Part shown: positions 1 to 64,000 of the stretch, in pieces
Numbering within the stretch: position 1 is the stretch's first letter
Layout: every line of letters begins with the position of its first letter
The notes under the pieces: model-generated
Databases searched by the model: none
What the model was told of the DNA's origin: nothing
Seen by the model: the letters and a program-made list of their open reading frames with translations, nothing else
Source: Pachyseris speciosa
Taxonomy: Eukaryota > Cnidaria > Anthozoa > Scleractinia > Pachyseridae
DNA length: 64,000 bases
Direction: 5' to 3'
NCBI GenBank assembly: GCA_016490735.1
Contig: JAEMWC010000381.1
Span: 332,501 to 396,500, forward strand
Made by a program: the position numbers and the translations under genes

Positions 1-688
1 ATATTGTTTGGCAGGGGTAATGTTGGTCGGAAAAAATAGTAAAAAGCTTCTTTTTTACCTCATCTTTGCAAACACCAAGTTTGATTTCTTTACAGCCAAA
101 TTCGTTGTATCGCGCTGCGCGTTTTCCAAACTTGGGTTTTCTGTTCTGTCAATCATCTGAGAGAGGGCGGAGTTATGTAAATCACAACGCAAGGCGTTCG
201 CCTATCTTCGCCTGCTTGCAATTATATTCCTATTAGGAGAAAGAACTAGTGGAAAACAGAACTGAAATGACATGAGAATAAGATTGTAGAACTTTGATAA
301 CTGTGATTAGAGTTTTAGTTCTATGTATGTCAGTAGCTATCATCTGTTGTTTTCTGATTTTAATTCTTAGTAGATTTTTAGTTCGATTTTATATTGATTC
401 GATTTGTATTTTAAGATTGTATTTAAGAATAGTTAGGTGTCCCCTATTAGCAGTGGGGAATCCCCTCTGCTAGATTTTTCCGATACGTTTATAACCTTAA
501 TAAAGTCATCAATCAATCAAGGATATTGCGATGAAGGGTGGGTGGGGGGGTGGGGGGGAGTGCAATGGAAATTGCACTTGGAGCGGAGTTATGCAAATCA
601 CAACGCAACGCGTGCGCCCAGCCTCGCCCCTTGCGATTATATTCCTATTAGGAGTGGAAAACAAAACTGAAAATGACATGAGAATATC
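1..688. repeat. Intergenic DNA with a duplicated ~105-bp segment
   Basis: No gene is supported here. A segment at about 172-276 (starting ggagttatgtaaatcacaac and containing the phrase ttatattcctattaggag) recurs in the same orientation at about 583-687 with scattered differences. The two copies are about 410 bp apart, so this is an imperfect direct duplication. G-rich runs at 540-560 are low complexity. The open frame at 437-670 crosses these runs and has no recognisable protein character. Confidence 0.6.
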
Positions 689-1060
689 TTAGGCCCGGTT
701 CAAACGTAGTATTTCTGCCGTGTCGAATTCAGTTAACTAATTAAGTTCGACAAAAATTCGACGTCTGAATCAGCTGCCGAATTTCTGCCGCACGTGGTAA
801 AATGCGGCACCGGTTCAAACGTCGAATTTCTGTCGTGTTCAGTCTAATAGATAGATTTACTTACCGGACCTTAGGCAGGTTCGGTAAACTATTGTTGCAT
901 TTTCTTGAGACAAAAGAAGCATAATGAGAAGTATAATTTGTAGTATGAATTAAGTGCCGCACAAGCGCGACGTATGAATCAAGAGTCGCATTACATTTCT
1001 GCCGGACTTAATTGAATTGAATTCGACACGGCAGAAATGCGACGTATGAACCGGGCCTAA
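689..1060. mobile_element. MITE-like inverted-repeat element
   Basis: The left end reads ttaggcccggttcaaacg and the right end is its imperfect reverse complement (...cgtatgaaccgggcctaa). The ends remain complementary for roughly 40 bp with the phrase tttctgccgtgtcgaatt in both arms. Internal copies of the same terminal motif occur at 810-835 and 970-1000. The element is 372 bp with no coding capacity, which fits a non-autonomous DNA transposon. A TTA/TAA at each end may be the target duplication. The superfamily is not assigned. Confidence 0.75.
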
Positions 1061-2700
1061 GGGAATTTCTATGGAGAATGGTATTTACGCTGTGGGAAGG
1101 ATAGAGGGTAGCAGACATTAAAAGTGTGGGGGACATTCGTAAGAAAGATCAGAAGGATCTTCGAAGCAAACCAGTCGATTGACTAACGCCCGAGCTGCAA
1201 AATTTTAATTTTAGTTTTGACCTAATCATCCTACTGCCTGAACTCAAACGGTGATTAAGTGTAACTGCTTCTTATCGTTTTTGTGCGATATATATCTGAA
1301 CTGTTACCTGTAGTCATGACTGCTTGTTTCGAAAGTGTTTTCTAGTGTATTAGTCCAGGAGCTGAGACTGGAAAAAAGGGGTTTCGCTCTCCCATCACCA
1401 CAGAAAAGGTCTGATGTCGGATTTTGAGAGAACAAGACCTCCAAAATAACGCGACAATATCATTTTATGAACAGCTCCAGATATTTTACTAATAAAAAAT
1501 ATCGTGAGGCAGAAGTCAACAAGGATGAGTTCTAAGACTGGCGTGAATACCTCACTGAAAGAAGATTTATAATTTCTGCCATTCATAGGTTTGGTTTCTT
1601 GAGAAGCGGGAAGAAGAATATGCATGGTTTCCACATCCTCGCTGTGCACTGTACGCTTTGGGGACACACATCACTCTTAATCTCCTTCTGTTCGAAGGAT
1701 TCTGTCTCTGTTCTGTTTGTCGCTAGAGGGCGAAATATAACCCCGCCCCACTCAGATGATTGACGACATAGTAAAACCAAAACTTCCTTTGAAGTTTGCA
1801 AAACGCGAACGCGATACAGCGAAGTTGGCTGTAGTTCGTTCGAATGTAAGGAATACACACATAAACAAACTCCGAGTTTTTTAGTTTACCTTGGTGTAAA
1901 AACCTGTAAGTTTCATAGGTTTTTACACCGAGGTAGCGCTGAGTTTTATGACTTGAAAGGTATACACAATGTTAACACCTCATCGAAGTTGTTGTCAACT
2001 CAGTCATACCACTGGCCAGCAGACTGCAAACAAGGAAACCCCTAAAGAGAGTGCGCGACACATCAGGCTAGTTCATGCATTCGCGAAAAAGCTGATTCCC
2101 TTTTATTGGTGCTTCTCTTTCTCCTTAAAGTAAAAAGAAACCCAACTACCATAATTGTTTATAAGAAATTTCTAACACTGACCGTTTTGAACGTCAGACG
2201 ACGTTCATTGAAAACTTTTTTAAAAAACGTTTCGACCAAAAACTTTCGGCTATCTACTGACTGCATATTTCAGCATTTCAGCATAGTTCACATTTATGCG
2301 CCTTTGCGTTAGTGACATTATCAAAACGTAGATCTTTGTAACCATTGCTTGGTTTTGCTCCGTTTGCTGAGATTGAAGATAACACGACACCGTTTGGCAT
2401 ATGTTGGCCACACACATGGCCGTTTATTGTTAGCAAAATTATGACAGAATGAGAGAACAACTCTAAATAAAACTGTACCCAGAAAAGGTGAGGGGATACC
2501 CGCCACTTTTCCAGCACGATGAAAGAGTGGACTAGGACACCCCCACCCAAAACTGAGGCAACTGGAAACTGTTCAGTGTGTAATAGTGGAAATGCTGCAT
2601 CACCACTGCAAATGCAGCGACGCGAGGAGCGGAAGAGAACAAGCTATGTAAAGCGTTAAGTGATCATAGCCCTGGTATACGTATATATAGCAAAGTCAGG
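1061..2700. other. Intergenic stretch without a supported gene
   Basis: I see no recognisable protein, RNA or transposon here. Several short open frames exist on both strands but none resembles a protein or overlaps splice signals convincingly. One strong hairpin lies at about 1889-1935, where accttggtgtaaaaacct pairs with its near-perfect complement across a short loop. It could be a small fold-back remnant. Confidence 0.5.
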
Positions 2701-2701
2701 A

Positions 2702-3045
2702 CGGCCTATATATGTAAGAACTATCTGTAACACCGAACAGTTCCTTAAGCTGTGTAGCCCCTGCGTATACTGGTAGGAACTGTTCGTGTAAAAGAGACGG
2801 CCTATGTATGTACCAATTATCTGTAACACCAAACAGTTCCGTAAGGTGTGTAGCCCCTGCGTACACCCGTATGACTGTTCGTGTAAAAGGTCTCAAAGTG
2901 TGTGGCTGCTACAGGAATAGGCCTAGCCCTACCGTAAAATATACCGGCAATATAAGAGATAAGTATTCGTAACACCAAACATTTCCTTACGTTGTGTAGC
3001 CCCTGCGTACACCGCTGGGAACTATTCGGAGAAATGGTCTAAAAT
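2702..3045. repeat. Three tandem ~96-bp repeats
   Basis: Units start at about 2702, 2798 and 2945. Each holds the phrases ctgtaacaccgaacagttcc, gtgtagcccctgcgta and gaactgttcg with substitutions. The first two units are directly adjacent and the third is displaced by about 50 bp of diverged sequence. They lie immediately downstream of the DIRS-like element (which reads leftwards), so they may belong to its terminal repeats, but I cannot match them to a copy on the other side. Confidence 0.7.
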
Positions 3046-3148
3046 GTGAACTCTACCAAATGGGCACTTGGCGAACGTGACTCAAGTCGTAACTGAGGGG
3101 CCGATATTTGGCATCCGGTTATACCGCAAAAAGGCGTTCGATTTCCAT

Positions 3149-3692
3149 CTACCAAAAGCCTGATTTAAGTGTCAGACATTCCTTTTGCAGCGGCCCATGA
3201 AGCCGCGCCGATGCGCCGATGCGAAAGCTGTGTGTTTTGTATCTGTTGAGATCTAAATTACAGACACGAAGTGCATCCTTAAAAACTCGAATGAAATAAG
3301 CCCTATGCACTGGAGTGTTATCAGGCCAATAGAATAATGGGCTAGTCGCGGTCACTGTGTTTGTACTTGACTAGTGATAATTTGATGGCCATCAAGGTGT
3401 CGCGGTGGTCCTTCATAAAAGAGACCTGATGAAAATGGGTGACATTACGAAGTGCCTGACCCGGGCGAATAGTAATTTCCCCAACACGTAAGGCGGCAAA
3501 AAAGGCCAATGAACACATAGCTTTGGCTAATTTCCGCTGACATTGCGAGGATTGCGTAACATCCAAAGCTTGTAAGATGCGTTCTAACAACGGTAATGTG
3601 ATTGGTAACCGCGAATCGGTGCTTGCTGGTTTAAGGTTGGAGTAACCTCGTAACATTAATTGGACCTGTTCTGATTTTGAAGGGTCTGGCAA
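3149..3692 (-). pseudogene. Tyrosine recombinase of a DIRS-like retrotransposon (fragment)
   Basis: Two overlapping open pieces read leftwards (3692-3342 and 3355-3149) and together look like the C-terminal catalytic half of a tyrosine recombinase. The first contains the AALRVGEI segment, where the first catalytic Arg is expected. The second contains THSFRIGA, the H-x-x-R box. DIRS elements use this enzyme instead of a DDE integrase. The frame changes near 3345 and again within the H-x-x-R region, and the final Tyr segment is not seen, so the gene is broken. It lies downstream of RT/RNase H, in the usual DIRS order. Confidence 0.75.
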
Positions 3693-4018
3693 ATTGGCTA
3701 GACGATGGACATAACCGATGGACGAGAGATATATCAGAACCGTGGATGAGGAATTATCAAGCTCATACAGATAAGCGATAAAAAGAACTAAGGCGTCGGA
3801 TTGTATGGGAAGGCTTAAATGGTAATTATTAAATCGAGTTCGCTCAAATTCTTTAAACAGTGTCCATGGACGCCGTTACATGCTCACTGATGTTGGACTC
3901 AAACTAGCCTCGAACAGCTTGGTTAGTGTAGGAACCAATTCTCCGGCTGTAGCTCGGGTGGTATCGGAGTGGGGCCTGATCCACGCCGTGATTTGTCCAC
4001 CTGCAACGGAGAGAGACT

Positions 4019-5405
4019 ATCAGCCAATATATTCCTGCTGCCGGCGATGTCTGGCTTTGAATAAGATATTATACCTCAGGCAAGTTAAGACCAGTTGGCA
4101 GAGCAATGAGAGCAACTCTTTATCATTAACGGTTGTTTGTTGATGACTTGAACGACACTTTCATTATCAGAAACAAAGGTCACACGTTGGTTCTTAAGGC
4201 GATCGCACCACAGTCTTAGACCAACTACGATCGGAAACAATTCTAGAAAGGAAATATCTTTAGTTTTCCAATTAGCCGGCCACTCGCCAAATGCCCGACT
4301 GGTTCCAAAAATTATGCCGTAACCCTGTGACTTTGCGGCGTCGGAATAAAATTGAATAGCGGGTGACATATGCCAAGCCTCCTCAAGGAAACATAATTTG
4401 CAGTTTAACCCTGCAAGAAACTGATGCCATGTACGTAAATCTTTCTTAACTTCCTGAGTCAACCGTATGTAATGTAACGATCGTGTAATACTCAAGGTGA
4501 GGTTACTTAAGCGACGAAGAAATAGTCTTCCCGGTATGACGACGGAACACGCAAAGTTCAATAAACCGATCAGGGATTGAACATCACACAACGTGACCTT
4601 TCTTTTCGTCAGAAAGCCCTACATTGTGGTTACGCATTTTTCCACTTTTTCCCGGAGAAGCCTAACTTCATGCCTATTGCAATCTAGTTCTATTCCCGCA
4701 AACGTAAGAACGTTGCAAGAGGGGCCTTCTGTCTTTTCTGACGCCATTGGAACCCCTATGTCTGCGCATGTGTCCAGAAAGCGTTGAAGATGAGTGCCAC
4801 AAGCGGCAATGGACTTCAAAATCATCCAAAATGTGTATTATACATGGGATGCCTAATTTACGCTTGGCAATCCAGTCAAGCGCAGAACTGAGAAGTTCGA
4901 AATTCCGGCACGAGGAGGCGGCTCTCAAGGGAACAGCCCTGTCGAAATACCACTTCCCTTTCCACTGGAAGCCTAATAAGTGATAGTCCGAGGGGTGAAC
5001 TGGTAGAATGTGAAAGGCACTTCGGACATTTGTTTTTGCCATGGCACATTCTTTTCCTGACTGTTTAATGATATTGATAGCATCGTCCACTGTGGCATAT
5101 TTGACGGAAGAAAATTCACTCGGGTTAAAATCGTAAGCCGAGCCGCCGAGAGGAAAGGAGAGGTGGTGGATCATTCGATATTCCCCAGGAGTTTTCTTAG
5201 GAATAACGCCTAAAGGCGAGACAAAGAACGTGGAGAATGGGGTGTTTGTAAAGGGGCCCGTGATGCGACGTAATTCTCTTTCCTTGGCTAGCTTACTGTC
5301 CACAATGGCGCGATGTGCATAGGCAGAGAACAAATTCCGTGATGTAACTGCAACGCTGTGTCCCTGGTAATGTAACCGGAAGCCAAATAAAAAGCCTGCG
5401 ATCAA
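4019..5405 (-). pseudogene. DIRS-like reverse transcriptase and RNase H
   Basis: The upstream piece (5405-4674) has RT features: STFFVSPLGVIPKK, an HHLSFP segment and HILDDF, the DIRS/gypsy-type form of the catalytic YxDD box. The frame then shifts near 4818-4821, an A4 run, into 4825-4619 (EKTEGPSCNVLTFAGIELD). A third piece, 4591-4085, carries an RNase H-like domain with FYSDAA and VSDNESVVQVIN, followed by another shift near 4105. Gag lies upstream and the recombinase downstream. It is one of several genes here whose breaks fall in short homopolymers. Confidence 0.8.
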
Positions 5406-5680
5406 TTCATGAAATAAGTTCTTCTATAGCCTTGGAGATAGAGCGCTAACTTATGGACTTAAACTGGAGTGGGGAGTGGCATTGGCGGCTTGAGTGGATT
5501 GCTTTGCGGTGACGGGACGTCCCCTGGCTTGTTTGGAACTATCGTGTTTTGGGTTTTGCTGGCACCGGGAGACGGGATGAACACCCTGTACATTTCTGCC
5601 CGTTGTGGAATCTCCAGCTAAACCCTTTGGGAAAGGGCGACCCGCTTTCTTTACTGGGCACCCGGGAAACTGAACTAACC

Positions 5681-6454
5681 TTACTTTTGTTGAATTTGGT
5701 CCCAGGGGAGGGATTCTGTTTGCCTCAACTGGCGAAAGTTATCATCATAAAACTTCCAATTGGCGGACTGAAAGGCCAATTCCCTGACGACTGAACAATA
5801 TTTCATTAGACCGGGCGCTTCGTTCGGATACGTTTGAGTATATATGGCCACAAAGGTGTTAAATGCTGTGGTCCATTGCTCAATGTTCCGAATGTTTCGC
5901 CGCTTGACGTTCGGGACCATTGACACGGCCGTATTGCCCTCATTATTCTGAAATTTTTGCAGGTATTGCCCTGCAGAATCTTGGAGAGTGCAGAGGGTGG
6001 AGAAATCCACAAACTCGCCTGCCCATATTTTATTGCGTATTTTTTCAGTCACCCTATGGGTTAAGGCTACGCTGGGTGATATGAAAGATTTTCTACTAGC
6101 GACAGGGAATTCTGCTGTCTGGATCTCGCCAGTTAAGGACTGAATGACTTCTGAGTTTGACGTATGTACCAATTCCTGGATATCGCTTTGAGCAGATGTC
6201 GTTGGCTGCCGCGTTGGTGCTGGGGGATCCGGAATGAACTGTACTGGAGAGCTTGTGGAGGATGGTTGTTGTTCCATGGTCTGCAGTGCGTTCTTTACCG
6301 CTGTAGTGACACTCTGACCTATTGTCTCGATAAGGCCTGGTGTTAGGCGGACTGAATGAGAAGGTCCGGGAGCGGCTGGGCGATCTTCCCTCCTGCGCTT
6401 CAGCAGTCCGCCTGTTGGTGGCTGGTTTGAGACAGGTCGTTTTCGTGGCGGCAT
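5681..6454 (-). CDS. DIRS-like gag protein
   Basis: A 257-residue open frame upstream of the DIRS RT on the same strand. The N-terminus is basic and proline-rich (MPPRKRPVSNQPP, then KRRRED). The C-terminal half is helical, with IRNKIWAGEFVDFSTL and a glutamine-rich end. A Cys/His-poor continuation toward 5405 resembles the basic tail of DIRS gag but is out of frame. The assignment rests on position and on its resemblance to cnidarian DIRS gag proteins. Its role would be to package element RNA. The first Met fits a start because the bases upstream hold stops. Confidence 0.6.
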   Translation of the reverse strand: MPPRKRPVSNQPPTGGLLKRRREDRPAAPGPSHSVRLTPGLIETIGQSVTTAVKNALQTMEQQPSSTSSPVQFIPDPPAPTRQPTTSAQSDIQELVHTSNSEVIQSLTGEIQTAEFPVASRKSFISPSVALTHRVTEKIRNKIWAGEFVDFSTLCTLQDSAGQYLQKFQNNEGNTAVSMVPNVKRRNIRNIEQWTTAFNTFVAIYTQTYPNEAPGLMKYCSVVRELAFQSANWKFYDDNFRQLRQTESLPWDQIQQK

Positions 6455-6479
6455 TATATATCAGTAACATTACCTAGCC

Positions 6480-7242
6480 TACACGAAGTAATTTATGCTG
6501 ACTGGGTCTTAATGGATAAGGGCTCGCAGCCCAAAATCTTACGATGTGAGGGAAAATGCGCTACAGGCATACTAACGAGGTTGTGTGACAGTATATGTCT
6601 GCTCCCTAAATGAGAGCCATACATGGGTGTAGCAACGCTCGTAAAAACAGGCTCAAAACAAAACTACTGCACATTGATAGTAACAGCGGGTGTAAAAAGT
6701 ACAGAGTAATATTATTCATGAATGGCACGGAGACGTATCTCTGGCTGCAAGGATAATGGTAGTAATATACTGCGGAGCCGCTTTAACATAAAAAGGTGTC
6801 AAAAGAAACAGGTGAGTCCTGTTCCATACAACTGGTGCCCTATATACAAGGCAAATAACGACCATAAGCATAGAGAAAGAGAGTGCTATATCAAAGGGAC
6901 TCAAGATGGGCAATCGCCTATTTATACTTGAGGAATGGAATCGAATCCCAAAATGGTCGGTTTGGAGTTTTAGATAAAGAGAAAATCACACTGTCCGCAA
7001 CTATCATTAGTCGGATTAAAAACGTTGTGAAATCTGAAAGTTATTTCCGCGTTGTGGTATGCCGGCTTGCCCATGTTCCCTCATGATTCATGATGTGTCA
7101 ACAAAATTCCCATTTATGGGGCAAGTGACATAAGCGTCAATGAATAACTGTCGTAGTATATGTTTGGTACTAAGGTAAGTCACTGGAATCGCAAGGCCGC
7201 CAGGATTGCCCCTCGGTAACTGCGATAAAGGGCTTTGTTCCC

Positions 7243-7244
<2 letters not shown>
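6480..7244. other. Stretch without a supported gene
   Basis: I see no recognisable gene. The part nearest 6454 is probably the 5' region of the DIRS-like element. Short open frames on both strands show no protein character. Confidence 0.4.
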
Positions 7245-7246
<2 letters not shown>

Positions 7247-7307
<61 letters not shown>

Positions 7308-7438
7308 CAGAGACAGAGAGACAGAGAGACAGAGAGACAGAGAGACAGAGAGACAGAGAGACAGAGAGACAGAGAGACAGAGAGACAGAGAGACAGAGAG
7401 ACAGAGAGACAGAGACAGAGACAGAGACAGAGACAGAG
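7247..7438. repeat. GA / GACAGA microsatellite
   Basis: A pure (GA)n tract passes into (GACA)n and then (GACAGA)n arrays and back into (GACA)n. The polar Arg/Glu/Asp/Gln open frames across it, and the Ser/Leu frame opposite, are artefacts of the repeat. It lies about 360 bp upstream of the receptor exons, probably in an intron. Confidence 0.95.
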
Positions 7439-7797
7439 TTGCTAGATTCCAATTTGGACTTTGGAATTACCGTGCTAGATTCCAATTTGGAATTTGGAAT
7501 TACCGCATACCCGGATTACCGAAAAGAATCTTTTCGCGGTATATTAACCGAATTCAATCGAACTCCAATCGTCCCATTCACTTTGATTGGGCTCGGTAAC
7601 CGAACATAATGGAACTCAACAAAAACGTTTGCCAATAGAACACAATTAACGTTTGGAAATCGAACACTTTAATAACAATCGAACATTACCGAACTTTCCA
7701 AACTCGAACGCTTCAAGAATCGAACATTAAACCAGTTTCACCTGGTTTCAAACAAGGCGTTGCTGTCAAATAAGTTATGTGTTTGATTCATTTTCAG

Positions 7798-7876
7798 AGA
7801 CGAGTACACAAGCAAGATGTCGGAGAGGGCTGAAAACGTGAAATTCAACGTTAAACAATTCTGGAAGCGATTTACT
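7798..7876 (+). CDS. Probable internal exon of the receptor gene
   Basis: A good acceptor (tgtttgattcattttcag) precedes 7798 and a donor (ACT|gtaagg) follows 7876. Read with one leading base, the exon encodes a polar segment beginning DEYTSKMSERAE and ending FWKRFT. It leaves phase 0, which matches an acceptor (cgcttccag) before 7957. It would form the juxtamembrane extracellular end of the protein. An alternative donor lies at 7898. No earlier exon is recognised in the window, so the ectodomain type is unknown. Confidence 0.5.
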
Positions 7877-7956
7877 GTAAGGCTACCACGAGTGCTCGTA
7901 AGCCGTCATTTATTATTATACATCTGTTTCCTTTCCTCATAGATACACGCTTCCAG

Positions 7957-8304
7957 TTTCTTGTCCCTGTCGTTGGCTTGTCATGTGCTGTTGCATTGTT
8001 GTTAGTTGTCATCGGCCTGTTGCTTTGTCGATTGAGAAGGGCATCGCCAGACAAAAGAAGCATTCCAGAGACCTCCACCTCTCACCAAACTGGTCAAACA
8101 CTTTCGACATCTGGTCAGCAGTTCTCAGAGCCAGGTGCATACATGGAACTAAAGCGAAGGTCTTCGAAGTCACCGACATCACTTGACTACGGGACATTAC
8201 AAGACAAAACTGGTACTACAGAATACTACAATGATGCAATTGGCAGGGAAAACGTGGCACGGGATGATGAGTTCTACGAGCAAATTGGATCTGCTCAGGC
8301 ATAA
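7957..8304 (+). CDS. Terminal exon of a single-pass receptor with ITAM-like tail
   Basis: From the acceptor at 7956/7957 the frame is open to the TAA at 8302-8304. It opens with a hydrophobic transmembrane segment (FLVPVVGLSCAVALLLVVIG) followed by a basic stop-transfer LCRLRR. The roughly 85-residue cytoplasmic tail is Ser/Thr-rich and holds four tyrosine motifs: YMEL, YGTL, YYND and YEQI. YMEL and YGTL are 12 residues apart, matching the ITAM consensus YxxL-x(6-12)-YxxL. This is the only convincing host coding sequence in the window. The receptor type is not identified; an immune or allorecognition-type surface protein is an inference from the tail. Confidence 0.65.
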   Translation, partial: FLVPVVGLSCAVALLLVVIGLLLCRLRRASPDKRSIPETSTSHQTGQTLSTSGQQFSEPGAYMELKRRSSKSPTSLDYGTLQDKTGTTEYYNDAIGRENVARDDEFYEQIGSAQA

Positions 8305-9090
8305 GCTGGACATTCTTTTTTAAATGGACATCATGATAGAGCGCAGCAAACTTCTGTAACAAACTTGCAGCAATTTACCACATTGAGAAAGTGGTATAAG
8401 TTGGTGTTCTGATAGAATTTCAAACTGATATAAGACCATATAACATGTAAAAAAAATTGGAGTTGATTCCGAACTCGTTTCCGCATAAACCATCGCCAAA
8501 AATGCTTGGCATCTGCTTTATGAACATGCATCTTTACAACTTATGAGACACACACCCTAAAACTATTTTTGTTTACTTCTGAGAACAAAAATATGTGGAT
8601 TAAATTTTCGTTGTAAATTAACCAAAAGTTGGATTTTGATCTTCCTATTTTATTTTTTAACTGAGCCCGTCAGGTACTGCACAGGGAGAGAGGCCGGGCC
8701 TGCCTTGCACCCCCTCCTTCATCCAAACTTTTATTGAAGAGTAAAAATAATTGCTTCATTTCAACACAAATCTTACCGCACAAATCTTACCGAGGATAAC
8801 ACGTGCGCAGAAAAGGGACAACCAGGAATAGGAATTCATGAAATTATAGCGGAGCTCCGCGCGCCGAAAGCACGCGCGAGGAGCTAAACCATGCATGGGT
8901 AAGAAGATATCTGTGCGATGAAATTTTGTTATGACGTCATCGTACGTCCTCCTTCTTAACGTCCACCAATCCATCTATGCGAAGCATAAGGTCACACTCG
9001 GGTATTATAGAAGGAAATCATGGGAATAAACAAACAAACAAACTAAAGACATATATATGTAAATACATTCGAAGTCATGAAAGCCGTAGA
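8305..9090. other. 3' UTR of the receptor gene and intergenic DNA
   Basis: AT-rich sequence follows the receptor stop codon. An aataaa at about 9026 could be a polyadenylation signal, but it is far away and weak. No other gene is supported. Confidence 0.4.
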
Positions 9091-9170
9091 ACAATATACT
9101 AAAGGAACCATGCAAACACAGTTTGCCACTCAGCTTTCGACACACATCTCTGCTGAAAGAAAAACTTTTT

Positions 9171-9244
9171 GCCCCGAGTCGGAATCGAACCGACGTTCCC
9201 CAGTTACTAGTCGGGCGTGATAACCACTACTACACTACCGGAGC
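9171..9244 (-). tRNA. tRNA-Thr(AGT)-like sequence, left arm
   Basis: Read on the - strand it begins GCTCCGG and ends TCGGGGC, forming a 7-bp acceptor stem with wobble pairs. It has a T arm GTCGG-TTCGATT-CCGAC, a B box ggttcgattcc and an anticodon loop CTAGTAA (anticodon AGT). The D loop is three bases longer than in the partner copy (agtagtagtgg versus agtttagtgg), and the anticodon stem has a mismatch. It may be a true gene, a pseudogene or a SINE head. No CCA is encoded, as expected for eukaryotes. Confidence 0.5.
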
Positions 9245-9532
9245 AACCACGCTGGCAACGCGGCCACTTTAGAAAGTGAGTAGTATCGCACGTCGGCCAT
9301 TCCTCGGAACATTTTTCTTTCGAGACTTTTGTGTGTTTCCTGGCTTCTAAATTCCCTGGACGGGAATTAGAAATATATATATGTAAATACCTTCGAAGCC
9401 ATGAAAGCCGTTCCCGTCCAGGGAATTTAGAAGCCAGGAAACACACAAAAGTGTCGAAAGAAAAATGTTCCGAGGAATGGCCGACGTGCGATACTACTCA
9501 CTTTCTAAAGTGGCCGCGTTGCCAGCGTGGTT

Positions 9533-9603
9533 GCTCCGGTAGTTTAGTGGTTATCACGTCCGACTAGTAACTGGGGAACGTCGGTTCGATTCCGACTCGG
9601 GGC
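9533..9603 (+). tRNA. tRNA-Thr(AGT)-like sequence, right arm
   Basis: The inverted partner of the copy at 9171-9244, with a more normal D arm. The acceptor stem GCTCCGG/TCGGGGC, T arm with TTCGATT and anticodon loop CTAGTAA (AGT, Thr) are all present. One anticodon-stem pair (A-C) is mismatched. The internal promoter A and B boxes look usable. A dedicated scan would be needed to separate gene from SINE. Confidence 0.55.
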
Positions 9604-9636
9604 AAACTGTGTTTGCATGGTTCCTTTAGTATTTTC

Positions 9637-10941
9637 AAACTAAAGACAACAAGAAAAGAAACTTATGATCTATTAGCGGTATCGCCATCGTATTTCAAAG
9701 AGCTTAATTTTATTGAAGGCAAAATTCAAACTCTGATCAAAAGCTGATCAGATGCATGTGCGTGTCTCAAAATCTGGCAGAAAGTTGTCAAAAAGCTGTC
9801 AAGAAAATGTCAAAAACTAGCGCGCTTCACGCTTCATTGAAAACGTTAGAGATCGTCGTATTAAGACTGTAAAGAACCCAAGTTCTGCCGTCAAACTTTG
9901 ATGAATTCTCGAGTTTGTTTGTTTGTTTGTTTGTTTGAGCCGGTAAAAATCAGCGTTTGGATGTTCAAAACAGCGAAATGGGTTGACTAGCTGGCTGGTT
10001 TTGATAAATTTTATAGTGGACGGGTCTGCGAGAGAAAATGCTCGTGTAGTTTGGCACGCGCTTTCTTCGTTAACTGGATGATTTTTTGCCACTGAGAATC
10101 ATTAATTGAAGAAGGTTCTTCGGAAGACATGCGAAGTACTACGATTTTCAGTTGAGTAAGGCACGAGGGAAGTTTGCTCATAAAGTTTTGACGTTTAAAT
10201 TACCATGTTGTCAAGGGCAACTTGCTCCGTTTCCACGGGAGACTGCATGAATTGATCACGTCACGTCATTAGTATATGTTTATTGGAATTAACCCCCTTT
10301 GTTGTCTTCCCCTGTCTTCCCCTATCTTCCTGCATACTGATAAGTGTCTTCCTTCATACTGATAAGTGTCTTCCTGCATACTAATAAGCGGATAGGTTTA
10401 CCAATGAGCGTCACTCTAGTACAAATGCAACAATATGCTTGCCCAGACTTGCCCGCTCTATTCCCCCTCCTGATTGGATCTTCAAATTTGTATTGTCTGT
10501 TTGAATAAAAAGCGGGCAGATTTCGAAAGCGCTATCTTTCTTGCAATCGCTTTGCTAGCTGCCATATTCTTTAAAACATCACTCCAAACATGCAAGTCGA
10601 ATCAAGCACTAATATTGTAACTTAGTTGAAAGCATTAAAACACACACGACAGAAATTTGAATCGAAAACTCTCTATTTCAACGCCGACTGGCTGTTACAA
10701 AACTGCGTTCTCTTCTATCTAAATACTGAAAATCGCGATGCTATCTGACCTCTTAGCTTTGGCGATGAGAGACATGAGAGAGAAAATAAATTCGTATCTA
10801 ACTTTTCTGTTTTCCGCTCCGTTAGTCACGCACGCGTTATACAAAACGGATCTCAACTCTTCTCTCAACCCTATATTTGCATACAAACTCAAGAGAAGAG
10901 GCCCATGGGACAACCTACCATTCAACAACGACAATAGATGG
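9637..10941. other. Intergenic stretch with small tandem repeats
   Basis: No gene is supported. A (GTTT)n microsatellite lies at about 9915-9938, and about three copies of a ~22-bp unit (gtcttcctgcatactgataa) at about 10329-10390. Open frames at 10719-11009 are low-complexity and extend into the terminal repeat of the next element. Confidence 0.5.
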
Positions 10942-10987
10942 CTTAAGTTGTTTGGAACGATCAATATAAACACGCGACTAATATGAA

Positions 10988-11808
10988 TTACACGTTTCTT
11001 GAGAGACAAACATAAACTTTATTGCCTTTTCTCAGCGAATACAGAAACAATACAGAAAGTGATTTAAAATGAATAAACATCAAAAAAATGTGTTTCCACC
11101 CTTGAGGTCGAGGCAGAATTGTTGCTTCAGGTGTTAAGGAATTGAGCTGGTATTTATATGTTAAAAAGTTATTTTGCAACTGCATGTACTGCCTCGCTCT
11201 TTCGTCGTCTCCAAGGTTTGTACTATACAGAAAGTTATCCATATTATTCTGAATGCGCTGCATCTCCGGAATTACCGGGGGAACCATCTGGGTTTGTTGC
11301 TTGAGATACTGGAGCAGCTCCTGGGAAATGTTACTCTCTTCGATCCCTTTGTGGAATCTTTCTTCGCCAGGTAATACATTTGTTCGCAATCTGCAACTAT
11401 CTGGAGTCGTTGGTTTGAGATCAACAAAAAGATAACCAAATGGTCTTCGCACCTCTTCTTAGTACTCTTTTAAAAACAAAGCAGTTTGTCTCGGGTACAT
11501 TTGTTTGGCTAAAGTTAAAATCTGCAGTTTATGCCGAGGATTCTTGAAAAGGACCAAGTAATGAATGTTTAAACTGGTTCTTCGGTTGCCTTTGTAAATA
11601 ACGCTCAGGTGTCGATGATGGGATCCTTTTGAAAACAGGTTCACGATCCGATTATCACTTCCTGCTTTAATCATTTGGTCGTCGATGACAATCAAGTTGC
11701 TTATGTAATAATAATAATAATAATAATAATAATAGCAAACAGGACAGGACCAACTCGTGTCAACTGAATCGAAGCTTAACATCAACTGACAAAATGTGTA
11801 ATGTTTCA
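10988..11808 (-). pseudogene. Packaging ATPase (A32/FtsK-like) C-terminal remnant
   Basis: Reading leftwards, the segment at 11459-11710 shows VIDDQMIKA (Walker B-like hhhhDD), then FSKGSHHRHLSV and VLFKNPRHKLQI, which are typical of ATPases from a subgroup of Polinton-like elements. An in-frame TAA at about 11459-11461 interrupts it. The frame continues as FGYLFVDLKPTTPDSCRL and a helical tail. The ATP-binding N-terminal half is absent; its place is taken by a (TAA)n tract and the minisatellite at 11822-12280. The break is a nonsense change, not a homopolymer slip, so decay here is genuine. Confidence 0.65.
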
Positions 11809-11821
11809 CAATGATATAAGC

Positions 11822-12280
11822 TTCGGCCACCCCCACAACAATTCTATTATTTTCCACCACCACCACCACAACTCTATTGTTTTCCGCCGCCACCACGGCC
11901 AACACAATTCTTTTGTTTTCCACCGCCACCAATTCCACCACCACCACAAGCACCACCACATTTCTATTGTTTTCCTCCACCAATACCACCACCACCGCCA
12001 CCACCACAATTCTATTGTGTTCCACCACCACCACCACCACCGCCACCATCACCACCACCATCCCCACAACAATTCTATTGTTTTCCACCACCACCACCAC
12101 AATTCTATTGTTTTCCACCACCACCACAATTCTATTGTTTTCCACCCCCACCACATCCATCACCACCACCGCCACCACAATTCTATTGTTTTCCACCACC
12201 ATCACCACCACAATTCTATTGTTTTCCACCACCACAGCCACCACCACCACCACCACCAGCTTCACAATTCTATTGTTCTG
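11822..12280. repeat. ATTCTATTGTTTTCC(ACC)n minisatellite
   Basis: About fifteen units of caattctattgttttccacc followed by variable (CCA)n and GCCACC runs. The frames across it encode His/Asn-rich or Thr-rich repeats on + and Val-Glu-Asn repeats on -. These are repeat artefacts. An adjacent (TAA)n tract lies at 11709-11733. The array lies where the N-terminal half of the ATPase would be expected. Confidence 0.9.
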
Positions 12281-12378
12281 CCACTATATTGAAATCGATA
12301 TAAAGCCGCAGACAAGAGAAACTATGTCATTCGAGTTTGGGAAAGTGTTGCTTACACTTCATTTTCGTCAGAGAGGAA

Positions 12379-12561
12379 ATGAAGAAACTTTACATTCCGA
12401 ATAACAAGTTGTACGAAGACTATTATCTAAGCCAAGCTAAGCAAAAAGGTGGAAATTTATCGGCTTTCCACGGATCCCGATTTCAGCAGGGATGTGGCTT
12501 AGGTTCCATATCTAAGGGTCAGGTAGTCTTAACATTAAATATTCCAAGACAAATCAGTTAA
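12379..12561 (+). CDS. Small structural-type protein of the 3-kb element
   Basis: From the ATG at 12379 the protein begins MKKLYIPNNKLYEDYYL and contains a glycine-rich CGLGSISKG. A short YEDYY-type N-terminus followed by a G-x-GLGS segment resembles a small protein I associate with Polinton-like elements. Its function is unknown; a minor virion or core component is plausible. It is probably truncated at its 3' end by the LINE fragment that starts at about 12560. Confidence 0.4.
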   Translation: MKKLYIPNNKLYEDYYLSQAKQKGGNLSAFHGSRFQQGCGLGSISKGQVVLTLNIPRQIS

Positions 12562-12577
12562 AACATTCTTTTCCTAG

Positions 12578-12620
<43 letters not shown>

Positions 12621-12990
12621 GTCCTCCCTAAGCACACATTTATAGTTTCTCTACATCAGCTCCGTTTACATATTTTGGAATCAGAAAATACTTATGTTGA
12701 CACACCTACTTTAGTTAATAAATTGAGGAAGATGTCATGAAATCTTCTATAAGCTTGTAATTTTGTAAAGTTGAATTTTAATAATTCTAGTTCATCTTTT
12801 TGTATCGATTATATAGATTTATCTTCCTTCTTCTTTCCTTTTGTTAATCTCTTCCTACTGAATTACCTAATATTTGTTTTCTTCTGCCCGCCTCGACTAG
12901 ATAAGCTATATGCGAGCAGAGGAAGTTGATATGTATAATTTTTTTATTTATTTTTTAACTCTTACCTGAATATCAATAAACAAAAGTCAA
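12560..12990 (+). mobile_element. 3' fragment of a LINE
   Basis: A short frame from about 12565 (FPRFGARIWNSIPQSIR, then YVDTPTLVNKL, stop near 12740) matches the C-terminal end typical of L2/CR1-like reverse transcriptases. An AT-rich 3' UTR follows. Only the last ~60 codons remain, as expected for a 5'-truncated insertion. It interrupts the 3-kb element between its two + strand gene groups. Confidence 0.6.
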
Positions 12991-12998
12991 TAAACAGA

Positions 12999-13423
12999 TA
13001 AAAAATACGAAGAGAAAGGTCGATTGGGATAAAGAGGAAGAGAGTGATTATGAGGACACTAACACAAGTGAAGAGGAAAGTGATGACGAAGAGCCTCGAA
13101 TAAAAGATGTTTTAGAGGAAATTTCCCAAGCCGTTTCCAGACAACAGGCCTCCGATTTATTACACAACATGGCGGCGTCAAAGGATATCTTGTTTTGGAC
13201 ACCTCGTGGACAGTTACTTCCGAACCAGCGAATGATACCAGTGACCAACATCTCAGAGCTGGTTGAATATGTGTTACTCCCTTATAGCGACGATGTTGCC
13301 AAACCCCGCGCCCTCAAAACATTTATAAAACGGTTGGCAGAATTAGGAATTAATAAGCGTTTGATAAAGAATAAGAAACTTTTGGCTGAGCCAATGGAAA
13401 AAAAAACGAGCCTATCGAGATAA
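12999..13423 (+). CDS. Acidic protein of the 3-kb element
   Basis: An open frame runs from about 12999 to the stop at 13421-13423. It has a basic start, a strongly acidic stretch (EEESDYEDTNTSEEESDDEE), then a folded-looking region with ILFWTPRGQLLPN, NISELVEYVLL and a lysine-rich tail. The pattern of an acidic linker followed by a 'W-x-x-x-G-x-L ... N-I-x-x-L' domain is one I associate with hypothetical proteins of Polinton-like elements. No biochemical role can be given. The start codon is uncertain; the first ATG (13169) would omit the acidic region. Confidence 0.45.
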
Positions 13424-13572
13424 ATACGGTGAGGCTGGTGATGAAAAAAATGGTTTCCAAAAGCAGTGATATTGAAGATGGCAGAGAGACAGAAAATTTA
13501 GGAAAAGGAAGGAAATTCAGAAGTTGAATATTCTGAAGAGAACGCAAGCCCAGAGATTTTGTTTCAAGGAAA

Positions 13573-13770
13573 AGGTTATTGCTACCATTGTAACGGCGAA
13601 AACATGCAGTAGTGAAATGCCCAAGATGCCACTGGCGTGATGGTTATAAAATTTGTCCGATTTGCGCATACAAAATTCCTGTTGATCGTAAACACTCGAC
13701 TGAGGGATTTATTTGTTGCACTGATTGTCACGCTGTGAAACGCATTGATTCAGAAGATGAAGACGATTGA
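13573..13770 (+). pseudogene. Cysteine-rich zinc-ribbon protein
   Basis: CxxC pairs follow each other: CYHC near 13580, then CPRC, CPIC and CTDC further on, ending with an acidic tail (DSEDED) and stop at 13768-13770. Two stops near 13610 separate the first pair from the rest, so a frame change has occurred. Four CxxC pairs suggest one or two zinc ribbons, probably nucleic-acid binding. It is the last gene before the right inverted repeat. Confidence 0.45.
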
Positions 13771-13940
13771 TTTTTCCTCCACATGGAGTTCAAGAGGATG
13801 ACTGACGTATATTCATTTCAAATCACTTTCTGTATTGTTTTTGTATTCGCTGAGAAAAGGCAATAAAGGGTATGTCTATCAAGAAACGTGTAATTCATAT
13901 TAGTCGCGTGTTTATATTGATCGTTCCAAACAACTTAAGA

Positions 13941-14633
13941 AAGACCTGAGAAAGTGAAGGAAAGTTGGAAATGAAATTTTTTAACCCCCCTTCATTTTTT
14001 GTGTGGAGGTAGGTTGCCTGGGGGGTGAACGCAAATAGCCATATAAGGGTCACCTGATGTATCGTTGTCATGGTAACCAAAATTGATCATGCCCGCCTCC
14101 AACCCATGTTTTGAGCAAAAACTTTACTCTGAAATGGCCGACAAATATGAGTTTATTTCTAGAGTGAATGTGAGCCAATTCAAACGACATTCCTATTCCT
14201 CTACTTTCCGCAAATCCTGTTATAGTATTTTGACTTCTACAAACAACTCGAAAATAGTGGCTTTACTATGTTGCCTGTCGGCCATTTTGACAAACATCAA
14301 AAACAAGCTTGATCAATTCCGCAATTTCTTCAAAAGTAGTCTCTTCCCAGACACCAACTTCGCAGCAGTGCTTAAACATATGTTAGAGTTTCTAAATATC
14401 AGAAAATCTATTTTCGGGAAAATTATATTTTGGCCATGGAAGATAAACACATTTGATGGAAATTTGAAAACACCTCAAATTTGGCCATTTTCAGACTGGA
14501 TTGGTTTGCTCTAAAATGGATTAGAGTAAGCGTTTTTAAGCTCTAAATATGTTTTCTATCATCTTGTCTGTGAAATAAACGTGGTGTGTGATGTTTTAGA
14601 TGGTTACGATTGATTAAAAGGAAGTTGACAGAG
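13941..14633 (+). repeat. Interspersed repeat, copy 1 (inverted partner at 37668-38355)
   Basis: This ~690-bp segment is about 85-90% identical by eye to the reverse complement of 37668-38355. Shared phrases include ggccgacaaatatgagttta (partly), aaacaagcttgatcaattcc and tggattggtttgctctaaaa. The 143-residue frame at 14083-14514 is inside the repeat, is not preserved in the partner and is not considered a gene. One end lies against the right inverted repeat of the 3-kb element. The other end meets a possible exon (14641-14754). Confidence 0.75.
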
Positions 14634-14640
14634 AGCCTAC

Positions 14641-14754
14641 CTTGTACGTTTTGGCAACTTTTAGTGAGACGGCTTCGTGTTTGCTCGCTCCATTTTCTTC
14701 ACCAATTCGAGCACAAATTCTGATAGTCAGGTCAAGACTCATAGCCTCTTCCAT
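14641..14754 (-). CDS. Possible internal exon of an unknown host gene
   Basis: On the - strand a 114-base open block (38 codons, beginning MEEAMSLDLTIRICARIG) is bounded by an acceptor-like tctattttag and a strong donor AAG|gtaggc. A diverged version of the block and its donor occurs on the + strand at about 37550-37652 (GLTFRACTRFG), with an in-frame stop. The exon and the adjoining intron therefore seem to be duplicated in inverted orientation. The protein family is not recognised. Confidence 0.3.
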
Positions 14755-14759
14755 CTAAA

Positions 14760-15423
14760 ATAGACTTAGGGATGTTTGGAGCCACACTGAGACGCTCGTG
14801 TATTTACAAGCATCTAGCTTCTTGCAGAGTACAGTTGACAAGGTTCAAACATTGTGATGACGTTGTGGTTTCTGCTATAAGAAAGTCGATGCAAGGATTT
14901 ACACCCATGCTTCGCCATGCTTAGTAAACGTAGGCCTGTAGAAAGGAACAGAGTAGTTCGCTAAAAGCAGTCGGTACATACTTTGCGTTCGTTTAGAAGC
15001 GAAGAAGTTGTTCTCAAATCAACATGTGTGACAAGGGACCGGAAATGACAAGGCGCCGACTGCTGACCGGATGTTTCATTATTTGTTTATTGGTACAATT
15101 TTGTGGCTACAATTTCTATGTTTCGTTGTGCTTTGCTGCTTTGTTAATAACTTACCAGATATAATATAAATGGTTTAAGAGCATATACCACCACAATGCA
15201 TGACCAATTGGGAAAGGAGGAATTCGGCGAAGTTACAATGCAAGGCGAGGAGTAGTATACTGGAGTCAAACAAATACCACTTCGCAAAAACCTTCGTCGC
15301 TCCGCTCCTCGGTTTTTTGCTCAGTTGTATTTGTTTGACTCCAGTATACTACTACGGATACCACCATCCCGGCAACCAACCCACTTGCGCAAATTTCAAC
15401 CGGTTCCAACCAGTGGAAACCGG
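14760..15423. other. Intergenic DNA with a hairpin next to Polinton P1
   Basis: No gene is supported. A strong inverted repeat lies at about 15253-15354: gtatactggagtcaaacaaa and its exact complement flank a ~45-bp spacer. The last 60 bases before P1 contain repeated ttcaacc/ggttcc motifs resembling the outermost bases of the P1 terminal repeat. Confidence 0.5.
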
Positions 15424-15646
15424 TTTCAACCAGTTTGACGAGTCAGCCAATTAGAGAAAAGAGCTACCACCATATCTGTGTCACCCAATTAGAGAAAAGG
15501 GGTACAAGGATATCCCAGCGGAATATTTAAAATCCGATTGGATTTTTCCAGCAAATATATACGCAGGAGAATGGCAACGCCGGAAAAAAGCAACCCAGCA
15601 ACAACAGCCCCGTACGACGAGGATGCGTTCATCGAATGGCTAGGCA
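15424..15646. repeat. P1 left terminal inverted repeat
   Basis: This is the reverse complement of 33541-33762 with few mismatches. It contains two direct copies of caattagagaaaag, then tatcccagcggaatatttaa, and extends into ggatgcgttc...cgaatggctagg. The inner part is open on the + strand (15538-15729), mirroring the start of PolB at the other end. Confidence 0.93.
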
Positions 15647-15766
15647 CAGTGTTGACGGAGGAAGAGAGCGAGAGACCCCCAGTTCCTCTGTACATTCCCC
15701 CTCATAAACGGAGATTAGCCACCTCTTAACCCCAGAAAAACTCCCCCAACATCGTGGAAAAAAAGT

Positions 15767-15958
15767 TTGTCCAGCCAAACAACAAATACAATTGGATGGT
15801 TGCGGGGTATTTGGCGGGAGGATGGCGAAGATTGGTCATTCTCTCGCTGTTGGAAATGTACAGGATGCAACGAGGACGGTGTTTGTTCGCAAACTGGTGC
15901 CCCGCCTCCGCCTTGGATTGGAAGGGAAGACCTCCCCGCTCGGGTCTGGGACAAGTGA
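15767..15958 (+). CDS. Small cysteine-rich protein (hypothetical)
   Basis: The frame ends CWKCTGCNEDGVCSQTG then PPPPWIGREDLPARVWDK and a stop at 15956-15958. CxxC-x2-C-x5-C spacing suggests a small zinc-binding knuckle. The upstream frame without an ATG may continue from a different frame (15754-15830), so a frameshift is likely. It is the first gene inside the left repeat of P1 and has no match that I recognise in P2. Confidence 0.35.
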   Translation: MSSQTTNTIGWLRGIWREDGEDWSFSRCWKCTGCNEDGVCSQTGAPPPPWIGREDLPARVWDK

Positions 15959-15985
15959 TTGCAAGAGATAACGTGTTAACATCCT

Positions 15986-16228
15986 TTGAACAGGTGGTGC
16001 CCTTGGGATATATGGATCCCGAGAGATCGATCGCAACAGTTGTGGAATAATTTGCCCCCGCAAATGAAAGAAGCATTAATGGACTTCATGGGAGAGCTTG
16101 AAGTCATTTTTTCACTTGATAATTTTTCCCCTTATTTGAGTGTTAAGGGCGCAATGCCGGCATTTTATACACTTTTTGAAGCTTATGTTAATTGTACATT
16201 CGATCGTGCGGAGGTTGATAACAATTAG
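15986..16228 (+). CDS. Hypothetical P1 protein
   Basis: The frame carries RSQQLWNNLPPQMKEALMDF and MPAFYTLFEAYVNCTFDRAE, with an amphipathic, protein-like composition. The stop is at 16226-16228. The first ~12 codons are doubtful, because the preceding frame (to 16050) seems to lead into this one around 16015. No family is recognised. Confidence 0.35.
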   Translation: MNRWCPWDIWIPRDRSQQLWNNLPPQMKEALMDFMGELEVIFSLDNFSPYLSVKGAMPAFYTLFEAYVNCTFDRAEVDNN

Positions 16229-16338
16229 ACAGAGGAAGACGACTTAAACGAACCAGATTGAATTGATTAGAATTTGAAGCAGATATGATGGAAGAAGAAA
16301 AAATATCCTGCTTCTTTCCCCGAACATGAAGATAAAGG

Positions 16339-16728
16339 TTGTCCCGGGTGCGATTAAAAATTCCATTGACAATCCAAACAATCACAACTTTCAACAGCCT
16401 TTCAGCAACTTTTTTTCGCCCCAGTTTGCCGAATATTTTGAAAATGTTCGTCATTCCATCCAAGTTTTTTCCTCTCTTTCAACTTGAAAGCAACAAAAAA
16501 ATTAAAGATGTTTTCTTTCAATTCCCAAGGAAGCATCCACAGAAAGTCCATGGTATTTTGTTTTCACCACACAATAACCCAACCAATCGAAGACAAGACA
16601 CCCATGGGTATATGGCGGGTGTGTTAGAAGAGAAAGACTTTGTCGCGAGGGAAATTCATAAACTTCCTCCCGAGCTTCAAGAAATTATTTTGAGAGGGGT
16701 GATTTATATGAAAATAAAAGACCGATAA
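16339..16728 (+). CDS. Hypothetical P1 protein, possibly broken
   Basis: The C-terminal part (EEKDFVAREIHKLPPELQEI then a short hydrophobic end and stop at 16726-16728) looks like coding sequence. The N-terminal part is less certain; a second frame covers 16400-16600 equally well. No domain is recognised. The next 400 bases (16730-17130) hold no supported gene. Confidence 0.3.
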   Translation: MSRVRLKIPLTIQTITTFNSLSATFFRPSLPNILKMFVIPSKFFPLFQLESNKKIKDVFFQFPRKHPQKVHGILFSPHNNPTNRRQDTHGYMAGVLEEKDFVAREIHKLPPELQEIILRGVIYMKIKDR

Positions 16729-17133
16729 AAGCTGGGCTGGGGGCAAATTTTAAATTGTATTGAGTATGCGCCATATTGCTACAGAAAAGAAAGAATAACA
16801 AAAGTCACAGCCTGCAGAAAATGTAGCCGTTGTGACAAGTAATATGTGTTATATTTGTCTGAAAGAGGGTTTTGTTCACGATATTTATCTTGACAATTCG
16901 ACGAGGACAGTTTTGTTTTTGATGCCACCAAAATTTATTTGACACCCTATTAAAGGTTTGGGTGCAAGGGGTATCTGTACAGAAATGATTGCTTTGTTGG
17001 TAACCCTTTTCCATTTCGTGCAAGACAAACTTGTACACCCAATCGTTCGCGAGGTGAAGCAAGAAATGGATCGTGTTGTGAACGAAATGTTCGCACAAGG
17101 TACACCTATTTGAAGAAAAGGAGCCACACATAA

Positions 17134-17247
17134 ATGGCAAAACGGGTTTTGCAAGACGCCAAAGTGGAAGAAATAGTCAGCGGCTTGGTCGAAACTTTCG
17201 ACGCAACTATTTCCAATCTTCACCTTCTCCGCCCAACGTTTACGGAA
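17134..17247 (+). pseudogene. P1 gene interrupted by LINE insertion, 5' part
   Basis: From the ATG at 17134 the frame (MAKRVLQDAKVEEIVSGLVE...) is open to the insertion point and then runs into the (TAA)n tail of the LINE. The 3' part resumes in the same frame at 19617 beyond the LINE and the fold-back element. The target sequence tttacggaa is duplicated at both borders. The protein is helical with no recognised domain. Confidence 0.65.
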
Positions 17248-19214
17248 TAATAATAATAATAATAATATATAGGCTTATATAGCGCTGTTTCTAGAAATTC
17301 AACAGCGCTTTACAATATTCACAATTAAAATAATAAAAAAAGATAATCATTAAAGCTAATCAATTAAAAACTAAAACTATGAAATAAAGTAACGCTTAAA
17401 AAGAAATGTCTTCAACTTAGATTTGAAAACAGTCAGTGAATTACAAGATCTTATATCGTCTGGAAGACTGTTCCACAGTGCAGGGGCAGCACAAGAAAAG
17501 GCCCTTTGCCCGTATGATTTAAGATTAAATTTCGGTGTTACAAGGAGAGATTTACCCGAGGAGCGTAATGATCTTCCAGGTTTGTAAACAGATAACAGTT
17601 CAGAAAGATATTCGGGTGCCATACCATGTAGTGATTTGAATGTTAGAAGTAAGATTTTATAATCAATTCTCTCGGTCACAGGCAGCCAGTGTAGCTGTCT
17701 CAATATGGGTGTTATGTTATCATACTTGTTGGTCCCCATGAGGAGGCGCGCCGCACTGTTCTGAACAAACTGTAGTCTCTGAGTTTGATTCTTGGAAAGA
17801 CCGGATAAAACGGAATCACAATAATCAAGCTTAGAAGTGATAAATGCGTGAATAAGGGTCTCGCAGTGCTTAAAAGATATAAATTTCCTAATTTTGGCTA
17901 TGTTATTTAGATGGTAGAATGCAGATTTGCAAATGGAAGCGATCTGTTTATCCATAGAAACCAAATTGTCAATCCAGACGCCGATATTTCTTGCAGAGGT
18001 CGATGCAGTGATATAATCAGATCCGGCATATATAGAATTGAGTGTGGGGGTCGGCCGATGGCGAGCATTAAGGACTAACAGTTCAGTTTTATCACCATTC
18101 AATTTCAACTTGTTTATCATCATCCATTGTTCAACGTCTTTAATACACAGTTCAACTCGAGATGTGGAATGCTCTGGTTCCCCTGCAGCTGATTGACAGA
18201 AGCTTAAATAAATTTGCGTGTCGTCCGCATAGAAATGATAAGACATGTTGTGCTGTTTGATTACATTAGCAAGCGGGGCAGTGTATATGGAATATAGCAT
18301 GGGCCCTAAAACAGAACCCTGTGGGACGCCATATTTCAGACAACGGCTCGAGGAACGTTCGTTCTCAACATAAACAAATTGGCTCCTATTTAGAAGATAG
18401 GATTGAAACCAAGTGAGAGCCTTGCCTCGGATTCCAAAGCAATGATCAAGTCTATTCAACAAAATGGAATGGTCAACAGTATCGAACGCGGCAGAAAGGT
18501 CCAAGAGTATAAGTATAACACACTGACCATCATCAATAGCTCGGAGAACATCATTGTGAACACGGGTCAGTGCGGTCTCAGTGCTATGACCGGCCCTATA
18601 AGCAGATTGAAATAGCTCCATAAGGTCACCATTATTGAGATGCTCATTCAAACGAGCAGCAACCACTTTTTCTATTGCCTTGGATACAAATCGGAGATTG
18701 GAAATAGGCCTGTAACTTGGATAGAGTTCATGATCAAGGGCCTCTTTCTTGATTATGGGGGTAAGAGCGGCTTCCTTGAGTTTCATAGGAACGGTCGCAT
18801 TATCAAGTGATAAGTTCACAATACGCACAATAACAGGCAACAAGACATCGTAACAATCCTTCAGCAGAGCACCAGGTACTGGATCTAAGATACAGGATTT
18901 CCCAGCCGTAGTACGTAAAAGAGAAGACAATTCTGTAACATTAGTCGGAGACAATTCAAGCAATTCCGTAGGAACATGACAGGTCGAAGCTTGAGGCAAG
19001 TCGGTAACTTCTAGCATGTTATCCCTGAGAGACCGAACCTTATTCTCAAAAAACTCAGCAAAGGTGTTCGCGAGATCAATGGCGTTTTCATGCGATGGTA
19101 GTTTTGGTGTTGCCTTGAGATGTAACAGTTTTACAAACGTTGAGAACAATACCCGCGGATTAGAACTATTGTCCTTAATGGTGTCGGCGTAAAACTTCAT
19201 CCTTGAGTCTGCAA
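17248..19214 (-). mobile_element. 5'-truncated CR1/L2-like LINE inside P1
   Basis: The element reads leftwards, ends in a microsatellite tail ((ATT)n on its own strand) at 17248-17270 and begins near 19214. The host sequence tttacggaa occurs just outside both ends (17239-17247 and 19215-19223) as a target duplication. It carries only the RT half of ORF2, consistent with 5' truncation. It disrupts a P1 gene. Confidence 0.85.
17377..19200 (-). CDS. LINE reverse transcriptase (RT and C-terminal part)
   Basis: A 607-residue frame without interruption. RT motifs appear in order: ITPIIKK (thumb-proximal start), SNLRFVSKAIEKVV, ILLDLSAAFDTVDHSIL (motif A), YGVPQGSVLGPMLYSIY (motif B), YHFYADDTQIY (catalytic box) and a LNGDKTE box. 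The C-terminus ends AAPALWNSLPDDIRSC...FLFKRYF, typical of CR1/L2/Rex-type elements. The endonuclease domain is absent because of truncation. The frame is intact, unlike most genes nearby, which suggests a recent insertion. Confidence 0.92.
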   Translation of the reverse strand: MKFYADTIKDNSSNPRVLFSTFVKLLHLKATPKLPSHENAIDLANTFAEFFENKVRSLRDNMLEVTDLPQASTCHVPTELLELSPTNVTELSSLLRTTAGKSCILDPVPGALLKDCYDVLLPVIVRIVNLSLDNATVPMKLKEAALTPIIKKEALDHELYPSYRPISNLRFVSKAIEKVVAARLNEHLNNGDLMELFQSAYRAGHSTETALTRVHNDVLRAIDDGQCVILILLDLSAAFDTVDHSILLNRLDHCFGIRGKALTWFQSYLLNRSQFVYVENERSSSRCLKYGVPQGSVLGPMLYSIYTAPLANVIKQHNMSYHFYADDTQIYLSFCQSAAGEPEHSTSRVELCIKDVEQWMMINKLKLNGDKTELLVLNARHRPTPTLNSIYAGSDYITASTSARNIGVWIDNLVSMDKQIASICKSAFYHLNNIAKIRKFISFKHCETLIHAFITSKLDYCDSVLSGLSKNQTQRLQFVQNSAARLLMGTNKYDNITPILRQLHWLPVTERIDYKILLLTFKSLHGMAPEYLSELLSVYKPGRSLRSSGKSLLVTPKFNLKSYGQRAFSCAAPALWNSLPDDIRSCNSLTVFKSKLKTFLFKRYFIS

Positions 19215-19227
19215 TTTACGGAAGAAG

Positions 19228-19616
19228 GATACTTCACAAATTAATGTGATCAAGTAAGCTGAAGCCACTCTAAAGGCACTAAGGCCACAAGGTAGCGGGC
19301 ATTACCCCTTAAATCTACCAAAGCGAAGATTGAGCCCAAGCATTAGCAGCCATGGACAGCTGTTTCGGCCTTATTAGGCCTCATCAGCATGGCATAGCTA
19401 ATGCTCAAGCTCAAGTACCCACATATCCATAAAACAAGCAATGAAAACGTAAAGCTTGTGGGATGTGGCTGAAGTGATAAGGATACTCCACAAATTAATG
19501 TGATCAAGTAAGCTGATGTGCCTTCAGAGTGGCTTCAGCTTACTTGATCACATTAATTTGTGAAGTATCCTTGTCCCTCCAGCCACATCCCACAAGCTTT
19601 ACGTTTTCATTGCTTG
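19228..19616. mobile_element. Fold-back element with hammerhead ribozyme, probably Penelope-related
   Basis: Inverted segments pair within the element: cacaaattaatgtgatcaag near 19235 and again near 19491 versus its complement near 19535, and aatgaaaacgtaaagcttgt near 19440 versus its complement near 19595. It is flanked by a 13-bp duplication (tttacggaagaag, 19215-19227 and 19617-19629). The ribozyme, inverted pseudo-repeats and a long, retroelement-type target duplication fit the terminal repeats of Penelope-like elements. No coding sequence remains. Confidence 0.7.
19339..19405 (-). ncRNA. Type I minimal hammerhead ribozyme
   Basis: On the - strand the core boxes occur in order: stem I strand GCCATG, CTGATGAG, stem II GGCC-taata-GGCC, GAAA, a very short stem III, the cleavage triplet GTC, then the second stem I strand CATGGC, perfectly complementary to the first. 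The outer segments agcattagc and gctaatgct extend stem I after an internal loop. All invariant core bases (CUGAUGA, GAAA, UH cleavage site) are present. Such ribozymes with tiny stem III are characteristic of Penelope-like elements and retrozymes. Confidence 0.85.
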
Positions 19617-19850
19617 TTTACGGAAGAAGACCCGTTTCCACCCACAATTGAAGCTATTCTCTCGTTGTTGAATTTGGAGGTAGAAAGTTTTTTTCGAGAC
19701 TGTTTGTTTGAAGAAATACTTATCGTAGAAGCGAAAAAAAGGGAGGTGCTCTTTTTGGACATATGGTACGAACTTTTGTCTCTCAGAAAAAGTGCCAAAA
19801 GAAAAGCCATGGCAATTGTCAAATGCCCTCCATCGTTTGGAAACAATTAT
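19617..19850 (+). pseudogene. P1 gene interrupted by LINE insertion, 3' part
   Basis: The frame resumes with FTEEDPFPPTIEAILSLLN and continues with RDCLFEEILIVEAKKREVLF and a basic segment. It remains open beyond 19850 but there overlaps the opposite-strand phospholipase-like gene, so the true end is uncertain. Together with 17134-17247 it marks a P1 gene split by two later insertions. Confidence 0.6.
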
Positions 19851-20100
19851 CGTTTGGCACGGGCTTTAACCCCAAGTCCCAACTTCTCGCATTGCGAGCC
19901 AAAGCATGCCCCCATTGTCTCTCTTTCCACGGAACTGCATCCAACGCTTTCACCATTTTCCTGTCGGCCACATGTTTGCACTTTTTCTCGTCCGCACCAT
20001 GTTTTTTTGCCCAATGCCCACAACTTCTACGATCCACCTCGTGTTGCATCGCAATTGCATCCGTTGCACCCGACGGGGTTTGAAAGATTTGCCGAATCTC
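19819..20100 (-). pseudogene. Phospholipase A2-like protein of P1
   Basis: The frame at 20049-19819 contains MQHEVDRRSC, followed by KKCKHVADRKMVKALDAVPW and a C-terminal WGHALARN...LGLKP. The spacing matches the helix of parvovirus-type and Polinton PLA2 domains (HDxxY, then D-x-x-M-x-x-x-L). The catalytic His is kept, but the usual HD is HE and the Tyr is replaced, so catalysis is doubtful. The Ca-binding loop region lies upstream in a different frame. The homologue in P2 (54070-54384) keeps HDICYD. The likely role in a virus is membrane breach during entry. Confidence 0.55.
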
Positions 20101-20190
20101 TCCCGTTTCCGGAGCGTAGGCAAGCTGTTTGTGGAAGTGGTTGTACGGACCAGTGTAGTTGTGCTCCAGAAGAGTCCAGCCTTTCCTTGG

Positions 20191-20440
20191 TTAGGGAAGT
20201 TTTCCGATCAATGCGTGGACGTCTACACCCGAACCATAGTAGTTTTGCGCTGTCTTCTGGAGAACATCCAAGAATCCATGGTGGTTCGGCACAGCATTGG
20301 AAAAGGCCTTCAAAAACTTCGGGTCTGTTGTAAATTTCGGAACCAAGACTCCGTAACGAGTAAACCGCTGGTCGACAAAGTCTCCCAACCCCGAACCAAC
20401 AACCCCCTTTCCTTATCCCTTCCACTTGATCCAAGACCCA
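20191..20440 (-). pseudogene. Small P1 protein with glycine-rich start
   Basis: The - strand frame at 20388-20191 encodes DFVDQRFTRYGVLVPKF and QKTAQNYYGSGVDVHALIG, then a stop at 20191-20193. It has no ATG in frame; an ATG at about 20439 in the neighbouring frame (MGLGSSGRD) suggests a frameshift near 20400. It lies between the DUF5679-like gene and the PLA2-like gene. No family is recognised. Confidence 0.4.
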
Positions 20441-20445
20441 TAGCT

Positions 20446-21066
20446 TTACAAGCCACCTTTGTCCTTGTACTCTTTGTACTGCCGCTTGTATTCTGCCACC
20501 AAAGCGCGCCTCTCTTCTGGAGAAACAACTGGGCCTTTCAAAAGGGTTGGGTCGGATACAACACTCCACAACTTCTTGAAATCTACAAACGGGAAGGGAA
20601 TAGGAAGCCCGCGCTCGCCGAGATCGGGCCTGTCAGTCTTGTAACGTATGTTGGACCGGACCTTCGTGGAGAGCTGATTGAACGCTTCACTCCCAACCTT
20701 TCGAAGAACTGGCTTGCCTTTCTCCACAGCCCAATCAATCGCTTTTCTTTGAAGTTCGGGGTTTCTCATTGCCTCCGACGCATAATACCGATTCATTTCC
20801 ACTCCTTTCTTTGCGAGAAATGGAACCCCATGTTCCAAGAACAAATCCATTGCGGTTCCAGCAATATGTGTACCAATTCCAGCGCCCTCTGCAAGAGAGG
20901 GCCCCGCTAGTTTCCCAACTTCGGTAAGAAACGCGTTTTTGTTATCCCGCAGACCGCACATTTTGCTTTCAACCTTCTCCGCCCATTTTTTTGTTGCAAC
21001 CACTCTCTCCGACCCTTGGACATTCGGTGTCTTTTGTTTGTCTCTCACGCAATAGATGTCCACCAT
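20446..21066 (-). CDS. DUF5679-like zinc-finger/core protein of P1
   Basis: 206 residues, no break. The N-terminus (YCVRDKQKTPNVQGSE ... KMCGLRDNKNAF) resembles the DUF5679-type single zinc ribbon found in viruses, although two of the four expected cysteines are missing. The central part has FLEHGVPFLAKKGVEMNRYY and ASEAMRNPEL, then NQLSTKVRSNIRYKTD. The P2 homologue (54395-54889) shares these phrases almost word for word. The ATG overlaps the stop codon of the protease gene as TAATG, showing very tight packing. Function unknown; probably a virion core component. Confidence 0.75.
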   Translation of the reverse strand: MVDIYCVRDKQKTPNVQGSERVVATKKWAEKVESKMCGLRDNKNAFLTEVGKLAGPSLAEGAGIGTHIAGTAMDLFLEHGVPFLAKKGVEMNRYYASEAMRNPELQRKAIDWAVEKGKPVLRKVGSEAFNQLSTKVRSNIRYKTDRPDLGERGLPIPFPFVDFKKLWSVVSDPTLLKGPVVSPEERRALVAEYKRQYKEYKDKGGL

Positions 21067-21505
21067 TACACTATATGCTCAAAATAATTTTTCACAACTC
21101 TCTCGTTGTCGCGCACATTTCTTGAAAACATTTGGAGAATAACCCAATAACTTTTCCCTCTGTTGCGCTCGTTCAAGAACAAGAAACAATAGTAACCACA
21201 TCGCACACAGTCAAGCGCCTGTATTTGGTTGTTGTTGCGTAGAAAGGTTTTGTTCCCCGCTTTCCTCATTTTCTTTTCCCATTCTACTGGTGGGGGTTGC
21301 CCAAAAGGGTCCAAATACTCCACATCTTTCCCACGCCAGCAAGCGACCCATTGTGTTCCCAAACTGCCGAAGTCGCCCAAGTTGAAAATGCAGGGGGAAT
21401 GGTGCAGAGGTTTGGCTTCGTCTCGGGAGAAAATTCCTCGGATTGGGATCCCAAGATATTCACACCAATTGATCAGATCAATGTTCGAGAGCGGGATATT
21501 TCATT
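21066..21505 (-). pseudogene. Adenain-like cysteine protease of P1
   Basis: The frame from about 21500 shows LSNIDLINWCEYLGI and FSRDE, then GTQWVACWRGKDVEYLDPFG, NNNQIQ and VRCGYYCFLFLNERNRGKSY. Adenovirus-type proteases cleave capsid precursors and use His, Asp/Glu and Cys. Here the Cys (CGYYC) is present but the catalytic His of GTHW is Gln (GTQW). The presumed start region near 21505 is out of frame by one base in an A run. About 145 residues remain, slightly short of the usual 170-200. Both defects suggest an inactive enzyme. Confidence 0.75.
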
Positions 21506-21869
21506 TTTTTCTCCCAGTTTCTCCAACTGCCCAAATAGGCGGTGGGCGAAACCACAGAGGATTTATCTGCATTCCCCTTCCCTGCGGAGGAGGTGGTGGA
21601 AATCGAGGCAACGAGCGTCTCGAGCCGGAAGGCCCCACTTGCATTCCTTTCCCGTCAAGGCTCTTCACAAGGGACAAAGCAAGAGGAACTCCGATGGAAG
21701 CCAGCATCCCAAGAAACCCGCCATACTGCGCGGTTCCTCCCCCATCAACCATTCCTTTTCCAACCAAATGCCTTTCAATTGTTTTTTTCTGGTCTGGCGA
21801 CAACCTTCGTGTAAGTCGGTAAAGCTCCACTTCCCTTGGTCCGTATCCCTTTCTGAAAATCTTCTTCAA
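21501..21869 (-). CDS. Small glycine/proline-rich core protein of P1
   Basis: 122 residues. A basic start, a hydrophobic stretch (GGFLGMLASIGVPLALSLVK) and a Pro-rich tail (RFPPPPPQGRGMQINPLWF). P2 has the same combination at 55818-56181 (ILASIGIPLAIEAIRKLTGKG). Position directly upstream of the protease is conserved. A membrane-active or core peptide comparable to adenovirus pVI/pX is possible but not shown. Confidence 0.55.
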   Translation of the reverse strand: MKKIFRKGYGPREVELYRLTRRLSPDQKKTIERHLVGKGMVDGGGTAQYGGFLGMLASIGVPLALSLVKSLDGKGMQVGPSGSRRSLPRFPPPPPQGRGMQINPLWFRPPPIWAVGETGRKK

Positions 21870-22204
21870 GCTTTGTCCGCGGCGAAACTAAACCCCGCAG
21901 TTGCTAAAGTTTTTCCAACAGACTTTGCAATCAGTACAGTTAACGGCCGCGCCAAACTGAATAGCGTTGAAAAAAGGTTCCCACCACTCTGCGGCATCTT
22001 TTGTATCTGTGTTTGGGAAAGCTTGAGATCTGCGCAGCGTTTCTCGCTGGCGGCTTTCCGCATGCGTTTTATCTGGGTGCTCGTCAGAAGGAGGGAGTCA
22101 CTATGCTCGATTTGTTCGGGTTTAATCCGCAGAGTCGCAGCCGTTTGCGTGGTAACAGCCTTTTGCTTTTTCCCATCGGAGAGCGCAATTCGAAACGGAG
22201 AGAA
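21866..22204 (-). CDS. Minor core/capsid protein fused to capsid remnant
   Basis: The C-terminal 113 codons of the open frame that begins at 22843. The segment FRIALSDGKKQKAV, LLLTSTQIKRMRKA, LKLSQTQIQKM and QSGGNLFSTLFSLARPL aligns with P2's 56154-56666 (SNSQKQRLAKAI, MLTKTQIKKLAK, VKISKAQIRK, GGSLWSSLFSLGTRL). In P2 it is a free gene with its own ATG. In P1 it has lost its start and is joined in frame to the capsid N-terminus by a deletion. Confidence 0.65.
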   Translation of the reverse strand, partial: FSPFRIALSDGKKQKAVTTQTAATLRIKPEQIEHSDSLLLTSTQIKRMRKAASEKRCADLKLSQTQIQKMPQSGGNLFSTLFSLARPLTVLIAKSVGKTLATAGFSFAADKA

Positions 22205-22552
22205 TTCCAACAGTGTTTTGACGAATATTACCTTGTGAACACCAATTGCCTTGTAAAGTTTCTTTCCCGCGGACCGCACCGTCAAAGTCTTAATCAGCGA
22301 GAAAGAGCCGTTGACTGGGGCCCATTGTGTGTCGTTCGCAATGTCGGCCCCATCGGCAAGAACTTCGAAGCGGTACTCAACGAAGAAATAGGCGTTGTAC
22401 CAGTCGTGCACAACATCCCAGTCTCTCGAAAAGAACTTCAGCCCCTTCTTCGGCTGGTATTCAACATTTCCCGGGATCACGAGCGGCGTGTCGAGATTGA
22501 TCCGCTCGTAGTCCACGTTCTCAAGATTTTTAGGAGATCTGAACCAAGCCAT
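22200..22552 (-). pseudogene. Major capsid protein of P1, N-terminal remnant
   Basis: From the ATG at 22552 (MAWFRSPKNLENVDYERI) the frame carries DWYNAYFFVEYRFEVLADG and a GSFSLIKTLTVRSAG segment, matching the N-terminus of P2's capsid gene (DWYNARFNVDFIV, LADGADIA). Only about 118 residues remain compared with ~420 codons in P2. The rest of the double jelly roll is deleted and the frame passes directly into the next gene. Upstream it also runs in frame into 22843-22555 because no stop intervenes. Confidence 0.75.
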
Positions 22553-22554
22553 GG

Positions 22555-22843
22555 CGTATAAAACCAAAAACTGGCTAAAATGATTGGCTAAAATTTGGGT
22601 AAGCTTCCACATTGCATTTCCCCCTCGCTTTCCCAACAGTTGCCGAATTTTTTTGGCCCCTCTTTCTTCTATGTTCGGAGGGATCTCTTTGGGAGGTTTC
22701 TCTGGCAAAACCACTTCTTGTTTTGCGGGCTTCGGACAAGCATCCGTAAGCTCGTCGTGAATCACGCCTTTTCCTTTGTGCATGTATCGATACCACCTGG
22801 CCCGCGGGTCGAGGATTTTTATCCACTCTCTCGGGTTGTTCAT
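22555..22843 (-). CDS. Small basic protein upstream of capsid, P1
   Basis: About 97 residues from the ATG at 22843 (MNNPREWIKILDPRARWYR) with GKGVIHDELTD, a Pro/Glu-rich linker and a basic helical end. It occupies the position of P2's AT-hook protein (58093-58339, with GEGIVTDMI). It reads through into the capsid frame. Its role is unknown; DNA binding or core function is inferred from charge and position. Confidence 0.5.
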
Positions 22844-22871
22844 TTTGCCACAGTATACAACAAACAGAAAT

Positions 22872-23650
22872 TCAAACTGTGGCGGGAACCTCTCGAATCA
22901 CAAGAGCCAAAGCCACGTCTGCTCCGTTTAAATCCAGAATGTTGTTTCTCCCATCTGTGACGCGTATTCCAATCGAGTCGATCTGGTTTCCACCAACGGG
23001 GTGGAATTTGACGCGCCGGGGCTCCTTTGTGAAGGGATAACTGACTGGCAGGCCCACAGTGGAAACGCTGAACAAAACATCGTTCGCTACATCGTTCACC
23101 TTCCTTGTTATCAAGTCGCAGTGCAGAAAAACCCAATCCACACCCCTTGTTATGTTTGAAATTCTCTCTCCCCCGAAACTTGTCGCGCCTGTCAAAATCT
23201 TTTTGTCGAAGCCCAACAGTTCGGCGAACTTCCCGACAAAGAGGTCGAGCTCGTAGTCTTTGTCGACTTCAATCACAACTCGATAGATAGTCAAATCGAA
23301 GTACAGAAGTACAGACATTTCTTCTCCGTGGCAGAAGAGTCGACATACCCCGTGTGTGCCTGCAAATACGAGGCGAGGTTGGAGTAACCATACATCCCAT
23401 CTGGGAACGTCAAAGTTTTCCAATCTTCGCCCTTCTTTCTCCATTTCAGCTGGTTGTTGTTGTACTGCGCCGCCACATTGTGCCAAGAATAGGTCATTGT
23501 TATCAGCTCGTCCCGGGCGGCTTCGTAGTTCCGCGTTGAGTCGAGCTTGATCGGAGGCTGGAAATGCATCCGAAATTCGTGGGTTTTTTGGTCGTGCCAC
23601 TCCGGTTCCAGCATTGCGAGCCGGGAGTCAATCATCAGGTGGAGAATCAT
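22872..23650 (-). pseudogene. Penton-like minor capsid protein of P1
   Basis: Two frames cover the gene. The first (from ATG 23650) has HFQPPIKLD, ELITMTYSWHNVAAQYNNN and FPDGMYGYSNLASYL; the second (to 22872) has FAELLGFDKKIL, HCDLITRKVND, LPVSYPFTKEPRRVKF and a DLNGADVALALVI end. The frame changes near 23310. P2's gene at 58353-59136 shows the same order (MTYSWYNI, NGMYSYDD, KLIGFDSKLI, NCDLVTDS, DLNGIDW). Polinton minor capsid proteins of this type are single-jelly-roll pentons. The ATG overlaps the upstream stop as ATGA. Confidence 0.75.
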
Positions 23651-24436
23651 CTGATATAACTCCAATAAATTTTCTGAGCCTGCTCTTTTCTGAGAAATCT
23701 GCGTTGGACAAGTTTGGAAAGCAGCTGCTCGATGTCTTTCCGCAGCTTGGGAGAGGTGTTTCCTGCTTTCAGCGAGCCAAGCTTCACATACAAGGCGTTT
23801 ATCATTTCTTCAAAGTCATTCCCTATTCCACTTCCTTTCAGCTGTTCTTCTCCAGCAAAACCCGAATCCAAGAGAGATGGAGGTGGAGGCAACTTTTTTG
23901 TCCTCCGTCTTGTATCGCTTGAAGAAGTCTCGAGCAATGGTCTTTCTCTTCTTTGTTCCTTGATTCTCTCCACGATGTGTTTGAGCTCCCCTTATTTTCC
24001 GGTAAGGGTCATTCCCATATTTTGTATGCAGGGCTCTGGCTGTCCCCAAAGCCCTTGCTTCGTATATCCCCTCTTGCCATTTTTCTCTTTGTTCGGGGGT
24101 GAGATCTTCCAGCCGGGGAACTTCTTCCTCTCCATCATCTTCCTCTTCTTGTGTTGGTGAAGGAGGAGGTGTTTCTGCCTCCGGTTGAAAACCTTCCTGC
24201 CAGTCGAACGGATTGATTCGGTCGAACTCCTCCATTGCATAGTCTGGTCCCGCCTCCTTTTCTTCTGGCTCCAGTGTTTTTTCCAACCGTTTTGTCGGTT
24301 TGAGAACCCTCTCCGCCTCGATTTCCCCCATCGCCTTTGCAAGTTTGTCTCGTTTGAAAGCTTGCCGGATTTCGTCTTCTTGCGTCTCCAGCGCAGCTTC
24401 TGCCGCTGCTCGCTCTCGCCTTCTCTTCAAAGACAT
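23647..24436 (-). pseudogene. Scaffold-like acidic coiled-coil protein of P1
   Basis: The N-terminal part (24436-about 24000) is charged and helical with an acidic run (PTQEEEDDGEEEVPRL). The C-terminal part continues in a second frame (about 23990-23647) with KKLPPPPSLLDSGFAG and FEEMINALYVKLGSL ... KIYWSYIR. The latter aligns with the end of P2's 59143-59670. The composition suggests an assembly scaffold or core protein. The gene starts 28 bp from the divergent ATPase gene; the shared region contains a TATATA-like box. Confidence 0.55.
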
Positions 24437-24463
24437 CGTTTCTCACAGAAGGATATATGGAGA

Positions 24464-25066
24464 ATGAAAATTTGTAACTACGATCCCGGTGCAACGAAGA
24501 CAAATTGGCTACAAGGAGACTCGGCCATACCCGACGATATTTTCTGGATGCTGATCTGTGGCCCCAGCGGTTCCGGCAAGACAAACATCCTGCTGCACAT
24601 GCTGTACAAGCTGTTGGAGTTCGACAAGGTTTTTCTTTTCTCGAAGAACCTCCACCAGAAGAAGTACCAGGCTGTTCTGGACGATTTCGCTGAGAGAATT
24701 GACCCCAAGGTTGGTTACGAAGTAATCAAAGCGCATGCCGGCGACGATATTGTTCCGCTCGAGGAACTTCCGTCCGACAATCAGAAAATTGTTGTGTTCG
24801 ACGACTTGGCTTGTGAAAAGAACCAAAACGACATAATAAACTATTTTGTAAACGGCCGGCATCGCAACTGCGCCGTGATCTATCTCGCCCAGTCCTTTTT
24901 CAAAACTCCCAAAAACATCTACGACAAGTGCAGCCATTTCTGCATTTTTTCCTTCCTCCCAAGAGAAAACAGGCGTATCGCCGCCAATCTGTGGGTAGAT
25001 CCCGACCTGCTGGACCGCGCAACCGACAAAAAATTCTCATTCTCTTATTACGACAAACCGAGGTAA
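24464..25066 (+). CDS. Virion DNA-packaging ATPase of P1
   Basis: 200 residues from ATG 24464. The Walker A box is GPSGSGKT and Walker B is KIVVFDDLA, followed by NGRHRNCAVIYLAQSFF (sensor-type region) and HFCIFSFLPRENRRI. This is the A32/FtsK-HerA-type ATPase that pumps DNA into capsids of Polintons, virophages and NCLDVs. The earlier in-frame region lies over the opposite gene, so the ATG at 24464, just downstream of a tatatgg box, is chosen. The frame is intact, making it one of the few undamaged P1 genes. Confidence 0.88.
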   Translation: MKICNYDPGATKTNWLQGDSAIPDDIFWMLICGPSGSGKTNILLHMLYKLLEFDKVFLFSKNLHQKKYQAVLDDFAERIDPKVGYEVIKAHAGDDIVPLEELPSDNQKIVVFDDLACEKNQNDIINYFVNGRHRNCAVIYLAQSFFKTPKNIYDKCSHFCIFSFLPRENRRIAANLWVDPDLLDRATDKKFSFSYYDKPR

Positions 25067-25105
25067 GAAACAAAGAAAAATTTCGAAGAAAGTATATAGA
25101 AAGCC

Positions 25106-26960
25106 ATGGGGTGGTTGAACGAACTACTGGGACGTTTTTTCAGAAGAGCGGGGGAGGGAACACCCGGTCCTCCCGGCCCTCCTGGTCTTCGAGGCCAACA
25201 TGGACAGAAAGGGGATCCGGGCCCCGCTGGTGCAACCGGCGCGCAAGGTCCAACTGGCCCACATGGTCCGGCAGGTCCGACAAGAGGAGTGCGTGGGTTG
25301 CAAGGTCCGCCCGGTCCGCAAGGGTTGCAAGGTCCAGTGGGCCCGGCAGGTTCAGGCGATATGAAAAAAGATGGCAGCATCGCAATGACAGGCGATCTCG
25401 ACATGGGTGAGAACTTCATTCACATCTTGGGCTACCTAAAAGACATTCTGGATGCGGTCAACAAAAGTCATCTCGATTCGGAGGTCGCGCGGTGCCTCAA
25501 TATAGACGGAGTCAACCCCTCGTGGGTCGACCAGGATTGGGGCGGGCACTGGCTGTGCAACCTGAAAGATGTTGACACAAGCTCCCTGGGGGGACGCTGT
25601 TACCAAAAAGTATGTGGACACGGGGTTGCGAAACAAATTCGACACAATCGCGCAAACGGATTTGATGATTAACAACTATGCGGTCGTAGATCTTGCTCCC
25701 CGTCTCCGCTACAGACGCGGTGAACAAACGATATGTTGACGAGTATTTCGTGAAAAGAGATGGCTCGAATGCAATTTTTGGGGATCTGTCGATAGACAGC
25801 CACAAAATCAAAAATGTCGGGGCTCCAGCCGAGGACAAAGATGTTGCGAACAAAGTTTATGTGGACCAAGCTCCTTTTCTTCCACTTGCTGGCGGACAAA
25901 TGGCGGGCGGGATTGACATGCACAACAACCGAATCGTGAACGTGGAAGACCCCGCGAATCCGAGCGATAGTGTCAACAAAAAATTCGTCGATGCGGCCCA
26001 TTTGACTTTTTCCGGCCACCAACCAAACCCCTTCAAGTATCTGATGGATGATATCAATGAGTCTTCGAGTGAAAACAACATCAACGTTCTCAGAATTAAC
26101 CGCTTTTCTGAATCACCCCACCCAATCAACAAAAATGCATACCTTTTCACGTTGATCAAAGACACAGATGGCAGCAACCAGTACCGCTCGCGCATCAGGT
26201 TCGATCTCTTTTCGCTGCCCGTTGGGTACTACATATTTGTTGTCGAATACTTTCCTCCAGAGATGCGAAACGTCAGTGTGACCGCGAGCGCAACCACTTT
26301 GTCGATCAGGGGGCAAGCTTCGAAAACCCATCCAGCCGTCGGCTCGGCTGATGGTTATGTTAAAACACTGGTGCGATTTCACCGATGGCAAAGTTCGCCC
26401 CCCACCTTCATATTTCTCGATTTGCATGGAGAAACGACAAAGACTTCACCGGCGGGGAGAATGGTGGTGTACGGTGTGAACGGTTTCGTTTCGAACGTGC
26501 CTTCAACTGTGTTTGACCTGGTCTATGTGGTGAATGACGGAAAGATGGCTTTGCAAACTGACCTCGATTTGGGTGGAAGAGAAGTCAAAGATGGTCGCTG
26601 GACATTGTTCAAAGGGACTAGTGGTGGGATGGAAATGGGGGCCTCCCCTGATCTTAAGGACTTCCCCCTTTTCGGGGTAAAGTTGGGGTGACGAAATTGG
26701 GTGACGACATGAATTTGAATGGTTACCGATTGGTTGGAAAAGCGGGTGGTGGGTTGGAAATAGATGATGATGGTAGAACAAAAATTCATGGTGATTTGGA
26801 TCTGAACGGGCATGGGATTCACGAGGTTATTGATTTCCAAGGCGGACGAACCAGATTACTGAAAGATCTTGATTTGGGTGGGAAAAAGGTAATGAGTGGA
26901 AGCATTCCATTTTTTGAATATCGTAATGGTTCAATAAGATTTTTGGAGCCCTTTGCGTAA
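25106..26960 (+). pseudogene. Collagen-stalked fibre protein of P1
   Basis: Three frames in succession (25106-25672, 25693-26691, 26688-26960). A short N-terminal anchor ([12 protein letters not shown]) leads into about 20 Gly-x-y triplets rich in Pro (GPPGPPG, GPAGPT). Repeats of the form '[12 protein letters not shown]...DAVNK.YVD' follow. A ~165-residue beta-rich module starts at NPFKYLMDDINE and ends near VVYGVNGFVSNVPS. The C-terminal part has DLDLGG/DLNLNG repeats. The breaks fall in homopolymers at 25588-25593 (G6), 25698-25701 (C4) and 26685-26688 (G4). The likely role is a trimeric surface fibre. P2 has a larger homologue. Confidence 0.85.
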
Positions 26961-27102
26961 CCTGGTACAAAAATTGAGGTTGAAAGTGATGTTATTGACG
27001 GCGGCCGTGCACAAACAGATGAATATGTCTTTATCCTCCTTTCAAAATTGTAGGCGTCTTACACCGCTTTCAAAAAGATAACATGTGTAACCTTGTATTC
27101 CC

Positions 27103-27324
27103 TTGGTGGGGCGCTATCTCGTGAAATGGCTCTCAAAATCACTACTAACTACGGTTCTTCTCCTTCACCCAGATATGCGTTCTATACTGCGAGGAACCGG
27201 GGAAAAGAAAATAGACCTTGATTTAACAATCGATGAAAACTTAACGGAATATGTTGCTTTTTATTTGAAAGACTTTCTCAATGGAAACCCCAGGGTGAAA
27301 CTAAAAGCATCCTTCCGCGCATAA
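27103..27324 (+). CDS. Hypothetical frame downstream of the P1 fibre
   Basis: An open frame whose second half (LTIDENLTEYVAFYLKDFLN) looks protein-like. It is between the fibre and the next gene. No homologue is recognised and the frame may be chance. Confidence 0.2.
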   Translation: MVGRYLVKWLSKSLLTTVLLLHPDMRSILRGTGEKKIDLDLTIDENLTEYVAFYLKDFLNGNPRVKLKASFRA

Positions 27325-27349
27325 ACATATTTATTTTCTTGAATATACC

Positions 27350-27562
27350 ATGAAGAATCAACATATTGACAGCTTTCTTTGCACATACACCTGGTGTACC
27401 TGGTGCGACAAGTGTCGCCTGGTCTGCCCTTGCAAAAATCCCAAACCAAAGTGGCACGAACGGGAAAACTTCGCGCGGCCATGCTTTATTCACAGGGCTC
27501 TTCTTCTTCTTACGACACTGTCTTCTGAAATTTTTACAATGTATATATCATGCGGGTTCTGA
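27350..27562 (+). CDS. Possible cysteine-rich small protein
   Basis: The frame from ATG 27350 holds FLCTYTWCTWCDKCRLVCPC, giving several closely spaced cysteines, then a hydrophobic end. It could be a zinc-binding protein, but the opposite strand is also open here (27278-27493). Low certainty. Confidence 0.25.
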   Translation: MKNQHIDSFLCTYTWCTWCDKCRLVCPCKNPKPKWHERENFARPCFIHRALLLLTTLSSEIFTMYISCGF

Positions 27563-28068
27563 AAAGAAAACCTCGGTCTTCCCCTGTCAACATCTTCGAA
27601 TTCAACCACATCGATCCGTCCCTTCCGAAGGACACTATCGATATGTTGAAGCGACTCTTCGCTTTTTACCACAAGAAACGTTGGGGCTACGAAAAGCTTT
27701 TCCGAATGTTCCAGCGCAGAAACTTGCCTTGCAATGTGGTTGCCGGAAAGCTGTTTTGACTGGAGCTGTTGCTGGCGGGGTTACTCTTAATCCCGCTGTC
27801 ATTGCTGGGCTGACTGCTTTTGGTGCTGTTGTAAAAATTGTCGCGACGGAAAAAAAAATACGACAGAAAGGCCGAAAAGGCCAGCTTCGCGCGGGTGGAA
27901 TACAAGAAAATACTGGATGCTATCCGGTTCCATCTCCGGGGAGAACCTTTTGATGCAAAGGAGTTTCTCGACAAGCTGAAAATGATCGACGACTTCGTTT
28001 CCGACCACTGCATGGAAATTCCTGAGAAACTCTTCGTGAAGTACGCCGAACATTTCACTGCGAACTAA
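27550..28068 (+). pseudogene. Predicted membrane-interacting helical protein of P1
   Basis: It starts at ATG 27550 next to a tatatatc box. The N-terminal part (MRVLKRKPRSSPVNIFEFNH ... FAFYHKKRWGYEKLF) changes frame near 27720 into a Gly/Ala-rich hydrophobic segment (TGAVAGGVTLNPAVIAGL). It changes again at the A9 run 27850-27858 into a charged helical domain ending FVKYAEHFTAN. A hydrophobic glycine-rich segment followed by a lysine-rich helix is common to a set of Polinton accessory proteins. The role is not known. Confidence 0.5.
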
Positions 28069-28624
28069 CGACGTTCCACCACCTGTCGAACCTTTCTTCG
28101 CTTTTTGCCGTGTCTTTGGCTGGATTTTCTCGAAGGCTGGCGAGATCTTGGCAAGAATTTCTTTTTTTGCGCGGCCAAACTTCCTCCGAAACCACTTCGA
28201 AGTAGTCGTGGAAGAAACAAACGTAATTTACCGACCACTTGTTTGGTTCGGGGAAGTTCGCAAACTCGTGGATGACATTTCCCAAAAACTCCCACCGCGC
28301 CGTACCACACTCTCGGCCTCCAGGCAACGTGCGGGTGTTGACCGCGTTGAAAATGTTGTACCTTTCCAGAGTTTTGTGGATGTGGTTCCGGGAAATCACA
28401 GCTGGCAGCCAGCCTCTCTCTTCTCTGCGGGGATGGTGCACTGTGTCGAGCTTCTGCACCAATCCACATTTTCAGCAAACAAGTTCGAGATCTTTCCATC
28501 TTTCCACCATCTTCTTCCCACAATGCCATTCCCTTTTGGCCTCGTGTGCGGGTGGTTTTTGGGGGACAGCGAACGCCTGCCAAGCTTTTTGTTTCTCTTC
28601 TTCTTCAATCTCGATTCCAAACAT
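28055..28624 (-). pseudogene. Hypothetical P1 protein with in-frame stop
   Basis: From ATG 28624 (MFGIEIEEEEKQKAWQ) the frame runs to a TGA at about 28474-28472, then continues in the same frame to 28055 with GWLPAVISRNHIHKTLERYN, KWSVNYVCFFHDYFEVV and a basic end. Cys residues around the stop (VC-stop-KCG) suggest a CxxC site. The break is a base substitution. The gene is divergent from integrase with only ~35 bp between starts. No family is recognised. Confidence 0.5.
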
Positions 28625-28659
28625 TATTGGCTTTTTCTTTCGAATATATATTCAAATGA

Positions 28660-29715
28660 ATGACAAACGTTCATTCGAAACGGGAAAAACAGCAATTTTT
28701 GCGAATCTACTACAATCCGGAAGGATATTGGAAGGGGTGGGGTGCGGCAAAAAAGTTGGCAGAAAACGCCAGAATCCCGGAAGCAGTTCCGAAGAGATGG
28801 TTGCACAAACAGGCTGTTTGGCAAATTTTTCTTTCCCCACCTTTGAAAATTCCTCGCCCGAAGTTCGACGTGCCTATCCCAAATGCGGTGCACCAAGCCG
28901 ACATGCTTTTAATGCCGCATGACAAAGTTGACGGCAAACTTTCGGAATATGCACTAACAGTTGTGGATGTGGCGAGCAGATACAAAGAGGCCGAGCCTCT
29001 TGCGACAAAGAGTGCAGAGGAAGTTACTTCGGTTTTCGAGAAAATTTACAAACGCGGTCCGTTGCAATGGCCAAAACTACTGCAAGTGGATCGGGGACGA
29101 GAGTTTATGGGTGCTGTCTCGCAAACGATGGCGAAGCATGGTACAGCCATCCGTCGTGCGCATCCCGAAGTACACCGCGACCAAGCAATTGTGGAGCGGT
29201 GGAACCGTACGCTGGCAGAGGGGTTGTTTCGCCACCAATACGCGGTTGAGATGCGCCTACCCGAAGGGAAGCGGTATGTAGCGTGGATGCAGAGACTTCC
29301 GCGAGTTGTCGCTGCAATTAACAACCAAGTCACTCGGTTGACAGAAGATAGACCCGTCAATGCGATAAAACGACGAAGTGTGTACGCAGAAGCAGCAACA
29401 GCTCCGTACGGAAGACCTGTTGGCAAGGAAGAAAGAAAGCTACCCTTGGGAACACGCGTTCGATTTCTTTTCCAACCGGGGGAGGTGGAGGGTGGTGTGC
29501 GAAGAGCCACTGATCCCGTTTGGTCTTTGCGAACTTACCCCATCGACTGGGCAATGACAAAACAAAACCAACCTGTTTTGTATTGGATCCGTGGCGGGCC
29601 AAAACGCAGCTTCGTGTGGGAAGAGTTGCTGGTTGTTCCACTAGACCCAGAGTTGCCTCCAACTAACCCCCTCGAGAGACCTTTGAGATTCTTCACCCAT
29701 TTCTTTCTTTCGTAA
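28660..29715 (+). CDS. Retroviral-type (rve) integrase of P1
   Basis: 351 residues without a break. The DDE core is visible: Asp in HQADMLLMP, Asp in LQVDRGREFMG and Glu in AIVERWNRTLAEG, with the usual spacing. An N-terminal helical region (GYWKGWGAAKKLAE) resembles the DNA-binding part of Polinton integrases, and the C-terminal region (RVRFLFQPGEVEGG) fits an SH3-like fold. No chromodomain is seen, unlike P2. It would insert element DNA into host chromosomes. TATA-like cgaatatatattc precedes the start. Confidence 0.92.
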   Translation: MTNVHSKREKQQFLRIYYNPEGYWKGWGAAKKLAENARIPEAVPKRWLHKQAVWQIFLSPPLKIPRPKFDVPIPNAVHQADMLLMPHDKVDGKLSEYALTVVDVASRYKEAEPLATKSAEEVTSVFEKIYKRGPLQWPKLLQVDRGREFMGAVSQTMAKHGTAIRRAHPEVHRDQAIVERWNRTLAEGLFRHQYAVEMRLPEGKRYVAWMQRLPRVVAAINNQVTRLTEDRPVNAIKRRSVYAEAATAPYGRPVGKEERKLPLGTRVRFLFQPGEVEGGVRRATDPVWSLRTYPIDWAMTKQNQPVLYWIRGGPKRSFVWEELLVVPLDPELPPTNPLERPLRFFTHFFLS

Positions 29716-29917
29716 TAGCTCGTGGGGATTATTTCATGATACATATCACAATAATTTTCCCATGGAGAATCAAATCTGTGAATTTCTCCTTCTCGCAAAA
29801 AAGACAAACAGGTCTCATGAAACTCACACCTACATTTTGTGCAAACGACGATTTTCGTCTTACCGCGTCTCCGTGTGCAAACGGGAATTCTGCATTGGTG
29901 CCATATTCCTTCGAAAC

Positions 29918-32900
29918 TCATTCCTTCAAAAGATGATACTCGATCGGTTCTGTGTGAATTCCATCTGGCAACACGTACCGCTTGTCGTAGTTCGCGGACA
30001 GTTCCAGTTTCTTCGAGCGATATGTAACCGTCTCCCCCTCGTGCATTCGGTAGCCCGTGTTCTCCGCCATGTCCTTGTGTCTCTCGAGCGCGGCTTGAAA
30101 CCGCTCCCACCGAATTTCGTTTTGCCGCCACGACATTCCTTTTGTGGAGAACTTTGCGTACGTTCCGTCGACATCCACATAGTAGCACTTCGAGCAGAGC
30201 GCAATCATCCGTTCTCCCACACATTCGAGTTTGAACAGCCCCGGCGTCCGACGACTCCACTTGTCCCACGCCAGCCAGTTCTTATTGTCGGCCTCGAATT
30301 CCTCTCGCATGCGCGGAAGCACAACATCTTCCAACTTCTCCCCCGAGATTGCGAGATAGTTGCTGTCTGTGTCCATTTGCAGCAGCTCAAAGTCTTTGCG
30401 GTGAATGTACTTGCGTAGGAAGTCGTAGAATTCCAGCATCCGCAGCTTTGCGAGTTGGTGCACTGCGATTCCAATCTAGAAGGGACGGTCGATTTTTACC
30501 TTCACCTTTCGTCTTTCCAAGTAGTACGCATCATTTTCCCGTAAGCGCTATTCCCCAAGAGTTTGAACATGTCGGCGAGAAGCGCTTTGCTTTTGTCGGT
30601 ATCGTCGGTTCGCCTGGCTTTGGTTACTTCATCCACGAACCAGACGAAGGGTTTGGCAGCTGTGTAGTCGATTGTGCGATACACTGCTGTTAACCATGCC
30701 CCGTGGTCGATGTACCACCGAAGCAAGGGGGCAAAGAGGAGTATCTTCTTTACGGAAAGTGCACTAGCCAACTTGTTTCCATTCCCACGAGTCCTGCAGG
30801 TTTTCTCCAGATAGTCGAACATGTGTTGGGGGATAGCTTCGGTCAGCACTTCTGTGTTATGGAAGAATGGGCACATCTCCTCGAACTGGCGCGATGTCTA
30901 CCTCTGCGAAGCCGAACCGAATTCGCTTTCGGAGTCTGTGCACTAAACCTCCTGGGTCTTTGGTTGGATTTGTGTAGTAGGAAACCTTTCCCTTGCCGCG
31001 AGGCATGCCCTGTGGCATTGTCGGCAAATAAAACGCGTTGGCGTCGTAGCCGAGGATTTTCCGACAGGGATGGGGGTTTCGAAATTGGTGGTCTCGGATT
31101 TTTGTTTTCCCCGCTTCGTGGCACCGAGTAAACAAGATGCTTGGGCCACCGACCTTTGCCCCTTTCAACATGTCGTACTCTTCTTCCTTTGAGGTCCAAA
31201 TGTTCGCTCCTCGTTCGATTGCACTAAGGAGGATATAGTGCAAGCTTACTCCGGGGATCGACACTGCATCTTTTAAGATGTCGATTCCTTTCTCAGTGTA
31301 GAAGGCCAGCATTTTGTTCAAAGCTTCCAGACCTGGGACTACATCCAAGTTGTTGTAGTACTGCAACCAGTCGGCGAATGTTTTCATTCCCTTTTCTTGG
31401 AACAACTGGACGCATTGTGCGTGCTCTTCTTCTGTCAACAAGAATTCGTTGTGGAGTTTGGAGAACCATACGGAGTGTACGGAGTGGGGTGGAGGGCCAG
31501 GGTAATCGAGTTTATTGGGGGAATCAAACCACTCGCATGGGAACCACGATTTCTCTCCTTCTCATTCGAAGGCTTTTACCCATTTGTCGTAGCTGGTTCC
31601 TGGTCCGATATAGTTGACGATGTCGAGATATCGAAACTCCGGCGAAGAAAAGATGTCAACTTGTTGGCTTGTTTCAACACTTGCATGATTGTCTTTCCCG
31701 CACAGAGTTGTTCCACGAACTAATTTCGAATTAAGTTCAGATCGTATTTGCCAGAACTAAACCCAAGGGTTGGGACTTGGTTGCACCAATCCTCGATGCA
31801 CTGGCGTTGTATGTCGGAAAGAAAGTCCATGTCGGGAGGAAGAAACTTTGCTCTCACAGCCTTTCGGATTTTTTCTCCTCGCCGGTGCAGCTCGTCCAGG
31901 AACAGAAAGATCAATGTTTGGGGATCTTTGTCGCAAATGTGGGTGGGTTCTCGGTTGAATGCGTCGGCAATGGAGACAGAGATTGGAGTGTGTACATTTT
32001 CGCTTGTGAGGGACGGTGTCTGTTCTTTTCGGCGGTTGCTATCTCCGAAAGCTTCGAAGTCGTAGATTATTGCGTGGGGATAGCTTTCTGAGAAAGACTC
32101 GAGCTGGTATCTTTTTGGAATGTCCCCAACTTCACAACCCCATTTTTCTACAACTACGAAGCCGGCCCCGCGAAGCTTCGCAGTGCGGATTCGGGTTCTT
32201 CTCCAGCGCTCGTCAGGTGTATCTTTTCCGGTTTCGTCGATTGTTTCGTCTCTGAAATCGAGAAAACATCTGCGGCAGCCGTGGACTTGAAAGATCGTTT
32301 TGGTTGCGGGATCGTATCCATCCACAAAGCCTCCCTCGATGTATCTCTCTCCTCCATGTCCATGGTGGATGTGGATACCCCGTTCTTCTGCCTCTTTTTC
32401 CAACCAACGACATGCGATGTTGGAAAACCTTGTGTTCTGTGGGAAGAAGGCCTTTTCGAATGCGGTTTCGGGTTTTTTGACTGGTTTCGACCGACAGAAG
32501 ATTTTTGTTTCTCCATTTTTGCACCTTCCTTTCCATGGCGGTGGAGATTGACGAGTTTTGTGAATCTCTGGTCGTATTGGGCACAATGGTACACGTTTGC
32601 GAGTTGGGAAATGTCTCGGATATAGAATGCGTGCCCTTCATAAATGCCAATCGTCAGAATGTCTTTCAACGCGTGGTTTGGATTTCGCCGGAGATGCCAA
32701 ATCGGTTTGTCATTTGTTGGCTCGGGCTCGTAGACTCGAATGCCAAGCCATTGGGATGGGGGGGAGAAACTTGTTGAAATACCTTTCGATCTTGTCCAAT
32801 TCGTTCACAGAGGTTCTAGCTGTATCTTTTGGGGGTTTTGGAAGATCGAGATAGCTTTGTGCCAACACACGAGCAGGGGGGGTGCTTCCGTCTGGTCTTT

Positions 32901-33551
32901 TTTCCCCCCGATGCATCGCCAAACAGCGCCAGAAACAGAGGTTGTCGCGAAAGGTATCGAGAGAAATCATTGCGCGTCCGTGGGCCAAGTTGCACAACCA
33001 GTTTGGATGTGGACCAGTTCCCAGAAGAGGTTGGCGATCCAACAAAACTTTTAAGTGCAGACTATGGCACCTTTCGAAAACCCATTTTGTGTTGGGTCGA
33101 ACAACTTGCTGCTGCAGCCGTTCGTTTCCCTGCTGCTTTAACCATTCTTCTGCGGCTGTAACAGTGCGAAACCAAGGGGAACGGGGGTTATCTTTGTGGT
33201 CGGGGTATTCCATTTCTTCGTCGTTTTCTATATTTCGAAGAACATTGGCTGTCGTATGTCTCAAGAAGAAAAAGGTGTGGACGTTTTGCGCAGAAGTGCC
33301 ATCATTTCTTCCGTGTGGCCGCGACTGTCGGCGAGGTCTTGTGTTGAAACAATCCACAAGATATAGAGCTTTCCACTTTTTTTGTCGACACCTCTAAATT
33401 CGAGAGGGGCAAAGGTTTCAGTTACTCTTCGTCTGGAAGGGCGGGGAACTGCTCCATATGCGCGTTGTGGAACAAGAACGGGGGCTGCTCGCCGTTTGCG
33501 GAGCTTCTTTCTGCGCGGGGCGGGAATGGGGGCCTCTCGCTGCCTAGCCAT
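29918..33551 (-). pseudogene. Protein-primed family-B DNA polymerase of P1
   Basis: The start ATG 33551 is just inside the right terminal repeat. The N-terminus is proline/basic (REAPIPAPRRKKLRKRR), as in P2. A VSR-like endonuclease segment (ATKTIFQVHGCRRCF) follows. Exonuclease motifs are YDFEAF and LGFSSGKYDLNLI. Polymerase motifs include GYDANAFYLPTMP (A region), LLGNSAYGKM (B) and QMDTDSNYLA (C). The frames change near 33300, 32700, 32580, 31720, 31440, 30870 and 30480. It would replicate the element from a terminal protein primer. The total length of about 1,200 codons matches the family. Confidence 0.88.
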
Positions 33552-33762
33552 TCGAAGAACGCATCCTCGTCGTACAGGGCTGTTGCTGCTGGGTTGCTTT
33601 TTCCGGCGTTGCCATTCTCCTGCGTATATATTTGCTGGAAAAATCCAATCGGATTTTAAATATTCCGCTGGGATATCCTTTTACCCCTTTTCTCTAATTG
33701 GGTGACACAGATATGGTGGTAGCCCTTTTCTCTAATTGGCTGACTCGTCAAACTGGTTGAAA
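33541..33762. repeat. P1 right terminal inverted repeat
   Basis: Reverse complement of 15424-15646. The outer end reads ...gactcgtcaaactggttgaaa. Sequence beyond 33762 is unrelated to that beyond 15424. The inner end includes the first codons of the PolB gene. Confidence 0.93.
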
Positions 33763-34644
33763 TTTATTTTCAATGTCAAATTAACAATGCCGTGAGCACT
33801 GAGGCTGATTTGCATATCGTAGTAGTCCCAAGAAAACTGTTCGTTTGCAAATTTCACGGGGGGGGGGGGTTGCACAGGAAGTGATATAACGTACAAATGC
33901 GGCAGAGAAATTAACAGGCATTTGGAAACCCACCGACTAGGTAAAAACCACGAGAAGATAAAGTGCTGTTCGCAAATCTTTAGTGCTGAAAAGTTAGTGA
34001 GGAGACCGTAAAGAAAATCAACGTTTTTTTGACGTTGTATTCAGGCATATGAAATGAGCTCGTGGCCAGGATGGCAAACGATTATTTGCCCATGACGATT
34101 TCTTAATGTCACAACAGATCTCGTTATACCTCTCTTCCATGGGTGCCAGTCAGAAGAATGTCCCAGATGCAGTTAATTGAGCCAGCTACGGAGGAACGGA
34201 GAGAAAATGTTACACTAGCAGCAGTACCAGACGAGTTAGTTGAGAGCAGCTGCTATACATACAAGAGGCCGTTAAACATCTGTCCCCTGCACAGAGATGA
34301 GCTTCAGCCCAAGCTTACTCTAAAGAGTTTATACCTGAAGTACCCCGCGGCACTGATTCGGGGCATGTCGGGAAGAAAATGGGAGCCATAGACACTGCAT
34401 GTTAATGCCCTGTTCAGCTTTACGCTAGTAGTATCTTTTATTTGCCTCTGAAAGCAGGGGTGTGCTAAAGTTGATATCAAAGGCATAGTCTTTATTTACC
34501 TTACATTATGAAAACTGTTTTGTTTGCACACCGCTTGTTAAGAACTCCTTTCAGTGACTCAATAACCTATGAACATCATACAGTGTAGAAATTATAAGGG
34601 TTACGCCTAGCTTAGCAAATGCAACTGGGACAGTAACAGTATGT
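33763..34644. other. Stretch without a supported gene
   Basis: A G-run of 13 at about 33858 is low complexity. The frame 34143-34391 has an unremarkable composition and no splice context. I see no recognisable transposon. Confidence 0.4.
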
Positions 34645-35410
34645 GGACATTTACAGTCAAAATACTCAGCGCGTGCCGCCTATTATTTGAGAATAGTTTT
34701 GATTAACTGCCAACGGGCTGCATAATTCGTTTCAAAACTTTCAAATTTAATTTGAATATTGTAATCATTCAACCGTAGCCCGAGTGTAACCTCATTTGAA
34801 ATACCGATTGTTGATTGGTTTATTTCTCACGTGGCTTGAACGCTTCGTGCAGTGTGCACGTGCGAAGATTGGTGCCATTTTGAGTCTTCTTCACTTGTTC
34901 GTCATTTTCTCAATCGTTTCACATGGTTTCCGTGGATTTCTTTTGATAAACACAAACCTAAGCTTTTGTAGAAAAGAATGGCGAATTTTTGGAACGGAAG
35001 TATCCAGGTTGCAGGGAAAATCATCCAAGAAACGTCTCCAGCGTAAAAGGTCAAATGTCAATTTCGTTATTTGATCAAGCGGGGTGAATTTCAACGAACG
35101 TGCTCCCCAGAAAAACAGATTCAGACCTGGCAAGCTGGAAAAAGTCGCCAAAAGGCCTTCTTTCAGCGGAGTGCGGTAGGTTTTTATGTTACAAGTCTTG
35201 AACACCACACGAAGCGTTCAAGCCACATGAGAAATAAACCGATCAACAATCGATGTTTCGAATGAGGTCGCACTCAGGCTACGGTTGAATGATTACAATA
35301 TTCAAATTAAATTTGAAAGTTTGAAACGAATTATGCAGTCCGTTGGCAGTTAATCCAAACTATTCTCAAATAAAATAGGCGGCACGCGCTGAGTATTTTG
35401 ACGGTTAAGT
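34645..35410. mobile_element. Non-autonomous inverted-repeat element
   Basis: Arms of about 205 bp (34645-34857 and 35206-35410) are inverted copies. Shared phrases are tactcagcgcgtgccgccta, caaatttaatttgaatattg and ttctcacgtggcttgaacgc. The ~350-bp middle is unique and does not code convincingly. The arrangement fits a fold-back DNA transposon or a large MITE. I do not see a clear target duplication. Confidence 0.8.
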
Positions 35411-36200
35411 AATTTCATGTTCGTGTCACTTCAGGGACTGTAATTTACGAGGTTCAATCCATTTTTTGGTGTCTCCGCTAAACTATGACAAGTCCAGTTA
35501 ACAGTTGTAATAGTTAAAACAATGGTGGGGGCTGGGGGTGGAGGTGGGATTAATGGAAATGTGGGTGGAGATGTGCTTGCGAGGCTTTCAAACCCTAACC
35601 CTTTGTAAGACATTATTACACCCATTTTGAAATCACTAGGAATGTATGCAATATGATTGGCTCTCGACAGTCGAATTTATTCGCGAATCGCATTATTTTT
35701 TGTTCTAAATCACATCCTTTTTCTAACCTATCGAAATGAAAACCTCGGTTTCCTGATGTGAATAAACAAATGATAATATTGAAACAAAAAATGTATGATT
35801 TCAAAATGAGTGTAAGAAATGGTAATCGAACTTCGTGCCTTGCAATGTTGGTCTGAAATCATACTTATGATTTCAAATCACGTGTAGTCTTCCAATCTGC
35901 ACTCCACTCAGTTCAATTTCTCTTAAAAATCCGTTCATTTTTATAATTTGTTTAAGAATAGAGACCTTTAATTATTCGTAACCTTTATTCTATTATTGTT
36001 CATTTCACATACAGAAAGTATTTTTCTATAACTGACATCATAGAATTCGATGTTTTTGAAAATGTTGTTGGTACAGACACATGTAGATCATGTAGAGCTC
36101 GCACGACAAACGTTCACACTGTGTTCAAGGCTACTGGTCCAGAAAGACACCTGTTGAGGACACTAAATAGCGAAATTGCATACCCTGTTTAATTAATTAA
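35411..36200. other. AT-rich stretch without a supported gene
   Basis: No gene, RNA or clear repeat. The short frames on the - strand (35431-35804) lack protein character. Confidence 0.4.
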
Positions 36201-36464
36201 TAATAATAATAATAACGATTTATTAGTAGTACTTCCACAGGGTGGCTCTTCGCCTACTAATTACAAATATCAAATCAAACCAAATTAAATCAAATGTTGG
36301 TTTTTGAGGAGAGGGGAAAACCGGAGTTCCCGGCGATAAACCTCTCGGAGCAGAGTAGAGTACCAACAAACTCAGCCCACATATGACACCGAGTCCGGGA
36401 ATCGAACCCAGGACACATTGGTGGAAGGCGAGTGCTCTCACCACTACGCCAACACTGCTCCCCG
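36201..36464 (-). mobile_element. tRNA-derived SINE
   Basis: Read on the - strand, the head has a Pol III A box (ggcgtagtggtgagagcac) and B box (ggttcgattcc) within a tRNA-like region. A body follows with ctccgagaggtttatcgccg and ttttcccctctcctcaaaaa, ending in an (ATT)n tail at 36201-36216. A SINE with this body is abundant in cnidarian genomes as far as I know. This supports the host assignment. Confidence 0.85.
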
Positions 36465-37400
36465 TAATTAGGATTCAAGACCCTGAAAATCATACCCTAT
36501 CTGACCGAAGATACCCATTTAGGCCAAACAAGGGAGAACCCCTCCCCGGGTCAAACGTACAGCACTTTGAATTTGAAGTGTTGGTTGCCCAGACACTTGT
36601 ACTAACACTGACATTGTCTACACAAAGGATCTTAAAATAAGTTAGAACAAGGCCTTTTAAATCCAACAGCGATTCAAGTCGCAATACAATAATAAAATAC
36701 AATACTTTATTTCACATTTCCTTCTTACATCACATTAAAATATATTTGTATGGGTAGTTGAATGAAAGGTATTAGGGTATTTGTTGGTTAAACTAAGCCT
36801 AATATTGATGACAATGATGGAAATGCCTAGCGCCTAAATAAACCATATAGTTTTCTTTTCAGACACTAGTCTTGTTAAGTTTCATTTAAAAATATAGACT
36901 AGATACACACACAACACACACAAACAGTGACACTTCACGTACACTTATTGTAAAAATAGAAAGTAGAGGAATTGGAAAGACTTAGATGTTACATTTGCTT
37001 CCGTAGTAAATACTGTTTTACTTTTCTCGGGAAATTGGAAAGACTGAGATCTTTAATATCTTGTGGTAGATTAATATCTTTTGGTAAAGTCAGATTTACT
37101 ATATAACTGCTCGATACAATCTTGTAAAACCATTGGTTATAATATCACCACCAAACGTTAAAAATTTTTATGTTAAAATATGGCTATTCCTCATAAGTGT
37201 AACACGAAGTTTGTCTGTGACATCCGGTCAGCAGTCTCCCCTACCATTTCCGGTCTACACGTCTTCCCGAAACTTAATGGCGACTGAAGAAGATGTATGG
37301 CTCTATTTTTTTATAACCGAATGCTTTATTCTTTATCTTTACAAGCGTGTATTTGTTTAGTGCATAAAATCGTGATTCATGTAATTTCCTCAATAAACCC
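36465..37400. other. Stretch without a supported gene
   Basis: AT-rich sequence with CA-rich microsatellite-like runs at 36905-36930. Open frames are short and unremarkable. Confidence 0.4.
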
Positions 37401-37549
37401 CAATGGATGGGTTTTACAGCATCAAAGGCAGAAACCACAAATACCACGAACGTGTTTATCAAGTACATGCGGATGGAATCCACCATCATCTGTGGTTTAA
37501 AACAGCTGAAGCATCCCTTGCTGAGTCGATGTTCAATGGGAGAAACTGG

Positions 37550-37652
37550 AAAATTGGTCTTACTTTTCGAGCCTGCACTAGATTTGGTCGAGAGAGACGA
37601 GGGAAAAGAGAAATGGACGCGATAATAGTATGCTGCATAAATTACTAAAATT
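37550..37652 (+). pseudogene. Diverged copy of the possible exon at 14641
   Basis: The encoded IGLTFRACTRFG and the following donor tacaag|gtaggc resemble the - strand block at 14641-14754. An in-frame stop lies before the donor. It adjoins the inverted repeat copy at 37668, just as the first block adjoins 14633, so exon and intron were duplicated together. Confidence 0.3.
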
Positions 37653-37667
37653 TACAAGGTAGGCTTT

Positions 37668-38355
37668 CTGTCAAACTTCGTTTCAGTCAATCGTAACGAT
37701 CTAAAACATCACACACCACGTTTATTACACAGACAAGATGATAGAAAACATTTTAGAGCTTAAAATCCATTTTAGAGCAAACCAATCCAGTCTGAAAATG
37801 GCCAAATTTGAGGTGTTTTCAAATTTCCATCAAATGTGTTTATCTCCCATGGCCAAAATATAATTTTCCCCAAATAGATTTTCTGATATTTAGAAAATCT
37901 AATATATGTTTAAGCTCTGCTGCGAAGTTGGTGTCTAGGAAGAGAGTCCTTTTGGAGAAATTGCGGAATTGATCGAGCTTGTTTTTGATGTTTGTTAAAA
38001 TGGCCGACAGACAACATAGTAAAGGTACTATTTTCGAGTTGTTTGTAGAAGTCAAAATACTATAACAGGATTTTCTTGAAAGTAGAGGAATAGCCCTACC
38101 TCCTGGTGGAATGCCGTTTGAATTGGCTCACATTCACTCTAGAAGTAGACTCGTATTTGTCTGCCATTTCAGAGTAAATTTTTTGCTCAAAAGATGGGTT
38201 GGAGGCGGGTATGATCAATTGTGGTTACCATGACAACGATACATCAGGTGACCCTTATATGGCCATTTTCATTCCTTCCCTCCAGGCAACCTACCTCCAC
38301 ACAAAAAATGAAGGGAGGTTAAAAATTTTCATTTCCAACTTTGCTTCACTTTCTC
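37668..38355 (-). repeat. Interspersed repeat, copy 2 (inverted partner at 13941-14633)
   Basis: Near-complete reverse-complement match to 13941-14633, with small indels. The matching region ends near 38355 (ttcactttctcagagacctg). The pair is 23 kb apart and flanks P1, so recombination between copies could invert the intervening DNA. Confidence 0.75.
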
Positions 38356-38620
38356 AGAGACCTGCTGTTAAGACTTTATTCATTGCGCTTACCCGTCATT
38401 TTGAAATAGTGCGTGGAAGGTTTGAGGATGTGTCTTTACAGTCATTTAATTATCTTTTAGTTGAGCTTAAGTGTAATCTTGAAACCTATGGTAAGCGAGG
38501 TTTTTCAATAATCGCCCCAATGCTTTGAAATAATCTGCCTGATTGCATCAGAACCAAGTGTTAAAATCGTTTTGTTTAATCGATCTTTCGACACATACTG
38601 CATTGAAGTTTTATTTGATT
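38356..38620 (+). mobile_element. Decayed LINE 3' fragment
   Basis: The translation YGKRGFSIIAPML, a stop, then NNLPDCIRT resembles the conserved C-terminal end of CR1/L2-like reverse transcriptases. Only about 60 codons and an AT-rich tail remain, with stops. Confidence 0.45.
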
Positions 38621-38961
38621 AGTTAATTATTTTATAATTGAATCCTCACACAGTTAAGGCGTTGGTTAAAGTACTATAATTTGAGTGATTGACACTAACT
38701 CTCTTTATTAGAGTGGTATCAAGTAATGTTAAACTAGCAGTGCTTGAACAAGCTATGGCAATCGTTGACGTTATACGTTACAATAGCAGCAGTGTGACGT
38801 GAACGTTAGTAACACTATTAGTTCATCTTGAAGCGGTAACAACTCAAAGCCAAGCTCAGGGACCCATATTTTCATTTCTGAGCAGTAATTGGCTGGTCAA
38901 GATCCATGCAAACTTAAAAATTCGGGAAAGCGGATTCAGAGCCACCTTAAAATTCATTCCT

Positions 38962-40637
38962 ATGAACACACCGAACAAACATAAAATCCGACGGCAACTA
39001 TTGCAGGATTTTGAAGACTTTGCAAGGCGAATGCGCCTTAAATACATGTTCCATGGACAAAATAGGCAAATCCACCCTTTCTACGTTAAATCTGACTGGA
39101 AACCTCCAGTTCAACCATCAGTCGCCCTCGAGAGCTACTTGGAAGAGGTTAAATTACAACTTGCTGAAATACACATTACAAAGCCTAAACAAAACTTATC
39201 ACGAAATGAAAGGAAAGCATTGAATGAATTAAAACAAAACCATCACGTCAACCTAAAAAAGGCGGACAAGGGAAGCACTACTGTTGTCATGAATAAGACT
39301 GACAAGATAAGAGAGGGTCAAACTCAAATCAACGACGAAAATAACTACAGACCTCTCACTGAGCCCATGGTGAAAGAAACGCAAAGCAAGGTCTCGCGCC
39401 TAATTACAAATCTACACCGTGAAAAACACATCGACGACATGACTAAAAAATGGCTTTCACAAACACCTTGCCCACCAAGAATACCAGAGTTCTACACTCT
39501 TACAAAAATTCACAAACCAACTGTTACAGGGAGACCAATCATCCCCGGCTGTGATGGGCCAACAGAAATAATTTCATCTTTTGTTGACACACTGCTTCAA
39601 CCAATATCAAAGTCACAAAAGTCATACCTTAAAGACACAACTGACTTTATAAACTTTATCGAAAGCACAAAGGTTAAAAACCGCACATTCCTTGTATCGA
39701 TGGACGTCACAAGTCTCTACACAAATATACCACAAAACGAGGGCATTGACACAGTATGCAAAGCATATGATAACTTTTACAAAGACAGCCCTCCCATTCC
39801 GACACACTACCTGCGGGAAATGCTTAGGCTAATTCTAAAAGAAAATTCTTTCCAATTCAATGGGAAGTAATATCTTCAAATTTTCAAATTCATGGGACAG
39901 CTATGGAAACGTTAATGGCTGTCTCCTTTGCCAACATATTTATGGCAACGATTGAAACCGAAATCCTAAGCAAAACCGTTTTTAAACCTACATTTTGCAA
40001 ACGCTATATTGACGACATCTTTTCATTGTGGGACATAAGTAAACCCGACATTGAAACTTTCATCGAACAAGCAAATTCACATCACCCAACTATCAAATTC
40101 ACGGCCGATATCTCTGACACTGAGACTGTGTTCCTAGACACGGTTATATACAAAGGCAACAGATTCAAGGAACAATCGACCCTTGATATAAGAACACATT
40201 TTAAGTCAACGGAAACCTTCCAGTACACACATTTCACCTCTTGCCACCCACCAAGTGTCAAAAATGGATTCGTAAAGGGCGAATGCTTAAGAATCCTTAG
40301 AACAAACTCCTCAAAAGCTACTTTTGAGGAGAACATTTCAAACTTCAAGAAACACTTGGCGGACAGAGGTTACCCACGCAATCTAAGAGACAAAATCCTA
40401 TCAGGAATAAAATTCACAGGAAGAGCTACAGCGCTTAAACAGAACAACAAAGAAAAGAAAGAAATCTTGCCTTTTGTAACACAATATCAACCATCAATAT
40501 CCAATTTAAAAGAAGCTTTACTCAAAAAATGGCACCTCATACAAAATCAACCGCTACTTCGCCAGATATTCAAACAACCACCTATCCTTTCATACAAGCA
40601 ATCCTTGAAGGATCTACTCGTTAGAGCAAAAATATAA
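38962..40637 (+). pseudogene. Penelope-like reverse transcriptase
   Basis: Two frames (38962-39870 and 39903-40637) form a PLE-type RT. Diagnostic parts: LKKADKGSTTVVMNK, EFYTLTKIHKPTVTGRPI, SSFVDTLLQPISKSQKSY, FLVSMDVTSLYTNIPQNEGI (motif A), a METLMAVSFANIFMATIE segment (motif B) and RYIDDIFSLW (catalytic box), then a C-terminal thumb-like region. The frame changes at about 39868-39905. No GIY-YIG endonuclease follows the stop at 40637, so the 3' end is truncated or the element is endonuclease-less. No hammerhead is recognised next to it. Confidence 0.88.
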
Positions 40638-40639
40638 AA

Positions 40640-41237
40640 GGTTACAATATATATTTGACGCCGATAGGGATTGTGCGGCCTGTCACCCCTTGCGTTATCA
40701 CACGTTTTACATCATGGTGCTAATATTTCCCGATAATAAGTTTATAAAAAAAACGGAGAGGAAGCGGGGGGGGGGGGGGGGTGTGGGTGGGTGGCTGAGC
40801 GCGTTTTTGAGTTATTATCGCTTAAAGCTAAAACTAGGGTATTTAAAAGATAGTAATGCTGCGGCACATTGTGTTCATAGCGACATATTTTAAGCAGTGA
40901 TTTATCTACCTGCTCGTTGAAAGTGGTTTACTCCTCGATGAAACAACAATAGGAACTGTTTAAAAATAAAAAGCGGTAGCATCGGTAGCGGCTATCGCAC
41001 CGGATCGAGCATCGCTTGAAGGAAAGTAATTTGAGAGCGGTGTTAACAGTTTTTCAGTGACGAAGTCAATGTGGCAGGGTATTCTGCAGTTATTCCAAAA
41101 CGAAAATTGCTCCTCCGTTTCTTAATTTTAAAAGCACAAGGTAGCCTCTGCTAGCAGGGAACCCTGCGTTAAAATTACACATGTAAATATAAAACTGACA
41201 CTGGGAGCTTTATCGCGCGATTAAATCAAATGTAAAT

Positions 41238-41238
<1 letters not shown>
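40640..41238. other. Stretch without a supported gene
   Basis: Contains a run of 17 G at about 40767-40783. No coding or RNA feature is recognised. The last bases lead to the poly(T) of the L1/Tx1-like LINE. Confidence 0.4.
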
Positions 41239-41270
<32 letters not shown>

Positions 41271-41497
41271 TTTATTATTATTATTTTTTTTATTAAACAT
41301 CATTTAACATCACATTACAATAAACTTTACAATAACAGGGCGGCAAATAAAAGGAGGCGAAACAGTAAAAAAAGAAAAATAAGTAAATAAATAAATAAAT
41401 GAACAAGCAAAAAAAGGGAACTACGAATGTTCAACATATTAACAACAACAAGCAGAACAAATAGAAAAATGTTTTCTAAATTACCATAAATCCAACA

Positions 41498-44400
41498 CTA
41501 ATCAGAAATGCACAGCGTGGTCCACTTATTTCTGTATTTGTTAAGATTTCCGTTTGTTATTGCGATTTCTCTTTCGCATTCGATTTTAATTTCCAGGAGA
41601 ACAATGAAAACTTCCAGCTCTGGGGTCTCAAACTTGTTTCTAGCTAAGTAAACGTAATATCTAGCAATTAAGAGATAATGGTTAAAAGTATGAAAGCTGT
41701 TAGATTCAGGTTTGTATCCATAAAGAACTTCCGTTGAATTGGGATTTATGTTTTCAGAACGTTTACGATTCCACCAATCTATGACTTTTTCCCAAAAACC
41801 TTTTACCGCAGGACACTCGTAAAAAATATGACTAATAGTTTCACGAGGAGCATCACATTGTTCGCATTTTGGAGAAGATTTAACGTTCATTTTCCAAAGG
41901 CGTTGATTGGTCGGAAGAATATTGTGGATGAGTTTGAACTGAAAACTTCTTAGCTTATTTTCAATGGTGATTTTGAATGGAAGCTCATATACGGCACTAG
42001 GAGTGAATGTTTGTTCTCTTAAATAGGATTCAATTAATGGAGGGCAGAAAGATTTCTCAGCAAACATTAGTCGAGCATATTTTGCTGAAACATTTCCAAT
42101 GGTTAGTTGTGTTACCTTTGGTTCGTTGGTGTGTTCCTGATTGCCATGTAAGATAGCATTTTTCCAATCTTTAGGAATCGCGGCCAAAAGACCACCGTAA
42201 TCAAGAAAGGTACCACGAATGTGAAAAGTATCTTTAAGCTCTTGGAAAGAGAGGAAGTTATCGTGAACATTGAGGATATCTTTAATTCTTAAAATGCCTT
42301 TACTAATCCATGCTTTATAAAAAACCGTCTTTCCGCCGATCTTAATAAAGCGGTTATTCCAAAGTATTTCCTCTTTAATTTCATTAACACTAAGGGGTAC
42401 CTTGGAATGAAGGATCTGCCAGACCATTAAAATGTTCCTATAAAAGAGGGGAGACCCTCTAGAGCTAAGAATTTCAAATCGTAATTACACTGAAACAAAA
42501 AAGAGCCTCCGAATTTTTCAAGATGAGAATCAAGAAGCGCGCACCAATGATGACCATCCGATGAACAATAGCGGTTTACCCAGGCAGCTTTAAGAGATTT
42601 TTCTACGTCCGCGAAATTGACCATATTAAGGCCACCTTTGGAGATTGGGCCTGTCAGTGTGTTTCTTTTGATTTTATCAGGCTTAAAGTTCCATATGAAA
42701 GGGAAAATGACCTTATTAACTTCTTTAGCAAAATCGGTCGGAGTATCAAGTACAGAGCAATTATAAACAAGTTTAGACAGTGCTAATGTTTTGACAATAG
42801 AAATTCGCCCCAGGATTGACAAGCGCCGCCCGACCAAAGATTTAACACCTTTTTCATTTTAACAAGCCGTTCATGAAAGTTGATTTTCTCGCCGACGTGC
42901 GTTTCATAAGCGAAAACTACGCCTAGGGAGGAGACGTATTGCTTCGGCCAAGAGATACCAAAAGGCTCGTCATTACCTAATCTGTTTTTCCACAATCCCA
43001 GCCACAGCCCTTCAGTTTTCGACTTATTTATTCTCAGACCGGATAGCGTACTGAATCGATCAAGCAAAGCGAAAAGGGCTACTGCGGACGAGTCGTCATG
43101 AATAAAAGTAGTGGTATCATCAGCATATAGGCTGACTTTAGATTCTTTGTTTCCGTTTTTAAGACCTTTGATCGATTTGCTTGTTCTGATCTGAATAGCA
43201 AGAGGCTCTACGGCAAGAATAAAAAGCATCCCGGAAAGCGGGCACCCTTGTCTCACTCCCCTTTTTAGGGGGATGAATTCCGAAGCGTGTCCATTGTTTA
43301 CAATACAGCTAGAGATATTATGATAAAATGTGTGGACCCAGTTACGAAAGCTTGGGCCAAAGTTCATTTCCTCTAACACCCGGAAGAGGTAGTCCCATTC
43401 TAACGAGTCAAACGCTTTTTCAAAATCCAGAAAGAAAATCATTCCTTGGTCATTTTCATGTTGTGCGATAATATCAGAAATAAGACGGATGTTTTCGCCA
43501 ATGAATCTGCCCTTAATATATCCTGTTTGATCACTTCCTATAAGATGCGGAAGAACTTTCTCTAGCCGTTTAGCAATGCATTTAGTAGCAATTTTGTAAT
43601 CTGTATTTAAAAGCGAAATGGGACGCCAATTTTTAAGGGACAATAGGTCCTTATCCTTTTTTGGGATTAGCGAAATAATTCCTTGTCTCTGAGAGATGGA
43701 AAGTTCTCCTTGTAGAGCCCCGTGATTGAGACAGTCAATCAAAGGGCAAGAAATCTCCTTCCAAAAACAGAGATAGAATTCTGCTGTTAGACCGTCTGTT
43801 CCGGGGGTCTTGTTACGTTGAAAAGCTTTAATGGCAGATAAGCATTCAGCTTCAGTAATGGAACCTTCACAAAGGTTTTGTGAGACATCGTCTAGTCTTG
43901 GTAAAGGTCCAGAATTAAGAAAGTCTGATAGCTGGTCAGGGGAGGGTTGGCCTTGGGAAGTATATAATTGTTGGTAGTAATTCTTCATTTCATTCAAGAT
44001 AGTTTTCGAGTCTTCTATTGTAGACCCCGCCGAGGATTTCAATTTTTTAATGTGTCTTTTATTGTAACTTCTTTTCGAAAGGTTGAGAAAATATTTATTA
44101 CATTTTTCTCCTGATTCATACCATCGAGCTCGGCTTCTGACAATGCAACCTCTGGTTTTCTCCTCGGCCATTTGATCTAATTTAATTTTTATCTTTTTTG
44201 CCTCGTTCGCTAGAGGACTTCCTTCTGGAGCAGCATCAATACGAGCATTTAGATCTTGGAGTTTTCGGAGAAGTTCGAATTCCATATCTCTTTTTTCCTT
44301 AGCTTTTCTTTTAGCAAATCGAATGGAGAAGATCCTTATTTCCATTTTTATCATTTCCCAAAAAAGCCTTTTATCAGTAACTTCCCTGTACTTTTCTTTA

Positions 44401-45221
44401 GCATTTAGGATTAAAAACTTCAATTTTGTAACGAATTCTTCATTCTCAAGCAGAGAATTATTAAACTTCCAAAACCCTGGTCCTCTAGGTACGCCTTGAT
44501 CTTCTGGTGTCAACAAGATGGTGACAGGTGAGTGATCTGAGTCATAATAAGCGCTGATATCCGTTTCAGTAACGCGTGTCAGTAGTTGTTTCGAAATTAG
44601 CCAGAAATCTAGTCGACATTTAATCTTTCCTGAGCCATTTGCCCAAGAATAACGCTTCTTATTCGGGTGTTGAGTTCTCCAGACGTCGACTAAGTCAAAG
44701 CTGTTACAAAGTTCCTGGATTGCTTGTATGGTCTTTTTCTTATGGAGTATGTCCCTACCACCTACTTTATCGACCTCTGTCAAAGGGCAGTTAAAGTCAC
44801 CGCCTAGTAAAATGTTGTTAGTACTACTGCGGCGAATAGGATCGATGATTTTATCAAAAAAGTTAACTTGCTGGTTTTGGTCATTGGGAGCATAAATATT
44901 AACTAGACACAAATTATCTTGATCAATATTCATGTTCGCGACGAGAAAACGTCCATTTTTGTCCACAGTGATTTCCAGAATATCAACGTTTAGGGAAGAC
45001 TTAAACAAAATCATTACGCCCTTACTGTGTTTGGAACCATGCGCAAACAGGATTTCACCACCCCATTCTGCCCGCCACACATCCTCCAAGCTAGGATCAC
45101 TATAGGTTTCTTGTAAGAAAATTATATCAAATCTATTCAGATGTAGCCACCGAAAGAGCTTCCTCCGTTTAATTGATTTATTGAGGCCCCTTATATTCAG
45201 CGAAACCGCATTAAGGCACAT
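41498..45221 (-). pseudogene. LINE ORF2: endonuclease and reverse transcriptase
   Basis: The N-terminal APE-type endonuclease shows IRGLNKSIKRRK, LQETYSD, GGDFNC, RLDFWLIS and the DSDHSPV box. RT motifs are LIPKKDKD, WRPISLLNTDYKI, FLDFEKAFDSLEWDYL (A), GVRQGCPLSGMLFILAVEP (B) and SLYADDTTTF (catalytic). A C-terminal zinc-knuckle-like CEQCDAPRETISHIFYEC follows. The frame changes near 42829-42831 (C3 run on +) and near 42440. The latter junction reads TAATG. About 1,240 codons in total. Confidence 0.92.
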
Positions 45222-45702
45222 ATGTTTCTGATATCTTTAGGCATTCATTTTCGGGTTTATATGTGATCCACACTGTGCAAATCGTGATAGTGTTTTGCTC
45301 AAGAAAAAGTTGCCGTTTAGTATTTTGGCGCATGCAAATTACAATGCACAAAGGTGAAAAGCAGTTGCAAAATAAAAGACAAAACATCAAAAGCGAAATA
45401 CTTAGACAAAAAATTCTAGCACATGTAACAAAGTGAACATAAATTAAGCTGTAGAACAGCTTATTGTATAGGAAGGTTAATGCAAAGATGCAAGGCAGCA
45501 TTCAATCGCGATTATAGACGAAGCGACGCCCTCCTACCATTCTCTCCGCTAATTAAATATCAGAATGTAAATTTTGGACTGAAAAAAGTAGTAAGGTGTA
45601 AGGCGAAGAAAGTGAATAATTTAAATAGTATTGAAAAGAGGTGTTTCCTATTTTGGGGAGCAAATTAGCGTCGGGGTTTAGTAACCGAAGAAAAAGACTA
45701 AA

Positions 45703-46578
45703 TTAGCTAATTTTAGTAAGATCTCCTTCAGCGTGTATTATTTTTGGCTGTTCTTCCTGTGACTTCTTAATAAATATCTTGCCGTCCAAAGTCCAGGCAC
45801 TATACCAATGATGATCTTTCTTAAATTTTCTAACTTTAGCAAACAACTTGCGCCTTAAATATGTAAGATTTTCATTGATATATACCACGTTTGTAGCATG
45901 AAAATACTGATTTAAACTCACTGACTTTAGATGCTTCCTCGCCTTGTACAGCTCAGTTTTCTTCTTATGTGATTTGAACCGAACAATAATAGGTTTGGGG
46001 CCGCTGCTGTTCCGAGGTCCCATTCGGTGACAAATGTCGATATCCGAGGGAGATATGTGCACGTTGACGACTTTTCCAAGCTTAACAACATTTTCAGCGA
46101 TATCTTCGTCTGCAGTTTCGGCGATTCCATGAATCTCTAAGTTGTGTTTTCTTGTATACTGTTCCACGTCATCTACTTGGGTTATCGCCGTTCCAAGATC
46201 TTCGTAGAGGATGTCAACATCTGCCCTTGCCTCGCGGAGAGATTTTTCAAGCGACGACACTTTATCTTTAAGCTCTTTATTTTCTTTCTTGAGAGACGTC
46301 AATTCGGCATTATTGAAGTCTAAAGATTCCTTTAATTCTTCATATTGCCTTCTCATAGCACGGTTTTCTTCCAATAGTTCGTCTGTATTCCTACGGATCT
46401 TGTTTAGGACTATCCAAACGTTACTATCGTTCTCGTTGTCGCTTAATTCTTCAAGAGTCTGCTTCGCCGACTTGGTTGGAGGTACCTCGGGCGAGCTTCC
46501 GCTACTAAACCTTTCATCACGTTTTCTTCGTACGACAGAAGATGTATTACTGCCTTCCTCACTTTCTTTTCTTGACAT
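45703..46578 (-). CDS. LINE ORF1: coiled-coil RNA-binding protein
   Basis: From the ATG at 46578 (MSRKESEEGSNTS) the protein has a Ser/Arg-rich start, a long coiled coil (residues ~75-150: ENRAMRRQYEELKESLD, KKENKELKDKVSSLEKSL), then an RRM-like/CTD region typical of L1-type ORF1p (LEIHGIAETADEDI, DIDICHRMG, PIIVRFKSHKKKTEL). It would form a trimeric nucleic-acid chaperone. The frame is intact. The longer frame from 46629 adds 17 residues of unlikely sequence. Confidence 0.85.
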   Translation of the reverse strand: MSRKESEEGSNTSSVVRRKRDERFSSGSSPEVPPTKSAKQTLEELSDNENDSNVWIVLNKIRRNTDELLEENRAMRRQYEELKESLDFNNAELTSLKKENKELKDKVSSLEKSLREARADVDILYEDLGTAITQVDDVEQYTRKHNLEIHGIAETADEDIAENVVKLGKVVNVHISPSDIDICHRMGPRNSSGPKPIIVRFKSHKKKTELYKARKHLKSVSLNQYFHATNVVYINENLTYLRRKLFAKVRKFKKDHHWYSAWTLDGKIFIKKSQEEQPKIIHAEGDLTKIS

Positions 46579-46850
46579 TTTAGGGCGGAGAGAATAACGT
46601 TCTCGGACTACTCGAAAACACGTCCGCACATCATGCGAGTCTCCCCAGTCTCCAGAAATGATGAAATGTAAATTTCACTGATGTTAACATTGAAAACCAC
46701 CGGCATACCGAGCGCCCAAATGACTAATACGTAACACAACGTTTCTCGTATTTCTACATTTCCTCTTCGCAAAAACCAGCATATTTTAACATTTTGATCG
46801 AAAATAAAAACGCATTTCAATAACGAGGATGAACAACGAACTTGTCTTTA

Positions 46851-47940
46851 CATTGAGGCTAGATCAAAAGTATTTTTAGATTTGCGCTATTTACTCGGGA
46901 TACTGTAAGTATACCGAATTATAAAATGTGTCAGATTTCAGTCTTTTTTTTTTCCTGTGCAGCAAAATGCACAATACAATTACGTTCCGGTGTTTGGATT
47001 GGCCAATGCACAATAGCAGGCACGTGTCGGTGTGTTCATTGGTCAAAGCAAACCACATAGTCCAAAGGTCGAAAGGCTAACATCACGCGACAGTTCATCG
47101 TGTTTGAGTTGTGAAGCTAGATATTTTAATACAACACAGTCTGACCCCGTGAAAAGGTTTGCCGAGTGTTAAAAAGTTGGAAGCCTCGCACGTGTAGTGC
47201 TTATCGGCTAATCGATTTCACAAGTCGAATTCAAATGCTGTGACAGAAAAATTACAGATTTGCACAAAGGTGTTTTAGTAATGTAATACTTTCCATTTAA
47301 TACGTGACCGCAAGTGAACACTCAAGGTTAAATAATCCACTTCGACCGCCGGGACAAATTTTCCTGCACATATCTTTGTAAAGTTGTGAAGCTAGATTTT
47401 AATACAGTACAGACTGTCCGCGTGAAAAGTTCTGCCGAATTTAAGAGAAGGTTGGAAGCCTCGCACGTGCTGTGAGTATAAACATTTAGATTTTTTTTTA
47501 TTTATTTACAATGTGCGGTACTTACGCTACTAAACAATACAATACTCTGCTTACAAAAACAGTGCTTACTTACAATGTGAAATACTTGCGCTACTACCAA
47601 TACTGTACTTTACTTACAAAAAACAACACTTACAATACTTACATTGAGAGATACTTACGCTACTAGCAATGCTTTACTCTGCGCTTTACTTATATATAGA
47701 AAAAAACCCACTTACAATACGAATTACATACGCTACTAATACAGTACGAATTACATAAGGGAGGGGGAGGGGATATATGGTAAATTTTAGTTAACTGTAC
47801 TCTTAAAATCAAAGATATTTTCTCTGCTGATTCACTGGAATTTAGCTTTACATATTTTGAATATTGAAGACAGGGAAGAAAAAAGAGAATGCCTGGTAGT
47901 AAGGAAAGTGTAAAAAGAGCGAGAGACTTCAAACTGAGTA
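46851..47940. repeat. AT-rich stretch with two imperfect repeat families
   Basis: A ~95-bp unit (gttgtgaagctagatatttt ... ggaagcctcgcacgtg) occurs at about 47108-47206 and about 47381-47473. A second family with cttacgctact and caatac phrases (units about 65 bp) covers about 47515-47755. No gene is supported. Confidence 0.6.
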
Positions 47941-48119
47941 GTATAGTACTTGGGGGTCCTAGCGCATTTTTCCACAGCAGCGCATTTTCCAATTTTGCGC
48001 CGTAAAATTTAACAGCGCATTTTTCCCAAGGTCAAGGTCAAATTTTCCAAATCTAAAATTAGCGTTTTCTCCCAGAATACTTCAATATTTTAGGCATCAG
48101 GATGATGAATGAAAGAATT

Positions 48120-48238
48120 GAGTAGTATTCGTCGAGAAACGGCTAATTTCAATATTCTAAGCGGAATGAGCATATTTGAGTAGTATTCGTCGAGAAACAG
48201 CTAATTTCAACATTCTAAGCGATAATTAGTATATATGA
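48120..48238. repeat. Direct repeats at the left end of P2
   Basis: Two ~58-bp units share agtagtattcgtcgagaaac and gctaatttca...attctaagcg; a third partial unit begins near 48239 (agcagtattcagg). The phrase aaggtcaaggtca flanks them at 48035 and 48276. Subterminal repeats like these are common in terminal inverted repeats of Polintons. Confidence 0.7.
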
Positions 48239-48344
48239 GCAGTATTCAGGTAGAACGGCATTTTCCCATTTTCCAAGGTCAAGGTCATCTATTTAAGTAC
48301 TTTTTGATATAAAAATCACTTAAAGAAATGTCGCTATAGGTTAA

Positions 48345-51300
48345 ATGGAGAATGACGAAAGAAAGAAATCTCCGGGCCTTGGAAAAGCCCTCTCAAATCA
48401 GGTCAGGTAGCCAGATGGTAAATGGCCTGAGTCGGAAAAATATTGGATCAGGTAGCCAGATGGTAAATGATTCGAGTCAAAAAATTATATATTCTAATAG
48501 TATAGACATGGAAAATAGAAATAGTATTTTCAAAGAATTATTGAAAAGATTAGGCCGTATGGATGTTGGCGAGATGAGGCGATTAGTTAGTCTCGCTGAT
48601 AACATCAAAAAGCAGAAGCCAATTCCAGCACCTCGCAAGAGTGTGAAGCAGATGGTTAAAGATTATGAAGACAACATAATTCTTCCACCATTACAATTTA
48701 GAGATAGACCAGTACCAAAACCAAGAACTAAAAAACTAGCTCCAATACCAGAACCAAGAACTAAGATAGAGCAAACAAGCTCTCAAAGGATACACCAAAT
48801 CATTTCAAATAGATATCAAAAATTACAAAGACCCGCTATTACAACTGCAAAACACAAGAAAGGCTGTAGCGTACCGTCTTGTAAGTTTACTAAAATCAAT
48901 GAAAGGACTGAAATTCGTTGAAGCACTAAAGGTAACATTCAGAAAAATGTCTGATGGTGAAATAATACATAAAACAGCCTTTTTCAACAGTCCGCCTCAA
49001 ACAATTATAAATAATCTCCAGATCAGTGAATCACTTCAAGCGTCAAAACAAAATGTATTAAATAAGATTGCAGTTTGGATTTCAGAAGGATCTGGCTGGG
49101 TTGTGGAATCAGTCGACAAGCATTTTCTAAATGTTGTAATATATCAGCCAATGAAAGGCTCATCATATATCAAACTACCCCCAGAATTAATGAATAAAAT
49201 GAAGGGATTGATTAACATGAAGAATAAAGATAATGAATGCTTCAGATGGTGCCACATCAGACATTTGAATCCACAAGATAAAGACCCTCAGAGAATAAAA
49301 AAATCTGATAGACAACATATTAATACGTTAGATTATTCTGGCGTTGAATTCCCCGTCACAACTAAACAGTACAACAAGATAGAAAAACAAAATGAGATCA
49401 ACATCAATGTATTTGGTTATGAAAACAAAAAACCATATCCAATTTATGTTTCAAAAGAAAAGTATGAAGACTGTTTGAATCTTCTATTGATTACAGAAAA
49501 TGAAAACAAACACTACGTTTTAATCAAAGATTTCAAAAGGTTCATGTATAATCAAACAAAGCACAAAGAAAGAAAACACTTTTGCATGCACTGTCTACAA
49601 TGTTTCAGCTCAGAAAGAGTCTTGAATGATCATGTGGACAACTGCATACTGGTTAATGGCACACAAGCAATAAAAATGCCAAACAAAGACAATAATATTC
49701 TAAAATTCATCAACTTCCATAAACAACAGCAAGTACCATTTGTAATCTATGCTGATTTTGAGGCTATAACTGAGAAAATACACGGTTGTCAACCCAACAA
49801 TGATAAATCATACACTGAAGCCTATCAGAAGCATACTGATTGTGGATATGGTTACAAGGTTGTTTGTTGTTATGATGATAAATACAGCAAGCCAATACAA
49901 ATATACAGGGGTGAAAAGGCTGTATACAAATTCATGGAAGCTATGTTAGAGGAAGTTAAATATTGCAAGAAGATTGCAAAAAAAGAATTCAACAAACCAT
50001 TGAAAATGACTGAGGATGATGAAGAGAAATTCCAAAAAGCTAAAGAATGTCACATTTGTGATAAAAAATACACTGAAAAGGATATCAGAGTACGAGATCA
50101 CTGTCACATTACTGGCCAGTATAGAGGATCAGCTCATCAAGAATGTAACCTGAAACTTAGAGTCAATCCAGAAGAAGTGAAGATACCTGTTATATTTCAC
50201 AATCTAAGAGGTTATGATAGTCATTTTATTATGCAGGAGATTGGAGCCATTGTCAAGAAACACACCTTCACAAATAAAAAAGGTGAAAACTGTCAAATGA
50301 ACATCAATGCTATCCCAAATAACATGGAGAAGTATATGGCTTTCATGCTCGGCAATCACTTGACATTCATTGATAGTTTCCAGTTCATGAGCTCTAGTTT
50401 GGAAAAACTTGTAGGCAATCTACCAAAAGAAGCCTTGAAATACACCTCACAAGAGTTCAAGGAAAGGATCTTGATCTGATGGCACAGAAAGGTGTTTATC
50501 CTTATGACTATATGGATAGTTTCGATAAATTCAATCAGAAGCTGCCCTCAAAAGAAGAATTTTATAGCATACTGAGTGATACTCATATATCTGATGAAGA
50601 CTACACACATGCTCAGACTGTCTGGAATACATTCTCCTTAAACAACATGGGTGATTATCATGACCTGTACCTTAAAACAGATGTACTCCTGTTGGCTGAT
50701 GTATTTGAGAACTTCAGAAGAACATGTCTTGAGTACTACAAACTGGATCCGTGTCACTATTTCACATCTCCTGGTTTATCATGGATGCGATGTTAAAGAT
50801 GACTGATATCAAACTGGAATTGATGACTGACATTGATATGTTCCAGTTCATTGAAAAGGGTATGAGAGGTGGTATCAGCTATATTGCAAATCGTTACGGT
50901 AAAGCTAATAATAAATACATGAAGAAGTATGATGAGAAGGCGCCCTCAAAGTACATTATGTATCTTGATGCTAATAATCTATACGGTTGGGCAATGAGTC
51001 AATACCTTCCAACAGGCGGATTCAGATGGATGACTGAGAATAAAATAAATAATCTCAACCTGGCTAAATACAAAGAAGACAGCAATAAGGGTTTGATTCT
51101 GGAAGTTGATCTGGAATACCCCCAGGAGTTGCATGATCTGCATAATGATTACCCGCTTGGACCAGAGAAGGTGAAAGTAACTGGAGACATGCTTTCAGAT
51201 TACTGTAAAGACATAGCAGAGAAATACAATATATCGACTGGTTTGGTACATAAACTGATGCCAACATTAAGCAACAAAGAGAAGTATGTTCTGCATTACA

Positions 51301-52235
51301 GGAACCTCCAATTATACACAGACTTAGGTTTAAAGGTAACAAAAATCCACAGAGTGCTAGAGTTCAAACAATCACCTTGGCTGAGACAGTACATTGATTT
51401 CAATACACAGAAAAGAACTAATGCCAAGAATGCTTTTGAGAAAGATTTCTTCAAGTTGATGAATAACTCAGTATTCGGCAAAACTATGGAAAATCTCAGA
51501 AAGAGAGTAGATGTCAGATTGGTGACTGATGAGAAGAAGCTATTGAAATTAGCCAGTAAACCAACTTATGTTAGCAGTAAGATATTCAATGAAAATCTGG
51601 TAGCAGTGCATAAGATAAAAGAAACACTAACTCTAAACAGGCCGGCATATGTAGGAATGTGTATTCTTGATCTCAGTAAGACACTTATGTACGATTTCCA
51701 TTACAACTACATTAAACAAAAGTACGGTAATAAGGCTAAGCTGCTCTTCACTGACACGGACAGTTTGACATATGAAATTGAAGCTGAAGATGTCTACAGG
51801 GATTTCTGGAATGATAAAGATAAATTCGATAACAGTGACTATCCTGAAAGCTCGCCATTCTCCGATAAGACCAATAAGAAAGTGATTGGTAAGATGAAAG
51901 ATGAGGCTGCTGGAGTCCCAATATGTGAATTCGTAGGGCTGAGATCAAAGATGTATAGCTATATTAAAGATGATCAGAAAGGAGGAAAAACAGCAAAAGG
52001 AATCAAAAAGAACACAATCAAAAATGAAATCAAGCATGAAAATTATAAAGACACTCTATTCAATGACAAACAAATGTATCATAAAATGAAAACAATCAGA
52101 AGTGAAAACCATCAATTAGGAAGCTATGAAATCAACAAAGTATCACTCAGCTGCTTCGATGACAAAAGATATTTATCAAAAGACGGAATCAACAGTTATG
52201 CTTATGGCCATCACAAAATAAATAGCCAGGAATAA
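48345..52235 (+). pseudogene. Protein-primed family-B DNA polymerase of P2
   Basis: N-terminal proline/basic repeats (KPIPAPRKSVKQMV, RPVPKPRTKK, PIPEPRTK) precede a VETLK-like region (LKFVEALKVTFRKM), a C2H2 finger (FCMHCLQCFSSERVLNDHVDNC) and exonuclease motifs YADFEAI and FHNLRGYDSHFI. A CxxC...H-x-C element (CHICDKKY ... DHCHITGQYRG) follows. Polymerase motifs are YLDANNLYGWAMSQYLP, FFKLMNNSVFGKTMEN and LFTDTDSLTYEI. Frame changes occur near 48395, 48905, 50470 and 50780. It is oriented inward from the left end and belongs to a different lineage from P1's polymerase. Confidence 0.93.
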
Positions 52236-52309
52236 AAATACTCTTGGCTACCAAAATAGCAAATACAGTATAATACTGACCTCTCTAACATATATAGGTT
52301 AGATAAAAG

Positions 52310-53138
52310 TTAGTCTTTTCTTATACGTGATAAATACAATTTGCTTTCTTCCATGTGTTTGGTTATTTCAAAAATTAAATCTTCAAAACAATTGCTCATA
52401 ATGTATTTGCACTTGTTTTTCTCATACATTTGCTTCATATTTGTTTGTTTTTCCGACACTTGGTATACACCAGTGGGACTTTTGAATTCAAGACAAAGAG
52501 CATTGTATTTTCTGGTTGGATTCATTAACATCAAATCACATTGTCCAGACATATATCCTTTGTTATAACTTCTGATTCTCATATTTGAGCTTATTTGATT
52601 TTCACCTAAACCGGCTATCATTAATGCGTCTTCATATTTCTTTCTGATGAATGAAACAATCTTGCAGTGCAGATCATTTTCACTTCCAATCATCAGCATG
52701 TTATTACTTCTGTCATTGAACTGTTTGTAATATCCCTGTTTTCTGATTGATGGTAATACTTTTGATGTAACCCAATGTTTGAATTTTACTGCTTCCTGTT
52801 TTTTAGAGGACAGTATTAGTGAATAAAATCCTGATTCATTTATAAAAAAACATTTAAAAGTTTTTTCAATGGTCTCAGCACGAGGGACCGTTTTGGTCCC
52901 CCGTGAATCAGTGGTCTCAGCACGAGGGACCGTTTTGGTCCCCGTGAATTCGTCATTATTTTGAGGTCTATCAAGATTTTATCATCAGATACAACATGAT
53001 CTCTGATTGCTCTTTGCGGATTTTTATAGTCAAGAATTTTGGCTATGTCTCTTCCTCTGAACCATATTCGTTTTTATCATCGAGATAACAATCTATTGAA
53101 ACGTCTAATTCTTTATTATCGTAGGAATATTTTTGCAT
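52310..53138 (-). pseudogene. BRO-N and VRR-NUC nuclease protein of P2
   Basis: The ATG at 53138 begins MQKYSYDNKELDVSID. A BRO N-terminal domain follows: RGRDIAKILDY-type helix (shifted near 53067), KNPQRAIRDHV, FFINESGFYSLILSSKK and KFKHWVTSKVLPSIRK. The C-terminal ~125 residues are a VRR-NUC (PD-D/ExK) nuclease: ENDLHCKIVSF, GLGENQ, GYMSGQCDLMLMN (Asp) and LCLEFKSPTGVYQVSEKQ (E-x-K, Gln). A 40-bp tandem duplication (52868-52948) lies inside the coding region. BRO-N binds DNA in large viruses; VRR-NUC enzymes cut branched DNA. The upstream sequence carries the tatctaac box. Confidence 0.8.
52868..52948. repeat. 40-bp tandem duplication inside the BRO-N gene
   Basis: Two near-identical units, each reading ggtctcagcacgagggaccg then ttttggtccc and cgtgaat, lie head to tail. 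They differ by one C in a C run, which makes them 41 and 40 bp long. Each unit contains an inverted pair gggacc/ggtccc around aaaa. The high identity indicates a recent event. Confidence 0.9.
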
Positions 53139-53149
53139 CTACATATGTG

Positions 53150-54110
53150 TTAGATAATTTTCTTTAAATCCTTGATCGGTATCCAACTGTTAAATTCGTC
53201 ACTATAACCCTTCCACTTCACCAAAGCTTGTTTCTTCTTGTAATCTCTGCGAATGACTTTATCAATGCGGAATACATCCTGTCTGGCTTTTAATAACTCA
53301 GGTTCATAAAAACTCCCTTCAATTTCTTCATCGTTGTGATCTTTTAGTTTGTATGTTATTGGATTAGTGTATTGGATTTTATCAACTATAAACACTTCTT
53401 CTGTCCAATTTGGTGTATAGCCCTTGTCGAACACAATCCGTTTATACTTGGATATTCGGACCTTATCACCTATTTTAAATTTTAGTTTCTGTTTTAATGG
53501 CTCCATATCACCATACAAATTGAAGTAAACAGTTCCTTCATTCCTCTTATCAGATGCTTCAACGGGTGTCATCTTTGTGCTTGAATGTTTTGTGTTGTTA
53601 TACTGTTTCACTAATTTTGGTAACATGTCTAAATACTGTGTATTACCTTGAACAGTGAACTGCTTCCACATTTTGGACTTCATTGTCCTATTCCATCTTT
53701 CAACTACTGATGACTTCTCTTCATTCTCAGTTGAGTACATCTGTACACTATGTTTCTCTAGCAAGTCCTTCAAGTGTTTGTTGTAAAACTCTTTTCCCTT
53801 GTCGACCCATAAATACTGTGGTTTTCTGCCTTCCTTGAATATTGTTTTGAATGCTTCAGTGACAGATTCACCTTTCTTATCCTTCAATGGGACAATCCAA
53901 CCATATTTGCTGAAGACATCAATAACCATAAGAAGATATCGATAACCTTTATTCCATTTACTGAACTGTTGCATTTCAACTAGATCACTTGCCCATATTT
54001 CATCAATTTTATTTACAATCACACGCCGCCGAGTGAAATTTCGTTTTATGGGTGCATGTAATTCATCAGCTAGTTTTTCTTGCCAGTTTTCTTCACTCGA
54101 CGGCTTTTTC
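53150..54110 (-). CDS. rve integrase with chromodomain, P2
   Basis: The DDE core is visible: WASDLVEMQ (Asp), YLWVDKGKEF (Asp) and SSVVERWNRT (Glu). The central region continues to FKIGDKVRISKYKR (SH3-like). The C-terminal FRIDKVIRRDYKKKQALVKWKGYSDEFNSWIPIKDL is a chromodomain, which in retrotransposons and Polintons directs integration to modified chromatin. The frame from 54022 is intact; it is open further upstream to about 54110 (ENWQEKLADELHAPIKRNF) without an ATG. This upstream part overlaps the PLA2 gene end in another frame, so a PLA2-integrase fusion broken by a frameshift is possible. Confidence 0.9.
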
Positions 54111-54384
54111 CGTTTTTTGAAACACCAAGACCAAGTTTCTGTTTTTTGTCAATTAAGAATCTAGCTGTTTGACCCCATTTTGGCATCTCACCATATGGTA
54201 TTTGATCAAGTGACTCGACCATTGTTCTATCACATTCACCTTTATTTTTTCCCATATCATAACAAATATCGTGGTAAGCTGCTATTTCATCCACTTTGTT
54301 ATAAGGTTGTACATTCCATTTCAAGACCTCACCTGTGTTTGGATCATATTCCAACTGCTCATGAAGCGGGTTTATAGGTCCCAT
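54070..54384 (-). CDS. Parvovirus-type phospholipase A2-like protein, P2
   Basis: 104 residues: LEYDPNTGEVLKWNVQPYNK resembles the Ca-binding loop side, VDEIAAYHDICYDMG holds the catalytic His-Asp pair and Tyr, and ECDRTMVESLD completes the second helix. The tail is basic (KNGKSRRVKKTGKKN). Enzymes of this type in parvoviruses open endosomal membranes. The same gene occupies the same place in P1 (19819-20100), there with altered catalytic residues. The start ATG 54384 follows an aatataaatat box. Confidence 0.8.
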   Translation of the reverse strand: MGPINPLHEQLEYDPNTGEVLKWNVQPYNKVDEIAAYHDICYDMGKNKGECDRTMVESLDQIPYGEMPKWGQTARFLIDKKQKLGLGVSKNGKSRRVKKTGKKN

Positions 54385-54394
54385 ATATTTATAT

Positions 54395-54889
54395 TTACTT
54401 GGTGTCCATCCACTTTTCGTTTAGGAGCTTGCCAATTACCTTATGAATGTCAATAGCACCACCATAATCTAATCCTTTGATATCTGTTTTGTAACGAATA
54501 TTTGGTCTCACTTTTGTTGAGAGTTGTTTTTCAAAGCTTCTGACCAACTTTGTGATTGCAGGCTTTGCGAGGGAAAGTCCTTTGTCAATTAATTTCTTTT
54601 GCAGCTTTGGATTTCTCATTGCTTCTGAAGCATAATATCTCCCCATTTCAACACCTTTCTTTGCTAAATAAGGGACTCCATGTTCCAAGAATCCTGTTAG
54701 CGCCATATCTGCGGCTGAATCTAATATGCCCTTCCCTTTCTCACTTTTGACAAACTTAGTCTTAGTGATCCACACTCAGTACATTTACATTTCATCATTG
54801 TTCGACCATTTTTAGTCTTCTGATATCTTTCACTTCCTGGTACACATTCAGTGACTTTCTTCTGTTTAACACAATAAGATTTCATATAT
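54395..54889 (-). pseudogene. DUF5679-like zinc-ribbon core protein of P2
   Basis: The ATG at about 54889 (MKSYCVKQKKVTECVPGSER) is followed by KCKCTECG, forming a clear zinc ribbon. The frame then changes near 54775 and continues ITKTKFVKSEKGKGILDSAA, FLEHGVPYLAKKGVEMGRYY, ASEAMRNPKLQKK and STKVRPNIRYKTD, ending at 54395. It is the homologue of P1's 20446-21066, which lost two zinc cysteines. The upstream box reads tttatccaacttaatatatATG. Confidence 0.75.
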
Positions 54890-54929
54890 ATTAAGTTGGA
54901 TAAAATAGCTTTCCATTAGCTTTCTTTGT

Positions 54930-55085
54930 CTAGTAGTTAAATCGACATACATTTCCACTAAGTTTGTCATAGAATACTGTTATATTATCCAAAGTGCATT
55001 TGATTACAACTCGCAAACCAATCAATCTGTTGACAACTATTATAACAAATATATTAACATCATCAATTATTTCGAATTCTATCAT
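54930..55085 (-). CDS. Small ORF with promoter box, P2
   Basis: 51 codons from ATG 55085 (MIEFEIIDDVNIFVIIVVNR...) to a stop at about 54932. Hydrophobic middle. It is supported mainly by the tatctaacataaaagt box that lies directly upstream, the same signal seen before other P2 genes. Function unknown. Confidence 0.4.
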   Translation of the reverse strand: MIEFEIIDDVNIFVIIVVNRLIGLRVVIKCTLDNITVFYDKLSGNVCRFNY

Positions 55086-55360
55086 ACTTTTATGTTAGAT
55101 AGAAATTTATTAAATCTTTCATCATCAAATAATATTGTTAATATCATAGTACCTTTCTGACGTTCTAAAAGGTAGTACAAACACCATTGTTTACTCAATA
55201 ACGGATCTCTAATACGCATTGATTCATTGAAACAATTCTTTTTCTCCATTTGAGCAGGTATTTCCTGTCCTGATGGATCAAAGTATTCTTTCTCATTATA
55301 GCACGCGTAATATTTGCCGACTTTTATTATCCCACTGTTTTTGTTTAACTTAACAGACAT
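55082..55360 (-). pseudogene. Degenerate second copy of the protease, P2
   Basis: 92 residues. EYFDPSGQEIPAQMEK, SKQWCLYYLLERQKG and DDERFNKFL align with the intact-motif copy upstream (EYFDSFGLMMPTEVQK, CGYWCLYYLLERQKG). The His of GTHW is lost (VGKYYACY), the CGYWC region is altered to SKQWC, and the N-terminal third is missing. It is a tandem duplication that has lost catalytic residues. Confidence 0.7.
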
Positions 55361-55431
55361 ACATATACATTACATATTTTTGAAATAATTGATTATGAAT
55401 CTATGATTGACTCTTGTGTCTGTGGGATTGA

Positions 55432-55818
55432 ATTTTGCATTATGAATGACTTTCAATATGGGGGTCCTTTCTGTCTTTCCAATAAATAGTATAAACACCA
55501 ATATCCACACAAGACTGAATCTCTTTCTTGTATCTCATCTCCAGAGTATTCAAGTTGTTTTCCACTTGTAGCCATGTATTTCTGTACTTCTGTTGGCATC
55601 ATTAAACCAAATGAGTCAAAGTATTCACAGTATCTATCACCAATTCGATAACATACCCAGTGAGTACCAGGTCCAATCTTACTGTCGAGATTGACTATCC
55701 CACATTCATTCTTTTTTATTTGTCTAGGAAGATTGTCTCTTGAAAATACTCCTCTAAAATGTTTTATTCCAAGTTGTTTAACCCAATTGATTAAATCAAA
55801 GTTGGATAAGGGTTTGTT
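55432..55818 (-). pseudogene. Adenain-like protease of P2, catalytic residues kept
   Basis: The - strand frame reads LSNFDLINWVKQLGIKHF, FSRDNLP, GPGTHWVCYRIGDRYCEYF (His), FDSFGLMMPTEVQKYM (acid) and VLCGYWCLYYLLERQKG (Cys), followed by a stop at about 55453. All three catalytic positions are present. The C-terminal ~35 residues expected after ERQKG are cut off, and no ATG is seen near 55818, so start and end are damaged. It belongs between the core protein and the degenerate second copy. Confidence 0.8.
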
Positions 55819-56181
55819 TACAAAATGGTTCCTAGTATGGGGATTGAATTGAATGGACTGTTTTTGCCCAGTAGAAGTCCTTTTCCTTTGTTTTTTTTTT
55901 TCATTCCATAACCGATTGGGTTATTCCATGTACCAAAAACAGGAGGAGATTGCCATGGAATCATAGCATGTTTCCCACCTTTCTTTCTGGGTACAATGTC
56001 ATCTGGAACATGAACAGGTATTGACCGTCTTGGGGCTGCTTTCAACATGCAAACCTTTTCCAGTTAATTTTCTGATTGCTTCTATAGCCAAAGGAATTCC
56101 AATGCTGGCGAGTATTGTTCCAATACCCTTTCCAGTCTGCGCTTTTGTTGGTTTTATAACAACGTCTCCACCATACTGCAT
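55818..56181 (-). pseudogene. Small core protein of P2
   Basis: Frames 56181-55999 and 56048-55818. The first has VVIKPTKAQTGKGIGTILAS and a hydrophobic IGIPLAIEAI segment, then LTGKGLHV. The second has a Pro/Arg-rich part (APRRSIPVHVPDDIVPRKK), WQSPPVFGTWNNPIG, a KKKNKGKG stretch and ends SPFNSIPILGTIL. The P1 counterpart is 21501-21869. The small, basic, glycine-rich make-up suggests a DNA-condensing or membrane-active core protein. Confidence 0.55.
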
Positions 56182-56666
56182 TTTTGGATAACATCAGCCA
56201 TCTGTCTCGTATTCAATAAATTTCCTACATTAAATAATTGGGATAAATTGGCATTAGGAATAAGAAATCCTCCTTTTTGTTTCTTTCCAAATAGTTTATC
56301 AATGCCGAGACTTGCTAATGAAGAAAGAGCACCTGTAGCCAATGCTGGAGCCGCTTTAGCTACTGCTTTACCTGCATAAGGCAATAGTCTTGTTCCAAGT
56401 GAAAAAAGACTGGACCAAAGAGAACCTCCTTCTTGGACTGATTTTCTGATCTGTGCTTTGGATATCTTTACATCAGCACCTGTTCCATTTCTCTGTGATT
56501 TGGCTAATTTTTTTATCTGTGTTTTTGTCAACATCATTTGATCACCTCCAGTGAGATCTCCATGTGCGAGTCTCAATGTTACCGGTGAATTTGTTTGTAT
56601 AGCTTTTGCAAGCCTTTGCTTCTGACTGTTTGAAAGTCTTACTCCATGAGGATGATAAGTAGTCAT
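56154..56666 (-). CDS. Minor core/capsid protein of P2
   Basis: 170 residues from ATG 56666 (MTTYHPHGVRLSNSQKQRL). The motifs MLTKTQIKKLAK and VKISKAQIRKSVQ are short amphipathic 'T-x-x-Q-I' repeats; GGSLWSSLFSLG, a Gly/Ala-rich hydrophobic part (KAAPALATGALSSLAS) and KKQKGGFLIPN follow. P1 has the same gene fused to its capsid remnant. The role is not established; the composition resembles minor virion proteins that touch DNA or membrane. Confidence 0.65.
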   Translation of the reverse strand: MTTYHPHGVRLSNSQKQRLAKAIQTNSPVTLRLAHGDLTGGDQMMLTKTQIKKLAKSQRNGTGADVKISKAQIRKSVQEGGSLWSSLFSLGTRLLPYAGKAVAKAAPALATGALSSLASLGIDKLFGKKQKGGFLIPNANLSQLFNVGNLLNTRQMADVIQKCSMVETLL

Positions 56667-56820
56667 ATAATATATGTTTATACTAAATTGTATTTAATAC
56701 AACAATCATTTATTTAATTATTCAATTTATTTAATTATAATTTATTTAATTTTTAATTTAATTTATTTATTTATTTATTTATTTAATTATTAATTTATTT
56801 AATTTACATTGATCTAAGAA

Positions 56821-58089
56821 TTAATTTCCATCAGTCTTTCTCATCTCAATATCCTGCTCATAGAGGACCAGTGCATACACACTGTAATCAGCATTTGTTG
56901 TAGCACTCAAAGTGTATTTGAAAGTCAGTTTTGTCATTCCATCTTTAATATCCTGTTTCTGTTTTGTCAGATCGAAATAAACAAAAGGGAATATTGTACC
57001 GAAATTGCCCCTGTTGAGAAGGGTACTGTCACTGAAATCATTACCGCATGAACATATTTCAAAACATCTCTAAATACTCTTGTTGGTTCTGTTGATGGTT
57101 TATAACGAAGCTCTGGATAATCATTTCCGTTGCCAACCTCAAGATAACAATCATTCAAAGTTCGGTTATTTGCAACTGAGAATGTGTTATAGAGAAATTT
57201 ATTGGCTGTCTGAGATGCATCATTGACATCATTGATGATGAATACAAAGACATGCCTGGGTTTGTTTATTGCTGTGGAAATACGGAAATTGGCATTCTGT
57301 TGTCTTGTTGAATCGCCTTTCTCAATCAATTCTCTCATGTAAGTCCACTTTCTGTTGTCAAGATACTTGCTCATGTATAAGGACTTTCCCGCAGAATTGA
57401 AAACAATGCGAGGAACAATTAGCTGGAATTTAGTTAGTACCACACGGCAATCATCAGCAGCTTGCCAAATCAAATTGGCATCACTCTCAAGTGTCAATTT
57501 AATCTCTACTTTTGAGTTAGGCATAAGTTCATCCCAAAAGCTCTTGAAAAAACCGTATCTGTTCAATGCAAGCTCTGCATTTACTTTACCGGCTGCACCA
57601 TTCAACAGTGCTTACGAGCTGCAACCTTGTTATAACCTTGTAATACCACTGGGCCACTCTATCATCAGCTTGTCTTTTGTCGTCAAGATAGAAGAACTCA
57701 TTGGTTCCCTGACTTACAGCATAACCCTGTGAATACTGCAATGACAAATATTTGTGGTTGTGGCTGGTTGGCATCTCTGCACTCATAAACATCAAGACCA
57801 TTCATTTTTACATAAAGAGGTGTTATAAGAGCGTGAACTGAATTAACAATACCATTTCCCTGCAGCAATGTCAGCTCCATCTGCAAGCTTTTTTACAATG
57901 AAATCGACATTAAAACGGGCATTATACCAGTCAAATGTGTGTAGTCTCTCCACTGTTATCAACAATGAAACGGTAACCTGTTTTCTTCTGATGAGCATTG
58001 TTTGCTACTACAGTATTAAGTGCTGTCTCTAGTTCGAACACTACATCTTCATATCTTTCGATATATTTTGAGTCACGATAGTTTGACAT
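56821..58089 (-). pseudogene. Major capsid protein of P2 (double jelly roll type)
   Basis: The gene runs from ATG 58089 (MSNYRDSKYIERYEDVVFEL) to a TAA at 56821-56823, about 423 codons. Recognisable parts: DWYNARFNVDFIV, LADGADIA, NSVHALITPLYVKMNGLDVY, NEFFYLDDKRQADDR, GFFKSFWDELMPNSKVEIKL, RIVFNSAGKSLYMSKYL and, at the end, YSVYALVLYEQDIEMRKTDG. The frame changes near 57945, 57860, 57750, 57605 and 56975. Polinton capsid genes form double-jelly-roll hexons. The start lies directly after a tatctaacacaataatat box. Confidence 0.8.
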
Positions 58090-58092
58090 ATA

Positions 58093-58339
58093 TTATTGTG
58101 TTAGATAAAAGTTATTTTTATTTGGTCGACCTCTCTTTCTTTTGATTAAACCACCAGTCTGGCTCACACTCTCAGTTCCACTCTTTTTCTTCTTTTTCAA
58201 AGTTCTATGATTTTGTCGCCAGCTTTTTTGCCAGCATGTTCACCAATTGTTGTTGCTGCTTTTTTTCAGCTGTTTTGATCATATCAGTCACAATACCTTC
58301 ACCATGTTGTTCATATTTTTTAAACTCAAACCGTTTCAT
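58093..58339 (-). pseudogene. Small AT-hook protein upstream of capsid, P2
   Basis: From ATG 58339 (MKRFEFKKYEQHGEGIVTDM) the frame stops early after a Gln/Lys-rich part. A neighbouring frame continues GEHAGKKAGDKI, a lysine run and KRKRGRPNKNNFY, where RGRP is an AT-hook core. It stops just before the capsid ATG. The P1 counterpart is 22555-22843. AT-hooks bind the minor groove of AT-rich DNA, which suits P2's composition; a core-packaging role is inferred. Confidence 0.5.
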
Positions 58340-58352
58340 ATACTATTAGGTT

Positions 58353-59136
58353 TTATAATTCCACACTTCTCAAGAACAACTCAATATACCAATCTATCCC
58401 ATTTAAATCGACTGGAGCTCTAGAAGAGTCTGTGACATAAAAGCGTATTGAGCTGATATTATGTGTTGAGACAGGATTCCATGAAAGAAAACGAGGTTTG
58501 TAAGTGAAAGGTAAACTTCTGACTAGATTTGTGACTGGAATAACAGCGATTGTATTTGTGCTATTTCCATCAACAATGCTATCTGTCACCAAATCACAAT
58601 TGATATAAATTTCATCTACACTTCTTGTGATATCAGGTAAATCTGTTCCATATTCATCAGCTTCAATCAATTTTGAATCGAAACCGATAAGTTTTCTGAA
58701 ATCATTATTTCTGAGATCCACACGATAATTTTCATTGAGTTCAATCAAAATGCGATATGTTGACAAAACGAAAGTTATATTAATACCATACTTGTATTTT
58801 TTTTCATCTGTTTCAGATGGATTAAGTCTTTGGTTTTTTTTCTCATGAATTTATGAATGTAATCATCGATATCGTCATATGAATACATACCATTGACGAA
58901 TGTCACTGTGAACCAGTTTGCACCTCCATCAACACTGTATTTAATTTGATTATTCCCAAAATATCTCTGATATTGTACCAACTGTATGTCATATTGATGA
59001 CATTCACAGCCATTTCATATTCCAAATCATTCGTTAATTTAAGAGGTGTATTGAATCTTTTTTCAAAATCATGACTCTTGCTGACACCAATTTTGTCTCT
59101 GTTTTTACTGTTGAATCGTAATGAAATTTCTGTCAT
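58353..59136 (-). pseudogene. Penton-like minor capsid protein of P2
   Basis: ATG 59136 (MTEISLRFNSKNRDKIG), then VINMTYSWYNI, YSVDGGANWFTVTFVNGMYS and, after frame changes near 58965 and in the T8 run 58834-58841, STYRILIELNENY, FRKLIGFDSKLI, NCDLVTDSIV, LPFTYKPRFLSWNPV and a DLNGIDWYIELFLR end. The order equals that of P1's 22872-23650. Single-jelly-roll pentons of Polintons have this length (~260 residues). The upstream box is atatctaatgtaaaagtat. Confidence 0.75.
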
Positions 59137-59142
59137 ATACTT

Positions 59143-59670
59143 TTACATTAGATATTTCATCATTATTTTATTCAACTCACCGGTTTTCAGGATTCCCAGT
59201 CTGTTCAATGTATGCAATATTTTTGTGAATTCATTTTGAACATTTTTGCTGTTGTTGCCGGCTGAAATAGATCCACCAAGCAACTGTAGTCTTGAAAGCA
59301 TGTCACCCAAAAATGCATCCCTTGAACCCACCTTGCCTGAACCAATAGTTGATGCACCTTCCTCAACTGCGCCAATTCTTTTTCGGTACTTTTGTAGTAA
59401 TTTGATCTCTTGAGTCAATTCATATATCTTTTCTTTATTTTTATCCCTCTTCGTTTTGGTTTGTGATAGATGAGCTTTTTTTATTCCAACATCTTGGGTT
59501 AATTTACCAATCATTTTGTCATACTTGTCGATGTCGATTTCACCATCCATATATGATTTAAATATCTGTGATGGAGGAGGCAATTTATGTTTCATCAATG
59601 TTTGAATATCCTCAAGTGAAAAACCTTTGTCAAGATCTGACTTATATGGTGCTTCTGTTTCAGTCATCAT
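59143..59670 (-). CDS. Scaffold-like coiled-coil protein of P2
   Basis: 175 residues. LPPPSQIFKSYMDGEIDIDK near the N-terminus, a long charged coiled coil (KRDKNKEKIYELTQEIKLL) and a C-terminal domain (FLGDMLSRLQLLGGSI ... LNKIMMKYLM) matching the end of P1's 23647-24436. The start overlaps the stop of the next upstream gene by 4 bases. The composition suggests assembly scaffold or core function. Confidence 0.65.
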   Translation of the reverse strand: MMTETEAPYKSDLDKGFSLEDIQTLMKHKLPPPSQIFKSYMDGEIDIDKYDKMIGKLTQDVGIKKAHLSQTKTKRDKNKEKIYELTQEIKLLQKYRKRIGAVEEGASTIGSGKVGSRDAFLGDMLSRLQLLGGSISAGNNSKNVQNEFTKILHTLNRLGILKTGELNKIMMKYLM

Positions 59671-59996
59671 TTTAGTTTGTAATCAGTTGGTAATGTTGTT
59701 TTCATTGGTACTGATTCAGGTAACGTGTTCATCAGCATAAGATCTTCGAAACCAGATGTCAAGGCTTTTTGATTCTTTTTCAACTGTTTAATAACTTCAT
59801 CCTGTTTTTCGTCGACACTTTCTTTCACACTCTTCTGGACATCAATAGAGGGTTTCAGTAATTCTGATGTTGTATCATAAGCATCCTGTTTTCTGTATTC
59901 ATAAGTCTTGATAACATCACGAACTTCTCCAGTTTTATTTCCGGCTTCAATTCCACTTTTAAGAAGACTTTTCATTCGTTCTATATCCATATACAA
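59667..59996 (-). CDS. Hypothetical charged helical protein, P2
   Basis: 109 residues from ATG 59996 or 59990 (MDIERMKSLLKSGIEAGNKT), lysine/glutamate-rich and largely helical, with VDEKQDEVIKQLKKNQKAL. It lies first in the leftward structural block, divergent from the ATPase gene. In P1 the corresponding region is the N-terminal part of 23647-24436. Function unknown. Confidence 0.55.
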   Translation of the reverse strand: MYMDIERMKSLLKSGIEAGNKTGEVRDVIKTYEYRKQDAYDTTSELLKPSIDVQKSVKESVDEKQDEVIKQLKKNQKALTSGFEDLMLMNTLPESVPMKTTLPTDYKLK

Positions 59997-60000
59997 TTGT

Positions 60001-60026
60001 GTTAGACTAATCTAAACTATTTACAT
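60001..60026. promoter_or_regulatory. Divergent promoter region of P2
   Basis: The interval between the leftward block and ATPase contains gtgttagactaatctaaact: one TTAGA and one TCTAA box, in opposite senses, followed by acatATGG on + and by tATGG on -. The same boxes lie before other P2 genes. It probably drives both directions. Confidence 0.5.
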
Positions 60027-60664
60027 ATGGAAATCCCTAATTATGATATTCAGGGTTTAAAGAATTCATTCAGACAGTTGTATCCGTATATGCCAAAAGA
60101 CACATTCAGAATGTTATTGGCTGGTAATTCTGGATCTGGAAAGACAACATTGTTCATGCATCTGATTATGGAACCATTGGTCTATTATGATCAGATACAT
60201 CTTTATGCAAAAAATTTGATCAAGACAAGTATCAATATCTTCGGAAAGTAATGGATGAAATAAGCAGTCACATTGGATATCCTGCCTTGGTTTGCAGTCA
60301 AGAAGAGATATTGCCAGTTGAACAAATAAAAGACACAATTTGCAGCGATTGGTTGTTTTTTGATGATTTTGTGACTGACAAGAAACAAGATCAGATAATC
60401 AGCTATTTCATTCAGGGGAGACACAAGAACTGTTCAGTCATATATCTCACACAGTCATTCTATGGATGCCCAAAATCAATCAGACTCAATTGCAGTCACT
60501 TCTGCCTTTATGATTTCCCATCCTCAAGAGAAAGGAACTTGATTGCACAAGAACTTGGAATCGACAAGAAGAAATACATTGAAGCAACCAAAAAAACCTT
60601 ATTCCTTCTGTTATGTTGACAAGCCGATGAAGACAATCAAGAGAAATTTTTATGGTGCTGTTTA
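60027..60664 (+). pseudogene. Virion DNA-packaging ATPase of P2
   Basis: From ATG 60027 (MEIPNYDIQGLKNSFRQLYP) with Walker A GNSGSGKT and Walker B WLFFDDFV. IQGRHKNCSVIYLTQSFYG and LNCSHFCLYDFPSSRERNLI follow. The frame changes in the AAAAAATTT run at 60209-60217 and the A7 run at 60590-60596. It is the homologue of P1's intact gene (24464-25066). The positions of both breaks in homopolymers leave open whether it is truly broken. Confidence 0.88.
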
Positions 60665-60724
60665 ATCTAATCTAATATTATATGGCAATCAACAATTGGA
60701 AGATTAATCTAACAAGATGATATA

Positions 60725-63700
60725 ATGGGAGTTTTTAATGCTCAAATAAATCAAGAAAAACAGAAACTGGAACTGGTGAAAGAGGCCCTGCAGGTCCAAT
60801 TGGTCCTAAAGGTGAAAAAGGTGATAGAGGTGAAAGAGGTCCAAAAAGGTGATAAAGGTGAAACAGGTGATGGATTTAGATTAACACAAGATGGCAATTA
60901 TGATATTGAAAATAAACGTTTGACAAATGTTGGTGATCCAGTAAATCATTATGATTCTACTAACTTGGGATATGTTAATGATGCTGTTTTATCAATTGAA
61001 GGAACACGTGTTAATCCATTTAAATTTCTTCTTGAAGATACATCAAAAACAACTATTCTCAGAAATGCGAATAATCTACAATTAGAAGTCTATAATGAAA
61101 GCCCATACAATTTCAATAAAAAAGCCTTGTCTTTTGTTATTCCTTCTGCTGGTCTTACAACTGTTCTTCGTTTTGATTTGTCACAATTGGAAGTTTCAAA
61201 GTACACTTTAGTTGTTGAGTTTTATACTGATGGTAACCCAAATAATGCAACAGTTGATGACGACAATCTGTCATCTAATTTAATTGAAAGAAAAGATTCG
61301 ATAAAAAGAGCATTTCCAAAGACTCATCTTGTTGATGGTTATCTCAAGAGAATATTCTTCCTTGAAAAAACAAGTCATGGTTCCACATCAATGGAGTTAT
61401 TGTTGATTTCACCATATTTACAAAATAATAAAAAACATCATGTCATAGTTTATGGTGTTTATGGATTTTCTAATATCATTTTATCACATATTCACGACCC
61501 ATTTTTTGAATTAGAAGAAGGAAGAATTGTATTTGATCGTGAGCTTAAAATGAGTTTTCATAGAATAGTCAATGTTGCACGCCCTATACTTCCACAAGAC
61601 TGTGCAAATAGAAAATACGTTGATGATGGTGTAATAGGTAAAGCGGATAAAACATATCTCAATAATAACTTTGTGAAAAAAGATGGAAGCGTTGCAATGA
61701 CTTCTGATTTAATCTTGGAGGTAACAAATTGACTAATGTAGCAGCGCCAACAGCAAACAATGATTCAGCCACAAAGGGGTATGTTGATACTGAAATTGCT
61801 GGAATTACTGGCATTGATGTTTCACCATTTCTTAAAAAAGATGGAAGTGTTGCAATGACTGGTGATCTTGACATGGGTGACAATAAAATAACAAATGTTG
61901 GATCTCCAAACTCTGATAAAGATTCTGCCAACAAAAAGTATGTTGATGACCTTGTTTTTTCAGCATCAGGAGCTCAACGCAACCCATTCGCTTTTCTGTT
62001 AAAAGACATATCCAAGTCTTCTGCAGTCAGTGGTGTGGAAAACCTTCAAATTGAGAATTTTGACAGATCACCTTATCACATAAACAAGTCATCATTGTCT
62101 TTTTTCATCAAACGAAGAGGCAACTTTACATCCAAAATTCGTTTTAATGTGACATCTTTAAGAAATGGACAGTATACATTTGTTACTGAGTTTTACTCAC
62201 CATCAGACCCACGCCAAGCTACAATTGGGCTCGATCTTCGCACATTGAACATACGAGATGTGGGACAGTCATTTCAAAAACCTTTTCTCAAAACCCCGTA
62301 TGTTGATGGTTATATGAAGAAGCTTTTCCGAATCGAAAAAACTGGTGGCGGTCAAGCGTCAATTGATGTTTTACTTTTTAGCACAGCTCCTGCGTCTAAC
62401 ACCAAAACACATATCATCGTTTATGGGGCCTATGGCTATCATACCAATTTGTCTTACTTTCTCCATGACCCAGCTTATGAAATTGAAAACGGCCATGTTG
62501 CGTTTGGCAGTAATGTTGACATGAAATTAAACAAAATCCTCAACCTGCAGGATAACCCCTCAAACCCACAAGACGCTGTAAACAAAAGTTATGTTGATAA
62601 TAAAACAGCTGATTTCCTTAATATAAATACAGGTGGTGTAATTTATGCACCTGTCAGCATGAATAGAAATGATCTATTTGGCATACCAGATAACCCAAGA
62701 TTCGGTTATTCAGCTGTTAATAGAAACTATGTGAATGATAATTTTTTGAAACTCGATGGAAGTATTCCAATGGCGGGTGATCTAAACATGGCTGGAAATA
62801 AATTGACGAATTTAGCGGACGTGGTGAATGAAACTGATGCAGTGAACTTTAGAGTTTTAAATCGAGCTTCACAAACTATCAGAGCAAACACTTTATTATT
62901 GAATGGAACAAATGCGATGGCAGCGGATATGAAACTTGGAGGGCATAAAATCATTGACTTAAAAGAAGGAACAAATAAAACCGATGCCGTAAATTTAGAT
63001 CAATTAGAAAAAAGTCATATTTCATCTGCTTCTCATCCAAAGAATGCTTTCAAATATTTGATGAATGATATCGATGAAATTAGCACTGAATATGGCTTGA
63101 CAGTTAATGGATATGTCAATTTACCTCGTTCACCACATTTGATTTCAAAGAAGGTCATTGATATAGACTTGAATAAAGAATCTGAAGATACTTACAGAGC
63201 CAAAATTGGATTCAATATGTATACAATAAAAGATGGAACATACACTTTCATTCTCGAATGGCTATTTCCTGATTATGAAGGAATGAGTCTTAGTAGTGTA
63301 ACATTCAGTTCAACTAGTGGAATTTCAATTCATAAAACCGTAGGGAGAAAATTTGACAACAGAAATGAAGATCATTCGAGATATTTATTATGGTTTGAAA
63401 AACCTTCAGCAAGTTCACCACCTGAATATTTATATTGTACGATTAATATTAATGCTAACCCAACTTATCCAAATAAGTACAAAGTTCATTGTGTTGTATA
63501 TGGTATTGGTTTTGAAGCAGTAGACGTTCCATCAAGTGTTTACGACTTCTCTGAACCTTTCAAAATCGTGAATGAAACAATACAATTACAAACTGATTTA
63601 GATTTGAATGGTTTTGATGTGAAAGAAAATGAAAATTGGTTGTTTGGTGGAGACAATGGTGAATTTACAATGCTAAATAATATTAATATGAATACTTATC

Positions 63701-64000
63701 TGATAAAAGAGGCTAAACTTGGTGGTGATTTAAATCTGAATGGCTTTAGAATTCATAATAATAGTTTGAATCTATTTCGTTCAAGTGTCACAGGTGTAAT
63801 TATGGAAACAGCTTTCGATTTGGGTGGATTTGCTCTTTACAGGCCGAAATTAGGAGGTGATCTAAATTTGAATGGGAATGGAATAATCGGTCAAATACAA
63901 TATTTAAATTGCTCTGTCAAAGCCAAACGAGGACATAATAAGAATGCTTTAAAGCCTGTATTGATAAATGGCGCTGATTTTTTAGTCATTCATAACAATA
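60725..64000 (+). pseudogene. Collagen-stalked fibre protein of P2 (runs off window)
   Basis: The start ATG 60725 (MGVFNAQINQ) is followed by about ten Gly-x-y triplets (GERGPAGPIGPKGEKGDRGE). 'DGS.AMT.DL.(M/L)G..K.TNV...DSA.K.YVD' repeats follow. At least three beta-rich modules of ~165 residues start at about 61012 (NPFKFLLEDTSK), 61982 (NPFAFLLKDISK) and 63046 (NAFKYLMNDIDE). Each ends with a '(V/I)VYG(V/A/I).G' strand. DLNLNG repeats close the visible part. Frame changes occur in A5 runs at 60756-60760 and 60843-60847 and near 61711. From about 61733 the frame is open to the window end. Confidence 0.88.

What the first reader, a model, noticed from the sequence alone, without database searches (positions are those of the whole stretch)
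60725..64000. Giant collagen-stalked fibre with at least three copies of a new beta-rich head module
The P2 fibre has a short anchor, collagen triplets, phage-tail-like 'GDLDMG..K.TNV...DA.NK.YVD' repeats and three ~165-residue modules. Modules start NPF.(F/Y)L and end in a VYG strand. P1 carries one module. I cannot assign the module to a known family. A collagen shaft with expandable heads on a virus-like element of an animal would be a receptor-binding apparatus built partly from a host-like motif.
Basis: partly seen in the sequence, partly recalled or inferred. Interest (0 to 1): 0.85.

Follow-up and report, generated by a model that had tools for sequence, protein, structure and literature searches.

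The report
Polinton fibre with repeated lectin-like heads
Two decayed virus-like elements (Polintons) in this stretch each carry a gene for a long, probably three-stranded attachment fibre bearing an unnamed head domain that resembles sugar-binding domains in predicted shape, and one of them has three diverged copies of that head where relatives usually have one.

The parts
60725..61732 (+). Polinton 2 fibre, first ORF (335 aa): anchor MGVFN..., last three collagen triplets, first stalk repeats, module m1
60775..60846 (+). eight Gly-X-Y triplets, in a different frame from the anchor ORF
   Evidence: three-frame translation; 9-base spaced repeat family D2
60848..60874 (+). three Gly-X-Y triplets in the frame of the anchor ORF
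61004..61483 (+). head module m1
61729..64000 (+). Polinton 2 fibre, second ORF, open at window end: stalk repeats, modules m2 and m3
   Evidence: PHROG tail fibre phrog_2710 E 9.3e-22 with 4 stretches
61972..62454 (+). head module m2
62743..63030 (+). stalk repeats before m3; the segment 62743-63640 matches YadA_stalk above the Pfam cut-off
   Evidence: 40.6 bits, cut-off 28.4
63034..63531 (+). head module m3, of the three the copy closest to the modules of relatives
   Evidence: model
63532..64000 (+). further GDLNLNG-type stalk after m3, cut by the window end
60006..60619 (+). packaging ATPase (A32-like) of Polinton 2, in two frames (60006-60251 and 60191-60619)
   Evidence: PF04665 in both pieces
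58353..58850 (-). capsid-vertex (penton) candidate of Polinton 2; the name is recalled, only the homology to 22875-23627 of Polinton 1 is shown
   Evidence: 37% over 139 aa, E 6.4e-25; not scanned against Pfam
53150..54148 (-). integrase with chromodomain, Polinton 2
   Evidence: PF00665 and PF00385 (53150-54022)
48770..52235 (+). DNA polymerase B pieces of Polinton 2 (motifs recalled; no Pfam polymerase match)
   Evidence: related to 29921-30475 and 30505-30897 of Polinton 1
25100..25672 (+). Polinton 1 fibre, first ORF: anchor MGWLN..., about 20 collagen triplets, first stalk repeat
   Evidence: PF01391 E 1.5e-8, 34.7 bits, cut-off 27.2
25690..26691 (+). Polinton 1 fibre, second ORF: stalk repeats and module m4
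26017..26499 (+). head module m4
24185..25066 (+). packaging ATPase of Polinton 1, directly upstream of its fibre
   Evidence: PF04665 E 6.8e-13
28660..29715 (+). integrase of Polinton 1
   Evidence: PF00665, 34.1 bits, cut-off 32.6

Best explanation
This is the attachment-fibre gene of a Polinton (Maverick-type endogenous virus), next to the packaging ATPase and facing the capsid gene block. The protein is built as: capsid-side anchor; short collagen neck; a long shaft of phage/trimeric-adhesin-type repeats that holds three chains together; and lectin-like beta-sandwich heads strung along the shaft. Shown: the architecture, the homology of the heads, the shared late gene order in two Polintons, the phage/adhesin nature of the shaft repeat, a predicted beta-sandwich fold for m3. 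Inferred: that the two ORFs are one gene, the trimer, the position at the capsid vertex, binding of surface glycans, and gain of avidity or of several specificities by going from one to three diverged heads. The copies in this window are frame-broken and are probably fossils; the mechanism is that of the family.
Confidence: 0.65

Rival explanations
1. The modules are shaft decoration or spacers (or folding/registration units) and the receptor is bound by the C-terminal lectin-like domain at the fibre tip.
Against: The module recurs in nearly all listed relatives and its predicted fold resembles sugar-binding modules; arrays of carbohydrate-binding heads along a fibre are reported in protist Polinton-like viruses.
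Confidence: 0.25
2. The frame changes are not decay but assembly errors or programmed slippage, and the elements are intact.
For: After the collagen segment the frame is again that of the anchor, which suits small indel errors; candidate slippage is reported for adintovirus penton genes (PMC11071296 section 16).
Against: ATPase and polymerase of Polinton 2 and the other Polinton's fibre are split too, while LINE ORFs of 812 and 607 codons in the window are open, so base quality seems adequate. No slippage signal was tested.
Confidence: 0.25
3. The module is a host-derived animal domain (C1q/TNF-like or another extracellular domain) captured by the Polinton.
Against: No animal domain family matches the 12 modules scanned: three stray Pfam hits, each in 1 of 12. 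The listed relatives inspected share the fibre plan.
Confidence: 0.05

Closest known systems
Modular fibre proteins of protist Polinton-like viruses (Microbiome 2025, PMC12220804; passages seen)
   Same: long modular proteins, collagen repeats, phage-tail-type repeats, arrays of carbohydrate-binding heads (Laminin_G_3, up to seven)
   Different: those heads are known Pfam families and often end in a Peptidase_S74 chaperone; here the head is unnamed and none of 28 relatives scanned shows S74 at E 0.05
Trimeric autotransporter adhesins, YadA_stalk (PF05662)
   Same: stalk repeat matches above cut-off
   Different: no YadA membrane-anchor or head family among the matches
Tailed-phage tail fibres (PHROG 2710, 25848; T7 PF03906)
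   Same: stalk repeat, 4 stretches of phrog_2710 in the second ORF
   Different: the T7 match covers only the last quarter of the profile and is below cut-off in the window; module m3 has no match in 50,697 phage records
Carbohydrate-binding modules CBM27/22/28/4
   Different: no sequence match; ligand site not examined
Luteovirus readthrough domain (potato leafroll virus 7ulo)
   Different: RNA plant virus, no sequence similarity, 13% identity over 124 residues
Adenovirus fibre
   Same: role inferred: anchor, repetitive shaft, heads
   Different: shaft repeat of phage/adhesin type, several heads along the chain, collagen neck; knob not among the fold rows shown (inconclusive)

Membership tests
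Polinton/Maverick | retrovirus-like integrase | tested here: met
   PF00665 in both elements
Polinton/Maverick | A32-like packaging ATPase | tested here: met
   PF04665 in both
Polinton/Maverick | protein-primed DNA polymerase B | tested here: inconclusive
   motifs visible by eye (recalled) in 48770-52235; no Pfam polymerase match; pieces of the two elements are related
Polinton/Maverick | adenovirus-type protease | tested here: inconclusive
   PF00770 E 0.032, 14.4 bits, below cut-off 21.3, in Polinton 2; no match in Polinton 1
Polinton/Maverick | double jelly-roll capsid protein | not tested
   candidate 56967-57611 without Pfam match; not modelled
Polinton/Maverick | terminal inverted repeats | tested here: inconclusive
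   no long pair spanning Polinton 1 at the settings; Polinton 2 is cut by the window end
Adintovirus (definition in PMC11071296 section 16) | integrase with C-terminal chromodomain | tested here: met
   Polinton 2, PF00385 E 3.8e-8; not seen in Polinton 1 at E 0.01
Adintovirus (definition in PMC11071296 section 16) | PolB with OTU-like domain and BLAST-recognisable hexon | not tested
   not examined
YadA_stalk | Pfam gathering score | tested here: met
   segment 62743-63640: 40.6 bits, cut-off 28.4; whole second ORF 27.6, just below
Trimeric autotransporter adhesin | C-terminal membrane anchor | tested here: inconclusive
   no match in the window pieces or 28 relatives, but the window's C-terminus is missing
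T7 tail fibre N-terminal domain | Pfam gathering score over most of the domain | tested here: not met
   22.3 bits, cut-off 25.2, positions 110-151 of 157 only
Collagen repeat PF01391 | Pfam gathering score | tested here: met
   Polinton 1 fibre only: 34.7, cut-off 27.2; Polinton 2's anchor ORF gives no match, its out-of-frame triplets were not scanned
Carbohydrate-binding module (CBM27/22/4) | sequence family match | tested here: not met
   no CBM family at E 1 for 12 modules
Carbohydrate-binding module (CBM27/22/4) | beta-sandwich fold | tested here: met
Adenovirus knob or C1q/TNF | fold | tested here: inconclusive
   not among rows shown
Protist PLV fibre | C-terminal Peptidase_S74 chaperone | tested here: inconclusive
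   not seen in 28 relatives scanned; window C-terminus not available

The most novel reading that the evidence does not exclude
A carbohydrate-binding-module-like head family that is specific to Polinton fibres of eukaryotes, normally one per fibre ahead of a lectin-like tip, and expanded here to three strongly diverged heads (m1 and m2 without close counterparts in the relatives seen), so that one virion-like element would display several glycan specificities on one trimeric shaft.
Probability: 0.35. Interest if true: 0.7.

Novelty: new variant of a known kind. Interest (0 to 1): 0.52.

Why it matters
How Polintons get into cells is open (recalled): they carry capsid genes, but free virions are little known. 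A conserved fibre with lectin-like heads next to the capsid genes would support an extracellular, cell-attaching stage, and gives single domains that can be expressed and tested for ligands. It also shows the building plan of protist Polinton-like virus fibres (phage-type shaft plus lectin-type heads) in an element with a chromodomain integrase of the adintovirus type.

Tried and rejected

Literature: no paper describing this module or a fibre of animal Polintons was seen in the listings of eight searches of a library that lacks most subscription papers. Two papers were searched for fibre terms with zero occurrences (PMC11071308, PMC7805220). The original Polinton paper (PNAS 2006) is not held; I recall that it lists further element-specific proteins and could not check whether one is this fibre.

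Counting limits: the 234 relatives are the best 120 of 927 (where only 7,999 candidates were scored) plus the best 120 of 280, six in both. In one search a module was the query, so only the 118 of 120 is a free count (117 with the first HMM). The length limits of the tool (0.55-1.75 of the query) hide much longer fibres, so multi-module proteins may be undercounted. Some relatives are fragments.

Odds: on re-checking I lowered the best explanation from 0.68 to 0.65, because Foldseek's first match is not a carbohydrate-binding module.

Full report
What is there. The window holds two Polintons. Polinton 1 (about 19.8 to 33 kb, GC 0.45-0.51) and Polinton 2 (about 48.8 kb to beyond the window end, GC 0.33-0.37) share a late block: ten ORFs of Polinton 1, from 19822 to 26688, match ORFs of Polinton 2 in the same order, ending with the A32 ATPase and, directly after it on the same strand, the fibre. 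Integrase and polymerase pieces match as well but lie at another place and in other orientation. Both integrases match rve. Polinton 2's integrase has a chromodomain; a phospholipase-A2-like domain (PF08398, E 1.6e-7) and a Bro-N protein (E 2.4e-11) lie beside it. Names such as penton and polymerase B rest on motifs and order that I recall: the polymerase ORFs give no Pfam polymerase match (the first has an Endonuclease VII domain), the penton candidate of Polinton 1 none at E 0.01, and that of Polinton 2 was not scanned.

The fibre. In Polinton 2 the first ORF (60725-61732) starts with an anchor MGVFN and ends inside a stalk repeat; the second (61729-64000) takes up the stalk in another frame and runs off the window. 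Eight Gly-X-Y triplets at 60775-60846 lie in a frame other than that of the anchor ORF, three more at 60848-60874 in its frame. If this is one gene, as the run of the stalk suggests, it changes frame at least three times as assembled. The ATPase and the polymerase are split too, and so is Polinton 1's fibre (25100-25672 and 25690-26691, with more stalk in another frame after about 26660). LINE ORFs of 812 and 607 codons in the window are open, which argues for decay rather than poor sequence, but reads would be needed.

The modules. BLAST: m1-m2 42% (E 1.5e-43), m2-m3 30% over 77 residues (E 4e-10), m4-m2 33% (E 3e-22); m1-m3 alone is weak (E 0.03), but the family HMM takes all four. m3 and m4 resemble the modules of relatives (up to 42% and 58%); m1 and m2 are diverged, at most about 30% and 32%, and a search with m2 alone found nothing.

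Relatives. A search with the second ORF gave 927 proteins at E 1e-3 or better among 7,999 scored candidates; 118 of the 120 listed carry the module. With a second search that used a module as query, 232 of 234 listed proteins carry it: 230 once, 2 twice. The common plan is an anchor (MGIFN in 112 and MSYSN in 76 of 234), a G..G..G.GF stretch of about three Gly-X-Y triplets near the N-terminus in 130 of 234, stalk repeats, one module, and in 170 of the 232 a further 240 or more residues. The collagen of the window (11 and about 20 triplets) thus looks like an elongated version of a short N-terminal element of the family rather than a long collagen shaft. The records carry no organism names and I did not see their surroundings.

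Stalk. The repeat is the one of phage tail fibres and trimeric adhesins: PHROG tail-fibre families, YadA_stalk above cut-off for 62743-63640, and PDB matches, mostly with a profile of relatives, weakly with the window's own ORF (Adhesin A, E 0.064). From these I infer a trimer.

Mechanism. A trimeric fibre fixed to the capsid by its N-terminus, with a collagen neck, a repeat shaft, lectin-like heads along the shaft and, in relatives, a lectin-like tip. Attachment to surface glycans is the most likely role; adding heads would raise avidity or add specificities. The main rival is that the tip alone binds and the modules are spacers.

What is known. Protist Polinton-like viruses carry modular fibres with collagen, phage-tail repeats and up to seven Laminin_G_3 heads, often with a C-terminal S74 chaperone (PMC12220804, passages). 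Virophages carry collagen-like repeats (PMC3671162, passages). A survey of animal viruses including adintoviruses names fiber genes once and describes penton inserts (PMC11071296, passages and section 16). In the listings of the eight searches named under Tried and rejected I saw no description of this module. Hence: new variant of a known kind, with an unnamed head family as the new part.

Noticed in passing
window 19800-33400: A second, GC-richer Polinton with the same late gene order as Polinton 2 but integrase and polymerase placed at the other end and in other orientation.
   Followed up: partly
window 52310-52978 (-): Bro-N protein beside the integrase of Polinton 2, with a weak VRR_NUC match.
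   Followed up: no
window 54070-54420 (-) and 19822-20190 (-): Phospholipase-A2-like domain (PF08398) in Polinton 2 and its homologue in Polinton 1, possibly a membrane-penetration factor.
   Followed up: no
window 48770-50479 (+): Endonuclease VII domain in the polymerase reading-frame region of Polinton 2.
   Followed up: no
window 34650-35408 and 19220-19619: Two hairpin-like sets of inverted repeats (arms 124 nt at 91% and 85 nt at 95%), possibly MITE-type insertions.
   Followed up: no
window 42783-46629 (-) and 17377-19200 (-): LINE elements, one with open endonuclease-RT and ORF1-type reading frames.
   Followed up: no
L001 3796-5682: IMG/VR contig, phage-like, with a 628-aa protein made mostly of collagen triplets next to a protein with the same stalk repeat.
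   Followed up: no
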